From positions 49,560,457 to 49,624,456 of the forward strand of contig NC_083343.1 in the NCBI RefSeq assembly GCF_019175385.1: DNA of 64,000 nucleotides, given 5' to 3'. Below are positions 1 to 64,000 of this stretch, in pieces (position 1 is the stretch's first letter; every line of letters starts with the position of its first letter). The stretch comes from Lycium barbarum. Its lineage: Eukaryota > Streptophyta > Magnoliopsida > Solanales > Solanaceae. The translations under genes were made by a program, and so were the position numbers. The notes beneath the pieces were generated by a model. The model made no database searches, had not been told where the DNA came from, and saw only the letters and a list, made by a program, of their open reading frames with translations.

Positions 1-910
1 ATAAAATTGATGTTATGGGAAATTATGGGTAGAAATGGATTTAGAGAAGTTGTTGGGTTGTTAGAATTGTTATAGGCTGAATTGTGAGAATTTCGTATAT
101 ATATCTCTGTTGTTGGTATTTCTGTGTTAACAGGAAAATAATTGGAAATTCAGGTTAGGCGAATATATAGGGGAAATGATGCCCGATTTTCGTTAAGCCC
201 TTAACTAATGGAAGACCCTAAACGAGGATGTATAAGTTAAAGAACAAGTTCTAGAAAGTGATGGGCTACGGTTTACGAACTAGAAAGTATGGTTACTGAC
301 GATAACGTTACCTTTATGTTAAATAGGCTAAAGGAGCGACAAAGCGAACGGTTTTGCGATTAGTCGTCAACAGGTATGTAAAGCTGTCCCTTCTTTCTTT
401 TGGCATGTCTTAGATTTAAGTGATGAATGATATGAGCTTTGGGTTAATCCTATTCATAAGTCTTGAATGTGATTCATGACTCTTATTCACTTCTTGATGT
501 TAAAACTCTTAAGTGATTGAGCTTCCCTCTTCAGTTTCCTATATGTTGGATAATAGTCGATATATATATAAGCTCTTATTCCTAGAAACTCTACGATAAC
601 TGATGTCCTTGACTTCTATAAGCTGTTTCATTCTATATTGACATATGTCTATGGTTCTTATGGCTTTTTTGATATTATTTATGATGACGTTCGAGGGATA
701 TTTGGTATGATTTTCGCTATTGATACTTAGGTGTAAATCCCTTCTTCTTATTCTGTTTTAGTCTTGATAATGTTTTAAATTGCATATGGTTGTTCACTAT
801 TCTGCTCGTGCATGCCTCAATATGTCTTTCACCGAGTCCCGGGCCGGGTATGTTATCGTGCACAGTTTCACTGCATTGCTCACCGAGTCCCTCACTAGAG
901 GGTCGGGTAC

Positions 911-911
<1 letters not shown>

Positions 912-943
<32 letters not shown>
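912..943. repeat. (TA)n microsatellite
   Basis: A run of alternating T and A lies in LTR N1 directly after a hairpin module. Similar runs occur at about 25625-25662, 33393-33431, 56347-56370 and 61545-61576, all inside retroelements. Confidence 0.95.
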
Positions 944-947
<4 letters not shown>

Positions 948-1154
948 ATATGATGATATGTTATGGCGGCCAGGAGGGCATATGATGACTTTATTCACCG
1001 AGTCCCATAATGGGCCGGGTATGATATATGATATTGACATGCATGATTTTTGTTTCAAAAGGCAAGTGTTTTGGTATTCTGGATGTTATACTTGTCTCCT
1101 GCACTCCCTATTTCAGTTATGATCCTTTTTACGGTATTTTATGCTTTATATACT

Positions 1155-1211
1155 CAGTACATATTGCGTACTGACCCCCTTTCTTCGGGGGGTTGCGTTT
1201 CATTCCCGCAG
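1155..1211 (+). other. Triple-hairpin block of LTR N1
   Basis: Three adjacent inverted repeats are seen. H1 is CAGTAC...GTACTG (1155-1173), H2 is CCCCC...GGGGG (1175-1191) and H3 is TTGCG...CGCAG (1193-1211, one G-T wobble). The same order and spacing recur in every Tekay-like LTR here that covers this region. Confidence 0.75.
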
Positions 1212-1735
1212 GTACAAATAGTCGGTTTGGTGATCCTGCGGCATAGGACTTCTACTCAGCTGTCTTGGAGAGCTCCGTTGTTCCGGAGCCTAGACTTTTG
1301 GTACAGGTCTAATGATATATATGTATATGTTTATCGAGGGATACGGCAGGGCCCTGTCCCGTCATATTTCGCTATCGATACTCTTAGAGGTCTGTAGACA
1401 TATGTGTGGGTTGTTTATCAGTTCTGTTCAGTTGTGTCTAAACGTTGTGCTATGGGTATGTTCGTCTGTAATGGCAGCCTTGTCGGCTTGCATATGACAT
1501 GATATTGATGTGTAGTGGCAGCCTTGTCGGCTTGCGTATTATTTCATGATATGATTAGTTGTGACTCCTCAGGAGACAGTTTATCCGGATATATATATAT
1601 GACGACGTTATGACCTTTGGAGTTCCTTTATAAGTTTCCATATTGTCGTAGTTTCAGTTTTACTATATCTAGTAGATACGTATACGGGTGTCCAGATCGG
1701 ACACTAGTCATGGCCCACGGGGTTGGGTCGTGACA

Positions 1736-3309
1736 GTGAGTATATCGGGAATGTGTTGTTATAGTTTATGGCCGCCACACTGTAGCAGATTTGATTAAGC
1801 TAGATATGATTGATTTCGACATTATTATAGGAATGGATTGGTTGGCTTCCTGTTATGCTAATGTTGATTCCAGAACAAAGATAGTTCGATTTCAGTTTCC
1901 CGGCGAGCCAGTCCTAAAGTGGAAGGGTAATGCTGCTTCGCCGAGGGGCAGGTTTATTTCCTACCTTAGGCAGAGAAGATGATAAGAAAAGGGTATATTT
2001 TTCACTTAGTTCGAGTTCAAGATGTGCAAGTAGAGTCGCCGACTCTTCAGTCTTTTCCTGTAGTTAATGAGTTCCCAGAAGTGTTTCCAGATGAACTTCC
2101 AGGCATTCCCCCAGAGAGGGAGATTGATTTTGCCATTGACCTATTGCTAGACACTCAGCCAATATCTATTCCTCCTTACAGGATGGCACCTGCGGAGTTG
2201 AAGGAATTGAAGGAATAGTTGAAAGTTTTGCTTGAGAAGGGCTTTATCAGGCCTAGTACATCACCATGGGGAGCACCAGTGTTATTTGTGTGAAAGAAGG
2301 ATGGCTCTTTGCGAATGTGTATTGATTATAGGTAATTGAATAAAGTGACTATAAAGAATAAGTATCCGCTCTCGAGGATTGATGATTTATTTGATCAGTT
2401 GCAAGGTGCCAAGTATTTCTCGAAGATAGACTTGAGGTCAGGATATCACCAGGTTAGGGTGAAGGAGGAAGACATTCTGAAGACAGTATTCCGGACTAGA
2501 TATGACCACTATGATTTTCGTGTTATGTCGTTCGGGCTGACTAATGCCCTAGCCGTATTCATGGATTTAATGAATCGTGTATTCAGGCCCTTTCTAGATT
2601 TGTTCGTGATTGTGTTCATAGATGATATTCTGGTTTATTCGCCGTCAGAGGCCGATCACGCAAAACATCTGCAGACAGTGCTTGTGATTCTTCGAGGTAA
2701 AGAGTGGTATGCCAAGTTTTCTAAGTGTGAGTTCTGGTTGAACTCTGTGGCTTTTCTGGGCCACATTATTTCAGAAGAAGGTGTTAAAGTAGATGCCCAG
2801 AAGATTGAGGCTGTGAAGAATTGGCCAAGGCCCACGACACCAACGGAGATACATAGATTCTTGTGCTTAGCAGGTTACTATAAGAGGTTTGTAGAAGGAT
2901 TTTCTTTTCTTTCAGCCCCATTGACCAAATTGACTCAGAAATCAGCTAAGTTACAATGGACAGATGCTTGTGAGCAGAGTTTCCAGACGTTGAAAGACAA
3001 GCTAACTTCAACACCAGTTTTGACTCTTCCAGAAGGAGCAGGTGGCTATGTGGTATATTGTGATGCTTCAGGTATTGGATTGGGCTGTATATTGATGCAG
3101 CATGGTAAGGTTGTCGCTTATGCTTCTAGACAGTTGAAGAAGCACAAGCAGAATTATCCAACCCATGATCTTGAGTTAGCGGTAGTGATTCATGCCTTGA
3201 ATATATGGAGACACTACTTATACAGTGTCCATGTTGATATCTATACTGATCATAAAAGTCTCCAGTATATCTTTACGCAGAGGGATTTGAACTTTCATCA
3301 GAGGCGATG
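1736..3309 (+). pseudogene. pol: Element A pol, part 1: protease end, reverse transcriptase, RNase H start
   Basis: The first about 80 codons are the end of the aspartic protease and the linker (VDFDIIIGMDWL-like, here IDFDIIIGMDWL). RT follows, with the fingers motif [16 protein letters not shown] at 2354-2404 and the active site FIDDILVYS at 2615-2641, both aspartates kept. RNase H starts with YCDASG at 3056-3073, first catalytic Asp kept. In-frame stops lie near 2216 (CAG to TAG), 2292 (CGA to TGA) and 2332 (CAA to TAA). The frame stops at 3309, where solo LTR N2 is inserted, and resumes at 6668 in register. It would act in cytoplasmic virus-like particles if functional; it is not. Confidence 0.85.
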
Positions 3310-5084
3310 TGTTATATCCCGCATTTTGTACATTCGGATATTTCAAGATAATTATGAGAAGTTAAGGGCAAGGCTATATTTTGATCTCGTTTAACACACA
3401 AGTTGTTTATGAAAATTTTTGAAGTGGAAATATTAAGAAAGGCTAGGGGTAAAAAGGGAAATTCGCAAGAGGGCTCATGGAAATATTGAGGAAGGCTAAG
3501 GGCAAATATGGAATTAGGAAAATAATTTTTTTCATGAATTACAAGAAAACAAAATGGTAGTCTTGAAGCAAATGGGCCATGTGGCCGCCGCAAGTTGGTG
3601 TGGGCCAAGGCCCACATGGAGGCCCAATATATGCTCATAAAAGATGACAAAGTAGTCATATTTTCATCTTATCACTTAGAACATTGAAGAAACTTGGAGA
3701 AGAAAACATAAGGGGCCATTCGGCCAAGCCAAGCAAAAATTGAGCCCTTGAAAACTTTGACCAAAAATTATTTTCTTCTAGCATTCCTACTAATTTGAAG
3801 GTCCTCTTTAACGTGGGATAATTGTTGGACCAAGTAGACCACGCTTTGTTGCAAGATCATAACCCTAGCCAAGTGAGAAGTTAAGGGAAAAAGGTAAGAT
3901 TTAATCTTCTTTTCATATGCTATGGATGGTTGTGTAGGTTGTAGTATGTAGAAATGGGTGAAATTCATGAAAACATGGATGTATGTTGTGGCCGTGTATA
4001 TGTGTGTTGTGTAGGAATGATGAATCAATTATTTTATCTAGTGTTTTGGTTGTTGTTGTTGGGGATTCTATGTTGATAATGAAAGTTTGATGATTCTAGT
4101 TGAAGTTGTAAGTGTTGGAGAGTTGTTTGAGAAGCTAATGTGAATTTGAAACCATTTCTTGTATTTATGGAAAGTAATGTTGCTAGGGTGTGAATTGTTG
4201 GTGTAGTTCATGAACTTGAAGGAAGGAAATGTGTTATTATTGTGCTTGTTGCATTTGGAAGGTTTCGGGTGGAGTGGCATATTGGTTAGATTATTTTGAA
4301 TATTGTGCAGATTGTTTGAAGTGTTCTTGAATATTGTTTGAATGGTTTCGGATTAGTACTTGAATATGTGAGCAATTATGAATTGAACATAAATGAAACG
4401 CCGTCGATGTTTGTAGAAAGAAGTTGCTAACGTTGGAATGCGTTTTGAATTGATTGTTGATATTGTTAGAATGACTGTTTGTATTTGTTGTTGATGATTT
4501 GGCCGAGTTGGATTCTCGGGGTTAGTTGTATTTACAGGGGAAATGCTGCCGAAATTTCTGCAAATAAAGCGTTGGTTGAAGATTGAACTTCTAAGTATCT
4601 ATAGCTAATGTTTGGTATACACTAATATTGTTGTAGATATTGCGAAGCCAAAGACTTAAGTTCGGATTAGAGTAGGAAGCGGGCAAGGTATGTAAGACTT
4701 ACCCTTTCTTTCTCTTGGCATGTCCTAGAGCTAAGTAAGCTATGATACGTATCTTGGGGTAACTCTATTCTTGATTCCGAGCTTGTTAATGATTCTTATT
4801 CTCTTCTTGATGTGAATATACTTAGTAAAGTCGAGATTATCATATGATTGAATAACGAGCAAAGCATAAAGAGTTGTTGTTTTTTTTAAAGAGTTCTATA
4901 AGTATTAATGTCCCTAACTTTCGTAGACAGTCTCGGATTGCTTTAAAACGTTCGTAGAGGTTTCTATAATGAATAACGTTCCTAACTTTCATATGCTAAC
5001 TCGGATTGTTTTGGAAACGTAGCGTAACGATATCCATAATGAATCCATTCCTAGATGTAGGATATCCTGAGTTCTTTGACCTCT

Positions 5085-5210
5085 TAAGCCCGAAGGGGGA
5101 ATTCTCAAGTTGTGCGACGTCATAATGCTGTCTAAATCCCGAAGGGGACATTCATAAGGTCTTTCTCTTACCTATGCATTTTACATTTAAATTTGTGAGT
5201 CTCGAAGGAG
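5085..5210 (+). repeat. Dispersed CCCGAAGGGG-type motifs
   Basis: CCCGAAGGGG occurs near 5090 and 5138, with a variant CTCGAAGGAG near 5203. The same core recurs in both following tandem arrays, giving about 13 copies in 1 kb. Confidence 0.7.
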
Positions 5211-5282
5211 ACAAATGAAAAGGGTTTGATTTCATACATGACGTCCATAATAGTTTTTTTTTATGATTTCATGACGCGACTG

Positions 5283-5402
5283 AGCGTGCTATATAACATA
5301 TGGCCTCGGCTTAAGTCCGAGTGTGCTATGGCCTCAGCTTATCTCTGAGTGTGCTATGGCCTCAGCTTATCTCTGAGCGTGCTATATAACATATGGCCTC
5401 AG
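5283..5402 (+). repeat. 28-bp tandem repeat in solo LTR N2
   Basis: Units of about 28 bases with the core GTGCTATGGCCTCAGCTTAT start at 5323 and 5351. Degenerate flanking units carry an extra ATATAACATATGG. Confidence 0.8.
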
Positions 5403-5495
5403 TTTACGTTATGCCAATTGAGTTGTGCATATGGTTTCACTAATAATTTCGAGAAAAATCAGTTTATACTAAAGGAAACATAAAGTTAGACTTTC

Positions 5496-5675
5496 AAAAC
5501 CACTTCGAAGGGGGTGCGAGATTCTACTATTTAGATTCTCAAAACCACTCCGAAGGGGGTGCGAGAATTTACTATTTAGATTTTCAAAACCACTCTGAAG
5601 GGGGTGCGAGATTTTATTATTTAGATTTTCAAAACCACTCCGAAGGGGGGTGCGAGATTTTACTATTTCGTTTCA
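5496..5675 (+). repeat. 45-bp tandem repeat, 4 copies, in solo LTR N2
   Basis: Units begin with AAAACCACTYYGAAGGGGGT at 5496, 5541, 5586 and 5631, an exact 45-base period with few substitutions. Confidence 0.95.
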
Positions 5676-5748
5676 TTTACGATTTATGTTTACACTCCAT
5701 AGCATCACTTCTTTGTATTGATATTCGTGGATTAAGTTGTGTTGACAC

Positions 5749-5995
5749 CATCATTATTATTATGTCGGGACCGGCATGCCCGAAGGGGCCATCATTATTA
5801 TTATGCCGGAAGCGGCATGCCCGAAGGGGCCATCATTATTATTATGCCGGAAGCGGAATGCCCGAAGGGGCCATCATTATTATTATGCCGGAAGCGGCAT
5901 GCCCGAAGGGGCCATCATTATTATTATCCCGGAAGCGGCATGCCCGAAGGGGCCATCATCATTATTATGCCGGAAGCGGCCGTCCGAAGGGACTA
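5749..5995 (+). repeat. 41-bp tandem repeat, 6 copies, in solo LTR N2
   Basis: Units start at 5750, 5791, 5832, 5873, 5914 and 5955, an exact period of 41. Each has ATCATTATTATTATG, then GCCGGAAGCGGC (a GCCG/CGGC hairpin), then CCCGAAGGGG (a CCC/GGG hairpin). The period is not a multiple of three and the unit has no stop, so all three forward frames look open. Those frames are artefacts of the repeat, not genes. Confidence 0.95.
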
Positions 5996-6186
5996 TTGTG
6001 ATACTAAATTTATATTGTGTATTCTAGAATTTGCGTATGCTGTATTTATATTGTGCATGCTAGAGTTTGGGTAAAGGCCACAGGACTTGGTTCAGAATGC
6101 TGTTTCAGGTTACTTACAGTTTGATTTCTAAACTTGTTTACTGCTGCACCTTCCTTGCGCTATGATTCAGTAATGCTTTACATATT

Positions 6187-6243
6187 CAGTACATATTCCG
6201 TACTGACCCCCTTTCTTCGGGGGCTGCGTTTCATGCCGCGCAG
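6187..6243 (+). other. Triple-hairpin block of solo LTR N2
   Basis: H1 is CAGTAC/GTACTG (6187-6205), H2 is CCCCC/GGGGG (6207-6223) and H3 is CTGCG/CGCAG (6224-6243), all perfect stems. Confidence 0.8.
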
Positions 6244-6662
6244 GTGCATACAGATGAGTAGAGGATATTGCTAAAAGATGTTCCAGCTGAATTGGTGAGC
6301 TCCATTTCCTTCCGGAGTGCTGCCGAGTCAGAGTACTTACGTTATGGTATCTCGTCTATATTAGAGACTTTGCAGACAGCGTCCTGTGGTACGTTTGTCG
6401 AGATGTTGACAGAGTGATGTCAGCTGAACCATTTGTGTACGTTAAAAGAGCATGTATTTTAGATGATTTCAATTGGGTTAAAGTACTTGTTTGATTGAAG
6501 TTTACATGATCGTTATAAAGATAATGATCTCTATTTGGAAAAGTTTCATGTTTTCAAAAGTTTTTGAAATGACAGGTTTTGATAGAGTGAATGTTTAAGG
6601 GTTCGCTCGACTCTGATGAGAGTCAGGTGCCCGTCATTCCCTATCAAGATTAGGGCGTGACA

Positions 6663-8380
6663 CGATGGTTGGAGAGGTTAAAAGATTATGATGTGGACAT
6701 TCTATATCATCCCGGGAAGGCTAATGTGGTAGCCAATGCCCTCAGTCGTAAATCTATTGGTAGCTTGTCTCATGTATCGCCAGAGAGAAGAGAAATGGTC
6801 CGTGAGGTTCATTGATATGCTAGCCTCGGAGTTCGATTGCTAGACTCAGGTGATGCAGGAGTTACTGTTCAAGACATAGCGGTATGATCCTTGGTATTTG
6901 AGATAAAGAAGTGTCAGTATGAGGATCCTGTTCTAGTTCATCACCGAGATACAGCCCCTCAGAAAGAAAAGACACCCTTTGTGATCACAGGTAATGGGGT
7001 ACGCAAATATCAAGATAGATTGTGTGTCCCTAGTGTTGCAGGACTCCGTCAGCAGATTATGGGAGAGGCACATTACTCCCGCTATTATATTCATCCAGGC
7101 TCAACAAAGATGTACCATGATCTCAAGGAAGCTTATTGGTGGGATGGTATGAAAAGAGATATAGCAGAATTTGTCGCTCAGTGTCCAAATTGCCAGCAAG
7201 TCAAAATAGAGCACCAGAAGCCTGGAGGTCTATTGCAGGCTATGGAGATTCCTACATGGAAGTGGGAGGTAATTAATATGGACTTTATTACAGGGTTACC
7301 CCGTACTCAGCGGAAGTGTGATTCGATATGGATCATAGTTTATAGGCTTACAAAGTCAGCTCATTTTCTGCCTGTCAGAACTACTTATGTAGCCGAGGAT
7401 TATGCCAGGCTTTCTCTTAAGGAGATTGTACGACTCCATGGTGTTCCTTCCACCATTATTTCAGATAGGGGAGCACAGTTCACAACTAGATTCTAGAAGT
7501 CTTTTCAGCAGGGATTAGGGACTCAAGTGAGTCTTAGCATCGCATTCCACCCGGAGACAAATGGGCAAGCAGAGCGTACTATACAGACACTTGAGGATAT
7601 GCTTAGAGCTTGTGTGCTTAACTTTCAGGGCAATTGGGAGGATCATTTTCCTCTTATCGACTTTACATATAACAACAGTTACCATTCCTGTATTCAAATG
7701 GCTCCTTATGAGGCCTTATATGGGCGGAGGTGTAGATCGCCCATAGAATGGTTTGATATTGGGAGAATCAGTTACTAGGCCCAGACTTAATTCAGCAAGC
7801 AGTTGATAAGGTGAAAGTGATTAGGGAGAGGGTGCTAACAGCTCAGAGCCGACATAAATCCTATGCGGATAATCGGCGACGTAAGCTAGAGTTCAAGATG
7901 GGTGACTGGGTGTTCCTGAAAGTTTCACCTATGAAGGGAGTAATGAGGTTTGGTAAGAAGGGTAAGCTGAGCCCTCGATATATTGGGCCATATAAGATCA
8001 TTCGTGTAGTGGGTACAGTGGCATATGAGCTAGAATTTCCTTCGGAGTTAGAGACGGTGCATCCAATATTTCATGTATCTATGTTTCGTAAGCGTATCGG
8101 AGATCCTTCAGGAGTTGTGACAGTGAATGATATCTAGGTGACCGAGCAGTTATCGTACGAAGAGACTCCACTGACTATGTTGGACAGACAGGTCTGTCGG
8201 TGGCGAACCAAGGATGTAGCCTCCGTTAAAGTCTTGTGGAGGAATAAGAATGTTGAGGAAGTGACTTGGGCAGCAGAAGAAGCGATGAAGATTAAGTACC
8301 CACATTTGTTCCCAGTAGTACAGGAGGTGCAGTCGGAGGCATCAGTTTCCCCAGGTATTATTTCATTTCAGTTATCGTGA
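6663..8380 (+). pseudogene. pol: Element A pol, part 2: RNase H end, integrase, chromodomain-like tail
   Basis: The frame resumes with [20 protein letters not shown] (RNase H end). The integrase zinc finger follows (HYSRYYIHPG... and CPNCQQVK, 7070-7200), then the core with Asp in NMDFITGLP (about 7276), Asp in ISDRGAQFT (about 7457) and Glu in GQAERT (about 7571). SPRYIGPYKI near 7971-8000 is the GPY module. The last 80 residues (8138-8380) match the chromodomain-like tail of Tekay/Del integrases, which is thought to guide insertion into heterochromatin. Stops occur near 6814, 6886, 7493 (TGG to TAG) and 8134 (CAG to TAG); a frameshift lies near 7770. Confidence 0.85.
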
Positions 8381-8547
8381 TTGGTCGTGTGAGGCCACAA
8401 TATTGTATGTTTTAATATGTGGCCCTGTGAGGCATTATTTTGGGTTGTTGTGTACAGGACGGATTAATATAATTACAGGAAAAAAAAAAACAATGCCAAA
8501 ATTTTTATAACCCAGGATTGTTCGAACATTCGAGGACGAATGTTCCT
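8381..8547 (+). other. Element A 3' untranslated region
   Basis: A non-coding stretch between pol and the polypurine tract. It contains GGCCCTGTGAGGCA (8421-8434), also present near 30910 (D), 38260 (C, degenerate) and 61580 (F), and an A-run. A 13-base inverted repeat GAACATTCGAGGA / CGAATGTTC precedes the tract. Confidence 0.7.
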
Positions 8548-8560
8548 AAGGGGGAGAGAA
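8548..8560 (+). promoter_or_regulatory. Polypurine tract of element A
   Basis: AAGGGGGAGAGAA lies immediately before the 3' LTR. This is the usual primer for plus-strand DNA synthesis. Confidence 0.9.
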
Positions 8561-8934
8561 TGTTACACCCCACATTTTCGTAGTGGTAGAACTTATGATT
8601 TCCTAGTTGGGTATGCCTTGAGAATTGAGACCCGAGCCCGGGTTTTGGAGATAGAAAGTGTCCTACCTTGTGTTCAATGGTACTAGCTGGAATTCCTAGT
8701 GATTTACAGGGTTAGAAGTTGAACGAATCGAATCGACGCGACATGAACTGAATTAGAAAAGTCTGCAGACACCAGTCAAGTTCGACGAGTCGTTGAACCT
8801 GTCGACGGGCCGTCGTTGTGCGGCGTCGACAGGGTTCGACAGCCCCGCATTCTGCAGGTGCAGGTCGTCGAGCACGTCGACGGGTCGTCGACCCCCTCGT
8901 CGAACCGGACCACCGAGGCATTTTATTCTCCGAG

Positions 8935-8942
8935 TATAAATA
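8935..8942 (+). promoter_or_regulatory. TATA box in LTR of element A
   Basis: TATAAATA lies 374 bases into the LTR, just downstream of the palindrome cluster. It is the likely Pol II promoter core. Confidence 0.65.
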
Positions 8943-10230
8943 CATGGTCCATGACTTTATGTCTTATTTCTCTCATTTCCATATCAGAAAACCCTAATAT
9001 TTTTCTCTCCCAACATTTATGGCATAGTACTGAAGATTTGACAAGACTCGGACCCCGTAAACACAAGCTTGTGAAGAAGAAGGTTGTTTCTAGGGTTCCT
9101 CCAAGAATGGGAAGCTTGGGGAGTTGAAGTTAAAGTGATTCTTGGGATTCTTGACCCCTCAAGGTACGTGAATGATTTCTACCCTTGTATTTAAGTTAGT
9201 TACTAAGAGTTTTGGCGGTTCATGTGAAGAGAACATAACTATGAAAGTGATAAGTCAATGAAAGGTTAAATAGTGCTTTTGGGGCTATGTCAAGAGATGA
9301 TTGAGGGATGTATTTGGGTATATCTTGTTATGAGAGTGTTGTCATTAATGTTATCTTTGATATTGTAGTTAAGATTGGATGGAATTAGGAGTAGAGGATT
9401 TTCTACATTTTTAAGGGATATGTTGTCCATAGTTGTTAAGCTCTTTTGTAATTATGATGATTAGGGAGTAAGGTGAATAGCCTAATTAAGGCCTATGTTA
9501 TCTTAATTGTAGACTTGCGAGTTCAAGGAATAATAGTTGCATGATTGTATATATCTCCAGGTATGTTAAGGTTATCCCTTCTTTTTTTTGGCATGATCCT
9601 ATGATACGAACCGATAAACGAGTAAGAGATTTTCCATATTACTTTATTCTTATAAGTTCTAAGAGAAATACACTTTTGATGTTCCGTACCCCGGCTATGG
9701 TGTTTTCCCCAAATATTGATCTTATGATTTCCTGTCCTAGTAGTATGAGTTCAGTAAGGCCCATGAGTGGCAAACTATCACTTTACTGTTTGAGAATCCT
9801 ATCGTTCAGTTTTACTTGTACTATGCATTTACTTTCAACTCTCAAGAGTATGTGTAAAAGGCCCACTTGACAGGGGGTGAAGTTGTGACCTATGATATTA
9901 CATTCTATATGTGAAAGGCACACTCGACAGGGGGTGAAGGTGTGGCCTATGAGTGGTCCATGAGGGGCCTATGATGTTGGAGTATATACATGAGAAAGAC
10001 ACACTTGACAAGGGGTGAAGGTGTGGCCTGTGATGTGACGATGCGGTGTGTACCTACTAGATATATACATATATATATGCGTGTCCATACTTCCCGACAT
10101 ACAAATTCAGTCAGATGCCGACAGATACTAGTTCATACAGATTCATGCAGATAGTTATTCCAGCTTATGAGTTCAGATCTTATTCATGATTTCTATACAT
10201 ATATACATGTTGCTTTATGCTTTACATATT

Positions 10231-10286
10231 CAGTACATTATCTGTACTGACTCCCCGTTGCTTGGGGGCTGCGTTCATGTCTGCAG
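10231..10286 (+). other. Triple-hairpin block of LTR A
   Basis: H1 is CAGTACA/TGTACTG (10231-10249), H2 is CCCC/GGGG (10253-10268) and H3 is CTGC/GCAG (10269-10286). Confidence 0.75.
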
Positions 10287-10741
10287 GTACAGGTAGACAG
10301 GGAGATGGTCTAGCTTAGTAGGACCCTTATCCAGTAGAGATCAGTGCACTCCACTCGATCCGGAGTTGCAGTCTGTTTTGGCAGGCCACCTTTTGAGATG
10401 CATATAGATGGGTACGACGGGGCCCTATCCCGTCCTTTCTACAACTTTATTCCAGTAGAGGTCTGTAGATAGTTGTATGTAGCAGTCAGACGATGTAGGC
10501 TTGTCGGCTTATATTCTTTTGTGTACAGTATATATAGCACCCTAGCCGGCTTGTACTGTTCTTCCGCATGTTATGTTTATATATATGCATATTGTACAGA
10601 GTTCGTATATTTCTTCTTTATGAGAGTAGTTTGTGCCATTTATGGGCTATTGATGTTCAGCATGTTTCAGATAAGTGTTTAGGGGTGTTTGGCGGCTAGA
10701 GGTCAGACTCCCGTCACGGCTCATCGCTTTGGGTCGTGACA

Positions 10742-11325
10742 GAACCCACAAAACTCTCTTTCAATCCTCAAGCTCTTAATGTAACTCGCATGTTTAATGG
10801 ATTCCTGAGGTGATTAATAAAACAAGGAATGGAAAGGATGGTGAAGGAACATTCCACAATGATCTTTTATGAATAACAGCCTTGAATGCTCCCAAAAATC
10901 CCTAAAGTCGTAGTGGTATTGAATGAAGAACTTAGGGCTTTTAAAGCACATTTAATGAATCTAACAGCTCGTCACCTGCTTCCATGCCCCCTTCAGGGGT
11001 TCCTCTTCCGCGGTCCTACCCAAAATACACAAGCTGCTATAGCGGTAGGTTAACCGGCAAAGCAGTACAGCTGCCACAGTCCTGACACCAGAAATTCCCA
11101 TGCATTCACTAATTCAACCCGATATTTCGACTGTCACCCGAGGCCATCTGCTTACATACCATATATGTAGACATACATAAAAACACGCTATGAACGCAAT
11201 TGTTGACTCAAAATTTAGAACGGAGGTCTCGATGACCGATTCAACCCTCGATACAACAAAACCAACTTAAGTGCATTTGGAACTAGACCGAATGTACACA
11301 CCAATTCTGAAAGACCATCCAAACC
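10742..11325. other. Unassigned 584-bp stretch between elements A and B
   Basis: I find no convincing coding frame, LTR end or tandem repeat. It is not alignable by eye to any other part of the window. It may be the older sequence into which A and B inserted, possibly itself repeat-derived. Confidence 0.5.
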
Positions 11326-13473
11326 TATCACAACCTAACCAGTGGGCCACGATGGGTACCCAGAGCTGACTACCGAGCCCCACTCATTGTGTTGTCTATC
11401 ATCCCGAACCTGGGCATACATCATTCTCAATACAAGACTCATCATAAAACGATCGTCAATACCTCCCAAGACGTACATAGACATAAGCCCTCAAAGCCAT
11501 AAAATGATGTACAAAATATATAATGAAGATGATCACATAGCATCTACAACCCACACATAAGTATCTACGAGCCTCTAACTGGAATACCGGAATCATAAGG
11601 ACGGGACAGGACCCTGCCATGCCCCAACATGTACACCAAAGAATATACCATAAAATGGCGACTAAGGAGTAGTGGAGTGCTCCTGCAAATTCGCTGTACA
11701 AGCTCCTAAGTGTCTGCACCGTCTCCATGTCTACCTGTGAGCATGAACACAACGTCCTAAGAGAAAAGACGTCAGTACGAACAATGTACTGAGTATACAA
11801 GGCATGTACAACAGCATAATAAGGAAATAAAGGAGCATAAGATGAAGAGCAAACTTGTAACTGATTGCCTCTTAAAGCGGAGTCATGCAGGCTAACTTTT
11901 ATTACAAAAAATAATATCATATCATACATACATAAGTTTCCCGACCATATAGGTACGGTATGATCATCATTAGCCCGCGTCCAGGCCTCCTGTGTCCGGG
12001 GTGTAAGTTGCCCACTGCCGTGGTGTGTCTGCTCGGCCATGTAGGCACGATGTGATCATGCATAAAAATAACATAAGCATGCATAAGAGCCTAAGTGAAA
12101 GCTACAACTCTATCGGAGTGACGTAAGGTCGGTAACCTCCGATTATGTTATGGAATAGTCATGACCGTCATGTCTCACCCTGAAGGAACTAGTACATGAG
12201 GTGAGACTGTCAATAAGAAGCAACATCAATGAAATCATAAAGATAAGAATATCTAGCTCATCGTAGGATCATTATCATCTTCATTATCATGGAACATATC
12301 TCATCTCTATCTCATAAGAAGCCCTTAAGAACCTTTAACCTTTATCTTTTAGGATGTAAGAAGGTCATGGGAATATACAAAATGAATCACATTATAAGAG
12401 TCATGCCTTGGAAAGTAAAGGACTAGCCTTACATACCTTTACCTCTCCCTAACTTTTCCTACTAAAAGTTTCCCTCTAAGTTCACAATTCTATATTCAAG
12501 AGAATTCGTACTAAGATTAGATAACTGGAAACATACTTGAAGCTAAGCTAAGGAGACTAAGGGCTAACGAAAATTGGACAACACTTCCTTTGTTTCTACA
12601 ACTTTCTCCATAAAACATAACAACTCCCAAACATCAATAATAACATCCATAATATCATAATCTATAAACTTTGTTAAGCTAGACATTATTCGATTCTCAA
12701 AATTCCCTCTCAAAGTCATCCATAACTATAGTTACCACCCAACGTCGTATTCATTCACATATAATGCTTCTTTAACATCCTTAATATAATTCATAACAAT
12801 ATTATACCCATAACATGTCAATAAGTATCATTCAAGTCAAGTCACTATTCAAGAATACCATTATTTCCATATTTGAACTCCATATTCTACTTTCTTCCTC
12901 AATCCAAGTCATTCAGCGATTCAATACTCTTATTAGCATAAAATGAATACAAAACTCACCTTTTATTATGTAGTAATGGGCTTTGGATGAAAATACTTCA
13001 CTTGGAGAAAACCCAACTTCAACACCAAAGAGATTCTTGGCTTCCCTTAACCCTAGTTAGCATCATTGCACTCGATTCCACTAATGTTTGGTATTTGATC
13101 TTTGATCTCTCTTGAATTTGTGTTAATAGGATGTATAGAGTGTTCTAGAGGTTTCAAGAGGTGTGGAGGAAATGAGAAATGAAAATAATAACTTGGGACT
13201 TATATTTATAAAATGGACAAAGCTGCCCACTTGGATTTATACGGACACTTATACAGTCCGTATAAGTGACCGTATAATATTTCTATTGATCACCCCTCAC
13301 TGTGACTATTATACGGACCATTATACAGACCGTATAATGGGTCGTATAACTCTCCTTCCTCCCGAACTTATTCTCGTCGTTGCGTTTGATCTCCAATCCT
13401 TATGGGACCTTGTTAACACTTGTTTAACACTTCATTAATAATCTAAGGAGCACTATAACTCTTCCTCAAGACA
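11326..13473 (-). repeat. 3' LTR of element B
   Basis: A 2.15-kb LTR. On the minus strand it begins TGTCTTGAGGAAGAG at 13473 and ends ...GGTTGTGATA at 11326. U3 has palindromic TATACGG/CCGTATA repeats (13235-13350), TATAAATATA at 13210-13201 and a donor-like AAAG|GTGAGTTTT at 12959, 243 bases after TATA. AGGTATGTAAGG lies near 12440, TGACGTAAGGTCGGTA near 12118-12133, hairpin modules at 11940-12060 and the triple hairpin at 11791-11735. No gene. Confidence 0.85.
11735..11791 (-). other. Triple-hairpin block of 3' LTR B
   Basis: On the minus strand, H1 is CAGTAC/GTACTG (11791-11773), H2 is CGTC/GACG (11771-11753 region) and H3 is TTGTG/CACAG (11752-11735, one wobble). H2 and H3 stem sequences differ from those of N2, yet pairing is kept. 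Confidence 0.7.
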
Positions 13474-13488
13474 TTATCCCCCCCTTAA
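13474..13488 (-). promoter_or_regulatory. Polypurine tract of element B
   Basis: Minus-strand TTAAGGGGGGGATAA lies directly before the 3' LTR. Confidence 0.85.
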
Positions 13489-13704
13489 AAACATTCGTTC
13501 TCGAATGTTAAGTTCTCGAGAATTTTATAGAAATTTTGCCAGAGTTTGCCCTGTAATATTCCACTACCATTCTGTCATAACAACACATAATAACATCGCC
13601 TCATAGGGCTACAACACAATGGAAAGAAAATATGGCCACATACGACCAAAAGCATTAAAAAGAAAGCATTACATACCTTATGATAATGGCGTCTCATCTT
13701 GAAT

Positions 13705-16700
13705 CTATTCCGGGGGTGGAAACAATTGCGGATATTTGGACTTCATTTCTTCTTCTGCTTCCCAAGTCATTTTCTCTCGGTTATTGTTTCTCCACAAGAC
13801 CTTAACCGAGGCTACCTCTTATTTTTAAGTTTTAGTACTTTCCTATCTAGTATGGCAATGGGTACCTTTTCATAAGCCAACTTCTCTGTAACTCGAACAT
13901 CATCTACCGGCATGATCTTGGAAGGATCTCCAACGCACTTACGGAGCATCGACACATGGAAAATCGGATGAACTGGCTCAAGTTCTGAAGGTACGTCCAG
14001 CTCATAAGCCACTTGGCCCACTTTGCGGACAATCTCATAAGGTCCAATATATCGGGGACTAAACTTTCCTTTCTTGCTCAATCTCATTACAACTTTCATC
14101 GGAGACACTTTTAGGAATAAATAATCATCGATTTGAAATTTCAGGTTTTGTCGACGATTGTCTACATATGATTTTTGGTGACTTTGGGCTTTCAACAATC
14201 GGTCTCTAATAAGTTTGATGTTTTCCACCGCTTACTGAATAAAATGGACCTATCAGTTGTGTCTCCCCGACTTCAAACCATCCAATTGGCGACCAACATC
14301 TCCTTCCATACAGAGCTTCATACGGAGCCATCTGGATACTAGAGTGATAACTATTATTATTATAGGCAAATTCTATAAGCGACAAATGTTCATCCCAATT
14401 TCCTCTGAAGTCTAATATACATGCCCGCAACATGTCTTCTAAGGTATGAATAGTACGTTCGGCTTGCCCATCAGTTTGTGGATGAAATGTTGTGCTGAGT
14501 CTCACTTGAGTTCCCAAACCTTCTTGAAAGGATTTCCAGAATTTAGCAGTAAATTGTGCTCCTCTATCTGTGATAATAGACAATGGGACACCATGAAGTC
14601 GCACTATTTCTTTAAGATACAGCCTTGCATAGTCTTCTACTGAATATGTGGTTCTGACTGGAAGAAAATGAGCTGATTTCGTGAGTGTCAACAATCACCC
14701 ATATGAAGTCATACTTGCGCTAGGAACTAGGCAAACCTACAACGAAATCCATGTTGATGAATTCCTATTTCCAGGTTGGAATTTCCATGGCTTGTCATAA
14801 TCCTCCTGGCTTTTGATGCTCAATTTTCACTTGTTGGCAATTTGGACACTGACCTACCAATTCTGCTATATCCTTCTTCATTCCATTCCACCAACATATT
14901 GGCTTAAGATCATGGTACACCTTTGTCGCTCCTGGGTGAATAGAAAAACGGGAACAATGAGCTTCTTCCAAAATCCGATGACGTAGTCCTGCCACATCTG
15001 GCACACACAGCCTGCCTCAATACCTGAGAACTCCATCTGCAGAAACCTCAAATGGTGACTTCTCTTTCTCAGGAAATGTATCTCTATAGTGACTCAACTG
15101 GAAATCTTCATATTGGCGCTCTCTCACCTCCATATCTAAGGATGAAATAGTTTTGTTATGAACAGCAACCCCTGCACTGCCCGAGTCGGTTAAACGAACT
15201 CCTAGGCTAGCTAACTGATGGAGCTCACGAATTAATTCCTTCTTTTCCGGATTAACATCACATAGACTGCCCATGGATTTGCGGCTAAGAGCCTCAACCA
15301 CCACATTTACTTTTCCCGGATGATATAGTATACTCACATCATAATCTTTCAATAATACTAACCATCACCTCTGCCGAAGATTCAACTCCTTCTATTTGAA
15401 GATATACTGGAGACTCTTATGATGTATATAAATATCAACATGTACACCATACAAATAATGTCTCCATATCTTCAATGTCTAGAGCCATAGGCTATAACCT
15501 TCCCATGCTGCATCAACACGCAGCCAAATCCGACACCGGAGGCATCACAATAAAAAACATAACCTTCTAACCCTTCGGGAAGTGTCAGGACTGGGGCCGA
15601 AGTCAATCTATCTTTCAATTCCTTGAAGCTGCGCTCACAAGCATCGGTCCATTGAAGTTTTACTGATTTCGGAGTTAGCTTCGCCAATGGTGCTAAAATA
15701 GAAGAAAACCCTTCCACAAATCTTCTATAGTAACCTGTCAATCCCAGAAAGCTACGAACTTCTATAGGCGTTGTAGGCCTTGGCCAAGTCTTCACGACCT
15801 CGATCTTTTGAGTATCCACGCGAATACCATCAGCTGAGACAATATGGCCATGAAAAGTCATAGAATTCAACCAAAACTCACAATTTGAAAACTTAGCATA
15901 CAATTCACGAGTCCGAAGAATTCCAAGGATGGTACGTAGATGATCCGCATGCTCTGCTTCTGACCGAGAATGAACTATACTATTGTGGATAAATACGATC
16001 ACAAATAGATCTAGAAAAGGCCTGAATACATTATGTATCAAATTCATAAGCACTGCTGGAGTGTTAGTCAACCCAAATGACATCACCCGAAATTCATAAT
16101 GACCATAGCTAGTTCTGAAAGCCATTTTCAGAATGTCTTCCTCCTTGACTCTCACTTGGTGATACCCCGATCTCAAATCAATCTTTGAAAACAACTTGGT
16201 ACCTTGCAATTGATCAAACAAATTTATTCTTGATTGTGACCTTGTTCAACTGTCTATAATCAATGCACATTCGTAGGGAGCCGTCTTTCTTTCTTACAAA
16301 CAAGACGAGTGCTCTGGGCCTAATAAATCCCTTCCCGAGCAAATCTTTCAATTATGTCTTTAGCTCTTTCAATTCTGCAGAATCCATTCTGTGAGAAAGC
16401 ATAGATATAGGCTCGGTGTCAGGCTGAACATCAATGGTAAAATCGATTTCCCTTTCTGGTGAAAGACCTGGAAGTTCATCTGGAAACTCATTTACTACCG
16501 GGATGGATAGAAAAGTCGGCGGCTTTGCTTCAGTGTCATGAACTCGGACGAGATGATAAATATAGCCTTTAGTGATCATCTTCCTTACCTTAAGGTAGGA
16601 AATAAACCTACCTCTTGGGGATGCTATGTTACCCTTCCATTTAAGCATTGGTTCTCCCGAAAATTCGAACCTAACTATCTTCATTCTACAATCCACATTA

Positions 16701-16978
16701 GCATAATAAGAGGCCAACAAATCCATGCCCATAATCACATCAAAATCCAACATTTCTAGTTCAATCAAATCAGCACATACCACAACTGCACAATTTTTGT
16801 ATACTTGTCTAGCTATTACTGTATCACCAACTGGAATAGATACCTTGAAAGGTTTAATTGGCTCAGGTTTGACCCCTATACAACCAACAATATAAGGAAT
16901 GATATAAGACAATATAGAACCTAGATCAATCAATGCATAAACATCACAGGAGAATATGGATAGTATACATGTAACCAC
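13705..16978 (-). pseudogene. pol: Element B pol: protease, RT, RNase H, integrase, chromodomain-like tail
   Basis: Reading leftwards, the protease has the active-site triplet as DLG (in VYALIDLGSILSY, about 16940). RT follows, but its FIDD active site has become FIHN (near 15990), so polymerase activity is lost. RNase H begins YCDASG but lacks about 70 bases after AYGSR near 15480. The integrase zinc finger ([18 protein letters not shown]) lies at 14795-15004 and the core with TDRGAQFT and GQAERT at 14206-14694. The GPY module SPRYIGPYEI is at about 14060. The chromodomain tail runs to 13705 through a frameshift near 13815. Confidence 0.83.
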
Positions 16979-18352
16979 ATCAGAGGAGGACTTAAGATCC
17001 TGACGTCCGGCTAAAGCACAAATACAGGGCAGGGGGCCACCTGAATTGGATGCTACCCCTCTGCCCCTACCACAGCCTGCTGAAGCCTAAGGAGTCTACC
17101 CTACAGAGCGCATGAACGAAGAAGAGCCGGCTGCTGATCCTGTAGGCTAGCCCCGACTTTACCACCTATCGATGGACAATCACACATCATATGCCCAACC
17201 TGACCACAGACATAACAAGCGTCGGAGCCTCGGCAATACAGACCCTAATAAAATCTACCGTACTGGCTGCATCGTGGTAACGGTGGTCTCCTCTGACTAG
17301 GATCACCTCCAAACTGGGAACCCAAAACTCTCAAGCTCTGACCCTATCCTGATTATATGGGGCGGTTAAATCTCCTACCCGCTAACCGAGGAGGTGCACT
17401 AGTCACAGACTGGCCTGAATAGTTGGAATACTATTGCCGCTGACCCCCTCTATACTCACTACTAGCACCGGCAGATCTGGCCCTCTTTCTTTGCCCTCTA
17501 TTAGTATCGCGCTCACCCCTTTGCGGCTGTTGCTGCTCTTCTAAATTCTGGGCGTGGGCCTGAATACGGGAGATGTCTATCCCCTCCACTAGTGAATCTA
17601 TCAAGCAGTCTTTGATCAAATGTGGCCCTAAGCCACTCACAAATCGATGTACTCGGTCTTCCATATCGGCCACCATAGTTGGAGCATACCGGGCCAATGA
17701 ACTAAAACGAAGACTATATTCCCTTGCTTTAGATTCAGAAACATATCAGCTCGAGCCCGACAAACCTCCGGTGGCAAATAAAGGCGGATGAAAGCATCTA
17801 CGAATTCCTGCCAAACTGGGGGAGGTTCATTTTCCTTCCTTGAAGATATCCAATTAGTATACCATAGAACGGCGACATCCCGCAGTCTATAGGATGCTAA
17901 CTCCACTGACTCAGTATCAGAAGTATGTATAATCCTCAGCGTCCTCAACATCTGGTCTATAAAACCCTGTGAGTCTTCATCTGTCTTTGACCCGAAAAAT
18001 TCTGGCGGGTTCAAACTCATAAACACAGGCTCTGGCCCTAGTAGCTCTATCACCCAAACCCACGCCCTGCCGCTGAGCCTGGGCGGTAACTAGCTGAGTC
18101 AATAGCTGAATAGCCTCGGTCATCTGCTGACCCAAAGCACCAGGTGAAGGAACTGGAGGTATTGGAGCTAGTGGGAACTACAGCTATAGCCCCTTCATGC
18201 TCCTCCAAAACAGGCCGAGTGTGAGAGGTATGAGATGGAGCCTCATTGTGGGACTCACCCTCTTCTATATTTGTCGGTGGCTCCGGTTCAACCTGCCTTC
18301 CTGTTGCAGTCTTGTCCTTCTGGGTAGCTGTTGCTTTTCTCTTTATCGGCAT
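16979..18352 (-). pseudogene. gag: Element B gag
   Basis: The chosen start is the ATG at 18352 (MPIKRKATATQKDKT), matching the basic N-terminus of gag in elements C and D. The capsid-like region lies at 17640-18050, with PPEFFGSKTDED and LPPEVCRARADMFLNLKQG. An intact CCHC zinc knuckle, CYVCGQVGHMMCDC, sits at 17161-17220. Frameshifts near 18050, 17690 and 17430 break it. Gag would coat the genomic RNA. Confidence 0.8.
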
Positions 18353-18462
18353 CGCTAAACCCATAACGCACAATTAGGGAAAAAGAAAATCTTATAACAT
18401 AGCTCTATCGCATGATCTTTGAAAAAGAAAAACGGTCATTATTCCTAAATGCCCCGCAACCT

Positions 18463-18502
18463 CTTGTTTATAAGTGTGGTGTACTTTACACCCATAAACA
18501 AG
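18463..18502 (-). ncRNA. Leader hairpin with palindromic loop, element B
   Basis: Minus-strand arms CTTGTTTATGGGTGTA and CACACTTATAAACAAG form a long stem with two central G-U pairs and a mismatch next to the loop. The loop AAGTACAC has only a 4-base palindrome (GTAC), against 6 in C, D, E and F; B is the oldest of these. Confidence 0.7.
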
Positions 18503-18545
18503 ACTCTACTGGACACGGCTCGTAGACACACCCTAGGACGAAAAT

Positions 18546-18557
18546 TCTCTAATAAAA
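18546..18557 (-). promoter_or_regulatory. Degenerate primer-binding site, element B
   Basis: Minus-strand TTTTATTAGAGA stands where the other elements have TGGTATCAGAGC. Several substitutions suggest it can no longer prime. Confidence 0.6.
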
Positions 18558-18561
18558 CTTT

Positions 18562-20316
18562 TGTCACGACCCAACCAATGGGCCATGATGGGTACACGAA
18601 GCTGACTACCGAGAACCACTCATCGTGCTGTCTATCATCCCAAACCAAGGCATACATCATTCTCAACACAAGATTCATCATAAAATGATCATGAATACCT
18701 CCCAAGACATGCATAGACATAAGCCCTCAAGGCCACAAAATGATATACAAAATATATAATGAAGATGATCGCATAGCATCTACAACCCACGCATAAATAT
18801 CTACGAGCCTCGAACTGGAATACCGATATCATAAGGACGGGACAGGGTCCTGCGATGCTCATATATGTACACAAAAGAATATACCATGAAATGGCGACTA
18901 CGGAGTAGTGGAGTGCACTTGCAAATTCACTGTACAAGCTCCTAAGTCTCTGCACCATCTTCATGCCTACCTGTGAGCATGAACACAACGTCAATAAAAG
19001 AAAAGACGTCAGTACGAACAATGTGTTGAGTATGCAAGGCATGTACAACAACATAAGATGAAGAGCAAACCTGTAACTGATTGCCTCTTAAGGCGGAGTC
19101 ATGCATGCTAACTTTTATTATAAAAAAAAATAATATCATATCATACATATATAAGCTGCCCGACCATATAGGTACGGTGTGATCACCATTAGCCCGCGTC
19201 CAGGCCTCCCTCGTCCGGGGTGTAAGCTGCCCACTACAGTGGTGTGTCTGCCCGGCCATGTAGGCATGGTGTGATCATACATAAAAATAACATAAGCATG
19301 CATGGGAGCCCAAGTGAAAGCTACAACTCTATCGCAGTGACGTAAGGTCGGTAACCACCGATTATGTGATGGAATAGTCATGATCGTTATGTCTCACCTT
19401 GAAGGAACTAGTACATGAGGTGAGACTATTAACAAGAAGCAACATCAATGAAGTCATAAAGATAAGAATATCGAGCTCATCATAGCATCATTATCATCAT
19501 CAGTGTCATGGAACATATCTCATCTCTATCTCATAAGAAGACCTTAAGAACCTTTAACCTTCAACTTTTAGGATGCAAGAAGGTCACGAGAATAAAGAAA
19601 AGGAATCGCATTATAAGAGTCATGCCTTTGAAAGGAAGGGACTAGCCTTACATACCTTTACGTCTCTCTAACTTTGCTGACTAAACGCTTTCCTCCAAGT
19701 TCACGATTCTATATTCAAGAGAATTCGTACTAAGATTAGATAAACGGAAACATACTTGAAGCTAAGCTAGGGCGACTAAGGGCTAACGAAAATTGGGTAG
19801 CACTCCTTTTGTTTCTACAACTTTCTCCATAAAATATAACAACTCCAAAAACATCAATAATAACATCCATAATATCATAATCTATAAACTTTGTTAAGCT
19901 AGACATTATTCAATTCTCAAAATTCCCTCTCAAAGTCATCCATAACCATAGTTACCACCCAACGTCATATTCATTCACATATAATGCTTCTTTAACATCC
20001 TTAATATCATTCATAACAAGATTATACCCATAACATGTCAAGAACTATCATTCAAGTCAAGTCACTATTCAAGAATACCACTATTTCCATATTTGAACTC
20101 CATATTCTACTTTCTTCCTCAATCCAAGTCATTCAACCATTCACTACTCTTATTAGCGTAAAATGAATGCAAAAATCACCTTTGATTATGTAGGAATGGG
20201 TTTTGGAAGAAAATACTTCACTTGGAGAAAGCCCAACTTCAACACCAAAGAGATTCTTGGCTTCCCTTAACCCTAGTTAGCGTCTTTGCACTTGATTCCA
20301 CTAATTTTTCGTATTT
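18562..20316 (-). repeat. 5' LTR of element B, truncated by element C
   Basis: On the plus strand it starts TGTCACGACCCAACC at 18562 and aligns with 11326-13096 of the 3' LTR. It breaks off at 20316 where the LTR of element C begins, so its promoter end is missing. TATTT (20312-20316) is the expected left target-site copy for C. The triple-hairpin block is at about 18971-19030, with H1 partly decayed. Confidence 0.85.
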
Positions 20317-22908
20317 TGTTACACCTCGAAAAATTTTCCGTTGATGAACAAGTGAATAGACTAGTGAAGAGCACGATTTTACGGTATTTTGATAAGTAAG
20401 GCATGATATTTGATGACCCTAATTAAGATTTGAAAGATGTTAGATATAGGGGAAGAAAGTTTGCCAAGAGAAGGCAAGGCTTACGATAGGTATCGAAAAG
20501 GAATTGCGAGTAACAAGTTAATGAGGATTTAATGATGCTTTGGAGAATAGTTATAATGTCCCTTAGATTGCTAATGAGGCGATAAACAAGTGCTAAGAAG
20601 GGTCCATAAGGATTTGAGATCAAACGAGTCGACGAAAACGAACCTAAAAAAACTAGGGATTATACGGCCAAACATACCTGCCGTATAAAACATAGGGTCC
20701 GTAGGTTGGACCGTATAATCAGCCCAGATTTTCACTATTCTCTGGACCAATTCTACGGCCAGACATACGGTCAGTATAATTTATACGGACCGTATGTTGG
20801 TCCGTAGAAGTGGTCGGGACAGATTTGGTTCATTAAATAAGGGATCCAAATTTCATTTCATTTCATTTCTCCATCACACCCCTTCTCTCTAAAACATCTC
20901 TCTACATTTATTACACAAGAATTCAAGAGATATTAGTGATCAACAACATAAACTAAGTGAATCAAGTGGGAGAAACCCATTAAAGATCATCCAAGTCAAG
21001 AAATCTTATTGGAGATGAACTAGGGTTTTGGCTCAAGTGAAGTATTTCCACCCAAATCTCGTTCCTACAACATCTAAGGTAAGATTTATGGAATTTCCAT
21101 GTTGTTTAAGATATTTGAAAGTCGAGACACTTGGAATGTAGAAGGATATTGAAAATGGGTCTTGAATGTGGAATAGTGCCATTTTGAGTAATAGTTTGGA
21201 TTGAGTTATGATTCTAGTTGTGTTATGATATGGATATGTTATAAATGATGTTAAGAACATAGGATAGGCAATGTATATGAATGAACGTAATCGTTCGTTA
21301 TGACCATAGATATGGGTGATTAGAAGCGAATTGAGAAATATAGATAATGTGGATGAATAAAGACTATTGTTATGATACTGTGAATGTATTATTGACGTTT
21401 GGGAGTTGATATACGATATGGAGGAATGTCGTATAAATAAAGGAGATGTTGTCCAATTTTCTCTAGCTTTAGTCATGTATGCTAGCTATCGATTTCTAAT
21501 GATAGTATGACTTTAATGAAGGTAGAAACGTGAGCATTGGAGGAGAACGTCCAAGTGGTAAAGTAGTTGAACGGACAGGTATGTAAGGCTAACCCTTCTT
21601 TCATAAGGCATGGTTCTTTGACCAATCATCTAAATATTCTATAAGTCTATGATGTCCTCCAAATGACTCCATCTTCAAAAGCTACTAAGCTTATGATTCT
21701 CGATATGTTATGATTGTACTAAATTCTTCATATGGCGAATAATCCTATAGGGATAGTCGTAATGAATGACGATAATAGCGATAACGATAATGATGACGAT
21801 GATAGTGCTGATAATGCTAAAGATGCCTCTGAGCTTATACGTATGTGTGCTTATGTATGGCTATTATGAAACCCCGAGCTTATATCGCCGGGTAATATAT
21901 ATATATATGTATGTATATGACGATGTGCGCGCAGCACTGCAGTTGGGTACGAATCACACTGAGCCTTGGTAGGGCCAGGTATGTGTAACACTGAGCCTTG
22001 GTTGGCCAGGTATGTATGATCACCGAGCCTAATCATGGTCGGGTACGTGAAACACCGAACCTTCGTGGTCGGGTATGCTATGTAAATGATATGTATATGA
22101 TATAGAAATGTATATGATATGGATATGTATATGGCATAGATATGAGTATGAATACGGACATGATACAAATACAAATAAGAATGTGTATAAGAATACGATT
22201 ATGGATATGTATGTAAATGAGTACGGATATGAATACGGATACGGATATGGGTGTATGTACACAATAACGCACTAGAAATGGAAAGTTCCTATGAAAGGCA
22301 AGTAAGTGCTTATGACGATAATACTACTATCTCTCATCTTATGCTATTTATTGCATTGCTTATTATGCTTCTATATTGATATTGATCATGCTTTACATAC
22401 TCAGTACATTCTTCGTACTAACATCCTTTTTTTTTGTGGACGTTGCGTCATGCCCGCAGGTGGCCAAGGAGACAGGCTTGATCCATAGCTATATTCTCTC
22501 AGGGACTACATAGCGGAGTTCCACTTCATTCGGAGCTACAACTTTTTGGTACTTATTCTTTTGTGTACATATTTATGGGCCTAGCGGGGTCCTGTCCCGC
22601 TTATATGATGTGACATACTCTCCTTAGATGCTCGTAGACATGTGTATATGGTTAGCCATGTTTGGCCTTGTCGGCCTATATTTTGTACATCATTTTGTTA
22701 GCCTCGTTGGATTATATACATTGACTTGGGCATAGATGCCAATGATAATATAAAGGTATTGTTGTCCAATGGGATTCGTTTGATTGATGAATAGAAATGT
22801 ATGATTTAATATGTGGCTCACCTAGATGTATATGTAAAGGTATGTTAAGAGGTGCCCGGGTGGGCTAGCACCGGGTGCCCGTCGCGGCCCTCCGGTTGGG
22901 TCGTGACA
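20317..22908 (+). repeat. 5' LTR of element C
   Basis: A 2,592-bp LTR, TGTTACACCTCG...GGGTCGTGACA. U3 has a dense cluster of TACGG/CCGTA palindromes (20654-20812) and ATTAAATAAGG at about 20832. Donor-like AAG|GTAAGATTT lies at 21076 (about 240 bases on), and CAG|GTATGTAAGG at 21576. Four CACYGAGCC...GGYCRGGTATG modules occupy 21950-22080, followed by GATATG-type simple sequence to 22260. The triple hairpin is at 22402-22459. Confidence 0.92.
22402..22459 (+). other. Triple-hairpin block of LTR C
   Basis: H1 is CAGTAC/GTACTA (22402-22420), H2 is CATCC/GGACG (22422-22442, one mismatch) and H3 is TTGCG/CGCAG (22443-22459). Confidence 0.7.
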
Positions 22909-22912
22909 AAAG

Positions 22913-22924
22913 TGGTATCAGAGA
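22913..22924 (+). promoter_or_regulatory. Primer-binding site of element C (initiator Met-tRNA)
   Basis: TGGTATCAGAGA, four bases after the LTR, matches the plant initiator-methionine tRNA complement except for the last base (C to A). Confidence 0.85.
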
Positions 22925-22967
22925 AGTTCTGTCCTAGGGTGTGTCTACGAGCCATGTCCAGTAGAGC

Positions 22968-23007
22968 CTTGGTTATGGGTGTGTTGCGCGCCACACTTAT
23001 AAACAAG
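22968..23007 (+). ncRNA. Leader hairpin with GCGCGC loop, element C
   Basis: Arms CTTGGTTATGGGTGTG and CACACTTATAAACAAG pair over 16 positions (two G-U pairs, one mismatch). The loop is TTGCGCGC with the self-complementary GCGCGC. It lies 43 bases after the primer site and 110 bases before the gag ATG. Confidence 0.8.
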
Positions 23008-23117
23008 AGGCTGCGGGCATTTTAGGAATGATTGACCTTATTTAATCATAACATCGTGCGATAGAGCTATGATATAAGAACTTCCTTCTGCTTAACTGTG
23101 TATTGTGTATTTCACAG

Positions 23118-23286
23118 ATGCCTGTAAAGAGAAAGGCTACGGCAGCCCAAAAGGGCAAGACTGCTGCGGAAAAGTTGGCTGAAAGAACACCGCCAACAGT
23201 TGTAGAGGAAAGTGCATCCCAGAATGCGGCTCAATCCTAGTCCTCCCAGACAGTGCCTATTTCCGAGGAGTGTGAGGGAGCCTCAA
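23118..23286 (+). pseudogene. gag: Element C gag, N-terminal part
   Basis: It starts MPVKRKATAAQKGKT at 23118, immediately after the acceptor-like TTTCACAG. A stop (TAG) at codon 41, 23238-23240, probably replaced CAG. Without it the frame continues to 23286, where element D is inserted, and is taken up again at 33620 with proline/alanine-rich sequence. No domain is expected in this basic, low-complexity N-terminus. Confidence 0.8.
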
Positions 23287-25630
23287 TGTTACACCTCGGA
23301 AAATTTTCCGTGAGCATACAATGAATAGACCACATAAGAGTATGAGTGTACGATGTTTTACTAAGAAGGGAATGACTACCCATGAGTTTTGAAAACGCGA
23401 AGGTTGCAGATTTGCATTTCGACCCAGTGGTCGTAAAACAAAATACGGCCCGTAAAGTGATTTACGGACCGTAAAGTGCCATCATCTTCCAACTATCAAA
23501 ACTTCAACTTTCTGTCAAATGTTGAAGTGGTTAAATACGACTCAGAATACGGATCGTAAATCAAAATACGGCCCGTAAAATGTAACCGTAAACCACCATG
23601 ACCTACAGCTAACCTTTCTGTTTCTGATATGCTTAAATACGGTCGTGAGGGACGGACCGTAAACTAGAATGGGGCCCGTAAACTTGGTTTACGGCCACTG
23701 TGCATCCCGACTACTGTTCATAAAAATCATATTTTCAAGTTAAGTATACGTGACTCCAAGCTAATTTTATTTCATTTTCTCGTCTTCACAATTCACGAAC
23801 TCTCTAGAATACTCCAAAACACTTCATCCACAAGAATTCAAGAGAATCAACAGAAAATCAAGATCAACAATGCCAAATTCATGAAAACAAGAGTGTGAAA
23901 CCTAGCTCAAGTTCATCTTCCTCAAAGAAAACTAAAAGAGGTGAAGTAGGGTTTTGGTGCTAGAGTAGAGACTCCACTCAAGGCTTGTTCCACCATTATC
24001 CAAGGTAATTTTAATACCATTTCATGTTTTTTAAGGTATTGGAAGGTTAAGATACCCGAATTGTAGAAAAGCATAGCAAATGGGTCATAAATGAGTGAAT
24101 AGTGCCATGAGTGAATGGTAGTTGAATTGAATCATGAATGTTAGTGTGTTCTGAGTATGAATACGTTATAAATGACATGTAGACCATGAGATAAGTGTGA
24201 TACATGAGAAAAAAATGATAGCGAACCCAAAACCATAAATGTGGGAAAAATGAAGAGAAATGGTGGATCATGGTCATTGTATATGAATGATGATTGTTGA
24301 TTGCTATATTGTAATTGTTGTTGTGGGTGTTGGGAGTCGATATGGAATATGGGAAAAGTAGTATAAACAAAGGAAGTGCTGCCCAATTGTCTATAGAAAT
24401 AGTAGTGTGTTCTTATAGTTGATTAACTAACGTTAGTACGAATCCTCTTTTGAAGGTAGAGACGTGACATTGAAGGAGAATAAGCGAACGCTAGATTGCT
24501 TAAATGAGAAAGGTATGTGAGGCTTAACTCTTCTTTCAAAAGGCATGAATCCTTCAAGTTTTCCATAATCCTTCTATAAGATGGAACTTATGAGTCCTTC
24601 TATATATCGAATCACCTATAAGCATGATAATAATGACAGTGAGCTAGAGTATAGGGATTCAAGAAGTTGTGGCACGATGTTCCTCCAATGCTAATGATGT
24701 TATTATTGCTAACACTCGCCTTATGCTTTATTTCCATCAAGGCGAGGCATGATACTCATAAAATGTCCATAATACAATCGGGGGTTCACGACCTTACGTC
24801 ACCCCGATATAGTGTGGTTGCCTTAAAGCCTAATGTATGCTCTTAATTCTAATGTATGCTATGACAAAAAGATGATGAATAATGCTAACTTGTAATATGA
24901 CTATGGGATGCATGGAATACCAAGAAATGATAACATGATGCTATGGCATGAGATGTGTAATAGTGATGTGTTATGATTGATTTTGTGATTATATGTTTCC
25001 ACCGCGCCTATATGGCCGGGCATGTCACCGCTAATGCGGGCTGCGTATGATTCCACCGCGCCTATATGGTCGGGCATGTCACTGCTAATGCGGGCTGCTA
25101 TGTTTACACCGAGCCTAGAGGGCCGGGCATGATCACCACTAGTGGGCGGCATATGAGGGTACCAAGACGCGGGTAACGATGCGGATTACGATGTGAGGAT
25201 GTATGTGATGACATATATGACGTATATGATGATGTATGGGATGTGATAACATGTATACTATGATTTTGTAAAATGTGATATATGTAGAGAGTAGGTTGTC
25301 CATGATATACATTCAGGTTATATCCTTCTCTTATGATTCCTGATCCCTCTATTATGTTTGTTTATTTCATTCCTGCCTTACATACTCAGTACAATATTCG
25401 TACTGACGTCCGTTTTCTTTGGACGCTGTGTTCATGCTCACAGGCAGACAGGGAGGAGATCTTGCTCCAGATTCTTAGAGGCTGTTAGCTAACTGAAAGC
25501 ACCCCATTGTCCTGGAGGTGCCTATGATGATTCTTTTGTGTACAATTCTAGATGTCATCTCATAGAGGCTCATAGATACTCAATGTGGGTCATGTGGTTT
25601 CACGGCGTGGTCATTGTGTGTGTGTGTATA

Positions 25631-25661
<31 letters not shown>

Positions 25662-25845
25662 TATTTTGCTAGCGTAAGGGCTCATGTGTATAAAAACATT
25701 ACGTTTCTAAAGGAAAACAGGTTTTCTTATAAATCGAGCATGAATCTGATAAATAATTATTAAATACGCCTAAGGAGTACTAGTACGAGCGGTGCTCGGC
25801 GGTTATCCCCGGGTACCCGTCACGGCCCCTAGCCGGGTCATGACA
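23287..25845 (+). repeat. 5' LTR of element D
   Basis: 2,559 bp, TGTTACACCTCGG...GGTCATGACA. It has ACGGNCCGTAA-type palindromes at 23434-23706, no clear TATA (weak TTTTATTT at about 23764), and donor-like AAG|GTAATTTT at 24003. AGGTATGTGAGG is at 24511 and the CCTTACGTCACCCCGATA block at about 24791-24808. Three ACCGMGCC...GGCCGGGC modules lie at 25000-25150, the triple hairpin at 25387-25443 and an (AT)n run at 25625-25662. Confidence 0.93.
25387..25443 (+). other. Triple-hairpin block of 5' LTR D
   Basis: H1 is CAGTAC/GTACTG (25387-25405), H2 is CGTCC/GGACG (25407-25425) and H3 is CTGTG/CACAG (25426-25443). H2 and H3 stems differ from N2 on both sides, so pairing is maintained. Confidence 0.8.
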
Positions 25846-25849
25846 AAAG

Positions 25850-25861
25850 TGATATCAAAGC
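25850..25861 (+). promoter_or_regulatory. Primer-binding site of element D, mutated
   Basis: TGATATCAAAGC differs from TGGTATCAGAGC by two G-to-A changes. Confidence 0.8.
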
Positions 25862-25904
25862 AGTTCAGTCCTAGGAAGTGTCTACGAGCCTTGTCTAGTA
25901 GAGT

Positions 25905-25945
25905 CTTGTTTATGGTGTATTGCGCGCCACATCAATAGACAACAG
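25905..25945 (+). ncRNA. Leader hairpin with GCGCGC loop, element D
   Basis: The same position as in C and E. The left arm CTTGTTTATGGTGTA is kept and the loop TTGCGCGC is intact, but the right arm (CACATCAATAGACAACAG) has several changes that weaken pairing. Confidence 0.65.
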
Positions 25946-26050
25946 GCTATAAGGCATTTAGGAAAAATGACCATCTTTCTTCTCAAGAGATGGTGCGATA
26001 GAGCCGTGTGTAAGATTTTATCCTCCCTAATAGTGTGTTATGATTTCACA

Positions 26051-27420
26051 ATGCCGCCAAAGGGAAAAGCTACAGCCGCCCAGAAGGGCAAGACTACGAC
26101 AAAGAGGCGGGTAGAAAGAGAGCCTCCGATGAATATAGAAGAAGGCGAATCACACAATGAGGCCTTGTCTAATACTTCTTCTACCCCGCCTAATGTGGAA
26201 GAGCAAGGAGGAGCTCCAGCTCCAATTCCTCCGCCGGCTGCTTCGGGTCAACAAATGACCGAGGCCATCCAGTTATTGACACAATTGGTTGCCGCACAGG
26301 CACAACGATAGAATGTGGGTTCAAACGATCGGGCAGCAAGTACCAAAGCCCGTGATTTTATGAGTTTAAATCCTCCGGAATTCTTCGGGTCAAAGCCGGA
26401 TGAAGATCTGGAAAGTTTCATTGATGAGATGTTAATGACATTGAAGATTGTCCATGCCTCCGAGATCGAATCTATGGAGTTGTCATCCTATAGACTCTGG
26501 GATGTGGCGGTGTTATGGTACAACAACTGGGTATTATCAAGAGGAGAGAACGCGTCTCCTCCGGTTTGGAAAGAGTTTGTAGATGCTTTTATTCATCACT
26601 ATTTGCCACCCGAGGTCCGCCGAGCTAGAGCGGACAGATTCTTAAATTTGAGGCAAGGAAATATGAGTGCCCGGGAGTATAGCATGCGATTCAATTCTTT
26701 GGCTAGATATACTCCGACTATGGTGGCCGACATGGGAGATCGGGTACATAGATTTGTGAGTCGTTTGGGGCAACATTTATTCAGAGATTGTCTGATGGCT
26801 TCCCTGCAAGACGGGATGGACATTTCTCGGATACAGGGCCATGCTCAGAATTTGGATGGGCGACAACAACAACAAAGGGGTGATCACGACAGTGATAGAA
26901 GACAAAGCAAAAGGGCTAGATCTATGGGCACATGCAGAGATTATAGAGGGGGATCGAGGCAGACTTATTCCCGACATTCAGGCCAATCAGCGACTAGCGC
27001 ACCTTCCAGATTTCCAGATAGAAGATTTGACCACTCGTTTCGCCCGGGACAGGGTCAGAGTTCGAGGGCTTCAGGTTCCCAGTTTAAAGGTGATTATAGT
27101 CAGGGGAGACCCCCAGTTCCACGATGTAGTCGGTGCCGCAAATTACACTCAGGGCCATGTCGTCAGGACACTGATGCTTGTTATGTTTGTGGGCAGACCG
27201 GAAATTTGATGCGAGATTTTCCCTCGCGATATGGCAGAGGTAGGGTCCAGCTCACAGGGTCAGCAGCGGGTTCCTCATCAGCACGCCCAACGGGGCAGAC
27301 TCCCCAGATGATAGCAGGCCGAGGTAGAGGCCGAAGGGCAGCATCTACTTCAGGTGCCACTCAGCCCCGTGTATATGCTTTAGTCGGACGGCAGGATCTT
27401 GAGTCCTCTCCGGATGTGGT
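26051..27420 (+). pseudogene. gag: Element D gag
   Basis: It starts MPPKGKATAAQKGKT at 26051. The N-terminal 85 residues are basic and low-complexity, then TAG at 26309 (CAG in sister copies). Capsid-like sequence follows (SLNPPEFFGSKPDED, LPPEVRRARADRFLNLRQGN), about 26340-26760. The zinc knuckle at about 27178-27220 reads CYVCGQTGNLMRDF: the His and last Cys are lost, so RNA binding would fail. A frameshift near 27420 separates gag from protease, which the family normally encodes in one frame. Confidence 0.87.
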
Positions 27421-30400
27421 TACCTGTTGTCTATATTCTCCCGTGATGTGTATGCACTGATAGATCCGGGTTCTACATTCTCTGATATTACTCCATATGT
27501 TGCTGGTTGTATTGGGGTGAAACCCGAGTCAATTAAAACCGTTGAGGTGCTTACTCCAGTTGGTGATCCCGTGCTAGCAAGACAAGTGTACAAAAATTAT
27601 GTCATTGTGATATGTGATCAACAGACCAAGGCTGATTTGATTGAGCTAGAAATGGTAGATTTCGATGTAATCATGGGTATGGATTAGTTGGCGTCGTGTT
27701 ATGCAAATGTTGATTGCCGCACAAAAGTGGTCCGATTCCAATTTCCAGGAGAGCCCGTGCTTGATTGGAAGGGTCATACAGCATCTCCAACGGGTAGGTT
27801 TATTTCCTACCTTAAGGTGAGGAAGATGATAGCGAAAGGGTATATTTATCATTTAGTTCGAGTACATGACACAGAAGCAAAGTTGCCAACATTTCAATCT
27901 GTTCCAGTGGTGAATGAATTCCCAGATGTGTTTCCAGATGAACTTTCAGGTCTTCCACCAGAAAGAGAAATCGATTTTGCTATTGACGTGTTGCTGGGCA
28001 CCAAGCCTATTTCTATTCCTCCTTATCGAATGGCTCCGGCAGAATTAAAAGAGCTAAAGGTGCAGCTGAAAGACTTGCTCGAGAAAGGATTCATTAGACC
28101 CAGTTCATCACCGTGGGGAGCATCGGTCTTGTTTGTGAGAAAGAAAGACGGATCTCTACGAATGTGTATCGACTACAGGCAATTGAACAAGGTGACGATA
28201 AAGAACAAATATCCTCTTCCAAGGATTGATGATTTATTCGATCAATTGCAAGGTGCCAAGTGGTTTTCTAAAATAGATTTGAGGTCGGGTTACCATCAAG
28301 TAAGAGTTAGAGAAGCGGATATCCCTAAGAAAGCTTTCAGAACGAGATATGACAACTATGAATTTCGAGCGATGTCATTTGGGTTGACTAAAGCCCCAGC
28401 CGTGTTCATGAACTTGATGAATAATGTATTCAGGCCACTCTTGGATTTATTCGTGATAGTATTTATTGATAACATTCTGGTGTATTCTCGCGCAGAATCA
28501 GAACATGCAGATCATTTGCGAATTGTTCTTGGCATTCTCCGAGCCCGAGCAATGTATGCAAAGTTTTCAAAGTGTGAGTTTTGGCTAAATTCTATGACAT
28601 TTCTGGGCCATGTTATTTCAAATGATGGCATTCGAGTCGACACCCAGAAAATTGAAGCGGTGAAAGCTTGGCCAAGGCCCACGATGCCTACAGAAGGTCG
28701 TAGTTTTTTGGGTTTGGCAGGTTATTATCGAAGATTCGTAGAGGGCTTTTCGTCTATTTCAGCCCCATTGACGAAGCTAACCTAGAAGTCAGCAAAGTTT
28801 CAATGGAACGATGCTTGTGAGCGCAGTCTCCAAGAGTTGAAAAACAGGTTGACCTCAGCCCCAGTTCTAACACTTCCAGAAGGGCCAGATGGCTATGTTG
28901 TGTATTGTGAAGCTTCCGGTGTCGGATTGGGATGTGTATTGATGCAGCATGGAAAGGTTATGGCATATGCTTCGAGACAGTTGTGGAAGCATGAAAAGAA
29001 TTACCCAACTCATGATTTCGAACAAGCTGCGGTCATTCATGCCTTAAAAATGTGGAGACATTATTTGTACGGTGTGCACGTCGATATCTATATAGATCAC
29101 AAAAGTCTTAAGTACATCTTCAAGCAAAAGGAGTTGAACCTGCGACAGAGGCGGTGGTTAGAATTATTAAAAGATTATGATGTTAACATTTTATACCACC
29201 TCGGGAAGGCGAATGTAGTAGCCGATGTACTTAGCCGCCGATCAATGGGCAGTTTATGTGATGTCCCTCCGGAAAGGAAAGAGATAGTTCAAGAACTTCA
29301 TTGATTGGCTAATCTTGGAGTGCGTGTAATTGATTCAAGCGATGCCGGGATTAGTATAAGTGATTCCACAATTTCGTCCTTGGATATGGAAGTGAAAGAA
29401 CGGCAGTGTGAAGATCCTCAGTTATGTCGTTATAGAGACACATCTCATGCGAAAGAAAAGTCTCCGTTTGAAGTTTCCATGGATGAGATTCTTAGGTACC
29501 GAGGCAGGTTATGTGTGCCGAATGTGTCGGAAGTGCGCCGACGAATTTTAGACGAAGCACATTGCTCTCGATATTCTATTCACCCAGGTGCAACCAAAAT
29601 GTATCATGGTCTCAAGATGATGTACTGGTGGGATGGCATGAAGAGAGACATAGCAGAATTTGTAGCACAATGTCCAAATTTCCAACAGGTAAAAGCTGAA
29701 CACCAGAAGCCGGGAGGCTTGTTGCAAGCAATGGAAATCCCTACTTGGAAATGGGAAGTGATCAACATGGATTTCATCGTGGGATTACCCCGTTCCCGTG
29801 GCAGGTATGACTCTATATTGGTGATCGTGGATAGGCTGACGAAAGTAGCCCATTTTCTTCCAGTTAGAACCACGTACTCAGCAGAAGACTATGCAAGGTT
29901 GTATCTCAAAGAAATTGTGCGACTCCATGGAATCCCATTATCTATTATCACAAATAGAGGAGCACAGTTTACAGCTAAGTTCTGGAAGTCTTTTCAAGAA
30001 GGTTTGGGCACGCAAGTGAAGTTTAGCACGGCATTTCATCCGCAAACTGATGGGCAGGCCGAGCGTACCATTCAAACCTTGGAAGACATGCTACGGGCGT
30101 GTGTGTTGGATTTCGGTGGTAGCTGGGATGAACACTTACCCCTTATTGAGTTCGCATACAACAATAGCTACCATTCAAGTATACAAATGGCTCCATACGA
30201 AGCTTTATATGGAAGGAAATGCAGATCTCCAATCAGATGGTTTGAAATAGGAGAAGCACAATTAGTGGGCCCTGAATTGATCCAACAAGCGATAGAAAAA
30301 GTCCAGGGGATCCAAGATCGGTTGTTGACAGCCAAAAGTCGCCAAAAGTCCTACGCGGACAACCGCCGATGAGACTTGGAATTTCAAATTAATGATTGGG

Positions 30401-30843
30401 TATTTTTGAAAGTGTCACCCATGAAAGGGGTGATGAGATTTGGTAAGAAAGGGAAGCTAAGTCCCAGATACATTGGACCCTACAAAATCATCCGCAAGGT
30501 AGGTCAGGTAGCCTATGAATTTGATTTGCCTTCGGAGCTTGAATCACTCCATCCAGTCTTTCATGTTTCGATGCTCCGCAAGTGTGTTGGAGATCCAACA
30601 AAGATTGTCCCGATAGATGATGTGCAAGTAACGGAAAGGCTAACCTATGAAGAGGTGCCTATTGCCATCCTAAATAGGCAAGTGCGAAAGCTTCGAAATA
30701 AAGAAGTAGCGTCAGTCAAATTATTGTGGCGAAACAACAATCGGGAAGAAATGACTTGGGAAGCGGAAGAGAATATGGAGTCCAAGTACCCACACTTATT
30801 CCAACCCCCAGGAGAGATCCAAAATGAAACACCAACAAAATAA
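27421..30843 (+). pseudogene. pol: Element D pol: protease, RT, RNase H, integrase, chromodomain-like tail
   Basis: One frame runs from about 27427 to the TAA at 30843, broken by four stops: 27685 (TGG to TAG), 28783 (CAG to TAG), 29302 and 30370 (CGA to TGA). The protease has DPG instead of D(S/T)G. The RT active site is FIDN (28462-28473), second Asp lost. RNase H has YCEASG, first Asp lost. The integrase finger has CPNF for CPNC and the core has TNRGAQFT for DRGAQFT. The GPY motif SPRYIGPYKI and the chromodomain tail (30600-30830) are well kept. Every enzyme is inactive. Confidence 0.88.
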
Positions 30844-31038
30844 GGTATGTATGCTTTATCTTTATGCTTTTGGTCGTGTGTGGCCATAGGTATGTCGATG
30901 TAGTGATGTAGCCCTGTGAGGCAGTGATGTGATATTATGGGTTGTTGTTACAGGATGGTAGTGCCATATTATAAAGGAAACTTTGGCGAAGTTTTTCTAG
31001 AATCCCCGATGATCTAACATTCGAGGACGAATGTTCCC
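30844..31038 (+). other. Element D 3' untranslated region
   Basis: Non-coding, with GCCCTGTGAGGCAGTG near 30910 and the inverted repeat ACATTCGAGGACGAATGT at about 31016-31033, just before the polypurine tract. Confidence 0.75.
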
Positions 31039-31053
31039 AAAAGGGGGGAAGAA
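31039..31053 (+). promoter_or_regulatory. Polypurine tract of element D
   Basis: AAAAGGGGGGAAGAA lies directly before the 3' LTR. Confidence 0.92.
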
Positions 31054-33614
31054 TGTTACACCTCGAAAAATTTTCCATGAGCATACAATGAATAGACCAA
31101 CGAAGAGTATGAGTGTATGATGTTTTACTAAGAAGGGAATGACTACCCATGAGTTTTGAAAACGCGAAGGTTGCAGATTTGCATTTCGACCCAGTGGTCG
31201 TAAAACAAAATACAGGCCGTAAAGTGATTTTCGGACCATAAAGTGCCATCGTCTTCCAACTATCAAAACTTCAACTTTCTGTCAAATGTTGAAGTGGTTA
31301 AATACGACTCAGAATACGGACCGTAAATCGAAATACGACCCGTAAACTGTGATCGTAAACCACCATGACCTACAGCAAAGCTTTCTGTTTCTGATATGCT
31401 TAAACACGGTCATGAGGGACGGATCGTAAACCAGAATACGACCCGTAAAATGGGTTTATGGCCACTGTACATCCCGACTACTGTTCACAAAAATTAGATT
31501 TTCAAGTTAAGTATAAGGGACCCCAAGCTCTTTTTATTTCATTTTCTCATCTTCACAATTCAAGAACTCTCTAGAATACTCCAAAACACTTCATCCACAA
31601 GAATTCAAGAGAATCAAGGGAAAATCAAGATCAACAACGCCAAATTCATGAAAACAAGAGTGTGAAACCTAGCTCAAGTTCATCTTCCTCAAAGAAAACA
31701 GAAAGAGGTGAAGTAGGGTTGTGGTACTAGAGTAGGGACTCCACTCAAGGCTTATTCCACCATCATCCAAGGTAAGTTTCATGACCATTTCATTTTGTTT
31801 AAGGTATTGGAAAGTTAAGATATCCGAATTGTAGAAAAGCATAGCAAATGGGTCATAAATGAGTGAATAGTGCCATGAGTGAATGGTAGTTGAATTGAAT
31901 CATGAATGTTAGTGTGTTATGAGTATGAATACATTATAAATGACATGTAGACCATGAGATAAGTGTGATACATGAGAAAAAAATGATAGCGAACCCAAAA
32001 TCATAAATGTGGGAAAAATGAAGAGAAATGGTGGATTATGGTCATTGTATATGAATGATGATTGTTGATTGCTATATTGTAATTGTTTTTGTGGGTGTTG
32101 GGAGTCAATATGGAATATGGGAAAAGTAGTATAAACAAAGGAAGTACTGCCCAATTGTCTCTAGAAATAGTAGTGCGTTCTTATAGTTGATTAACTAACG
32201 TTAGTACGAATCCTCTTTTGAAGGTAGAGACGTGACATTGAAGGAGAATAAGCGAACGCTAGATTGCTTAAATGAGAAAGTTATGTGAGGCTTAACTCTT
32301 CTTTCAAAAGGCTTGAATCCTTCAAGTTTTCCATAATCCTTCTATAAGATGGAGCTTATGAGTCCTTCTATATATCGAATCACCTATAAGCATGATAATA
32401 ATGACAATGAGCTAGAGTATAGGGATTCAAGAAGTTGTGGCACGATGTTCCTCCAATGCTAATGATGTTATTATTGCTAACACTCGCCTTATGCTTTATT
32501 TCCATCAAGGCGAGGCATGATACTCATAAAATGTCCATAATACAATCGGGGGTTCACGACCTTACGTCACCCCGATATAGTGTGGTTGCCTTAAAGCCTA
32601 ATGTATGCTCTTAATTCTAATGTATGCTATGACAAAAAGATGATGAATAATGCTAACTTGTAATATGACTATGGGATGCATTGAATACCAAGAAATTATA
32701 ACATGATGCTATGGCATAAGATGTGTAATAGTGATGTGTTATGATTGATTTTGTGATGATATGATTCCACCGCGCCTATATGGCCGGGCGTCTCACCGCT
32801 AATGTGGGCTGCATATGATTCCACCGCGCCTATATGGCCGGGCATGTCACCACTAATGTGGGCTGCTATATTTACACCGAGCCTAGAGGGCCGGGCATGA
32901 TCACCACTAGTGGGCGGCATATGAGGGTACCCGGACGCGGGTAACGATGCGGATTACGATGTGAGGATGTATGTGATGACGTACATGACGTATATGATGA
33001 TGTATGTGATGATGTATGGGATGTGGTAACATGTATACTATGATTTTGTAAAATGTGATATATGTAGAGACTAGGTTGTCCGTGATATACATTCAGGTTA
33101 TATCCTTCTCTCATGATTCCTGATCCCTCTATTATGTTTGTTTATTTCATTCCTGCCTTACATACTCAGTACAATATTCGTACTGACGTTCGTTTTACGC
33201 TGTGTTCATGCTCACAGGTAGATAGGCAGGAGATCTTGCTCCAGATTCTTAGAGGCTGTTAGCTGACTGAAAGCACCCCATTATCCTGGAGGTGCCTATG
33301 ATGATTCTTTTGTGTACAATTGTAGATGTCATCTCATAGAGGCTCATAGATACTCAATGTGGGTCATGTGGTTTCACGGCATGGTCATTGTGTGTGTGTA
33401 TATATATGTATATATATATATATATATATATTATTTTTCTAGCTTAAGGGCTCATGTGTATAAAAACATTACGTTTCTAAAGGAAAACAGGTATTCTTAT
33501 AAATCGAGGATGAATCTGATAAATGATTGTTAAATACGCCTAAGGAGTACTAGTACGAGCGGTGCTCGGCGGTTAGCCCCGGGTACCCGTCAAGGCCCCT
33601 AGCCGGTCGTGACA
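31054..33614 (+). repeat. 3' LTR of element D
   Basis: 2,561 bp, colinear with 23287-25845. The triple hairpin at 33167-33217 keeps H1 and H3, but a small deletion removed most of the right arm of H2. AAG|GTAAGTTTC at 31769 is a better donor consensus than in the 5' copy. No gene. Confidence 0.93.
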
Positions 33615-34830
33615 CTCAGCCCCAGCTCTAGCACCTCCGGCACCTCCACCGGATGCTTCAGGCCAAGATGTAAAAGAGGCCATTCATTTGCTTACTCAAT
33701 TGGTTGCTGCTCAGACTCAGTGGCAAAGTACAGGGTAAGGTAATAGGACCGTTAGTGCAATGGCCGTGACTTCATTAGCTTGAACCTTCCGAAATTCTTT
33801 GGATCAAAGCCGGATGAGGACCCTCTGAATTTTATCGATGGAATGTTGAGGACGCTTCGTTTGATACATGCTTCAAACACCGAATCAGTGGAGTTAGCTT
33901 TCTATAGATTGAGGGATGTTGCAGTTCATTGGTACACGGTTTGGATGGCTTCACGGGGAGCCAATGCACCTCCCCCGATATGGCAAGAGTTTGTTGATGC
34001 TTTCCTCCGACATTATTTGCCTCCAGAAGTTAGGCGAGCTAGAGCCGATAAGTTCTTGAATTTGAGGCAAGGAAACATGAGTGCTCTAGAGTATAGTCTC
34101 CGCTTTAATTCATTGGCTAGGTATGCTTCGGCCACGGTAGTGGATATGGGTGACCGGGTACACCGATTCGTGAAGGTCTTAGGGCCACATTTGATGGATA
34201 GGTGCTTGACTGCGTCCCTTCAGGACAACATGGATATTTCACGCATTCAAGCCCATGCTCAAAATTTAGAAGAAAGTCTACAACAACAAAGAAGTGAACG
34301 TGAGCATGATAGGGGACATAGAAAGAGGGCTAGATATTCGGGTCCGATGAGTGAGTTTAGAGGCGGGCACAGACAACAGTTTTCTAGGAAATCAGGCCTT
34401 TCTATGACTAGTGCGCCCCCACGGTTTTCAGGCCAGAGATTTGATAGATCTACTCATTCTAGGCCGAGTCAGAGTTTTTCGGGGTCTCAGTTCAGGGTTG
34501 ATTTGGGTCAGGCGAGGCCACCCATACCACGATGTTCCCAGTGTGGGAAGGTACATTGGGGTCAGTGCCAATCGGGTTCAGAGCTTTGTTATTCATGTGG
34601 CCAACCGGGCCATATTATGCGTGACTGCCCCTCGATTCATGGTAGAGGTAGGACCCAACCTTCAGGGTCGGTAGCCGGATCTTCATCGTCTGTACGCCCT
34701 ATGGGGCCAGGTTCACATGCGCCAGTCGGCCATGGTAGAGGCAGAGGGAGAGTCCCCAATTCTAGCGGTCATCAGCACCGTATTTATGCTTTGGTTGGAC
34801 GCCAAGATCTTGAGTCTTCTCCTGATGTGG
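33615..34830 (+). pseudogene. gag: Element C gag, remainder
   Basis: This continues 23286 after element D. A proline-rich stretch, a stop near 33737 and a frameshift near 33770 precede the capsid-like region (LPKFFGSKPDED, 33783 on; LPPEVRRARADKFLNLRQGN, about 34018). An intact zinc knuckle, CYSCGQPGHIMRDC, lies at about 34586-34628, preceded by CSQCGKVHWGQC. An arginine/glutamine-rich linker separates them. Confidence 0.85.
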
Positions 34831-37800
34831 TCACAGGTATATTATCGGTATTTTCTCATGATGTATATGCTTTGATATATCCGAGCTCCACATTGTCATA
34901 TGTTACTCCATATATTGCGCATCGATTTAGAGTCGAACCGGAGTCGATCAAACCTTTTGAGGTGTCTACACCCGTTGTTGAATCGGTAATAGCTACCCGA
35001 GTATATAGAAACTGTATAGTTCTGATTTGTGACCATCGTACTATGGTTGACTTGCATGAGCTAAAAATGGTAGACTTTGATATTATTATGGGCATGGATT
35101 GGTTGGCTTCTTGCTATGCCAATGTTGATTGTAGAATGAAAATAGTTCGTTTCCAATTTCTGGGAGAACCGGCTTTAGAATGAAAAGGGAATACTGCGTC
35201 ACCAAAAGGTAGGTTTATTTCCTATCTAAAGGCAAGGAAAATGATCACGAAAGGATGCATTTATCATCTATTTCGGGTTCAAGATGTAGAAGCTGAACCG
35301 CCGACTTTTCAGTCAGTTCCCGTAATAAATGAATTTCCGGATATGTTCCCGGAAGAGCTTTCAGGCCTCCCTCCTGAGCGGGAGATTGATTTTGCTATTG
35401 ATGTGTTGCCAGACACTAAACCTATATCTGTCCCTCCTTATAGAATGGCTCCCGCAGAATTGAAGGAGTTGAAGGAGAAATTGAAAGACTTGCTTGAGAA
35501 AGGCTTTATTAGGCCTAGTTCGTCCCCGTGGGGAGCACCCGTATTGTTTGTCCGAAAGAAAGATGGCTCCTTGAGAATGTGTATTGACTATCGGCAATTG
35601 AATAAGGTGACGATTAAGAACAAATACCCTCTTCCGAGGATTGATGACATATTTGATCAATTACAAGGCGCCAAATGATTTTCAAAGATCGATGTGAGGT
35701 CCGGGTATCATCAAGTGAGAGTTAGGGAAAAAGATATCCCTAAGACAGCCTTCAGAACAAGATATGTCCATTTTGAGTTCCGGGTAATGTCATTTGGGCT
35801 AACTAATGCATCGGCAGTATTTATGGATTTGATGAACAACGTGTTCAGGCCCTTCCTAGACCTATTTGTGATTGTATTCGTCGATAATATCATGGTGTAC
35901 TCTAGATCCGAGGCAGAACATGCGGATCATTTGTGTACTGTCCTTGGTTGAACTCAGTGACATTTTCGGGGAACGTTGTTACAGCCGATAGTATTCGGGT
36001 AGATAGCCAAAAGATTGAGGCCGTGAAGACTTGGCCAAGGCCCGCAACTCCTACGGAGGTTCGTAGCTTTCTGGGTTTAGCAGGTAATTACAGGAGGGTT
36101 TTTCTTTTATTTCTGCACCACTCACAAAGTTGACCCAGAAATCAGCAAAGTTCCAATGGACAGATGCTTGTGAACGTAGTTTCCAAGAGTTAAAAGATAG
36201 ATTGACTTCTGCCCCAGTCTTGACACTTCCAGAGGGATTGGAAGGATATGTTGTTTATTGCGATGCTTCAGACATTGGGCTAGGTTGTGTGTTAATGAAA
36301 CATGGTAAAGTGATTGCATATGCTTCAAGGCAATTACGGAGACATGAGAAAAATTATCCAACCCATGATCTAGAATTGGCCGCAGTGGTTCATGCATTAA
36401 AGATATGGAGACATCATTTATATGGTGTCCATGTGGATATTTATACAGATCCTAAGAGTCTTCAGTATATCTTCAAGCAGAAAGATTTGAATTTGCGGCA
36501 ACGACGATGGTTGGAATTTTTAAAGGATTATGATATTGATAGCCTATATCACCCCGGAAAGGCAAATATCGTGGCTGACGCTCTTAACCGCAGATCTATG
36601 GGAAGTTTGAATGATGTAACACCAGAGAAAAGAGAAATGGCTCGTGAGCTCCAGCAGTTAGCTAGCCTAGGAGTTCGAATAGTGGACTCAGGTAGTAGGG
36701 GAACTACCATTCAGAATTCAGCAGTCTCGTCGCTAGTAGCGGAGGTGAAAGAGCGACAACACGAAGATTCCATGCTAATGCTTTACAAAGATACACTCCC
36801 TCAGAAGGAGGAGTCATCATTTGAGATTTCAAAAGACGGAGTTCTCCGATGCCGAGGCAGATTATGTGTTCCTAATGTGGTAGGTTTACGCCACCAAATA
36901 TTGAGAGAAGCTCATTGTTCCCGTTATTATGTTCACCCTGGAGAGACAAAAATGTACCACAATCTTAAATCTATATATTGGTGGAATGGGATGAAGAAAG
37001 ATGTAGCGGAATTCGTAGCTAAATGTCCCAACTGTCAACAAGTGAAAATCAAGCACCAAAAGCTGGGCGGATTGTTGCAAGCTATAGAAATTCCAACTTA
37101 GAAATGGGAAGTAATTAACATGGATTTAAATACAGGTTTACCCCGTTCTCGACGTAAGTATGATTCTATATGGGTGATTGTGGATAGACTCACGAAGTCG
37201 TCTCATTTCTTACCAGTCAGAATGACATATGTGGCGGAAGATTATGCAAAGCTTTATGTTAAAGAGATAGTACGACTCCATGGTGTCCCAGCATCTATTT
37301 TCTCTCATAGAGGGACTCAGTTTACAGCTAATTTTTGGAAGTCCTTCCAAGAGGGTTTAGGGACCCAAGTGAGCCTTAGCACGACATTTCATTCGCAAAC
37401 TGATGGACAAGCTAAATTCACCATTTAGACTCTTGAAGATATGTTACGGGCATGTATAATGGATTTCGGAGGTAATTGGGATGATCACTTGCCACTCATT
37501 GAATTTGCTTATAACAATAGTTATCATTCTAGCATTCAAATGGCACCGTATGAGGCTCTATATGGGCGAAAGTGTAGATCCCCAATTGGGTGGTTTGAGG
37601 TAGGAGAGACTAAGTTGATAGGGCCAGACTTGGTCCAGCAAGGCATAGAGAAAGTCAAGCTCATACAAGATCGGTTATTAGCAGCCCAAAGTCGTCAAAA
37701 GTCCTAGGATAATCGTCGAAAGGACTTAGAGTTCCAAGTGAAAGATTGGGTATTCTTGAAAGTGTCACCAATGAAGGGTGTAATGAGATTTGGCAAAAAG

Positions 37801-38193
37801 GGGAAGCGTAGTCCCCGGTACATTGGGCCTTATGAGATTGTGCGCAAGGTAGGCAAAGTGGCCTATGAGTTAGATCTACCTACTGATTTGGAGTCAGTTC
37901 ACCCAGTTTTCCATGTCTCGATGCTTCGTAAATGTGTTGGAGATCCTAGTAGGATCGTGCCATTAAATGATGTTCAAGTGACAGAGAAGTTGACTTATGA
38001 AGAGGTACCCATTGCCATACTAGATAGGCAAGTACGAAGGCTTAGAAACAACAAAGTGGCCTCAGTTAAGGTTTTATGGAGAAGCAGTAAACTAGAAGAA
38101 ATGACATGGGAAGCGGAAGAAATTATGCAATCCAAGTACCCGGATTTATTTCAGCCCTTAGAAGAAATCCAAGATGAGATATCAAGATCATAA
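34831..38193 (+). pseudogene. pol: Element C pol: protease, RT, RNase H, integrase, chromodomain-like tail
   Basis: The protease site is YPS instead of D(S/T)G (about 34878). The RT active site is FVDN (35877-35888). Stops occur at 35181 and 35679 (TGG to TGA), 37102 (TGG to TAG) and 37429 (CAG to TAG); another at about 37708 results from a small in-frame deletion. About 65 bases are missing near 35947 in RT, and about 10 near 36097. The integrase finger is intact ([18 protein letters not shown]) but the core has SHRGTQFT for DRGAQFT. The GPY module and chromodomain tail (37980-38160) are preserved. It ends at TAA, 38193. Confidence 0.87.
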
Positions 38194-38362
38194 GGTATGT
38201 ATGTTTTCCTTTTATTCTTTTGGGTCGTGTGTGGCCAAATTCTATTGCTATTATGTTGTGGCCCTGTGAGGAATTGTTATTATGGGTTGTTGTGATAGGA
38301 TGGTAGTGCCATATTACAGGGGAAACTCTGGCAAAATTTTTATGGAATCCCCGAGAACCTAA
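38194..38362 (+). other. Element C 3' untranslated region, cut short
   Basis: It resembles 30844-31015 of D (CCCTGTGAGGA near 38261, GGAAACTCTGGCAAAATTTT near 38320). It jumps after CCGAGAACCTAAC into position 148 of the LTR, so the polypurine tract and LTR start are gone. Confidence 0.8.
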
Positions 38363-39541
38363 CAAGAGAAGGCAAGGCTTACGATAGGTATCGAAAAGGA
38401 ATTGCGAGTAACAAGTTAACGAGGATTTAATGATGCTTTGTAGAATAGTTATAACGTCCCTTAGATTACTAATGAGGTGATAAACAAGTGCTAAGAAGGG
38501 TCCATAAGGATTGGAGATCAAACGAGTCAACGAAAACGAACCTCGAAAAACTGGGGATGATAGGGCCAAACATACCGGCCGTATAAAACATAGGGTCCGT
38601 ATGTTGGAACGTATAATTAGCCCAGATTTTCACCATTCTCTGGACCAATTCTACGGCCAGACATACTGTCAGTATAATTTATACGGACCGTATGTTGGTC
38701 TGTAGAACTGGTCGGGACAGATTTGGTTCATTAAATAAGGGATCCAAGTTTCATTTCTCCATCACACCCCTTCTCTCTACATTTATTACATAAGAATTCA
38801 AGAGATATTAGTGATCAACAACATAAACTAAGTGAATCAAGTGTGAGAAACCCATTAAAGATCATCCAAGTCAAGAAATCTTATTGGAGATGAACTAGGG
38901 TTTTGGCTCAAGTGAAGTATTTCCACCCAAAGCTTGTTCCTACAATATCTAAGGTAATATTTATGGAATTTCCATGTTGTTTAAGATATTTGAAAGTCGA
39001 GACACTTGGATTGTAGAAGGATATTGAAAATGGGTCCTGAATGTGGAATAGTGCCATTTTGAGTAATACTTTGGATTGAGTTATGATTCTAGTTGTGTTA
39101 TGATATGGATATGTTATAAATGATTTTAAGAACATGGGATAGGAAATGTATATGAATGAACGTAATCGTGCGTTATGACCATAAATATGGGTGATTGGAA
39201 GCGAATTGAGAAATATAGATAATGTGGATGAATAAAGACTATTGTTATGATATTGTGAATGTATTATTGACGTTTGGGAGTTGATATACGATATGGAGGA
39301 ATGTCGTATAAATAAAGGAGATGTTGTCCAATTTTCTCTAGCTTTAGTCATGTATGCTAGCTATCGATTTCTAATGATAGTATGACTTTAATGAAGGTAG
39401 AAACGTGAGCATTGGAGGAGAACGTGTAAGTGTTAAAGTAGTTGAACGGAAAGGTATGTAAGTCTAAACCTTATTTCATAAGGCATGGTTCTTTGGCGAA
39501 TCATCTAAATCTTCTATAAGTCTATGATGTCCTCCAAATGA
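38363..39541 (+). repeat. 3' LTR of element C, internal fragment
   Basis: Aligns with 20465-21666 of the 5' LTR. It includes the palindrome cluster (38565-38712), TTAAATAAGG (38731), a donor-like site now AAG|GTAATATTT (38952) and AAGGTATGTAAG at about 39452. It stops after CTCCAAATGA; the hairpin half of the LTR is missing. Confidence 0.9.
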
Positions 39542-42279
39542 GTTTCTGGTGCTAAAATGATGTTTGGGCTGTTGCTGGTTCTATTGTGGTCGCTGGGGCA
39601 AACCAGTGGTCGCTAAAGCGCATTCCGGTTGCTGAAGCGAAAATCCGATCGCTAAGGCAAAAACATCCTTGTATAAAAATTCTGATTTCGTACATTTAGT
39701 ATTTTGAGCATATCTTGAGTTCTACAGCTCCGATTTGGGCGATTTTCGCGGCATTTTCTCTATTCAAAGAGAGGGTAAGATTCTAATCTTCATTTTAATG
39801 ATTTCCCCATGATTCCCTTGGTCTATTAGCGTTTATTTCATGATTTGGTTAGGGAAAATTAGGGTTTTGAGCTATAAGGATATGGAAATGGAATTCTTGA
39901 TTTTGGAATCGATTCATGGATGAATTTGGGTGATTTCAAGGGTGTTTTTTAAGTTTCTTTAAGAAATAAGTTTCTAACATTCCTTTTTACCATTCTACCT
40001 TCGATTAACTAGTAATTTCATCGTAGAAATCATGATTTGATATTAGAAATTGGGATTTTTGATGAAATTGGATTTTCAAGTAATTTTTCAAATTGAAGGT
40101 CAATTTGTGAATGGATTTCAAATATTTTTATGATTCTTACTATTTAGACTATGGGTAAGGTGAATTTATGCCAAAATTCTAGTTTTGCTCTTGTGGACCC
40201 AAGGTTACCTTTTTGGGTTCGTTTTTAGGATTTTGAATTAAAGTATAGCAATATGGGTATCATTGGAATCATTTAGACTTGTAGAGTACTATTTTGACTA
40301 TATTGAACCCATTTTTTTAATGAAATTATGGTTTTTCCCTTTGGGCTCGAGTTTGACTATTTTGGGTCCATTTTGGGTTCCGGGTAAAAGTATGACAAAA
40401 TGAGTATCCATAGATTCGTATTTTGACGTAGAATTCTTATTTGATAGACGTTGATCACTCTGAGTCTCTCTGAAAGTTAAAGGCATTTGATTGGGGTTTG
40501 TGGCGCCAGCTCGGCATTGAGGTAGGTTACGGCTTACCTTTCGGTTAGACTTCAGTTAGCGAAGCATATGTAGAAGTTAATTATTGACGGAGAAAGCATG
40601 TTAAGCCTTTGGGAATGAAGTGAAGTTGGGATGGATATTCTTAGGTTAGTATTGTTGATGACTTTGTGGGCTTGTCGCCACGTTTATTGTGATTTATCTT
40701 GTTGCCATGTGTGTGGTGTTGGGATTGTTACTTATTTGCTATGTTATGGTTATGATGCGTTCGTGTCTCAAATATCTTGTCATTTATCATTGATAAAGGA
40801 AGAACTAGATTCATTATTGTTATTGTGATGTCTGCTCATTGAGAGGCACAAATCAGATTTGATATGATTACACTTGATATTGATATCATGTATAACATTT
40901 ATACCCAGTTTTTCATAATACATTGATATGAACTGTGATTTATACTAATGATGAAGCGTGAGGAAGAGAAATAGCAGAGGCTTCTTATTGTGGTGTTCAC
41001 TATATGCATATTTCATATGGCATCTCTTGCATACATTATTTGATGTTACTTATGTGGTATGAAGGGAAATTGTTCCGGACGTGGCATTGCACAGATTTGG
41101 GAATAAGTTTGTAATTGTAGTTTATTTACGGATGTTGTTATGTTTGTTCACCCTCATGATTATTGTTGAATTCAACATTCATGCATGCATTTCATCCTCC
41201 ATTTCTCATGGTAATGTGGTGTGGTTACAATGGAGAACTTGATGGAAAAAGATTATAGAAATGTATGATAAGAAAGTGAAGGATGAAAGTCACCTCTGGG
41301 CTGTGTACGGAGTGACTATGGACAGTTTTTATAAGAAAGCCATCTCTGGGTTGTGTGCGAATGGCTTGTGTTGTGGAAGTCACCTCTTCGCTGTGTGCGG
41401 AGTGACTGGTACATGGACTTCGCGGGTCTCCCATGGGTCATGACTATCGAAACGTGGAGGTTTTCCACCCGTATAATGTGTGTACGGTATGAGACAATTG
41501 GCCAGTGCATTGCATCGCACCTGCATTCATATTACCTCCACTCATATCACTGATTCTGGGCGTTGCATTTATTGCATTACATAGTACGTTTCCGCATTGA
41601 TTCCTTCATTGATGATTCATTTGAGTTGCTATGTTCCGGTTAATCAGTTACCTAGACACTTGATGGATTCGAGGACTAGAGATTTTTAACTAAGTTATGA
41701 TTGTAGACTACTGAGATCTATCATGGTTCGTATTATTGCAAGTCTTATGTGGATGTGCTTAGTGACTATATTTGACTGCTTATATGCCTATGTATTGATT
41801 TGTTTCGTCATATATGTGAACTAATTATTGTCGACCTATGATGCCTATCAGTACTTGTTGTTTGTACTGATGCTATCTTGCTGTATTCTTTTATGACTGC
41901 AGAGTTTGTTGCACATTCCACATCAGGCCCTCGTGGGTAAGCTTCCTGAGGCAGTCAGTTGGAGTTTCCAGGGTGAACCATGTTCTGATCCACTGCCTGG
42001 AGATTCTTCTATCCTAGTATCTTTATTTCATAGCCTGAGATAGATTTATTATTTCAGACTTGTATAATTTGGACTTGTATTAGTAGCTCTTGTACGATTC
42101 AGACCAGATCCTGGGGGATTTTGTATTAGTATTCCACTTTAGTGGTTATTTATATTATGAGAATGTTTATTCCTCTTATTTATTTTACTCATGTTGGAAT
42201 GGATGTTGGATAAGGGAAAGGTTCGCCTACTAAGGGGGTTTGTGTGGGTACCCTCTTAACCCACGAGTTGGGTCGTGAC
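39542..42279 (+). repeat. LTR-like fragment of another retrotransposon family (family P)
   Basis: Non-coding, ending ...GAGTTGGGTCGTGAC. The start is not a clean TG terminus, so it was probably joined by recombination. It has GGTCGCTRAAGCG-type repeats (39585-39655), a donor-like GGTAAGATT at 39773, three hairpins at 41288-41407, ATCAGTAC/GTACTGAT (about 41847-41871) and CTGCAG near 41897. Reverse fragments with similar order occur at 50590-51696. I cannot name the family. Confidence 0.6.
41288..41407 (+). other. Three tandem hairpins in LTR family P
   Basis: Arms are AGTCAC/GTGACT (41288-41317), AGCCAT/ATGGCT (41338-41366) and AGTCAC/GTGACT (41378-41407). All enclose a CTSTKSGYTGTGTRCG-like loop. 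The middle unit has changed both arms together. Confidence 0.75.
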
Positions 42280-44446
42280 GTCGCTGCTATACATCACTGC
42301 CTATGAGTTTAGACTGTGAAAATTTTGTATTTTTGAGACTTGTATGATCTTGTTGTGTTTCTTTAGGTATCCCCCTTGTTCATGAAGTATGATCCTCTTT
42401 CCCTATTAACCTGTATATCTATTAAAGAGGAGTCACATGGTTTGGGAGAAATTCACTGAGTTTATGTCTTGAGGTAATGTGATCAAGATGGGGCTTTGAG
42501 TACCTCTACTTAGCCCTATTATGGTCTGCTCTTGCCTCAGAATATTCCATTGCTTCTTTCCTGACTTGTCGGACACTCTGTCTGTGTATTTATGTGACAA
42601 ATGAATTAAATTCATTTTTCATGAAAATTAAGAATGAAGAATCTGATTTTGTCCCCCCTTTAGACTCTGAAATACTAAAAAATAACATGCAAATCCTGGA
42701 CTAGGTTTGAGCTAAAAAATGAGTTAGTTTACACGGATGTCTTGCTTTATTATTCTGTGTGGATTTAAGCTCTCTCTTGTACCCGGAATGCTCTTCTTCC
42801 TCATTCATGCTAAACTAGAATAGTAAAATGAGAAGGATTTGATTAAAAGTAATTTGTCACCTCATGTTGTTTTTTCTGTTCCGAGTATGTAAAACTGCCA
42901 ATGTTTATCCCCTATTTTCTTCTATGTTCCTGGACTTACCATACATTGTTTGGTCTGCTGAGAGCCATTTGTAGAGTCTTAAATACACACTTTATGCCAT
43001 TCATATGCATTTGACTATCTTCTCTGTCTAGATTCAGAATTTGATTGTGTATTTGGATTACTTCTTGGTTGAAAATCATTACAAATAGTCCATGGGATTA
43101 GATAGTAGGTCATGATAGGTTTATATGCTTTATAAGGATATAGGATGTGTTTACAATAAGTAGTGTGTTGGGCATATATTGGGTATATTGCCTACTTGGT
43201 TTTCCCCTTTGTCCTGAATTACTTAGGAATACTGCACTAACTGCTGAATGTTGGGCATCTGAGTATGTTTCCCCTTTTCTTGGCCAAACTGATCCTTTTT
43301 CTTACTAAGAGTGAGTGCGTCTTTGGCTATATGTTTGTTCAAATGTGGAGATCATATGTTGTTTTATTCATGATTATGTCAAATGATTGAGTACATGAGA
43401 CATATACAAATCTCCACTGTTTTTTTTTAGATCTGCTCATGTAAGTGATATTTAATTTTCTTTGAAGTTGTGTATTAAGGAACATTATTACTTAGATCCT
43501 ATTTCTTCATTTCTCTTTCTGGTATTAGGGATGTGCAATTTGGTATGCTATAAGATACTGCTGAGGCACAGAGGTGTATACACCTTTTACACTTTGTATA
43601 CCACTAAGTATGTAAGAGTATATACATTGTTTATCTCCTGTATACAAAGCATATCAGGTTGTATTGTTGTATTGTCTGATTGATATTTTTCTTCCTTTCT
43701 TCCCTTATTTTTAATGTGCTAAAGCATAAGCCCATTATACCTTAAACATTGCAAGTATACAAAGGTGTATATGCTTGGTATACTTTGAGTTTACAAGTGT
43801 ATACCCTCTGTATGTCTGCGAATATTCAGTGTATACCTGGTTGTATTTTATGTTTCTTTTAAGTCTGCTTTCTCTTGTTCCTTTTATTTACATGAAAGTC
43901 ATTTACAACCAGATATACTCCAAGGTACTACTAGTATGCAACATGTACACATATATTGTATGAAGTGTATATACAGTACACTAGTTACTTACATGGTGTA
44001 TACCTGGGCTTCATTGTGTGTATTAAGTGATAATATGCCTTAGTCTCTCTAGTATATTGCCTAGTTGGCAAAGATACCTTCTGGCCTTTTTCTTCCTTTT
44101 TCCCTTGCATGACAAACCTATTCAGGAACCAAAATGGACTCTATCCCAGGATCTTATGGATTATCTCATTGGGCTGAGGCCCAACACGCACTATTATCGA
44201 GTTAGCCGCAGAAAATAAGGCCCAACAATGGGTAAAAATTGTTCCCAACAATGGGTAAAAATTGTTAACATTTGTGTTGATGGGCTTACTAAACCCATTA
44301 ATCCATTCATGCTATTGTTTTTATATTATATATATGTATTTGTAAGAATACTTGTATTATTGAAATCCTTCTTGGACTTATTTGAAATTCCGATGTTGCT
44401 TCTAAATGGACACGCAAGTATACGTGGTCGTCAATTAATATAGGAG
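42280..44446. other. Unassigned AT-rich stretch with GTATAC cluster
   Basis: No coding frame with recognisable protein similarity and no clear LTR ends. Between about 43575 and 43995, GTATAC or near variants (GTATATAC, GTGTATAC) recur more than ten times with irregular spacing. A 21-base direct repeat around AATGGGTAAAAATTGTT occurs at 44227-44265. It may be a remnant of a non-coding retroelement region. Confidence 0.5.
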
Positions 44447-45720
44447 TGATGTCCAGATATCGTACCCTCAGAGACTTAACTTAATTAACTGTCTAATTTG
44501 AGTTCAACTTGTAACTATTAAAGAAATTAACCACTTTGAAGTTTATTGTAACTAAAGTATTTATTAAAAGAAAATATTAAGACGATGATTTAGAACTAGC
44601 GAGAAATGGGTTATCAGACGAGAAAGAGTTCCAAGGTTATGGAAATGGGTTATCAGACGAGAAAGAGTTCCAGGGTTATGGAGATTGACAATCCAGTTGA
44701 CCCTTCTAATCGTTCTACCTATTTATTTCTTGGGTTACCAGTTGATGGGTTAATATTAACTTTATAAGTATCTCTCGAAATTCTCACGTCTATTCAAGTT
44801 ACTCCAACGCCTATATCTCTATGATCATCAGAAAATAACAAATGCATTTAAATCTCCATATTCAACAAAGCGAGGCTAAGAGGTATATCTCTATCCTCAA
44901 TAGGGAAATGATTATGCTCAAGGGGATCACAAACAAGCTCTACCTGTTCTATTTATACACACAAATTTTCTTTCTCAAGTTCAATTCACACGCCACAGAT
45001 AAGGTTCAACTATTAGCCAAATAATTAAACAATTATGCACAAGAATAAGTAAGCGGCCCAATATTGGAAATTCAATAGATAAAAAAGATTGCCAAACTAC
45101 AACTTTCATTTCTTTAGCAAAACCCTAGAATAAAAGTGTTTAGCCACTCATGTTCATACAACGCATCTGAATAATGTTTTAAACATGAATTCAACTAAAA
45201 GAAATAAGAAAAGAGATAAACCGGAGGTCAAATCACTCAAAAGCTCCAAACACGTTTCTTCGTTGTCCAAAATATATCCCAACCATCTTTCACCCGTCAA
45301 AAACTTGTATTTATAGTTTAGGGTTAAGTCTGGGATAATTAGAACCAAATCCCACACAAAATAGGAAAATAATCTTGGGCCTACGCCACCCTTGCGACGC
45401 ATGGTTGGCGCACATGAACAAAAATCAGACATAGGTGGTTTTCTCATGCGACACCCCTGCGACACACGTCAATCACGCATGGGCATTCAATAATTCTTCC
45501 AAGTGTGCTCATGATCCTCCTGCGGCCTCGTTTTCATGCATAATGCTTCCCAACTTCACTCAAAATGCTCGGAATTCCTTCACTCTCCTATGTTTTACCT
45601 AAGCATGACAAAAACGGCAACATAAGCTCGAATACAACACCTTCAAATCAAACATGTCCTTAAAGTACTAAGAATTTAAGGGGAAATGACTCATAGTATA
45701 GATATTTGTGCCAAATATCA
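44447..45720 (-). repeat. 3' LTR of element H
   Basis: 1,274 bp. On the minus strand it starts TGATATTTGGCACAAATATC (itself an inverted repeat) at 45720 and ends ...ATATCTGGACATCA at 44447. The polypurine-like GTCCAAGTGTGGGGTGG lies just upstream on the minus strand. Confidence 0.65.
44603..44680. repeat. 39-bp tandem duplication in LTR of element H
   Basis: GAAATGGGTTATCAGACGAG begins units at 44603 and 44642; the two 39-base units differ at one or two bases. Confidence 0.95.
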
Positions 45721-47462
45721 CCACCCCACACTTGGACTTTGCTCACCCTCGGGCAATCAACCATCAACCACCAATCTATCACACATTCCAAAGTTATGCC
45801 AATTCGAACAGGTCTACTCAGGCTTCGGCTAATACGACTATTTCAAAATACGTCACAAATCAAACATCAAGCCAATTCACACTTTAGTCATGCGACCACA
45901 TAAAGTTTTGGTGTTCAAGGCTCAAAAACAACCTCCTCAAAATGACTTATCTTCAAAAACTAACTCAGAGACACCAATTCAAGCAAAAACAGTTATGTTA
46001 CCTAATAGAGAACCTAACATTTGACCAATTTTCTTGTTAACTATGTGCCCTCACGGAAAGGCAGTTGTTCATATATCTCACAAGAACTAAATTCAATTAT
46101 TTCAATTGACATGGAATCAAGAAAACCACATCCTCTCACAAAGAACATGACATGCAACATACGATGAACCATTAGCTTTCCTTTAGTGTAATCACTTCAC
46201 TAATATAAGTACGTCGAACCTAGGATTGAGTAGGACTTATGGGGTTGTAACGTAGGCTAAGGGACGGATACAAATCATTTGGATGAAATAGTGACTATCC
46301 TACCTAAGAACATTAATACACACAACATAATCATTTATCACCATTCCTTCACCAACCCGACTTCTCAAATCAAACACCCATCAATACCAATCACACTACT
46401 TTTCATTTGACATACAAAGTTAGAAAGGAAACTTTAACTCTTTGAGAAACTATTTTTTTTTAGATTTTTTCAACCTCATTTTTGTTTATTTTTTCTTTTC
46501 ATTCCCAACTAGCAAGAAAGTTCTTTATTGAACAGATGCACCAGTATATTTCCCTCGGTTTCATTCAACACGTCATCCCATTTTATCACTTTTCAACTCA
46601 AATTACATCAACCTATCTTTTAAAGTGCTCAAGCAGTAAAAAGGATCAACTTAAGATCAATTAGAACAAAAAGGGTAGGGACTCATTGACTGCTACTAAA
46701 GAAAAAGCTAAAGGCTCAAAGGGGCTGACTAAGATATCATGTAAGGGCAGGTAAGAGAAGGTTAAATTCGGCTAAAAAAGAAACGTCTCTATCACCTCCT
46801 AGACACAACAAAATTCATTCCTTTTTGCGAACACACGAGGCAAGTTCCAGACGTCAATATAAAGCATGGAGCATACAAATATCCTTATACACACATGACA
46901 CATAATCAACTCAGACGGATCCACATCGACCCTCAAATCAAGCAACAATACACGTATTCAAATTAAACCAAATGGGTTACACATGAGTCAAAAAATGCAA
47001 ACCTAAGTGTTTCAAGAGAGGTTATTCGTTTTCTAGGCATGTTTTTGAATAAAAACCGAGAATTGCTCTTTTTTTCAATATTTCACCTAACCCGAGCACC
47101 TAGTATTTGAATGGTCTTACACGCTTGAATTCTTTTCCTATGGACTAAATTTCCCTCAAGACGGTCATCATCCATCCATCGCCAGGAAAAGCCTCTCCTA
47201 TGACGAAAAGGTAAACTATTCGGATGATTTGTGCCACTAATGAGGGTCTAACAAGCTAAAAATGGAAAACTAAAGAAGGTAAAATCGTTTTGACTATTTC
47301 ACAATTTTTAATTTTTTTTTTCTAAAAGTAAAAATTCCTAAGGCACAATCATCCCTGTCATGGGACGTATCTCTCACCCCATATTTAAATCATGCAGTGC
47401 CCTCAATGCATATAAAGAGTACATAAGAGCAAAGTAAGGTGATAGATACTCATTGGGACCCA
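45721..47462 (-). other. Element H non-coding 3' internal region
   Basis: 1.7 kb with no frame I can support. It has T-rich (46440-46500) and A/T-homopolymer (47300-47325) stretches. On the minus strand it lies between the acidic ORF remnant and the 3' LTR. Confidence 0.5.
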
Positions 47463-48119
47463 CTAGGGACTAAACATCATCATTTCGATGACACCATCTC
47501 CATCCTTGCCATCAAACACCCCGAATTCCCCAGGCTCATCATCATCATCAGGGTCGTCATTAGAATGCAACTCCCCCTCATCACATTCCTCAGCAGCAAC
47601 TTCCATGAGATCTAGTAAATTTACATCCTCATCCTCGGGGAGTCTAGCCTCTTCTCCTAGAAGCATTCGGGAGTGAACTGTGTGTGGGGCTTTATGCATA
47701 TACCCCTGAGAGGTCCAAGTGTGATGTCTCGCACTACAGCACATATATCTTATGGATTTGGGTTATCAAGGTTGACTGCGCTGATCGCTCTTCCGCCGGT
47801 GTCAATGTAGTCTTGGCGGATTTTTCTGGCCCCTTGACCTTGGAGATGTCTATTAAATCGGTTGGTACTTCAAACACCCAATCACGTGCATCCCTCAAGT
47901 TGGCGTCAATATTCATCCTAAATGTAGTATGGGTATTACCAAGAATAGTCGATGGGGTTGTTTTGACGCACTCGTATCATCTCTTTCAACATCTAATGCC
48001 CCAAGTCCACCGGCTGCCTAATCATGAAAAAGTATACCATGCAAACCCTATCTTTGGCGATGTTAGTGTAATGGTCGAGCGGCATGATTCTATGATTTAT
48101 CAACTACAGCCACACTCAT
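47463..48119 (-). pseudogene. Element H ORF remnants, unrecognised acidic protein
   Basis: Two minus-strand pieces are visible. The upstream one (to about 47734) reads NIDANLRDARDWVFEVPTDL and then PEKSAKTTLTPAEE. The downstream one (from about 47744) has LLGEEARLPEDEDVNLLDLM followed by a run of Asp/Glu (DDPDDDDEPGEFG). They lie in different frames, so a frameshift near 47735 is likely. This looks like the C-terminus of a plant transposon-associated ORF I cannot name with confidence. No catalytic motif is seen. Confidence 0.4.
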
Positions 48120-49094
48120 TGTCATGCCCCAAATCTGAATGGGATGGACACTGCTCTATACGCAACAACTATATACTTGTAACGGGCTACTTGTCATAAC
48201 TTGAAAGATAAATGAGAAATGTAATGACTTTTGTATACAAATGTGGCCATTGGCCTGATGTATGCAACTGAGGTACAACTGAATACAAATAAACTCACCA
48301 ATACTATCTATGAAGCCTCTACGAATATCTATAACTGAAAATCTAATACAAGCATCAAGACAGGGCCCTAACCTACCTATAATCTCTAATATCAATGAGA
48401 ATACTAGACCTGACTCAGCTCCAGATAGAAATAGAGCTTATAACCTATCTGTTAAGTATCTACACTATCTAGCGAGGAAATCTGTCAAGCTATAAATATG
48501 GACCTGTAATGTGGAAAATAACAAATGCAGCATCCTCGGCAAAAGGGAATTCAGTACAAAAAAATTGTACCGAGTACGTAAGGCAGACTGAACAATCATA
48601 TGAAAGAACATCAAGTGTGTACAGATAAGTACTAGAAACAACCTCTGCAGCTGTAATATCATATCATACCAACATCTACGAGCGTAATATCATATTGTAC
48701 CAGCCTCTGTGTGCGTAATCGTCATCATCATATCGTACCTAACTAATCATATATATAGAGAGAGAAAGAGCACACAATAGGTGCCTACCTGACCGATTAT
48801 AGATTAGTGGTAAGTAATAATATAATATACATATAATACATGCATGAGGAACATTAGAAGGACATTCTGAGCTTATCGAAATGACGTAAGGTCGGTAAAT
48901 CTTTGAATAATATTATGTAGCTACTAGTCATCATAAGCCGCAATAAAAACTCAAGAATATGGATACATATGATAAGAACACAAGAACATGAATAAACATC
49001 ATTTAAGTAACATTTCAACGGAATGTTAAACATGAACAGTTATAACTATCAAGAATAAAGTCGTTGTGAAGGGACGTTCATTCAAGTTTCGATA
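48120..49094 (-). repeat. LTR fragment (Tekay-like), reverse, inside element H
   Basis: It starts TGTCATGCCCCAAATC on the plus strand, the reverse of an LTR end. It carries CAGTAC...GTACCG (48563-48583), TGACGTAAGGTCGGTA (about 48881-48896) and the AT-rich part. The promoter end is missing; the right junction is where element H LTR sequence resumes. Confidence 0.65.
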
Positions 49095-49788
49095 TAAGGG
49101 GACACATGCGAAAGAAGAAAGCAACCCAATATCGAAATTTCAATAGATAAAAACTATTGTCAAACTACAACTTTCATGTATTTTCCACAACCTTAGAATA
49201 AAAATGTTTAGCCACCCATGTTCATACAACGCATCCGAAAAATGTTTTGAAACACGAATTCAACTAAAAGAAATATGAAAAGAGATAAGCCGATGGTAAA
49301 TCTCTCAAAAGTTTCAAACGTATTTATCTGTTGTCCAAAATATGTCCCAACCGTCGTTCACATGTTAAAAACTTTTATTTATAATTTATCGTTAAGTCTG
49401 GGATAATTAGGACCAAATTTAGCGGGAAATAGAAAAACAATCTCGAGCCTGCGCCACCCTTGCGACAGGTAGGGCACATGAACAAAAATCAGATAGAGCT
49501 TGCTTTCCTATGCACCACCCCTGCGATGCAACGCGCTCAATGATTCTTTCGAGTGGTGCTCACGATCCTCTTACCACCTCATTTTCGGGCACAATGCTTC
49601 CCAACTTCACCCAATATGCTCGGAATTCCTTCACTCTTTTGCGTTGTACCTAAACATAACAAACACAGCAATGTAATCTCGAATACAATACTTTCGAATC
49701 AAATGTGCGCTTAATGTACTAAGAATTTGAGGGGAAATGACGCAAAATATATATGTGTGTGTGTGGGCTCGCGCGCCAAGTATTATCA
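49095..49788 (-). repeat. 5' LTR fragment of element H
   Basis: Aligns with about 45029-45720, more diverged than expected for LTRs of one recent element. It ends at TATTATCA (49788) after a (GT)n tract at 49753-49765. Confidence 0.6.
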
Positions 49789-50589
49789 GAGCAGGCAATG
49801 ATTCTAAGATCGTTAGTTTGGTAAAAGACCCCTTTTTCTAGACTTAATCCAACTCTTAAACTGTTTTCTCCCATGAATTAACCCGATACGGTCTGATCTT
49901 TAATGACGAAAATGGTTCTCGATTTCAATAGGTGGAAACTTGTTTTTTGGCAAAGAAATAAATTTGAAACCAATTTTGTGTGTCTCCAAAAGTATGTAAA
50001 AACAGTTTGAGTCTTAGGATGAGATATTGAATTTAGGAAAATAATTATAAGGATAATGATTTTTTGTTCAAAATTCTTAAAAGGATTTTGAGTACAAAGT
50101 AGTTTTGAAACAAAAGGAGAATTTGGTTAAGACTTGTCTTTATTTGTAAAACCATGCCTTTTAAAACAAATGGGGTAAACTAAACCATTTTCTTGAGTTA
50201 ACCCAAATATATGTTAACTTTTATTAATTTGGGCCAAATTTAAGTGGAACTCTACTCAAAGGAAAACTTTGGGAGTGTTTGGCCTAGAAAGGTATTAAAG
50301 TTTAGTTAACACTACTTGAATCATTTGAGTTAAACTCAACCAATTCTACCAAAAATCAATATGATTTCATAAGGTCTTTATTAAGTATCTCTTTCAAAAA
50401 ACATGCCATGAATAAACAAGCAAGGGAAAGACTTTACCAAAATTTCCTTACTCTATACATATCCCTTTAAACACATTTTTATGGAAATAGATACTTTTAG
50501 GCACAATTTTTTAAACCTGTATGTCAACCGCATTGTGAGGATCCCTTCTGAGGTGCCTAACACCTTTCTCGGGGGATAATCAGAACCCT
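49789..50589. other. Unassigned AT-rich stretch
   Basis: No gene. It ends with AGGTGCCTAACACCTTTCTC (50551-50570), a phrase resembling LTR or leader sequence of Tat/Ogre-type elements as I remember them. Confidence 0.4.
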
Positions 50590-51385
50590 TACTATCACGA
50601 TCCTATTAAACTAAGTCGTGCAGTCACCTACCTTTCCCACCTCGGTAGGCAAACCCTTAACTCAGCATTCACAAATAATAGAAAATAGAGGATGAAGTAA
50701 AATAGCGAAAGTCTCGCAATTACAATATAAATAAGAAAATGCGGAAGTAAATGAAATCCGCCATAATATCTGGTATGGTCATACAAGTGCATCTCATTAA
50801 AATCTACAAGTCTGGAATATCCATAATACATCAAGTCTGACTATGTCTCCGAATAGGAAATAAGACATAAATAAGAAGATTCTACAAGGCGGCGGACGTC
50901 TCGTGCTCACCTGGTAGACTTTAAGCAACTCTCGAGGCGACTATCAGCCACGAGAAACAGAAGTAGATCCAACCTGGAATTGTGCATTCATAAAAGAATG
51001 CAGCAAGTGCAGGTCAGTACAAACCACATTACTAGTAGGTATCATAGGCCGACTAAGTATATCTAGCATAATTCAGACAATAAAGTAACAGAGGCAGATA
51101 AATCAACAAGTATAAGTCAAACACAAATCAGAATCATGTACACATCATCACCTAGGTGGAAGCATCTAAACCCAAGTGTGCCAAGTCTCAATATATCCAA
51201 TCCGAAACCAAACATCACAATATAAATCATAATGCAATGCAATGCAAGGATGAAAAAATGCAATGCCATGTACACATGTACTCCGGACAGAAGTATCGAC
51301 GTCCCGGTAGCACAACCCATGGGGGTCCCGCGAAGTTTATGTACTTACTCAATCCACGATTCCGGGTATCACGACCTATTTTGCC
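50590..51385 (-). repeat. Reverse LTR fragment of family P
   Basis: Matches the last part of 39542-42279 in reverse, including TCAGTAC near 51013 and the CCCATGGGGGTCCCGCGAAG-like phrase near 51318. Degraded, no gene. Confidence 0.6.
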
Positions 51386-51696
51386 TAAGTCATATGGGTA
51401 CTTACCTTCCCACCTCAGTAAGTGAATCCTCAACCCAAAAATGTATAAATATATAAAAGAATGAAGCTAAGCAATGGAATAGGATAAATACGTAAGTCTC
51501 GCGATATAGATATAGAAGTAATAGGATAGTGTGGAACAATAACAACACCCTCAAGGTCTGGTCTGAATAACATAAGAGTATCTAAGAAGGGGAAATAGTA
51601 CAAATCTAAAATACTAATACATAAGTTTCTATGTCTCTGAATAATATAGGACATAAACATATAAAATTCTTCAAGGTAGCAGACGACCATGCTCAC
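51386..51696 (-). repeat. Second reverse LTR-end fragment of family P
   Basis: A diverged copy of 50620-50935 (TTACCTTCCCACCTCAGTAAG, then CGTAAGTCTCGCGAT, then TTCTTCAAGGTAGCAGACGA). It is cut at 51696 by the LTR of element E; CTCAC (51692-51696) is the expected target-site copy. Confidence 0.6.
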
Positions 51697-53397
51697 TGTT
51701 ACACTTCGGAAAATTTCATATCATCGTACGGTAGATAAACTGACGCAGTGTAAGAAGTATATGATGTTTCTATAAGTAAGAAGTAGTATTTAATGGTTCT
51801 AATTAATATTCCAAAGACGTTTGAGGTAAGAGAAGAAAGTTCGTTAAGAAAGGTGAAGTATACGTTGTGTTTCGGAAAGAATTTGCAAAGCACTGAGTTA
51901 ATGTCGACTTAATGATGTCTTAAAGAAGAGTTATAACTCCCCTTATGTTTTTAATGAAGTGTTAAACAAGTGTTAAGAAGGTTCCATAAGGATTGGAGAT
52001 CAAACGAAACGACGAGGACAGGTTTCGGGAAATTATGGATTGTACGGTCCTTTATATGGACCTTATATACGGCCCGTATATCAGTCCGCAGAAATCTCCC
52101 AGTGGGGGATGAGATTCTGGAGTAAATATACGGTCCAATTATATGGACCGTATAATTTGTACAATCCGTATAGTAGACCGTAGGTTTCCGGTCGGGTCAG
52201 ATTTTCTTTTTCCATATATGCACGACCCTTCTTCTTATTTCTCATTTCCTACTTCTTCCACACTCTCAAAAGTCCTAGAACCTTCTTCCAAGTATACCAA
52301 GAAAAATCTAAGGTGAAATCAAGGATCAAACACCAAAAATTAATAGAATCAAGTGCAAGAATGATAGCTAGAGTTGATGGGAGCAAGGAATCTCTTTGGA
52401 ATGGAAGCTAGGGTTTTCTTCAAGTGAACCATTTCCATCTAAAACTCATTTCTACATAATCAAACACAAGTTTTATGATCATCTTATGTTATTTAGAATA
52501 TTTAGAGGTTGAAAGACTTGGATTATGGAAGGAAGTAGAAGATTGGTTACAAATATGAGAATAGTAGCATTTTTTAGTAGTAGCTTCACATGAATCATGA
52601 TTATTGACATGTTACAATGATAATTATGTTATAAATGATATCAAGAACACGGGAGAAAGATTATATGAGGATGAATGTAATGTTGTATTATGACCATAGT
52701 TATGGATGTCCTTGAGAGGAAATTGTGAGAGTTGGATAATGTCGAACTTGACAAAGTTATTGATTGTGATATTATGAATGTTGTTATTGATAATTGGGAG
52801 TTGTTATATCATGTGGAGGAAGTTGTAGAAACAAAGGATATGCTGCCCAATTTTTGTTAGCTTTTGCTTAAGCTTAAGTATGTTATCGATTATCTAATCT
52901 TAGGACGAATTCCTTTGAATGTAGAATTATGAACTTGGAAGGAAGCGTATAGTCGGCAAGTTAGAAAGACGAATAGGTATGTGAGGCTAGTCCCTTCTTT
53001 TCAAAAAGGTATGACTCTTATATTCTTATTTTCTATATATTTCCATGACCTGCTTACGTTTCTAGAATTATAAGCCTATGACTATTGAGAACTACTTATG
53101 AGATAAAGATAAGAGATATATTATGAATATGATGCTAATAATGATGATTCAAAGTATAGAGATTCTGAAGCTCATGAGAAGATATTTCCATGAAGCTAAT
53201 GATCCTTGTACGATTCTTTGATGTTACTCCCTATTGCTAGACCCACCTTATGATGCTAGATCCTTCAAGGTGATGTATGATGATTATGGCTACTCCATAA
53301 TGTAATTGGGGGTTCTCGACCTTACGTCACCCTGATAGAGTTATAGTTTGTCTTTGAGTTCTAATGCATGCTTTATGAGATGTATATGATGATACGA

Positions 53398-53606
53398 TTC
53401 CACCGTGCCTAGATGGTTGGACATGTCACCGCTAATACGGGCTGCTTATGATTACACCGTGCCTAGATGGCCGGACATATCACCGCTAATGCGGGCTGCT
53501 TATGATTATATCGTGCCTAGATGGCCGGACATGTCACCGCTAATGCGGGCTGCTTATGATTACACCGTGCCTAGAAGGCCAGACATGACACCACTAGTGG
53601 GCGGCG
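53398..53606 (+). repeat. 54-bp tandem hairpin modules in LTR E
   Basis: About four units of ACCGTGCCTAGATGGCCGGA followed by CATRTCACCGCTAATGCGGG; the last unit is shorter and carries CCACTAGTGG. Apparent open frames across them are by-products of the period being a multiple of three. Confidence 0.9.
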
Positions 53607-53753
53607 TGCGATGATTACCCGGATGCGGGTTAACGATGTTAGTATATGTGATATGCATAACGTGTGTTTCTCTTAAAGGTTAAGCAGGTTGTATCTTCAC
53701 CTTATGTTCCATTATTTCTCTATCATGTTAGTATTATTCATGCCTTACATACT

Positions 53754-53810
53754 CAGTACAATGTTCGTACTGACGTTCTTTCTTTTTGGACGCTGTGTTC
53801 ATGTCCACAG
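53754..53810 (+). other. Triple-hairpin block of LTR E
   Basis: H1 is CAGTAC/GTACTG (53754-53772), H2 is CGTTC/GGACG (53774-53792, with a G-T wobble) and H3 is CTGTG/CACAG (53793-53810). Confidence 0.8.
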
Positions 53811-54207
53811 GTAGACAGGGAGACTGTGTAGATCCGTGGGAGCTTATCAGCAGATTCACAAGAGCACTCCACTATTCCGGAGGTGCTACTTATGATCATA
53901 TTCTTTTGTGTATATATATTTTGGGCACGACGGGGTCCTATCCCGTCCTTATGTCTAATACTCTAGTAGAGGCTCGTAGATATGTACGTATGGGTTGTTG
54001 ATGTCCCACGATGATCACATTGTACTTTTGTATATCACCTTTGTAGCCGGGAGGGCTTATGTATATAGATATGGGTTGCTTCGGAGATTATATATGTTCA
54101 GGTTGAGTATTATGATTAGCCTAATGTATGATGATTAGCCTAATGAGAGGTGCTCGGTAGTCAGCTCCGGGTACCCGTCATGGCCCCTAGTTGGGTCGTG
54201 ACAAAAG

Positions 54208-54219
54208 TGGTATCAGAGC
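54208..54219 (+). promoter_or_regulatory. Primer-binding site of element E (initiator Met-tRNA)
   Basis: A perfect TGGTATCAGAGC, four bases after the LTR. Confidence 0.92.
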
Positions 54220-54262
54220 AGTTCCGTCCTAGGGTGTGTCTACGAGCTGTGTCTAGTAGAGT

Positions 54263-54302
54263 CTTGTTTATGGGTGTGAAGCGCGCCACACTTATAAACA
54301 AG
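54263..54302 (+). ncRNA. Leader hairpin with GCGCGC loop, element E
   Basis: The best-preserved copy. Arms CTTGTTTATGGGTGTG and CACACTTATAAACAAG pair at all 16 positions (two as G-U) around the loop AAGCGCGC. It begins 43 bases after the primer site. Confidence 0.85.
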
Positions 54303-54417
54303 AAGCTGTGGGGAATTTAGGAAAATGACCATTCTTCTACTTATTAGATCGTGCCAATAGAGCCATGTTATACGATTTTCTCCTCCCTATTGGTGCGTTA
54401 TGATTTCAGCAAGGCTA

Positions 54418-54500
54418 ATGAAAGGAAAAGCTACAGCAGCCCGAAAGGAAAAGCTACAGCAGCCCGAAGGGCAAGACAGTGGCTGAAGAAGGGCTTGAAC
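54418..54500 (+). pseudogene. gag: Element E gag start, interrupted by element F
   Basis: The start is ATG 54418 (MKGKATAAR). A 23-bp tandem duplication (54421-54443, 54444-54466) shifts the frame to a stop at 54484. Without the duplication the basic gag N-terminus resembles that of D. Element F is inserted 83 bases into the gene. Confidence 0.75.
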
Positions 54501-54825
54501 TGTTATATCCCGTATTTTTGTACGTTGGATTATTCGTAAGCTAATCGACATAAGTTTAAAGACGAGATTATTTTTGGGATATGAGACAAGGACTTTTAAT
54601 CCCGATTTTTAATATGGCACGACTTGCTTGTAAATTCCAATTAGTGTAGAAATATTAATGGAGATTAGGAAGTGATTAACTATGATTAGATTATTAAGTG
54701 GGGATTAGTGATTAATTAAGATTAATTAAGTTAGTTAATCAGACAATTGAATGGGCCCACCAAATTCTAATTAAAAAAATGAAATATAATAAAATGAAAT
54801 AAAGTGGATTATTCATTATGGTAGG

Positions 54826-54857
54826 ACACGTGTAGAATTTAGGGGCTGCATATATAT
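54826..54857 (+). promoter_or_regulatory. G-box plus TATA, U3 promoter of LTR F
   Basis: The palindrome ACACGTGT (core CACGTG, the plant G-box/ABRE core) stands 18 bases before TATATATGG at 54851. bZIP and bHLH factors bind this core in plants; activity here is inferred. Confidence 0.55.
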
Positions 54858-56605
54858 GGCCTTTGATGGCTAAGGATTTACATTTTACCTTCTCATTTTG
54901 TTGAAAAAAAATTCATAGTTTAGCCACGGCTGCTCACAGCCATGGCAATCCTCTTTAAAAAAAAAAATTAATCCTATGGTACTTTACACGTCCAAGGAGG
55001 TGGTAGCAACATAAGGAATTGAATTGACAAAGAGGAAATAGTGCAATTGGTGCAAGTGAGTGTAAAATTTGCTCCAATTAAATTAAGGTAAGACCTTATC
55101 TTTTTATGGTGTAATTGGATTAGATGATGTTGTAATCGAGAGATTAACTCTCATTAAGTGGAATTGGATGCAAGAAATTATATACGTTAACGTTAAGGTT
55201 CCGTTTGGACCGTGTTGGTGTTGTTCCAATTTAGCAACGATGGGTTAAATTTGATTAGTGTTGTCGTTATTGTTGTATGGTAATTGAAGATAATTTGTTC
55301 ATGTTGAGGGGCTGGAAATTTAGTGATAAATACGTATAGGTGCTGCTGTCCATGACAAAATTATACTCTTCTCCGTGTGGTTGTAGTTTTGCGAAGTAAA
55401 GGTCGAAAATTATATTTTTGATGTTGTAGTCTTAGTGGGCTGTTTCGGATTGCTATTGAAATGGTAGCGGAGTAATTCTCTTACACATGGATGATAGTTT
55501 GTTGTTGTTGTGTTGCTGTTAATGTGGCTCGTAAATTTGGAAGGAAACAAGTGCCTAAGGTGTCGTATACGAAGCGTATAATGATCTGCTTATTGTATAA
55601 CCTTAAATGGTAATGACGTAAGTTGAAAAAGAATTAAGAGAGTATATTTGGTTGCTATTGTTGTTGTTGGTATTGCTGTGCTAATTGGAGATTAACTGGA
55701 AGTTCGGGTTAGGCAAGATATATAGAGGAAATGCTGCCCGATTTCCGTCAAGTTCTTAACTAATCAAAATCCTAATCAAGAAGTATGAACTAAGAAATGA
55801 TTCCTATAAGTGGTTGGTTGTGGATTTATAAGCTAGAAAGTTGTAGATTACTAACAATAGTGTTACTTTCATATTAAATAGGCTAAAGAGGTGACGAAGC
55901 AAACTTGGTTACGGTTAATCTATAACAGGTATGTAAAGCTAACCCTTCCTTCTTTTTGGCATGCTCTTTATGAAACAAACAGACGATGTGTATATGACTC
56001 CAAAGAAGCTCCTATTTTTAGAGACACTAGGATGGTTAATGTTCTTGATTCCCAGAACTTATTTTATTATGTCTTGATACGTGTCTATGATTCCAGAAGT
56101 TCTATTTTGATATAATCCTTAGTGACATTCGAAGGGTACTTGATATGACTGTTGTCTTGATTATCAAATGATGGTTCATTTTGATTATTCTATCGAGTCT
56201 CAGATGTGACTTAGTTTGCATATGGTTGGTCACTACTCTGCTCGTGCATGTCTCAATATATCATTCACCGAGTCCCGCGCCGGGTATGTTTTCGTGCACA
56301 GTTCAACTGCATTGTTCACCGAGCCCCTCACTAGTGGGCCGGGTACGGTATATATATATATATATATATGATGATATGATGATGTGATGATATGATGATA
56401 TGATGATGTGATTATGGCGCCAAGGATGGCATGTGATGACTTTATTCACCGAGTCCCATAATGGGCCGGGTATGATATATGATATTGATGTGCATGATTT
56501 ACATTTCATAAGGCAAGTGTATTGGCATTTTGAATGTCATACTTTTCTCCTGTAATCTCTATTTCAGTCATGATCCTCTTTATTGTATTTCGTGCTTTAT
56601 ATACT

Positions 56606-56662
56606 CAGTACATATCTCGTACTGACCACTTTCCTTCGGGGGGCTGCGTTTCATGCCCGCAG
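56606..56662 (+). other. Triple-hairpin block of LTR F
   Basis: H1 is CAGTAC/GTACTG (56606-56624). H2 is decayed (CCACTTTCCTTCGGGGGG). H3 is CTGCG/CGCAG (56644-56662). Confidence 0.7.
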
Positions 56663-57228
56663 GTACGGATAGTCGATTTGGTGATCCTCCAGCTTAGGAT
56701 TTCTACTCAGCTGTCTTGGAGAGCTCCATTGTTCCGGAGCCTAGACTTTTGGTACAGATCTTTTGATGTATATATATATATGTTTATCCAGGGGTACGGC
56801 GGGGCCCTGTCCCGTCATATTTTACTATCAATACTCTTAGAGGTCTGTAGACATATGTCTAGGTTGTGTATAAGTTTTGTTCAGCTGTGTCTATACGATG
56901 TGCTATGGATATGTTCGTCTATAGTGGCAGCCTTATCGGCCTGTGTATGGTATTGATATCTAATGGCAGCCTTGTCGGCTTGCGTATCATATTGACATGC
57001 AGTGGCAGCCTTGTCGGCTTGCGTATCATATTATGTTTTGATTAGTTATGACTCCTCAGGAGACAGGTTATCGGGATATATACATATGACGACGTTACGG
57101 ACCTTTGGAGTTCTTTTGCATGTTTCCATATTGTTCTTAGATCCAGTTTGACTATATCTAACAGGTACGTATATGAGTGTCCAGCTCGGGCACTAGTCAT
57201 GGCCCACGGGGCTGGGTTGTGACAAAAG

Positions 57229-57240
57229 TGGTATCAGAGC
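57229..57240 (+). promoter_or_regulatory. Primer-binding site of element F (initiator Met-tRNA)
   Basis: A perfect TGGTATCAGAGC, four bases after the LTR. Confidence 0.92.
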
Positions 57241-57281
57241 AGTTCATCCTCGGAGTGTCTACAAACCGTGTCTAGTAGAGT

Positions 57282-57321
57282 CTTGTTTATCGGTGTTTTG
57301 TGCACCACATCTATAAACAGG
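57282..57321 (+). ncRNA. Leader hairpin with GTGCAC loop, element F
   Basis: Arms CTTGTTTATCGGTGTT and CACATCTATAAACAGG pair at 14 of 16 positions including wobbles. The loop TTGTGCAC has the palindrome GTGCAC in place of GCGCGC, two changes that keep self-complementarity. Confidence 0.78.
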
Positions 57322-57398
57322 AAGCTACAAGACATTTAGGATGTCATCTTTCCTTCTGTCTTAGATCGTGTGATAGAGCCAGAACCTAGGAAAGATTG

Positions 57399-57420
57399 TT
57401 TCTGACCTCTTTTCCTGCAG
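57399..57420 (+). promoter_or_regulatory. Splice-acceptor-like site before the ORF of element F
   Basis: A pyrimidine-rich tract TTTCTGACCTCTTTTCCTG followed by CAG at 57420, 22 bases before the ATG. In C the equivalent TTTCACAG abuts the gag ATG. Confidence 0.5.
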
Positions 57421-57441
57421 GTAGGTGCAGATTGGCGAGAG

Positions 57442-57513
57442 ATGAAGAGGTCAGCTTCAGATAGTAGGGGTGCTAAGAAGGCCCCTAGAGTAAATTCAGG
57501 ACCCCAGGCTCCA
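57442..57513 (+). CDS. Element F small ORF, first 24 codons
   Basis: It starts MKRSASDSRGAKKAPR, basic, after the acceptor-like site. It occupies the position of gag but does not resemble the KATAAQKGKT start of the other elements. Solo LTR G is inserted after codon 24. The frame continues at 60656. Confidence 0.6.
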
Positions 57514-60500
57514 TGTCACGACCCAAACCCCGTGGGCCGCGACTGGTACCCTACCTGGGTACCCATACGTACCTACCTGATCGAATTCGAACTATACAGA
57601 TTTTTTTTTTCAAAACAGAAGTACAGAGGTAGGCCGATACAAATACGGCACGCGCGTAACATACGTATATATACATATATACCTGAACATACAGACATTT
57701 ACAAGTAAGCCGGCAAGGCTAACATACAGACGAAACCCGTAACCCACACATCTATCTACAGGCCTCTACAGACATACAGAATCATATGACGGGACAGGGC
57801 CCCGCCGTACCCAGAATATACAGACATACGGAGTACACAAAGACAGAAGGTATATACCAAAGATATATGCTCCGAGTCAAAGGAGCTCTTCAAGTAGCAG
57901 AGTCGGAAACCTACGCGGGCGGCGTATCACCTGGTGCGTCTGTACCTGCGGGCATGTAGCGCAGCCCCCGAAGAACGGGGGTCAGTACGAAAAATGTACC
58001 GAGTATGTAAAGCAGAAACATAACAGATATAACATAGTCCGAACCGGAGTCACAGAAATATAACGGACAGAACCATAAATCAGACTGACGGACAGAATTG
58101 TGATCCAGACAGACATACAGAATCGTGTTCCATACAAATAAACAGAATTATAGTTCGGACAGACAGACGGAATCATAATATAGACAAACGAGCAGAATCT
58201 GAATCCATACGGACATACAGAATCAGAAGCCATACGGACAGACAACAATAGTCATAGCACAGACGGACAGACAGTAGTGTGTCGGACAGAATTATGCATG
58301 CAGAGTAGCACAGAGTCATACAAAATCATACAGAGGCGTGTGATTTACCAATACAGATAGCACACGCATATATTTTCATACAGATCCCGGCCCTGTCTGG
58401 GGGCGCGGTAACAGAACCCGGCCCTCTTAGTACGGGACGCGGTGGACAGACAGAATCAAATCAGATCATATGCCATCCTGGCCGCCATCCCCATACACAG
58501 ATCATACAGACATACAGATCCCGGCCCGTACGCCGAGGGACGCGGTGAACAATGCAGAGAAAATATGCACGATAACAGAACCTGGCCCGGGTCGCAGTGA
58601 AAGAATGCATTGAGACAGACACGAATCGATAAATGAGAAACCACCTACCTACAGGCTCAACATACAGACTCGATCAATCAGAAGGGTGCCAAACGGCGAG
58701 CCAAAATCAGAATATCCAGATAGTATGCATAGCACGCGCTCATACCCTAGTTAGGAAGGCACGACAGATTATCAGAATGGGATGCTCGGATGTTCAGAAA
58801 TCATAATATATAAATTACACAAAATTATCCATAACATTCACAAAATAATAGTTCAGAAGTTTTTAGAGAAAATCGGACCCAAAACAGAAGTATTTAAAAC
58901 CGTACCGGACGTATCGGGCCTTGTGGGCCCACCTCGGACCAACCCGAGGCTACATACGTAAATTATCGATGATTGACCTTATGAGGTCGCCCATACTCAT
59001 TCGGAAGTGTTCCGACTCCGTTTGGGGAAGTTTTGCACAAAAATCTTACTTTAAGGGCAATTTGCAAGAAAAAGGGTTCAATTGAATTGAAGGAATTGGA
59101 GCGGTTTTCCGTCTCGAATTCCGGAAAACGGAGTCGGACCTAAGGCTCGCGGCCAAGCCTATCACATCCAGAACATGCCTAGGAACGCAAAGAAATGCTT
59201 CACATACCTCGATGGCTCCTTATGCTCGCTTGGCGTCACTCCAAATTTCGTCCAAAATCTGGAAATGGTCAAGTTTACCATTTGGTTAGTTTCATTCTTT
59301 CAATACTCCAAACTTAAACATACTTGCCTACCGAAATTTCGGCAGCATTTCCTCTGTATATATGACATCCCCAAAAGTTATAACACAGCCAAACAACCAA
59401 CACAACCCAAAAACAATAGTCATAACAACAACAAGTAGTTCGAAACACATAATAGGGCACAATTTGCCAACTTTCCTTATAACTTAACACCTTTCATTCC
59501 GACCTCATATTTCCAAACCAAACTTATTATTTTCGTATTCATTACCTACCAAAGTCATTCCAACATACGTCGGAGGCATATCTTATCATTTTCACACGAT
59601 ATACAAACTTTCCATTAAAGCCACTACTTATCCAATTTTTTTCCGACCTTCAACATACAAGTTCATCAACACATTTTTACATTCCAAATTCATTATCCTT
59701 GATTATACTTTCAAGAAATCACGCTAACGCGACATACATTCCGACGACAACCTAACCAACAGCTTCTTTGTTTTCCCTTAACCATTATCCTTTAATCTAC
59801 TTCACAAAGCCGTAACACAATTAGCATACACATAAAGATCAAATTCATGGCCATACTTAATACCATACCACACGGCCTACATACTACATTTTCCAATTCT
59901 CTCTAATTCATCCCACTTTCCTTTCTAATACAATTTCCACCATACTACAACTAACTTACACAAGAATTCAAACCATTCAAGACATGCAATACATATATAT
60001 GCATTCGGCCACACCCACATTTCTCAACATACAAAATTTTCCATGTTTTTCCTTCATTCACACATACTACAACACACATATATCATTTTAAACATAACCA
60101 AAGAATGGAATCCTTACCTTTCTTCAAGTTCTTCACTTGGGGTTGAAGTTGTTTTCTTGCCAAAATATTTATATCAACTTGTAGATAATCTTGTGCTTAG
60201 CAATAATCTCTCAAGAGAGGAACTTTTTAAACCCAAGAATTTGCTCCAAAAAGTTTTTCCTTTCTTTTCCTTTTCTTTCTCTCTTCCACCCGAATTGGCT
60301 CTCTCTCTCTCTTTCTATTTCTTTGTTCTTGCTAAATGTTTCTTGAACCTTCTCAATAATTATCCAATGCATATATAATTTCCCATGGAATTTAATTATT
60401 CCATGGGCTTGGACTTAGGGTGGCCGGTTGGGCCCCTTAAGTTGGGCCTTTTGCTTCATTTTTTTTTTTTTGTAATTCATGGAACAAGTTTCAAAAATTC

Positions 60501-60650
60501 CAATTGTTGCCCTTGGCCACCTTTCGTAATTCCACACCATTGTGTTCATACCCTACACATCCATACCAAGAAATGTCCAATTGTGGCCTTATTCATCACA
60601 AGTCCATTTATCTTGAATTTTTCGAATAAACAAAAATGTCGGATGTAACA
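57514..60650 (-). repeat. Solo LTR G, 3.1 kb, in the ORF of element F
   Basis: Reverse orientation: plus-strand ends TGTCACGACCC and ...GGATGTAACA, flanked by a perfect 5-bp duplication CTCCA (57509-57513 and 60651-60655). On the minus strand: TGGGCC-rich region (about 60450-60420), TATATAT at about 60377, donor-like AAAG|GTAAGG at 60117 (about 255 bases on), hairpin modules (58620-58380) and the triple hairpin (58001-57946). The stretch 57990-58330 is rich in ACAGA/CAGAC-type simple sequence. No internal region or gene. Confidence 0.95.
57946..58001 (-). other. Triple-hairpin block of solo LTR G
   Basis: On the minus strand, H1 is CGGTAC/GTACTG (one wobble), H2 is CCCCC/GGGGG and H3 is CTGCG/CGCAG. 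Confidence 0.8.
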
Positions 60651-60655
60651 CTCCA

Positions 60656-61012
60656 GGACCGAGCAGGAGGAGCCTCAGTTATTCTATCGAGACTGACCCC
60701 TCGGAGGACCCAGCGACAATTCCTCCAGAGTTTCTGATATCCAGGACGACGGTCCCCGAGGCCGTACCAGTTGCTCCTTTGGCAGAGCACCACGTTAGAT
60801 CGGCTACCCCAGTATGTGTTACAGATTACTCCAGCCCCCTATCCTGGCCATCGGTAAACCAGGAGTTGCTCGGTTATCTACATTCCTCAGACTCAGATGA
60901 GGAAGACGATGAGGGCCAGACGAGTAGATGGTGGGCAGATGATGACAAGGAGCACACTTCACCTTATAGATCACCAGATCAGACTAGAGACAGATCGACA
61001 ACAGGCATATGA
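60656..61012 (+). CDS. Element F small ORF, last 118 codons
   Basis: The frame continues from 57513 after one copy of the target site and stays open to TGA at 61010-61012, 142 codons in total. It contains no stop or frameshift, unlike every gag-pol here. The protein is Ser/Pro-rich, with an acidic patch SDSDEEDDEGQ near residue 107 followed by SRWWADDD. There is no zinc knuckle, capsid motif or enzyme signature. I do not recognise it. It could be the remnant of a divergent gag N-terminus or a non-autonomous-element protein. Confidence 0.6.
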   Translation, partial: GPSRRSLSYSIETDPSEDPATIPPEFLISRTTVPEAVPVAPLAEHHVRSATPVCVTDYSSPLSWPSVNQELLGYLHSSDSDEEDDEGQTSRWWADDDKEHTSPYRSPDQTRDRSTTGI

Positions 61013-61541
61013 GGCCTTGTTGAAATTTCCTGTGTATGTACATTTGCTATAGATTATTAACTAATAGCGGCAAGCGGAAATCAAAGTGGCTGACAACCAA
61101 GTCTTTATAAGTAACAGCGACCAAGGTGTTCCCATCACCATGGGAATTTTGAAATCTAGGATGGAAGGTAGTTATACATGCAGGTGAAAGTTGGATATCA
61201 AGGTTACATTATGAGAATTTGTTTATACAGAATGGCAAACTGGCCATCATAAAGGTAAGTTATTGTAAGTATAACAGGAAAATGGATTGAATGTGTATAT
61301 ATTGTTGATAAGTTCAGTTATAAGGTGCGCATAGAAGAAGCTAGGAATCAGTAACGGTAAGCAGAATATATGTCAGATATAGTGCGAATGCTATAGGTAT
61401 GATTGAAACCTGCGGTTAAAGATTGAAAGGGAAAATAAACAGGAAAGTGCAACAGGTGCAGTTCGAGTTGGACATATGAGGTAAGTTCATCATTTTCATA
61501 TTGTTATCGATATGAGGAGCCCTGTACGGCTACGATACGAG

Positions 61542-61544
<3 letters not shown>
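61013..61544 (+). other. Element F internal non-coding sequence
   Basis: No supported frame. AT- and purine-rich; GAGGTAAGTTC near 61479 and AAGGTAAGTT near 61253 resemble splice donors. Confidence 0.6.
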
Positions 61545-61578
<34 letters not shown>

Positions 61579-61680
61579 TGGCCCTGTGAGGCATTGTTGG
61601 TATTTCCTGCGTGCAGGTTTTGAGATAGTAAGAAATACAGAGGAAACTCTGCCAAAATTTTCGTAGAAATAAAAAGAGAA
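61545..61680 (+). other. (AT)n plus Tekay 3'-UTR-like motif in element F
   Basis: (AT)n at 61545-61576 is followed by GGCCCTGTGAGGCA (61580-61593) and GAGGAAACTCTGCCAAAATT (61641-61660). Both phrases also occur in the 3' untranslated regions of A, C and D, in that order. Confidence 0.75.
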
Positions 61681-64000
61681 TGAGATATAGGTTCGTAAAA
61701 AAGTCTTAAAGGGTCATGTCAATAGTAATGATAATATTTGACTAAGTTGCGAGTACGACTGACTTCGAGAAATAAGTTAACCGTTGAATTGGTGGTCACA
61801 GTAATTATGAAGTCGATATCAATATGGTAAAAAGGAAATGCTAGGATAATCTGGAGGGCTTGAGATACTGAGGGATAAATTACGACGAGATTATAGTTAG
61901 AAGAAGTAATAGTATGATTAACACAAGCGTACAGAGGAAGAAGAATTATGACGAATATGAATGTATTGATAAGACAGCTTGTGAGGTATTAAGGATAAGA
62001 TTGACCAGAAAGGGTAAAAGGTTAAGAAGTGTTACACTATCGGATTGATTACGAACAGGATATAATGTGAATATAATAAGGATTGTTATGAAAATGAGTA
62101 AAGCGTAGCGAGGAAGTGACTAAAAGATATGACGTGATCTATGTGAGTAAAGTATAGAGGCAAAGGTGAAATGGAAAGGCAAGGTACAAAACGAATGAGA
62201 AAGACTTATAAAGTTCTATAGGGAAAGTTCAGAATAAGGATTATGCGATAACGGAAATGAAAGCGAGCACAAGAAAAGAAGGAGCTAATTAAAAGAAGGA
62301 AATAAAAAGGAAGCGAGTGAGATAACAGTGCAGTAATAGGTTATGACATGTATAGCCGAGGACACGAGTAATATAAGTGACGGAACTGTGAAAGACCAAA
62401 CTATAAATACATGAGCAACGAAGCAGAATGAGTGCCAGAAAATGACTGGGATGATAAGAACAAATAGGGATGAACAAAATACACTTTGAAAAAAAGAAAG
62501 GGATTATGCAGGAGTAGTGTTTTCCGAAGGATACAGGAGTAGCATGAGATTCCTCGAGCACAGAATAAAAGACGGACATAGACTGGAGAAATGAAAGAAA
62601 TACTAAAGAAAGCACCCAAGATAGACGTAATTAATTGAGTACGAGTATAAAATAAAAAGGAAAATATATAGCTACGAACTTAAAGGTGTAGTACAACGAC
62701 AAGGTGATAAGATAAGACCATTATTAAGACGAATTTGATATGATTTTGAGTAAGTTAGAAGTCAATGTTGGCTACACAGCAAGGGTGAAAGAGCATAAGG
62801 CATAAAGGAGTACTGCGTATATATGACTTCACCTCGGAAATAGTAAAATCCTTAAAGGACAAGGATTGTCGATTTAAGAAACAACTGAGGTATTGTAAAT
62901 TTATTAGAGGAAACAAATTATATCCGCTGGCATAAAGATACCGTTATAAGAGAGCTTTGGACACTTATCATCAGAATATAAGTGCTACCTAATTGAGAAT
63001 TTGGAATGACTACAGGTACTATATATCGAAAGGTTCTCGTCACTTCCTGATTTTAATTAAGGTTTCGTACATGGATAATCAAAGTTATAACTTATAAAGA
63101 AAGACATGAGTATGGTACAGTATACCAAGTGAATTGGAAAAAGGATCGGGTGAATTTGAGATTGGAAATAGGGACATAGAGCAGAATATAAACGGATAAT
63201 GGTATAAGTACACCCTGAAGGGGGGAAGCGGGTGAGAGCAATGCGAGTGTAAGATGGAAACAATTGACACTATAACACATTTGATATGAATGCTTAAACT
63301 TTAAGTGAGATCCCTCGCTGGGACAAGTTAGTAAGATCTGAAAGCCTGCAATGAATGGATAGAAGTCAGGATGGTATTTGAGATGGTGCGGAGAAGAATC
63401 TGTAAAGATCTTGAATGATATGGTATTACAAAGTGGGTGCTTATAAAAAGAAAGAGTACGACAGAAGAATGGTAACGAGTAACTTAAGAGATATTATAAA
63501 GGATAGCAATGCTATACTAGATTAGAGGCTAAGATTTGGCAATAAAGTTGTGCGCTAATGATGTTGCGATTTATAAGTAGCAAAGGGGGAGAGATAGAAA
63601 ATTTCTATAGTAGGATATGAGAAAATCAAAGGGTAAATAAAGAAAGGGAAAGTAGTATGACAAGATAGGCTACGAGCGAGCTTTAATACGGATGAAATAT
63701 GTAAAGCAGAATGAACCAGTAGAAGGAAGGACTATGACAAAAATTGGACATACTTTATACAAGTTGTACCAGAATAGTTATGCAACCTACGAATATTTGT
63801 ATGCTAAGAATGAGACCAAGTGAGCACTTGATAAGAAGAGTAGGGATTCAATAATAACAACGCGGTTGAGGTATTTTGGGTACATTAAGGAAAAGTGTAA
63901 GATGGTTTGAGCCAAATTACCGAGATAGAATTAGTACTGAGGGCGAATAGGATATGGCCATAATTGAGCCCCGATACCGATTGAGAGATACAAGAGAAGA
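61681..64000 (+). other. Element F purine-rich internal sequence, no ORF
   Basis: 2.3 kb strongly biased to A and G on the plus strand. No frame of note on either strand, no polypurine tract plus LTR start before the window ends, and no alignment by eye to any other stretch here. In A, C and D the LTR follows within about 150 bases of the GGCCCTGTGAGGCA motif, so this is extra sequence. Confidence 0.6.

What the first reader, a model, noticed from the sequence alone, without database searches (positions are those of the whole stretch)
22968..23007. Conserved leader hairpin with HIV-1-like kissing-loop palindromes
Five elements (B 18463-18502 minus, C 22968-23007, D 25905-25945, E 54263-54302, F 57282-57321) carry a hairpin between primer site and gag. 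The E copy pairs at 16 of 16 positions. The loops are TTGCGCGC (C, D), AAGCGCGC (E), TTGTGCAC (F) and AAGTACAC (B). GCGCGC and GTGCAC are both perfect 6-base palindromes, so the two differences between them preserve self-complementarity. They are the two loop palindromes known from the HIV-1 dimerisation initiation site (Lai and Mal types), which also lies between primer site and gag. I infer an RNA-dimerisation/packaging element in plant Tekay retrotransposons.
Basis: partly seen in the sequence, partly recalled or inferred. Interest (0 to 1): 0.88.

Follow-up and report, generated by a model that had tools for sequence, protein, structure and literature searches.

The report
Dimer-type leader hairpin in plant retrotransposons
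Plant Ty3/gypsy retrotransposons carry, between the primer site and gag, an RNA hairpin whose loop is a six-base self-complementary word; different families use different words but stay self-complementary, as the HIV-1 site does where two genomes pair, so these elements probably also pair their RNA genomes loop to loop.

Summary
The hairpin is real at all five places and tops a longer stem of about 68 nt soon after the PBS. On the five copies alone covariation is not significant, and GCGCGC to GTGCAC could have been two CpG decays; B's loop is a decayed copy. Wider sampling answers both points. In the same genome GTGCAC is a family-level state (19 of 20 F relatives fetched), GCGCGC is the commonest loop of C, E and B relatives (57 of 88), and two diverged elements have other stems and other palindromes in the same register: GACGTC (12 of 20 relatives) and GAGCTC (one copy). 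Over nine representatives the covariation score of the stem, and of the two loop halves, is reached by 0 of 500 shuffles. Peptide records that happen to translate such leaders extend the hairpin to further, unnamed lineages, with PBS spacing in all three frames, which argues against coding. Best reading: a kissing-loop dimerisation initiation site of plant chromoviruses, supported by sequence only; dimerisation and packaging are untested. The kind is known (retroviruses, Ty1, Ty3, a claim for BARE2); I saw no such conserved site described for plant Ty3/gypsy elements in the searches made.

The parts
22951..23025 (+). C leader element: lower stem, upper stem 22968-23007, loop TT-GCGCGC with core 22986-22991
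22913..22923 (+). C primer binding site TGGTATCAGAG (initiator-tRNA-Met type; the tRNA name is recalled)
25888..25961 (+). D leader element; loop TT-GCGCGC core 25922-25927; one stem base missing on the 5' side
25850..25860 (+). D primer binding site, 2 mismatches
54246..54320 (+). E leader element; 16 of 16 upper-stem pairs; loop AA-GCGCGC core 54281-54286
54208..54218 (+). E primer binding site
57265..57339 (+). F leader element; loop TT-GTGCAC core 57300-57305
57229..57239 (+). F primer binding site
18445..18519 (-). B leader element; loop AA-GTACAC core 18479-18484, a decayed copy of a family whose commonest loop is AA-GCGCGC
18547..18557 (-). B primer binding site, degenerate (3 mismatches, read by eye)
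23285..33614 (+). Element D with both LTRs (23285-25845, 31052-33614; 94.9% alike), inserted in the gag region of C
   Evidence: insertion inferred
33780..35183 (+). C gag-protease ORF with CCHC zinc knuckle (candidate RNA chaperone of the dimer)
30373..30840 (+). D pol C-terminus with chromodomain (25.8 bits, cut-off 25.1)

Best explanation
The element is a dimerisation initiation site of plant chromovirus-type Ty3/gypsy retrotransposons. Shown: an element that begins 36-40 nt after the start of the PBS, with a stem that covaries and an apical loop made of two free bases plus a 6-nt palindrome; the palindrome is kept through replacement between families (GCGCGC, GTGCAC, GACGTC, and GAGCTC in one copy). 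Inferred: two genomic RNAs meet by 6-bp loop-loop pairing of these identical words; the Gag zinc-knuckle domain then opens the stems into an extended duplex; the dimer is what Gag packages into the virus-like particle, giving reverse transcriptase two templates.
For: Fold far below shuffles. Nine representatives: stem covariation score 0.309 against 0.234 +/- 0.021, 0 of 500 shuffles; 13 two-sided cells against 4.9, 0 of 500. Loop halves as pairs: score 0.593 against 0.118 +/- 0.082, 0 of 500; slid registers 0 to 0.19; position 2/5 is C-G 4, U-A 3, A-U 2. Four distinct palindromes start at column 36; no other column has more than one. Relatives fetched: GTGCAC 19 of 20, GACGTC 12 of 20; palindromic C 22 of 28, E 25 of 30. 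Peptide records: 28 of 31 loops allow a palindrome in register; 7 of 10 distinct triplets against 3.0 on permutation, p 0.007; 16 of 19 distinct strings in this register against 0-13 in slid ones. HIV-1 prefers GCGCGC, GUGCAC and GUGCGC, with two central G-C pairs (PMC5874298, passages); three of the four words here have a central GC, GACGTC a central CG.
Against: No dimer was observed. Weaker measures of the same counts: stem, 7 pairs with two-sided change against 4.3 (31 of 500) and no excess of pair types (393 of 500); loop, 2 pairs against 0.9 (44 of 500) and pair types 194 of 500. The shuffles ignore relatedness. B relatives: 13 of 30 palindromic, and 3 of the 8 copies with two or more changes are palindromic, so decay can make palindromes. 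Triplets KCA, NCA and SRH (one record each) allow no palindrome. KCT records reach only 13-14 of 16 stem pairs in the fixed register, P0011 13, P0026 12. D folds otherwise; L093 and L091 alone fold only modestly better than shuffles (z -1.8 each), and in L091 the predicted fold pairs part of the palindrome inside the hairpin. GAGCTC rests on one copy. HIV-1's flanking purines are absent in C, D and F.
Confidence: 0.78

Rival explanations
1. A structured packaging or Gag-binding (or translation or export) hairpin whose loop is not used for contact between two RNAs; the loop word is conserved for a protein.
For: Stem conservation alone fits; MTE, the export element of mouse musD, has kissing-loop motifs of intramolecular use (PMC12786077, one passage).
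Against: A protein site would be expected to keep the sequence; here the word changes while self-complementarity is kept, by transversions too (GAGCTC, GACGTC).
Confidence: 0.13
2. The conserved block is a coding upstream ORF (MGV-K/L-...-TLINK...) and the palindrome a by-product.
For: B, C and E share a 16-codon ORF from an ATG in the stem.
Against: ATG absent in F, frame changed in D; PBS-to-hairpin distance falls in all three frames among the 21 of 31 peptide records where it can be read.
Confidence: 0.02
3. The loop differences are mere CpG decay after insertion, and palindromes are leftovers.
For: Single CpG transitions are the common deviations in C, E and B relatives; B itself is a decayed copy.
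Against: GTGCAC in 19 of 20 F relatives and GACGTC in 12 of 20 L091 relatives are family states; GACGTC and GAGCTC differ from GCGCGC by transversions.
Confidence: 0.04
4. Dimerisation is by paired initiator tRNAs on the PBS, as once proposed for Ty3; the hairpin is incidental to it.
For: Same primer type; proposed for Ty3 and Ty1 (PMC4974528 and PMC11381356, passages).
Against: Does not explain the covarying palindrome; the Ty3 authors now favour a palindrome (PMC11381356, passages).
Confidence: 0.03

Closest known systems
HIV-1 dimerisation initiation site (SL1)
   Same: Hairpin between PBS and gag with a 6-nt palindromic apical loop; the words GCGCGC and GUGCAC (PMC5874298, passages). Lower stem and internal loop of SL1 are recalled.
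   Different: Loop is 8 nt (two 5' bases, none 3') when the closing pair forms; purine flanks not general; no sequence homology claimed; dimerisation untested.
Ty3 dimerisation site PAL6 (CUGCAG)
   Same: Ty3/gypsy element, palindrome in the apical part of a short hairpin, kissing-loop model (PMC11381356, passages).
   Different: Ty3's lies in the gag ORF (nt 391-396); here it is in the leader soon after the PBS and is conserved over families.
Ty1 kissing-loop palindromes
   Same: LTR retrotransposon with palindromes proposed for dimerisation (PMC5454406, start of abstract in a listing; PMC4974528, passages).
   Different: Copia-type yeast element (recalled); other sequences.
BARE2 (barley Copia) dimerisation and packaging signals
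   Same: Plant LTR retrotransposon for which conserved signals are stated (PMC3735527, passages).
   Different: Copia superfamily; the passages seen give no loop sequence.

Membership tests
Retroviral-type dimerisation initiation site | Hairpin in the 5' leader between PBS and gag | tested here: met
Retroviral-type dimerisation initiation site | Apical loop with a 6-nt palindrome kept through compensatory change | tested here: met
   B relatives 13 of 30 palindromic
Retroviral-type dimerisation initiation site | Stem supported by covariation | tested here: met
   score 0 of 500 shuffles on nine representatives; not significant on the five window copies
Retroviral-type dimerisation initiation site | HIV-1-type purines flanking the palindrome | tested here: not met
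   TT in C, D, F; AA in E, B; GA in L091; AT in L093. Specific to HIV-1, not to the kind
Retroviral-type dimerisation initiation site | Loop-dependent RNA dimerisation | not testable with these tools
   bench assay
Tekay lineage of plant chromoviruses | Ty3/gypsy gag, protease, RT, RNase H, integrase with chromodomain | tested here: met
   (Chromo: D 25.8 bits, above cut-off 25.1; C 22.3 and A 15.0, below)
Tekay lineage of plant chromoviruses | RT/integrase phylogeny placing it in Tekay | not tested
A known Rfam family | Score above a family's gathering threshold | tested here: not met
   whole window; C leader at E up to 10 gave only a chance-level MIR400 match

The most novel reading that the evidence does not exclude
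The loop word is a family identity tag: co-resident retrotransposon families of one genome use mutually non-pairing palindromes (GCGCGC, GTGCAC, GACGTC, GAGCTC), so that genomes dimerise, are packaged and recombine mainly with their own kind, and switching the word is a step in the birth of a new family.
Probability: 0.2. Interest if true: 0.88.

Novelty: new member of a known kind. Interest (0 to 1): 0.72.

Why it matters
How plant LTR retrotransposons, which make up much of many plant genomes, select and pair their RNA is little known; a review of their life cycle dated December 2025 has no occurrence of 'dimeriz' or 'packaging signal' (PMC12786077, term search). A short defined element with many copies (40 scored for each of five queries; first looks listed 1665-5613 candidates) and with natural compensatory variants makes dimerisation directly testable in vitro, and would extend retrovirus-like dimer initiation to plant Ty3/gypsy elements. 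It also gives a marker for leaders of otherwise divergent families.

Tried and rejected
Tried without result: protein and DNA-pattern scans of viral contigs and of prokaryote genome contigs; leader search in plasmids and phages; DNA-letter search in papers (31: two hits in the listing, both on CRISPR or shRNA screens); Rfam; a protein search by B's leader frame. Rejected: coding uORF; pure CpG decay; five-copy covariation as proof. The L093-relative search did not complete, so GAGCTC rests on one copy; nor was the D search, so D's relatives were not sampled.

Rows dropped before counts: 11 of 99 model matches (antisense copies of the inverted repeat); 7 of 38 peptides without a readable loop (P0002, P0013, P0015 end too early; P0021, P0023, P0029 off frame; P0036 unrelated); 2 of 6 antisense matches. 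Peptide hits were taken up to E = 10; 16 of 38 have E below 1e-3. B's peptide triplet counted as palindrome-compatible although its DNA is not palindromic; counted as broken, 8 of 12 triplets fit, p 0.010; with wobble allowed, 8 of 10 record triplets fit, p 0.023. Copies fetched of those listed: C 28 of 40, E 30 of 40, B 30 of 40 (window copies included); F 20 of 40 and L091 20 of 40 (query copy left out). Copies are ranked by likeness to the query, loop included, so the fractions lean towards the query's loop; the B query leans the other way.

Full report
What is there. The window is part of a 1.67-Gb genome (C7:49560457-49624456) and is full of nested Ty3/gypsy elements (self-comparison). 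D (23285-33614, LTRs 94.9% alike) sits inside the gag region of C (5' LTR from about 20465, 3' LTR from about 38363, 94.2% over the 1.2 kb aligned); B (minus, about 11328-20316) has LTRs 90% alike; E and F keep an LTR-like stretch and a leader. Their pieces encode gag with a CCHC knuckle, protease, RT, RNase H and integrase; D's pol ends in a chromodomain above the Pfam cut-off (25.8 against 25.1 bits), C's in one below it (22.3). This points to chromoviruses; the Tekay label was not tested.

The element. Each of the five leaders has a 75-nt element that begins 36-38 nt after the start of the PBS: a lower stem, a small internal loop, an upper stem of up to 16 pairs and an apical loop. The consensus fold is -26.6 kcal/mol against -9.4 +/- 2.6 for 1000 column shuffles (z -6.5). 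In a scan of ten 75-column segments the three centred on the hairpin have z -3.8 to -6.8, the other seven z 0.2 or higher. A model of the element finds the five sense copies in the window, plus their own antisense strands. The pairing fits 93% of cells against 36-56% when slid. On these five copies covariation is not significant (161 of 500 shuffles), so the window alone does not prove the structure by covariation.

The palindrome problem. In this genome the fetched relatives of C, E and B carry GCGCGC in 57 of 88 cases and any palindrome in 60 of 88 (C 22 of 28, E 25 of 30, B 13 of 30); most deviations are CpG transitions. B's GTACAC is thus a decayed member of a family whose commonest loop is AA-GCGCGC, and among B relatives 3 of 8 copies with two or more changes are palindromic (two of the three, L063 and L064, have the same 75 bases). 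The 20 next-best relatives of F, in contrast, have GTGCAC in 19 cases and GTGCAT in one, and so has L092 in a nearby stretch: GTGCAC is inherited, not decayed.

Further families. A contiguous 50 kb starting 5.5 kb beyond the window, taken without regard to the loop, holds four sense-strand elements: L092 (F-like, GTGCAC), L089 (C-like, decayed GCACGC), L093 (49 bits; exact TGGTATCAGAGC beginning 40 nt upstream; loop AT-GAGCTC) and L091 (28.9 bits; no PBS within 3 edits found; loop GA-GACGTC). Downstream of L091 lie a gag knuckle-like stretch (18.0 bits, below the cut-off), protease and RNase H, and its RT piece matches D's at 61% over 36 residues. Twenty relatives of L091 have GACGTC in 12 cases, GATGTC in 4, and one each of four others. 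With these four representatives added to the five, the stem covariation score is 0.309 against 0.234 +/- 0.021 (0 of 500), with 13 two-sided cells against 4.9 (0 of 500), slid versions 0.09-0.17; but pairs with two-sided change are 7 against 4.3 (31 of 500) and pair types show no excess (393 of 500). Treating the loop halves as pairs, the score is 0.593 against 0.118 +/- 0.082 (0 of 500), two-sided cells 6 against 1.4 (0 of 500), slid registers 0-0.19; pairs with two-sided change 2 against 0.9 (44 of 500), pair types 194 of 500. These shuffles ignore relatedness. Over the 75 columns only the loop register has more than one distinct palindrome, four in all; permuting halves of the six distinct hexamers reaches four palindromes in 1.1% of cases. 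Singly, L093 and L091 fold only modestly better than shuffles (z -1.8 each).

Beyond this genome. Records of short predicted peptides, of unnamed organisms, happen to translate such leaders. Of 38 hits, 31 read the loop; 28 of 31 allow a palindrome in register, and 7 of 10 distinct triplets do against 3.0 on permutation (p 0.007). With the window's triplets and B counted as broken it is 8 of 12 (p 0.010). In one search, where B counted as compatible, the correct register allows one in 16 of 19 distinct strings, other registers in 0-13. The words allowed by the records are GTGCAC, GCGCGC, GCCGGC, TCGCGA and TTGCAA; the true DNA is unknown. KCA, if read GTGCGC, would be HIV-1's third word. Three triplets (KCA, NCA, SRH) allow none; of seven triplets absent from all query rows four allow one, against about 0.26 per random triplet. 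All 16 stem pairs are possible in 18 of 31 records, 12-15 in the rest, KCT records reaching 13-14; the hits were found by likeness, so this is not independent. The distance from PBS to hairpin (54-73 nt, readable in 21 of 31) falls in all three frames, which argues against coding.

How it most likely works. Two genomic RNAs touch by 6-bp loop-loop pairing, then, helped by Gag's zinc knuckle, convert to an extended duplex; Gag packages the dimer. Only the sequence part is shown. Self-duplex energies of the isolated words are GCGCGC -10.9, GUGCAC -7.9, and -5.0 for B's GUACAC.

Against what is known. HIV-1's site uses mainly GCGCGC, GUGCAC and GUGCGC (PMC5874298, passages). Ty3 has a palindrome proposed in gag (PMC11381356, passages), Ty1 kissing loops (PMC5454406, listing), and BARE2 is said to have conserved signals (PMC3735527, passages). 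A paper on quadruplexes in plant elements names the retroviral site only as background (PMC3902901, passages). Searches for a described site in plant Ty3/gypsy elements showed none; several of these listings were capped (20 of 566, 15 of 21, 25 of 126, 15 of 45), the single hit was not read, and the open-licence library lacks most subscription journals. The kind is known; this is a new member with natural compensatory variants.

Noticed in passing
window 570-1738: Element A: an LTR-like stretch related to F's (80%) runs straight into pol-like sequence at about 1738; no PBS, leader or gag lies between.
   Followed up: partly
window 22941-22950 and 23051-23066 (alignment A1 columns 53-62 and 164-180): A second conserved block (TCGTGCGATAGAGC type) in the otherwise variable 3' leader may pair with the conserved block just 5' of the hairpin, like a long-range closing stem.
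   Followed up: no
window 45044-45710 and 49112-49761: A direct repeat pair of about 670 bases, 80% alike, outside the five leaders; not identified.
   Followed up: no
L091 6776-6850 and L093 6757-6831: Leaders of other families with different stems and palindromes; at least 39 relatives of L091's leader are listed in this genome.
   Followed up: partly
window 22975-23025 (+), 54270-54320 (+), 18445-18495 (-): A 16-codon uORF starting in the hairpin stem and ending at a shared TAG in C, E and B; frame changed in D, ATG absent in F.
   Followed up: yes
protein records P0001, P0004, P0010: A lineage whose loop reads K-P-A, which would be GCCGGC if K is AAG and P is CCG: a candidate further palindrome to check in DNA.
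   Followed up: no
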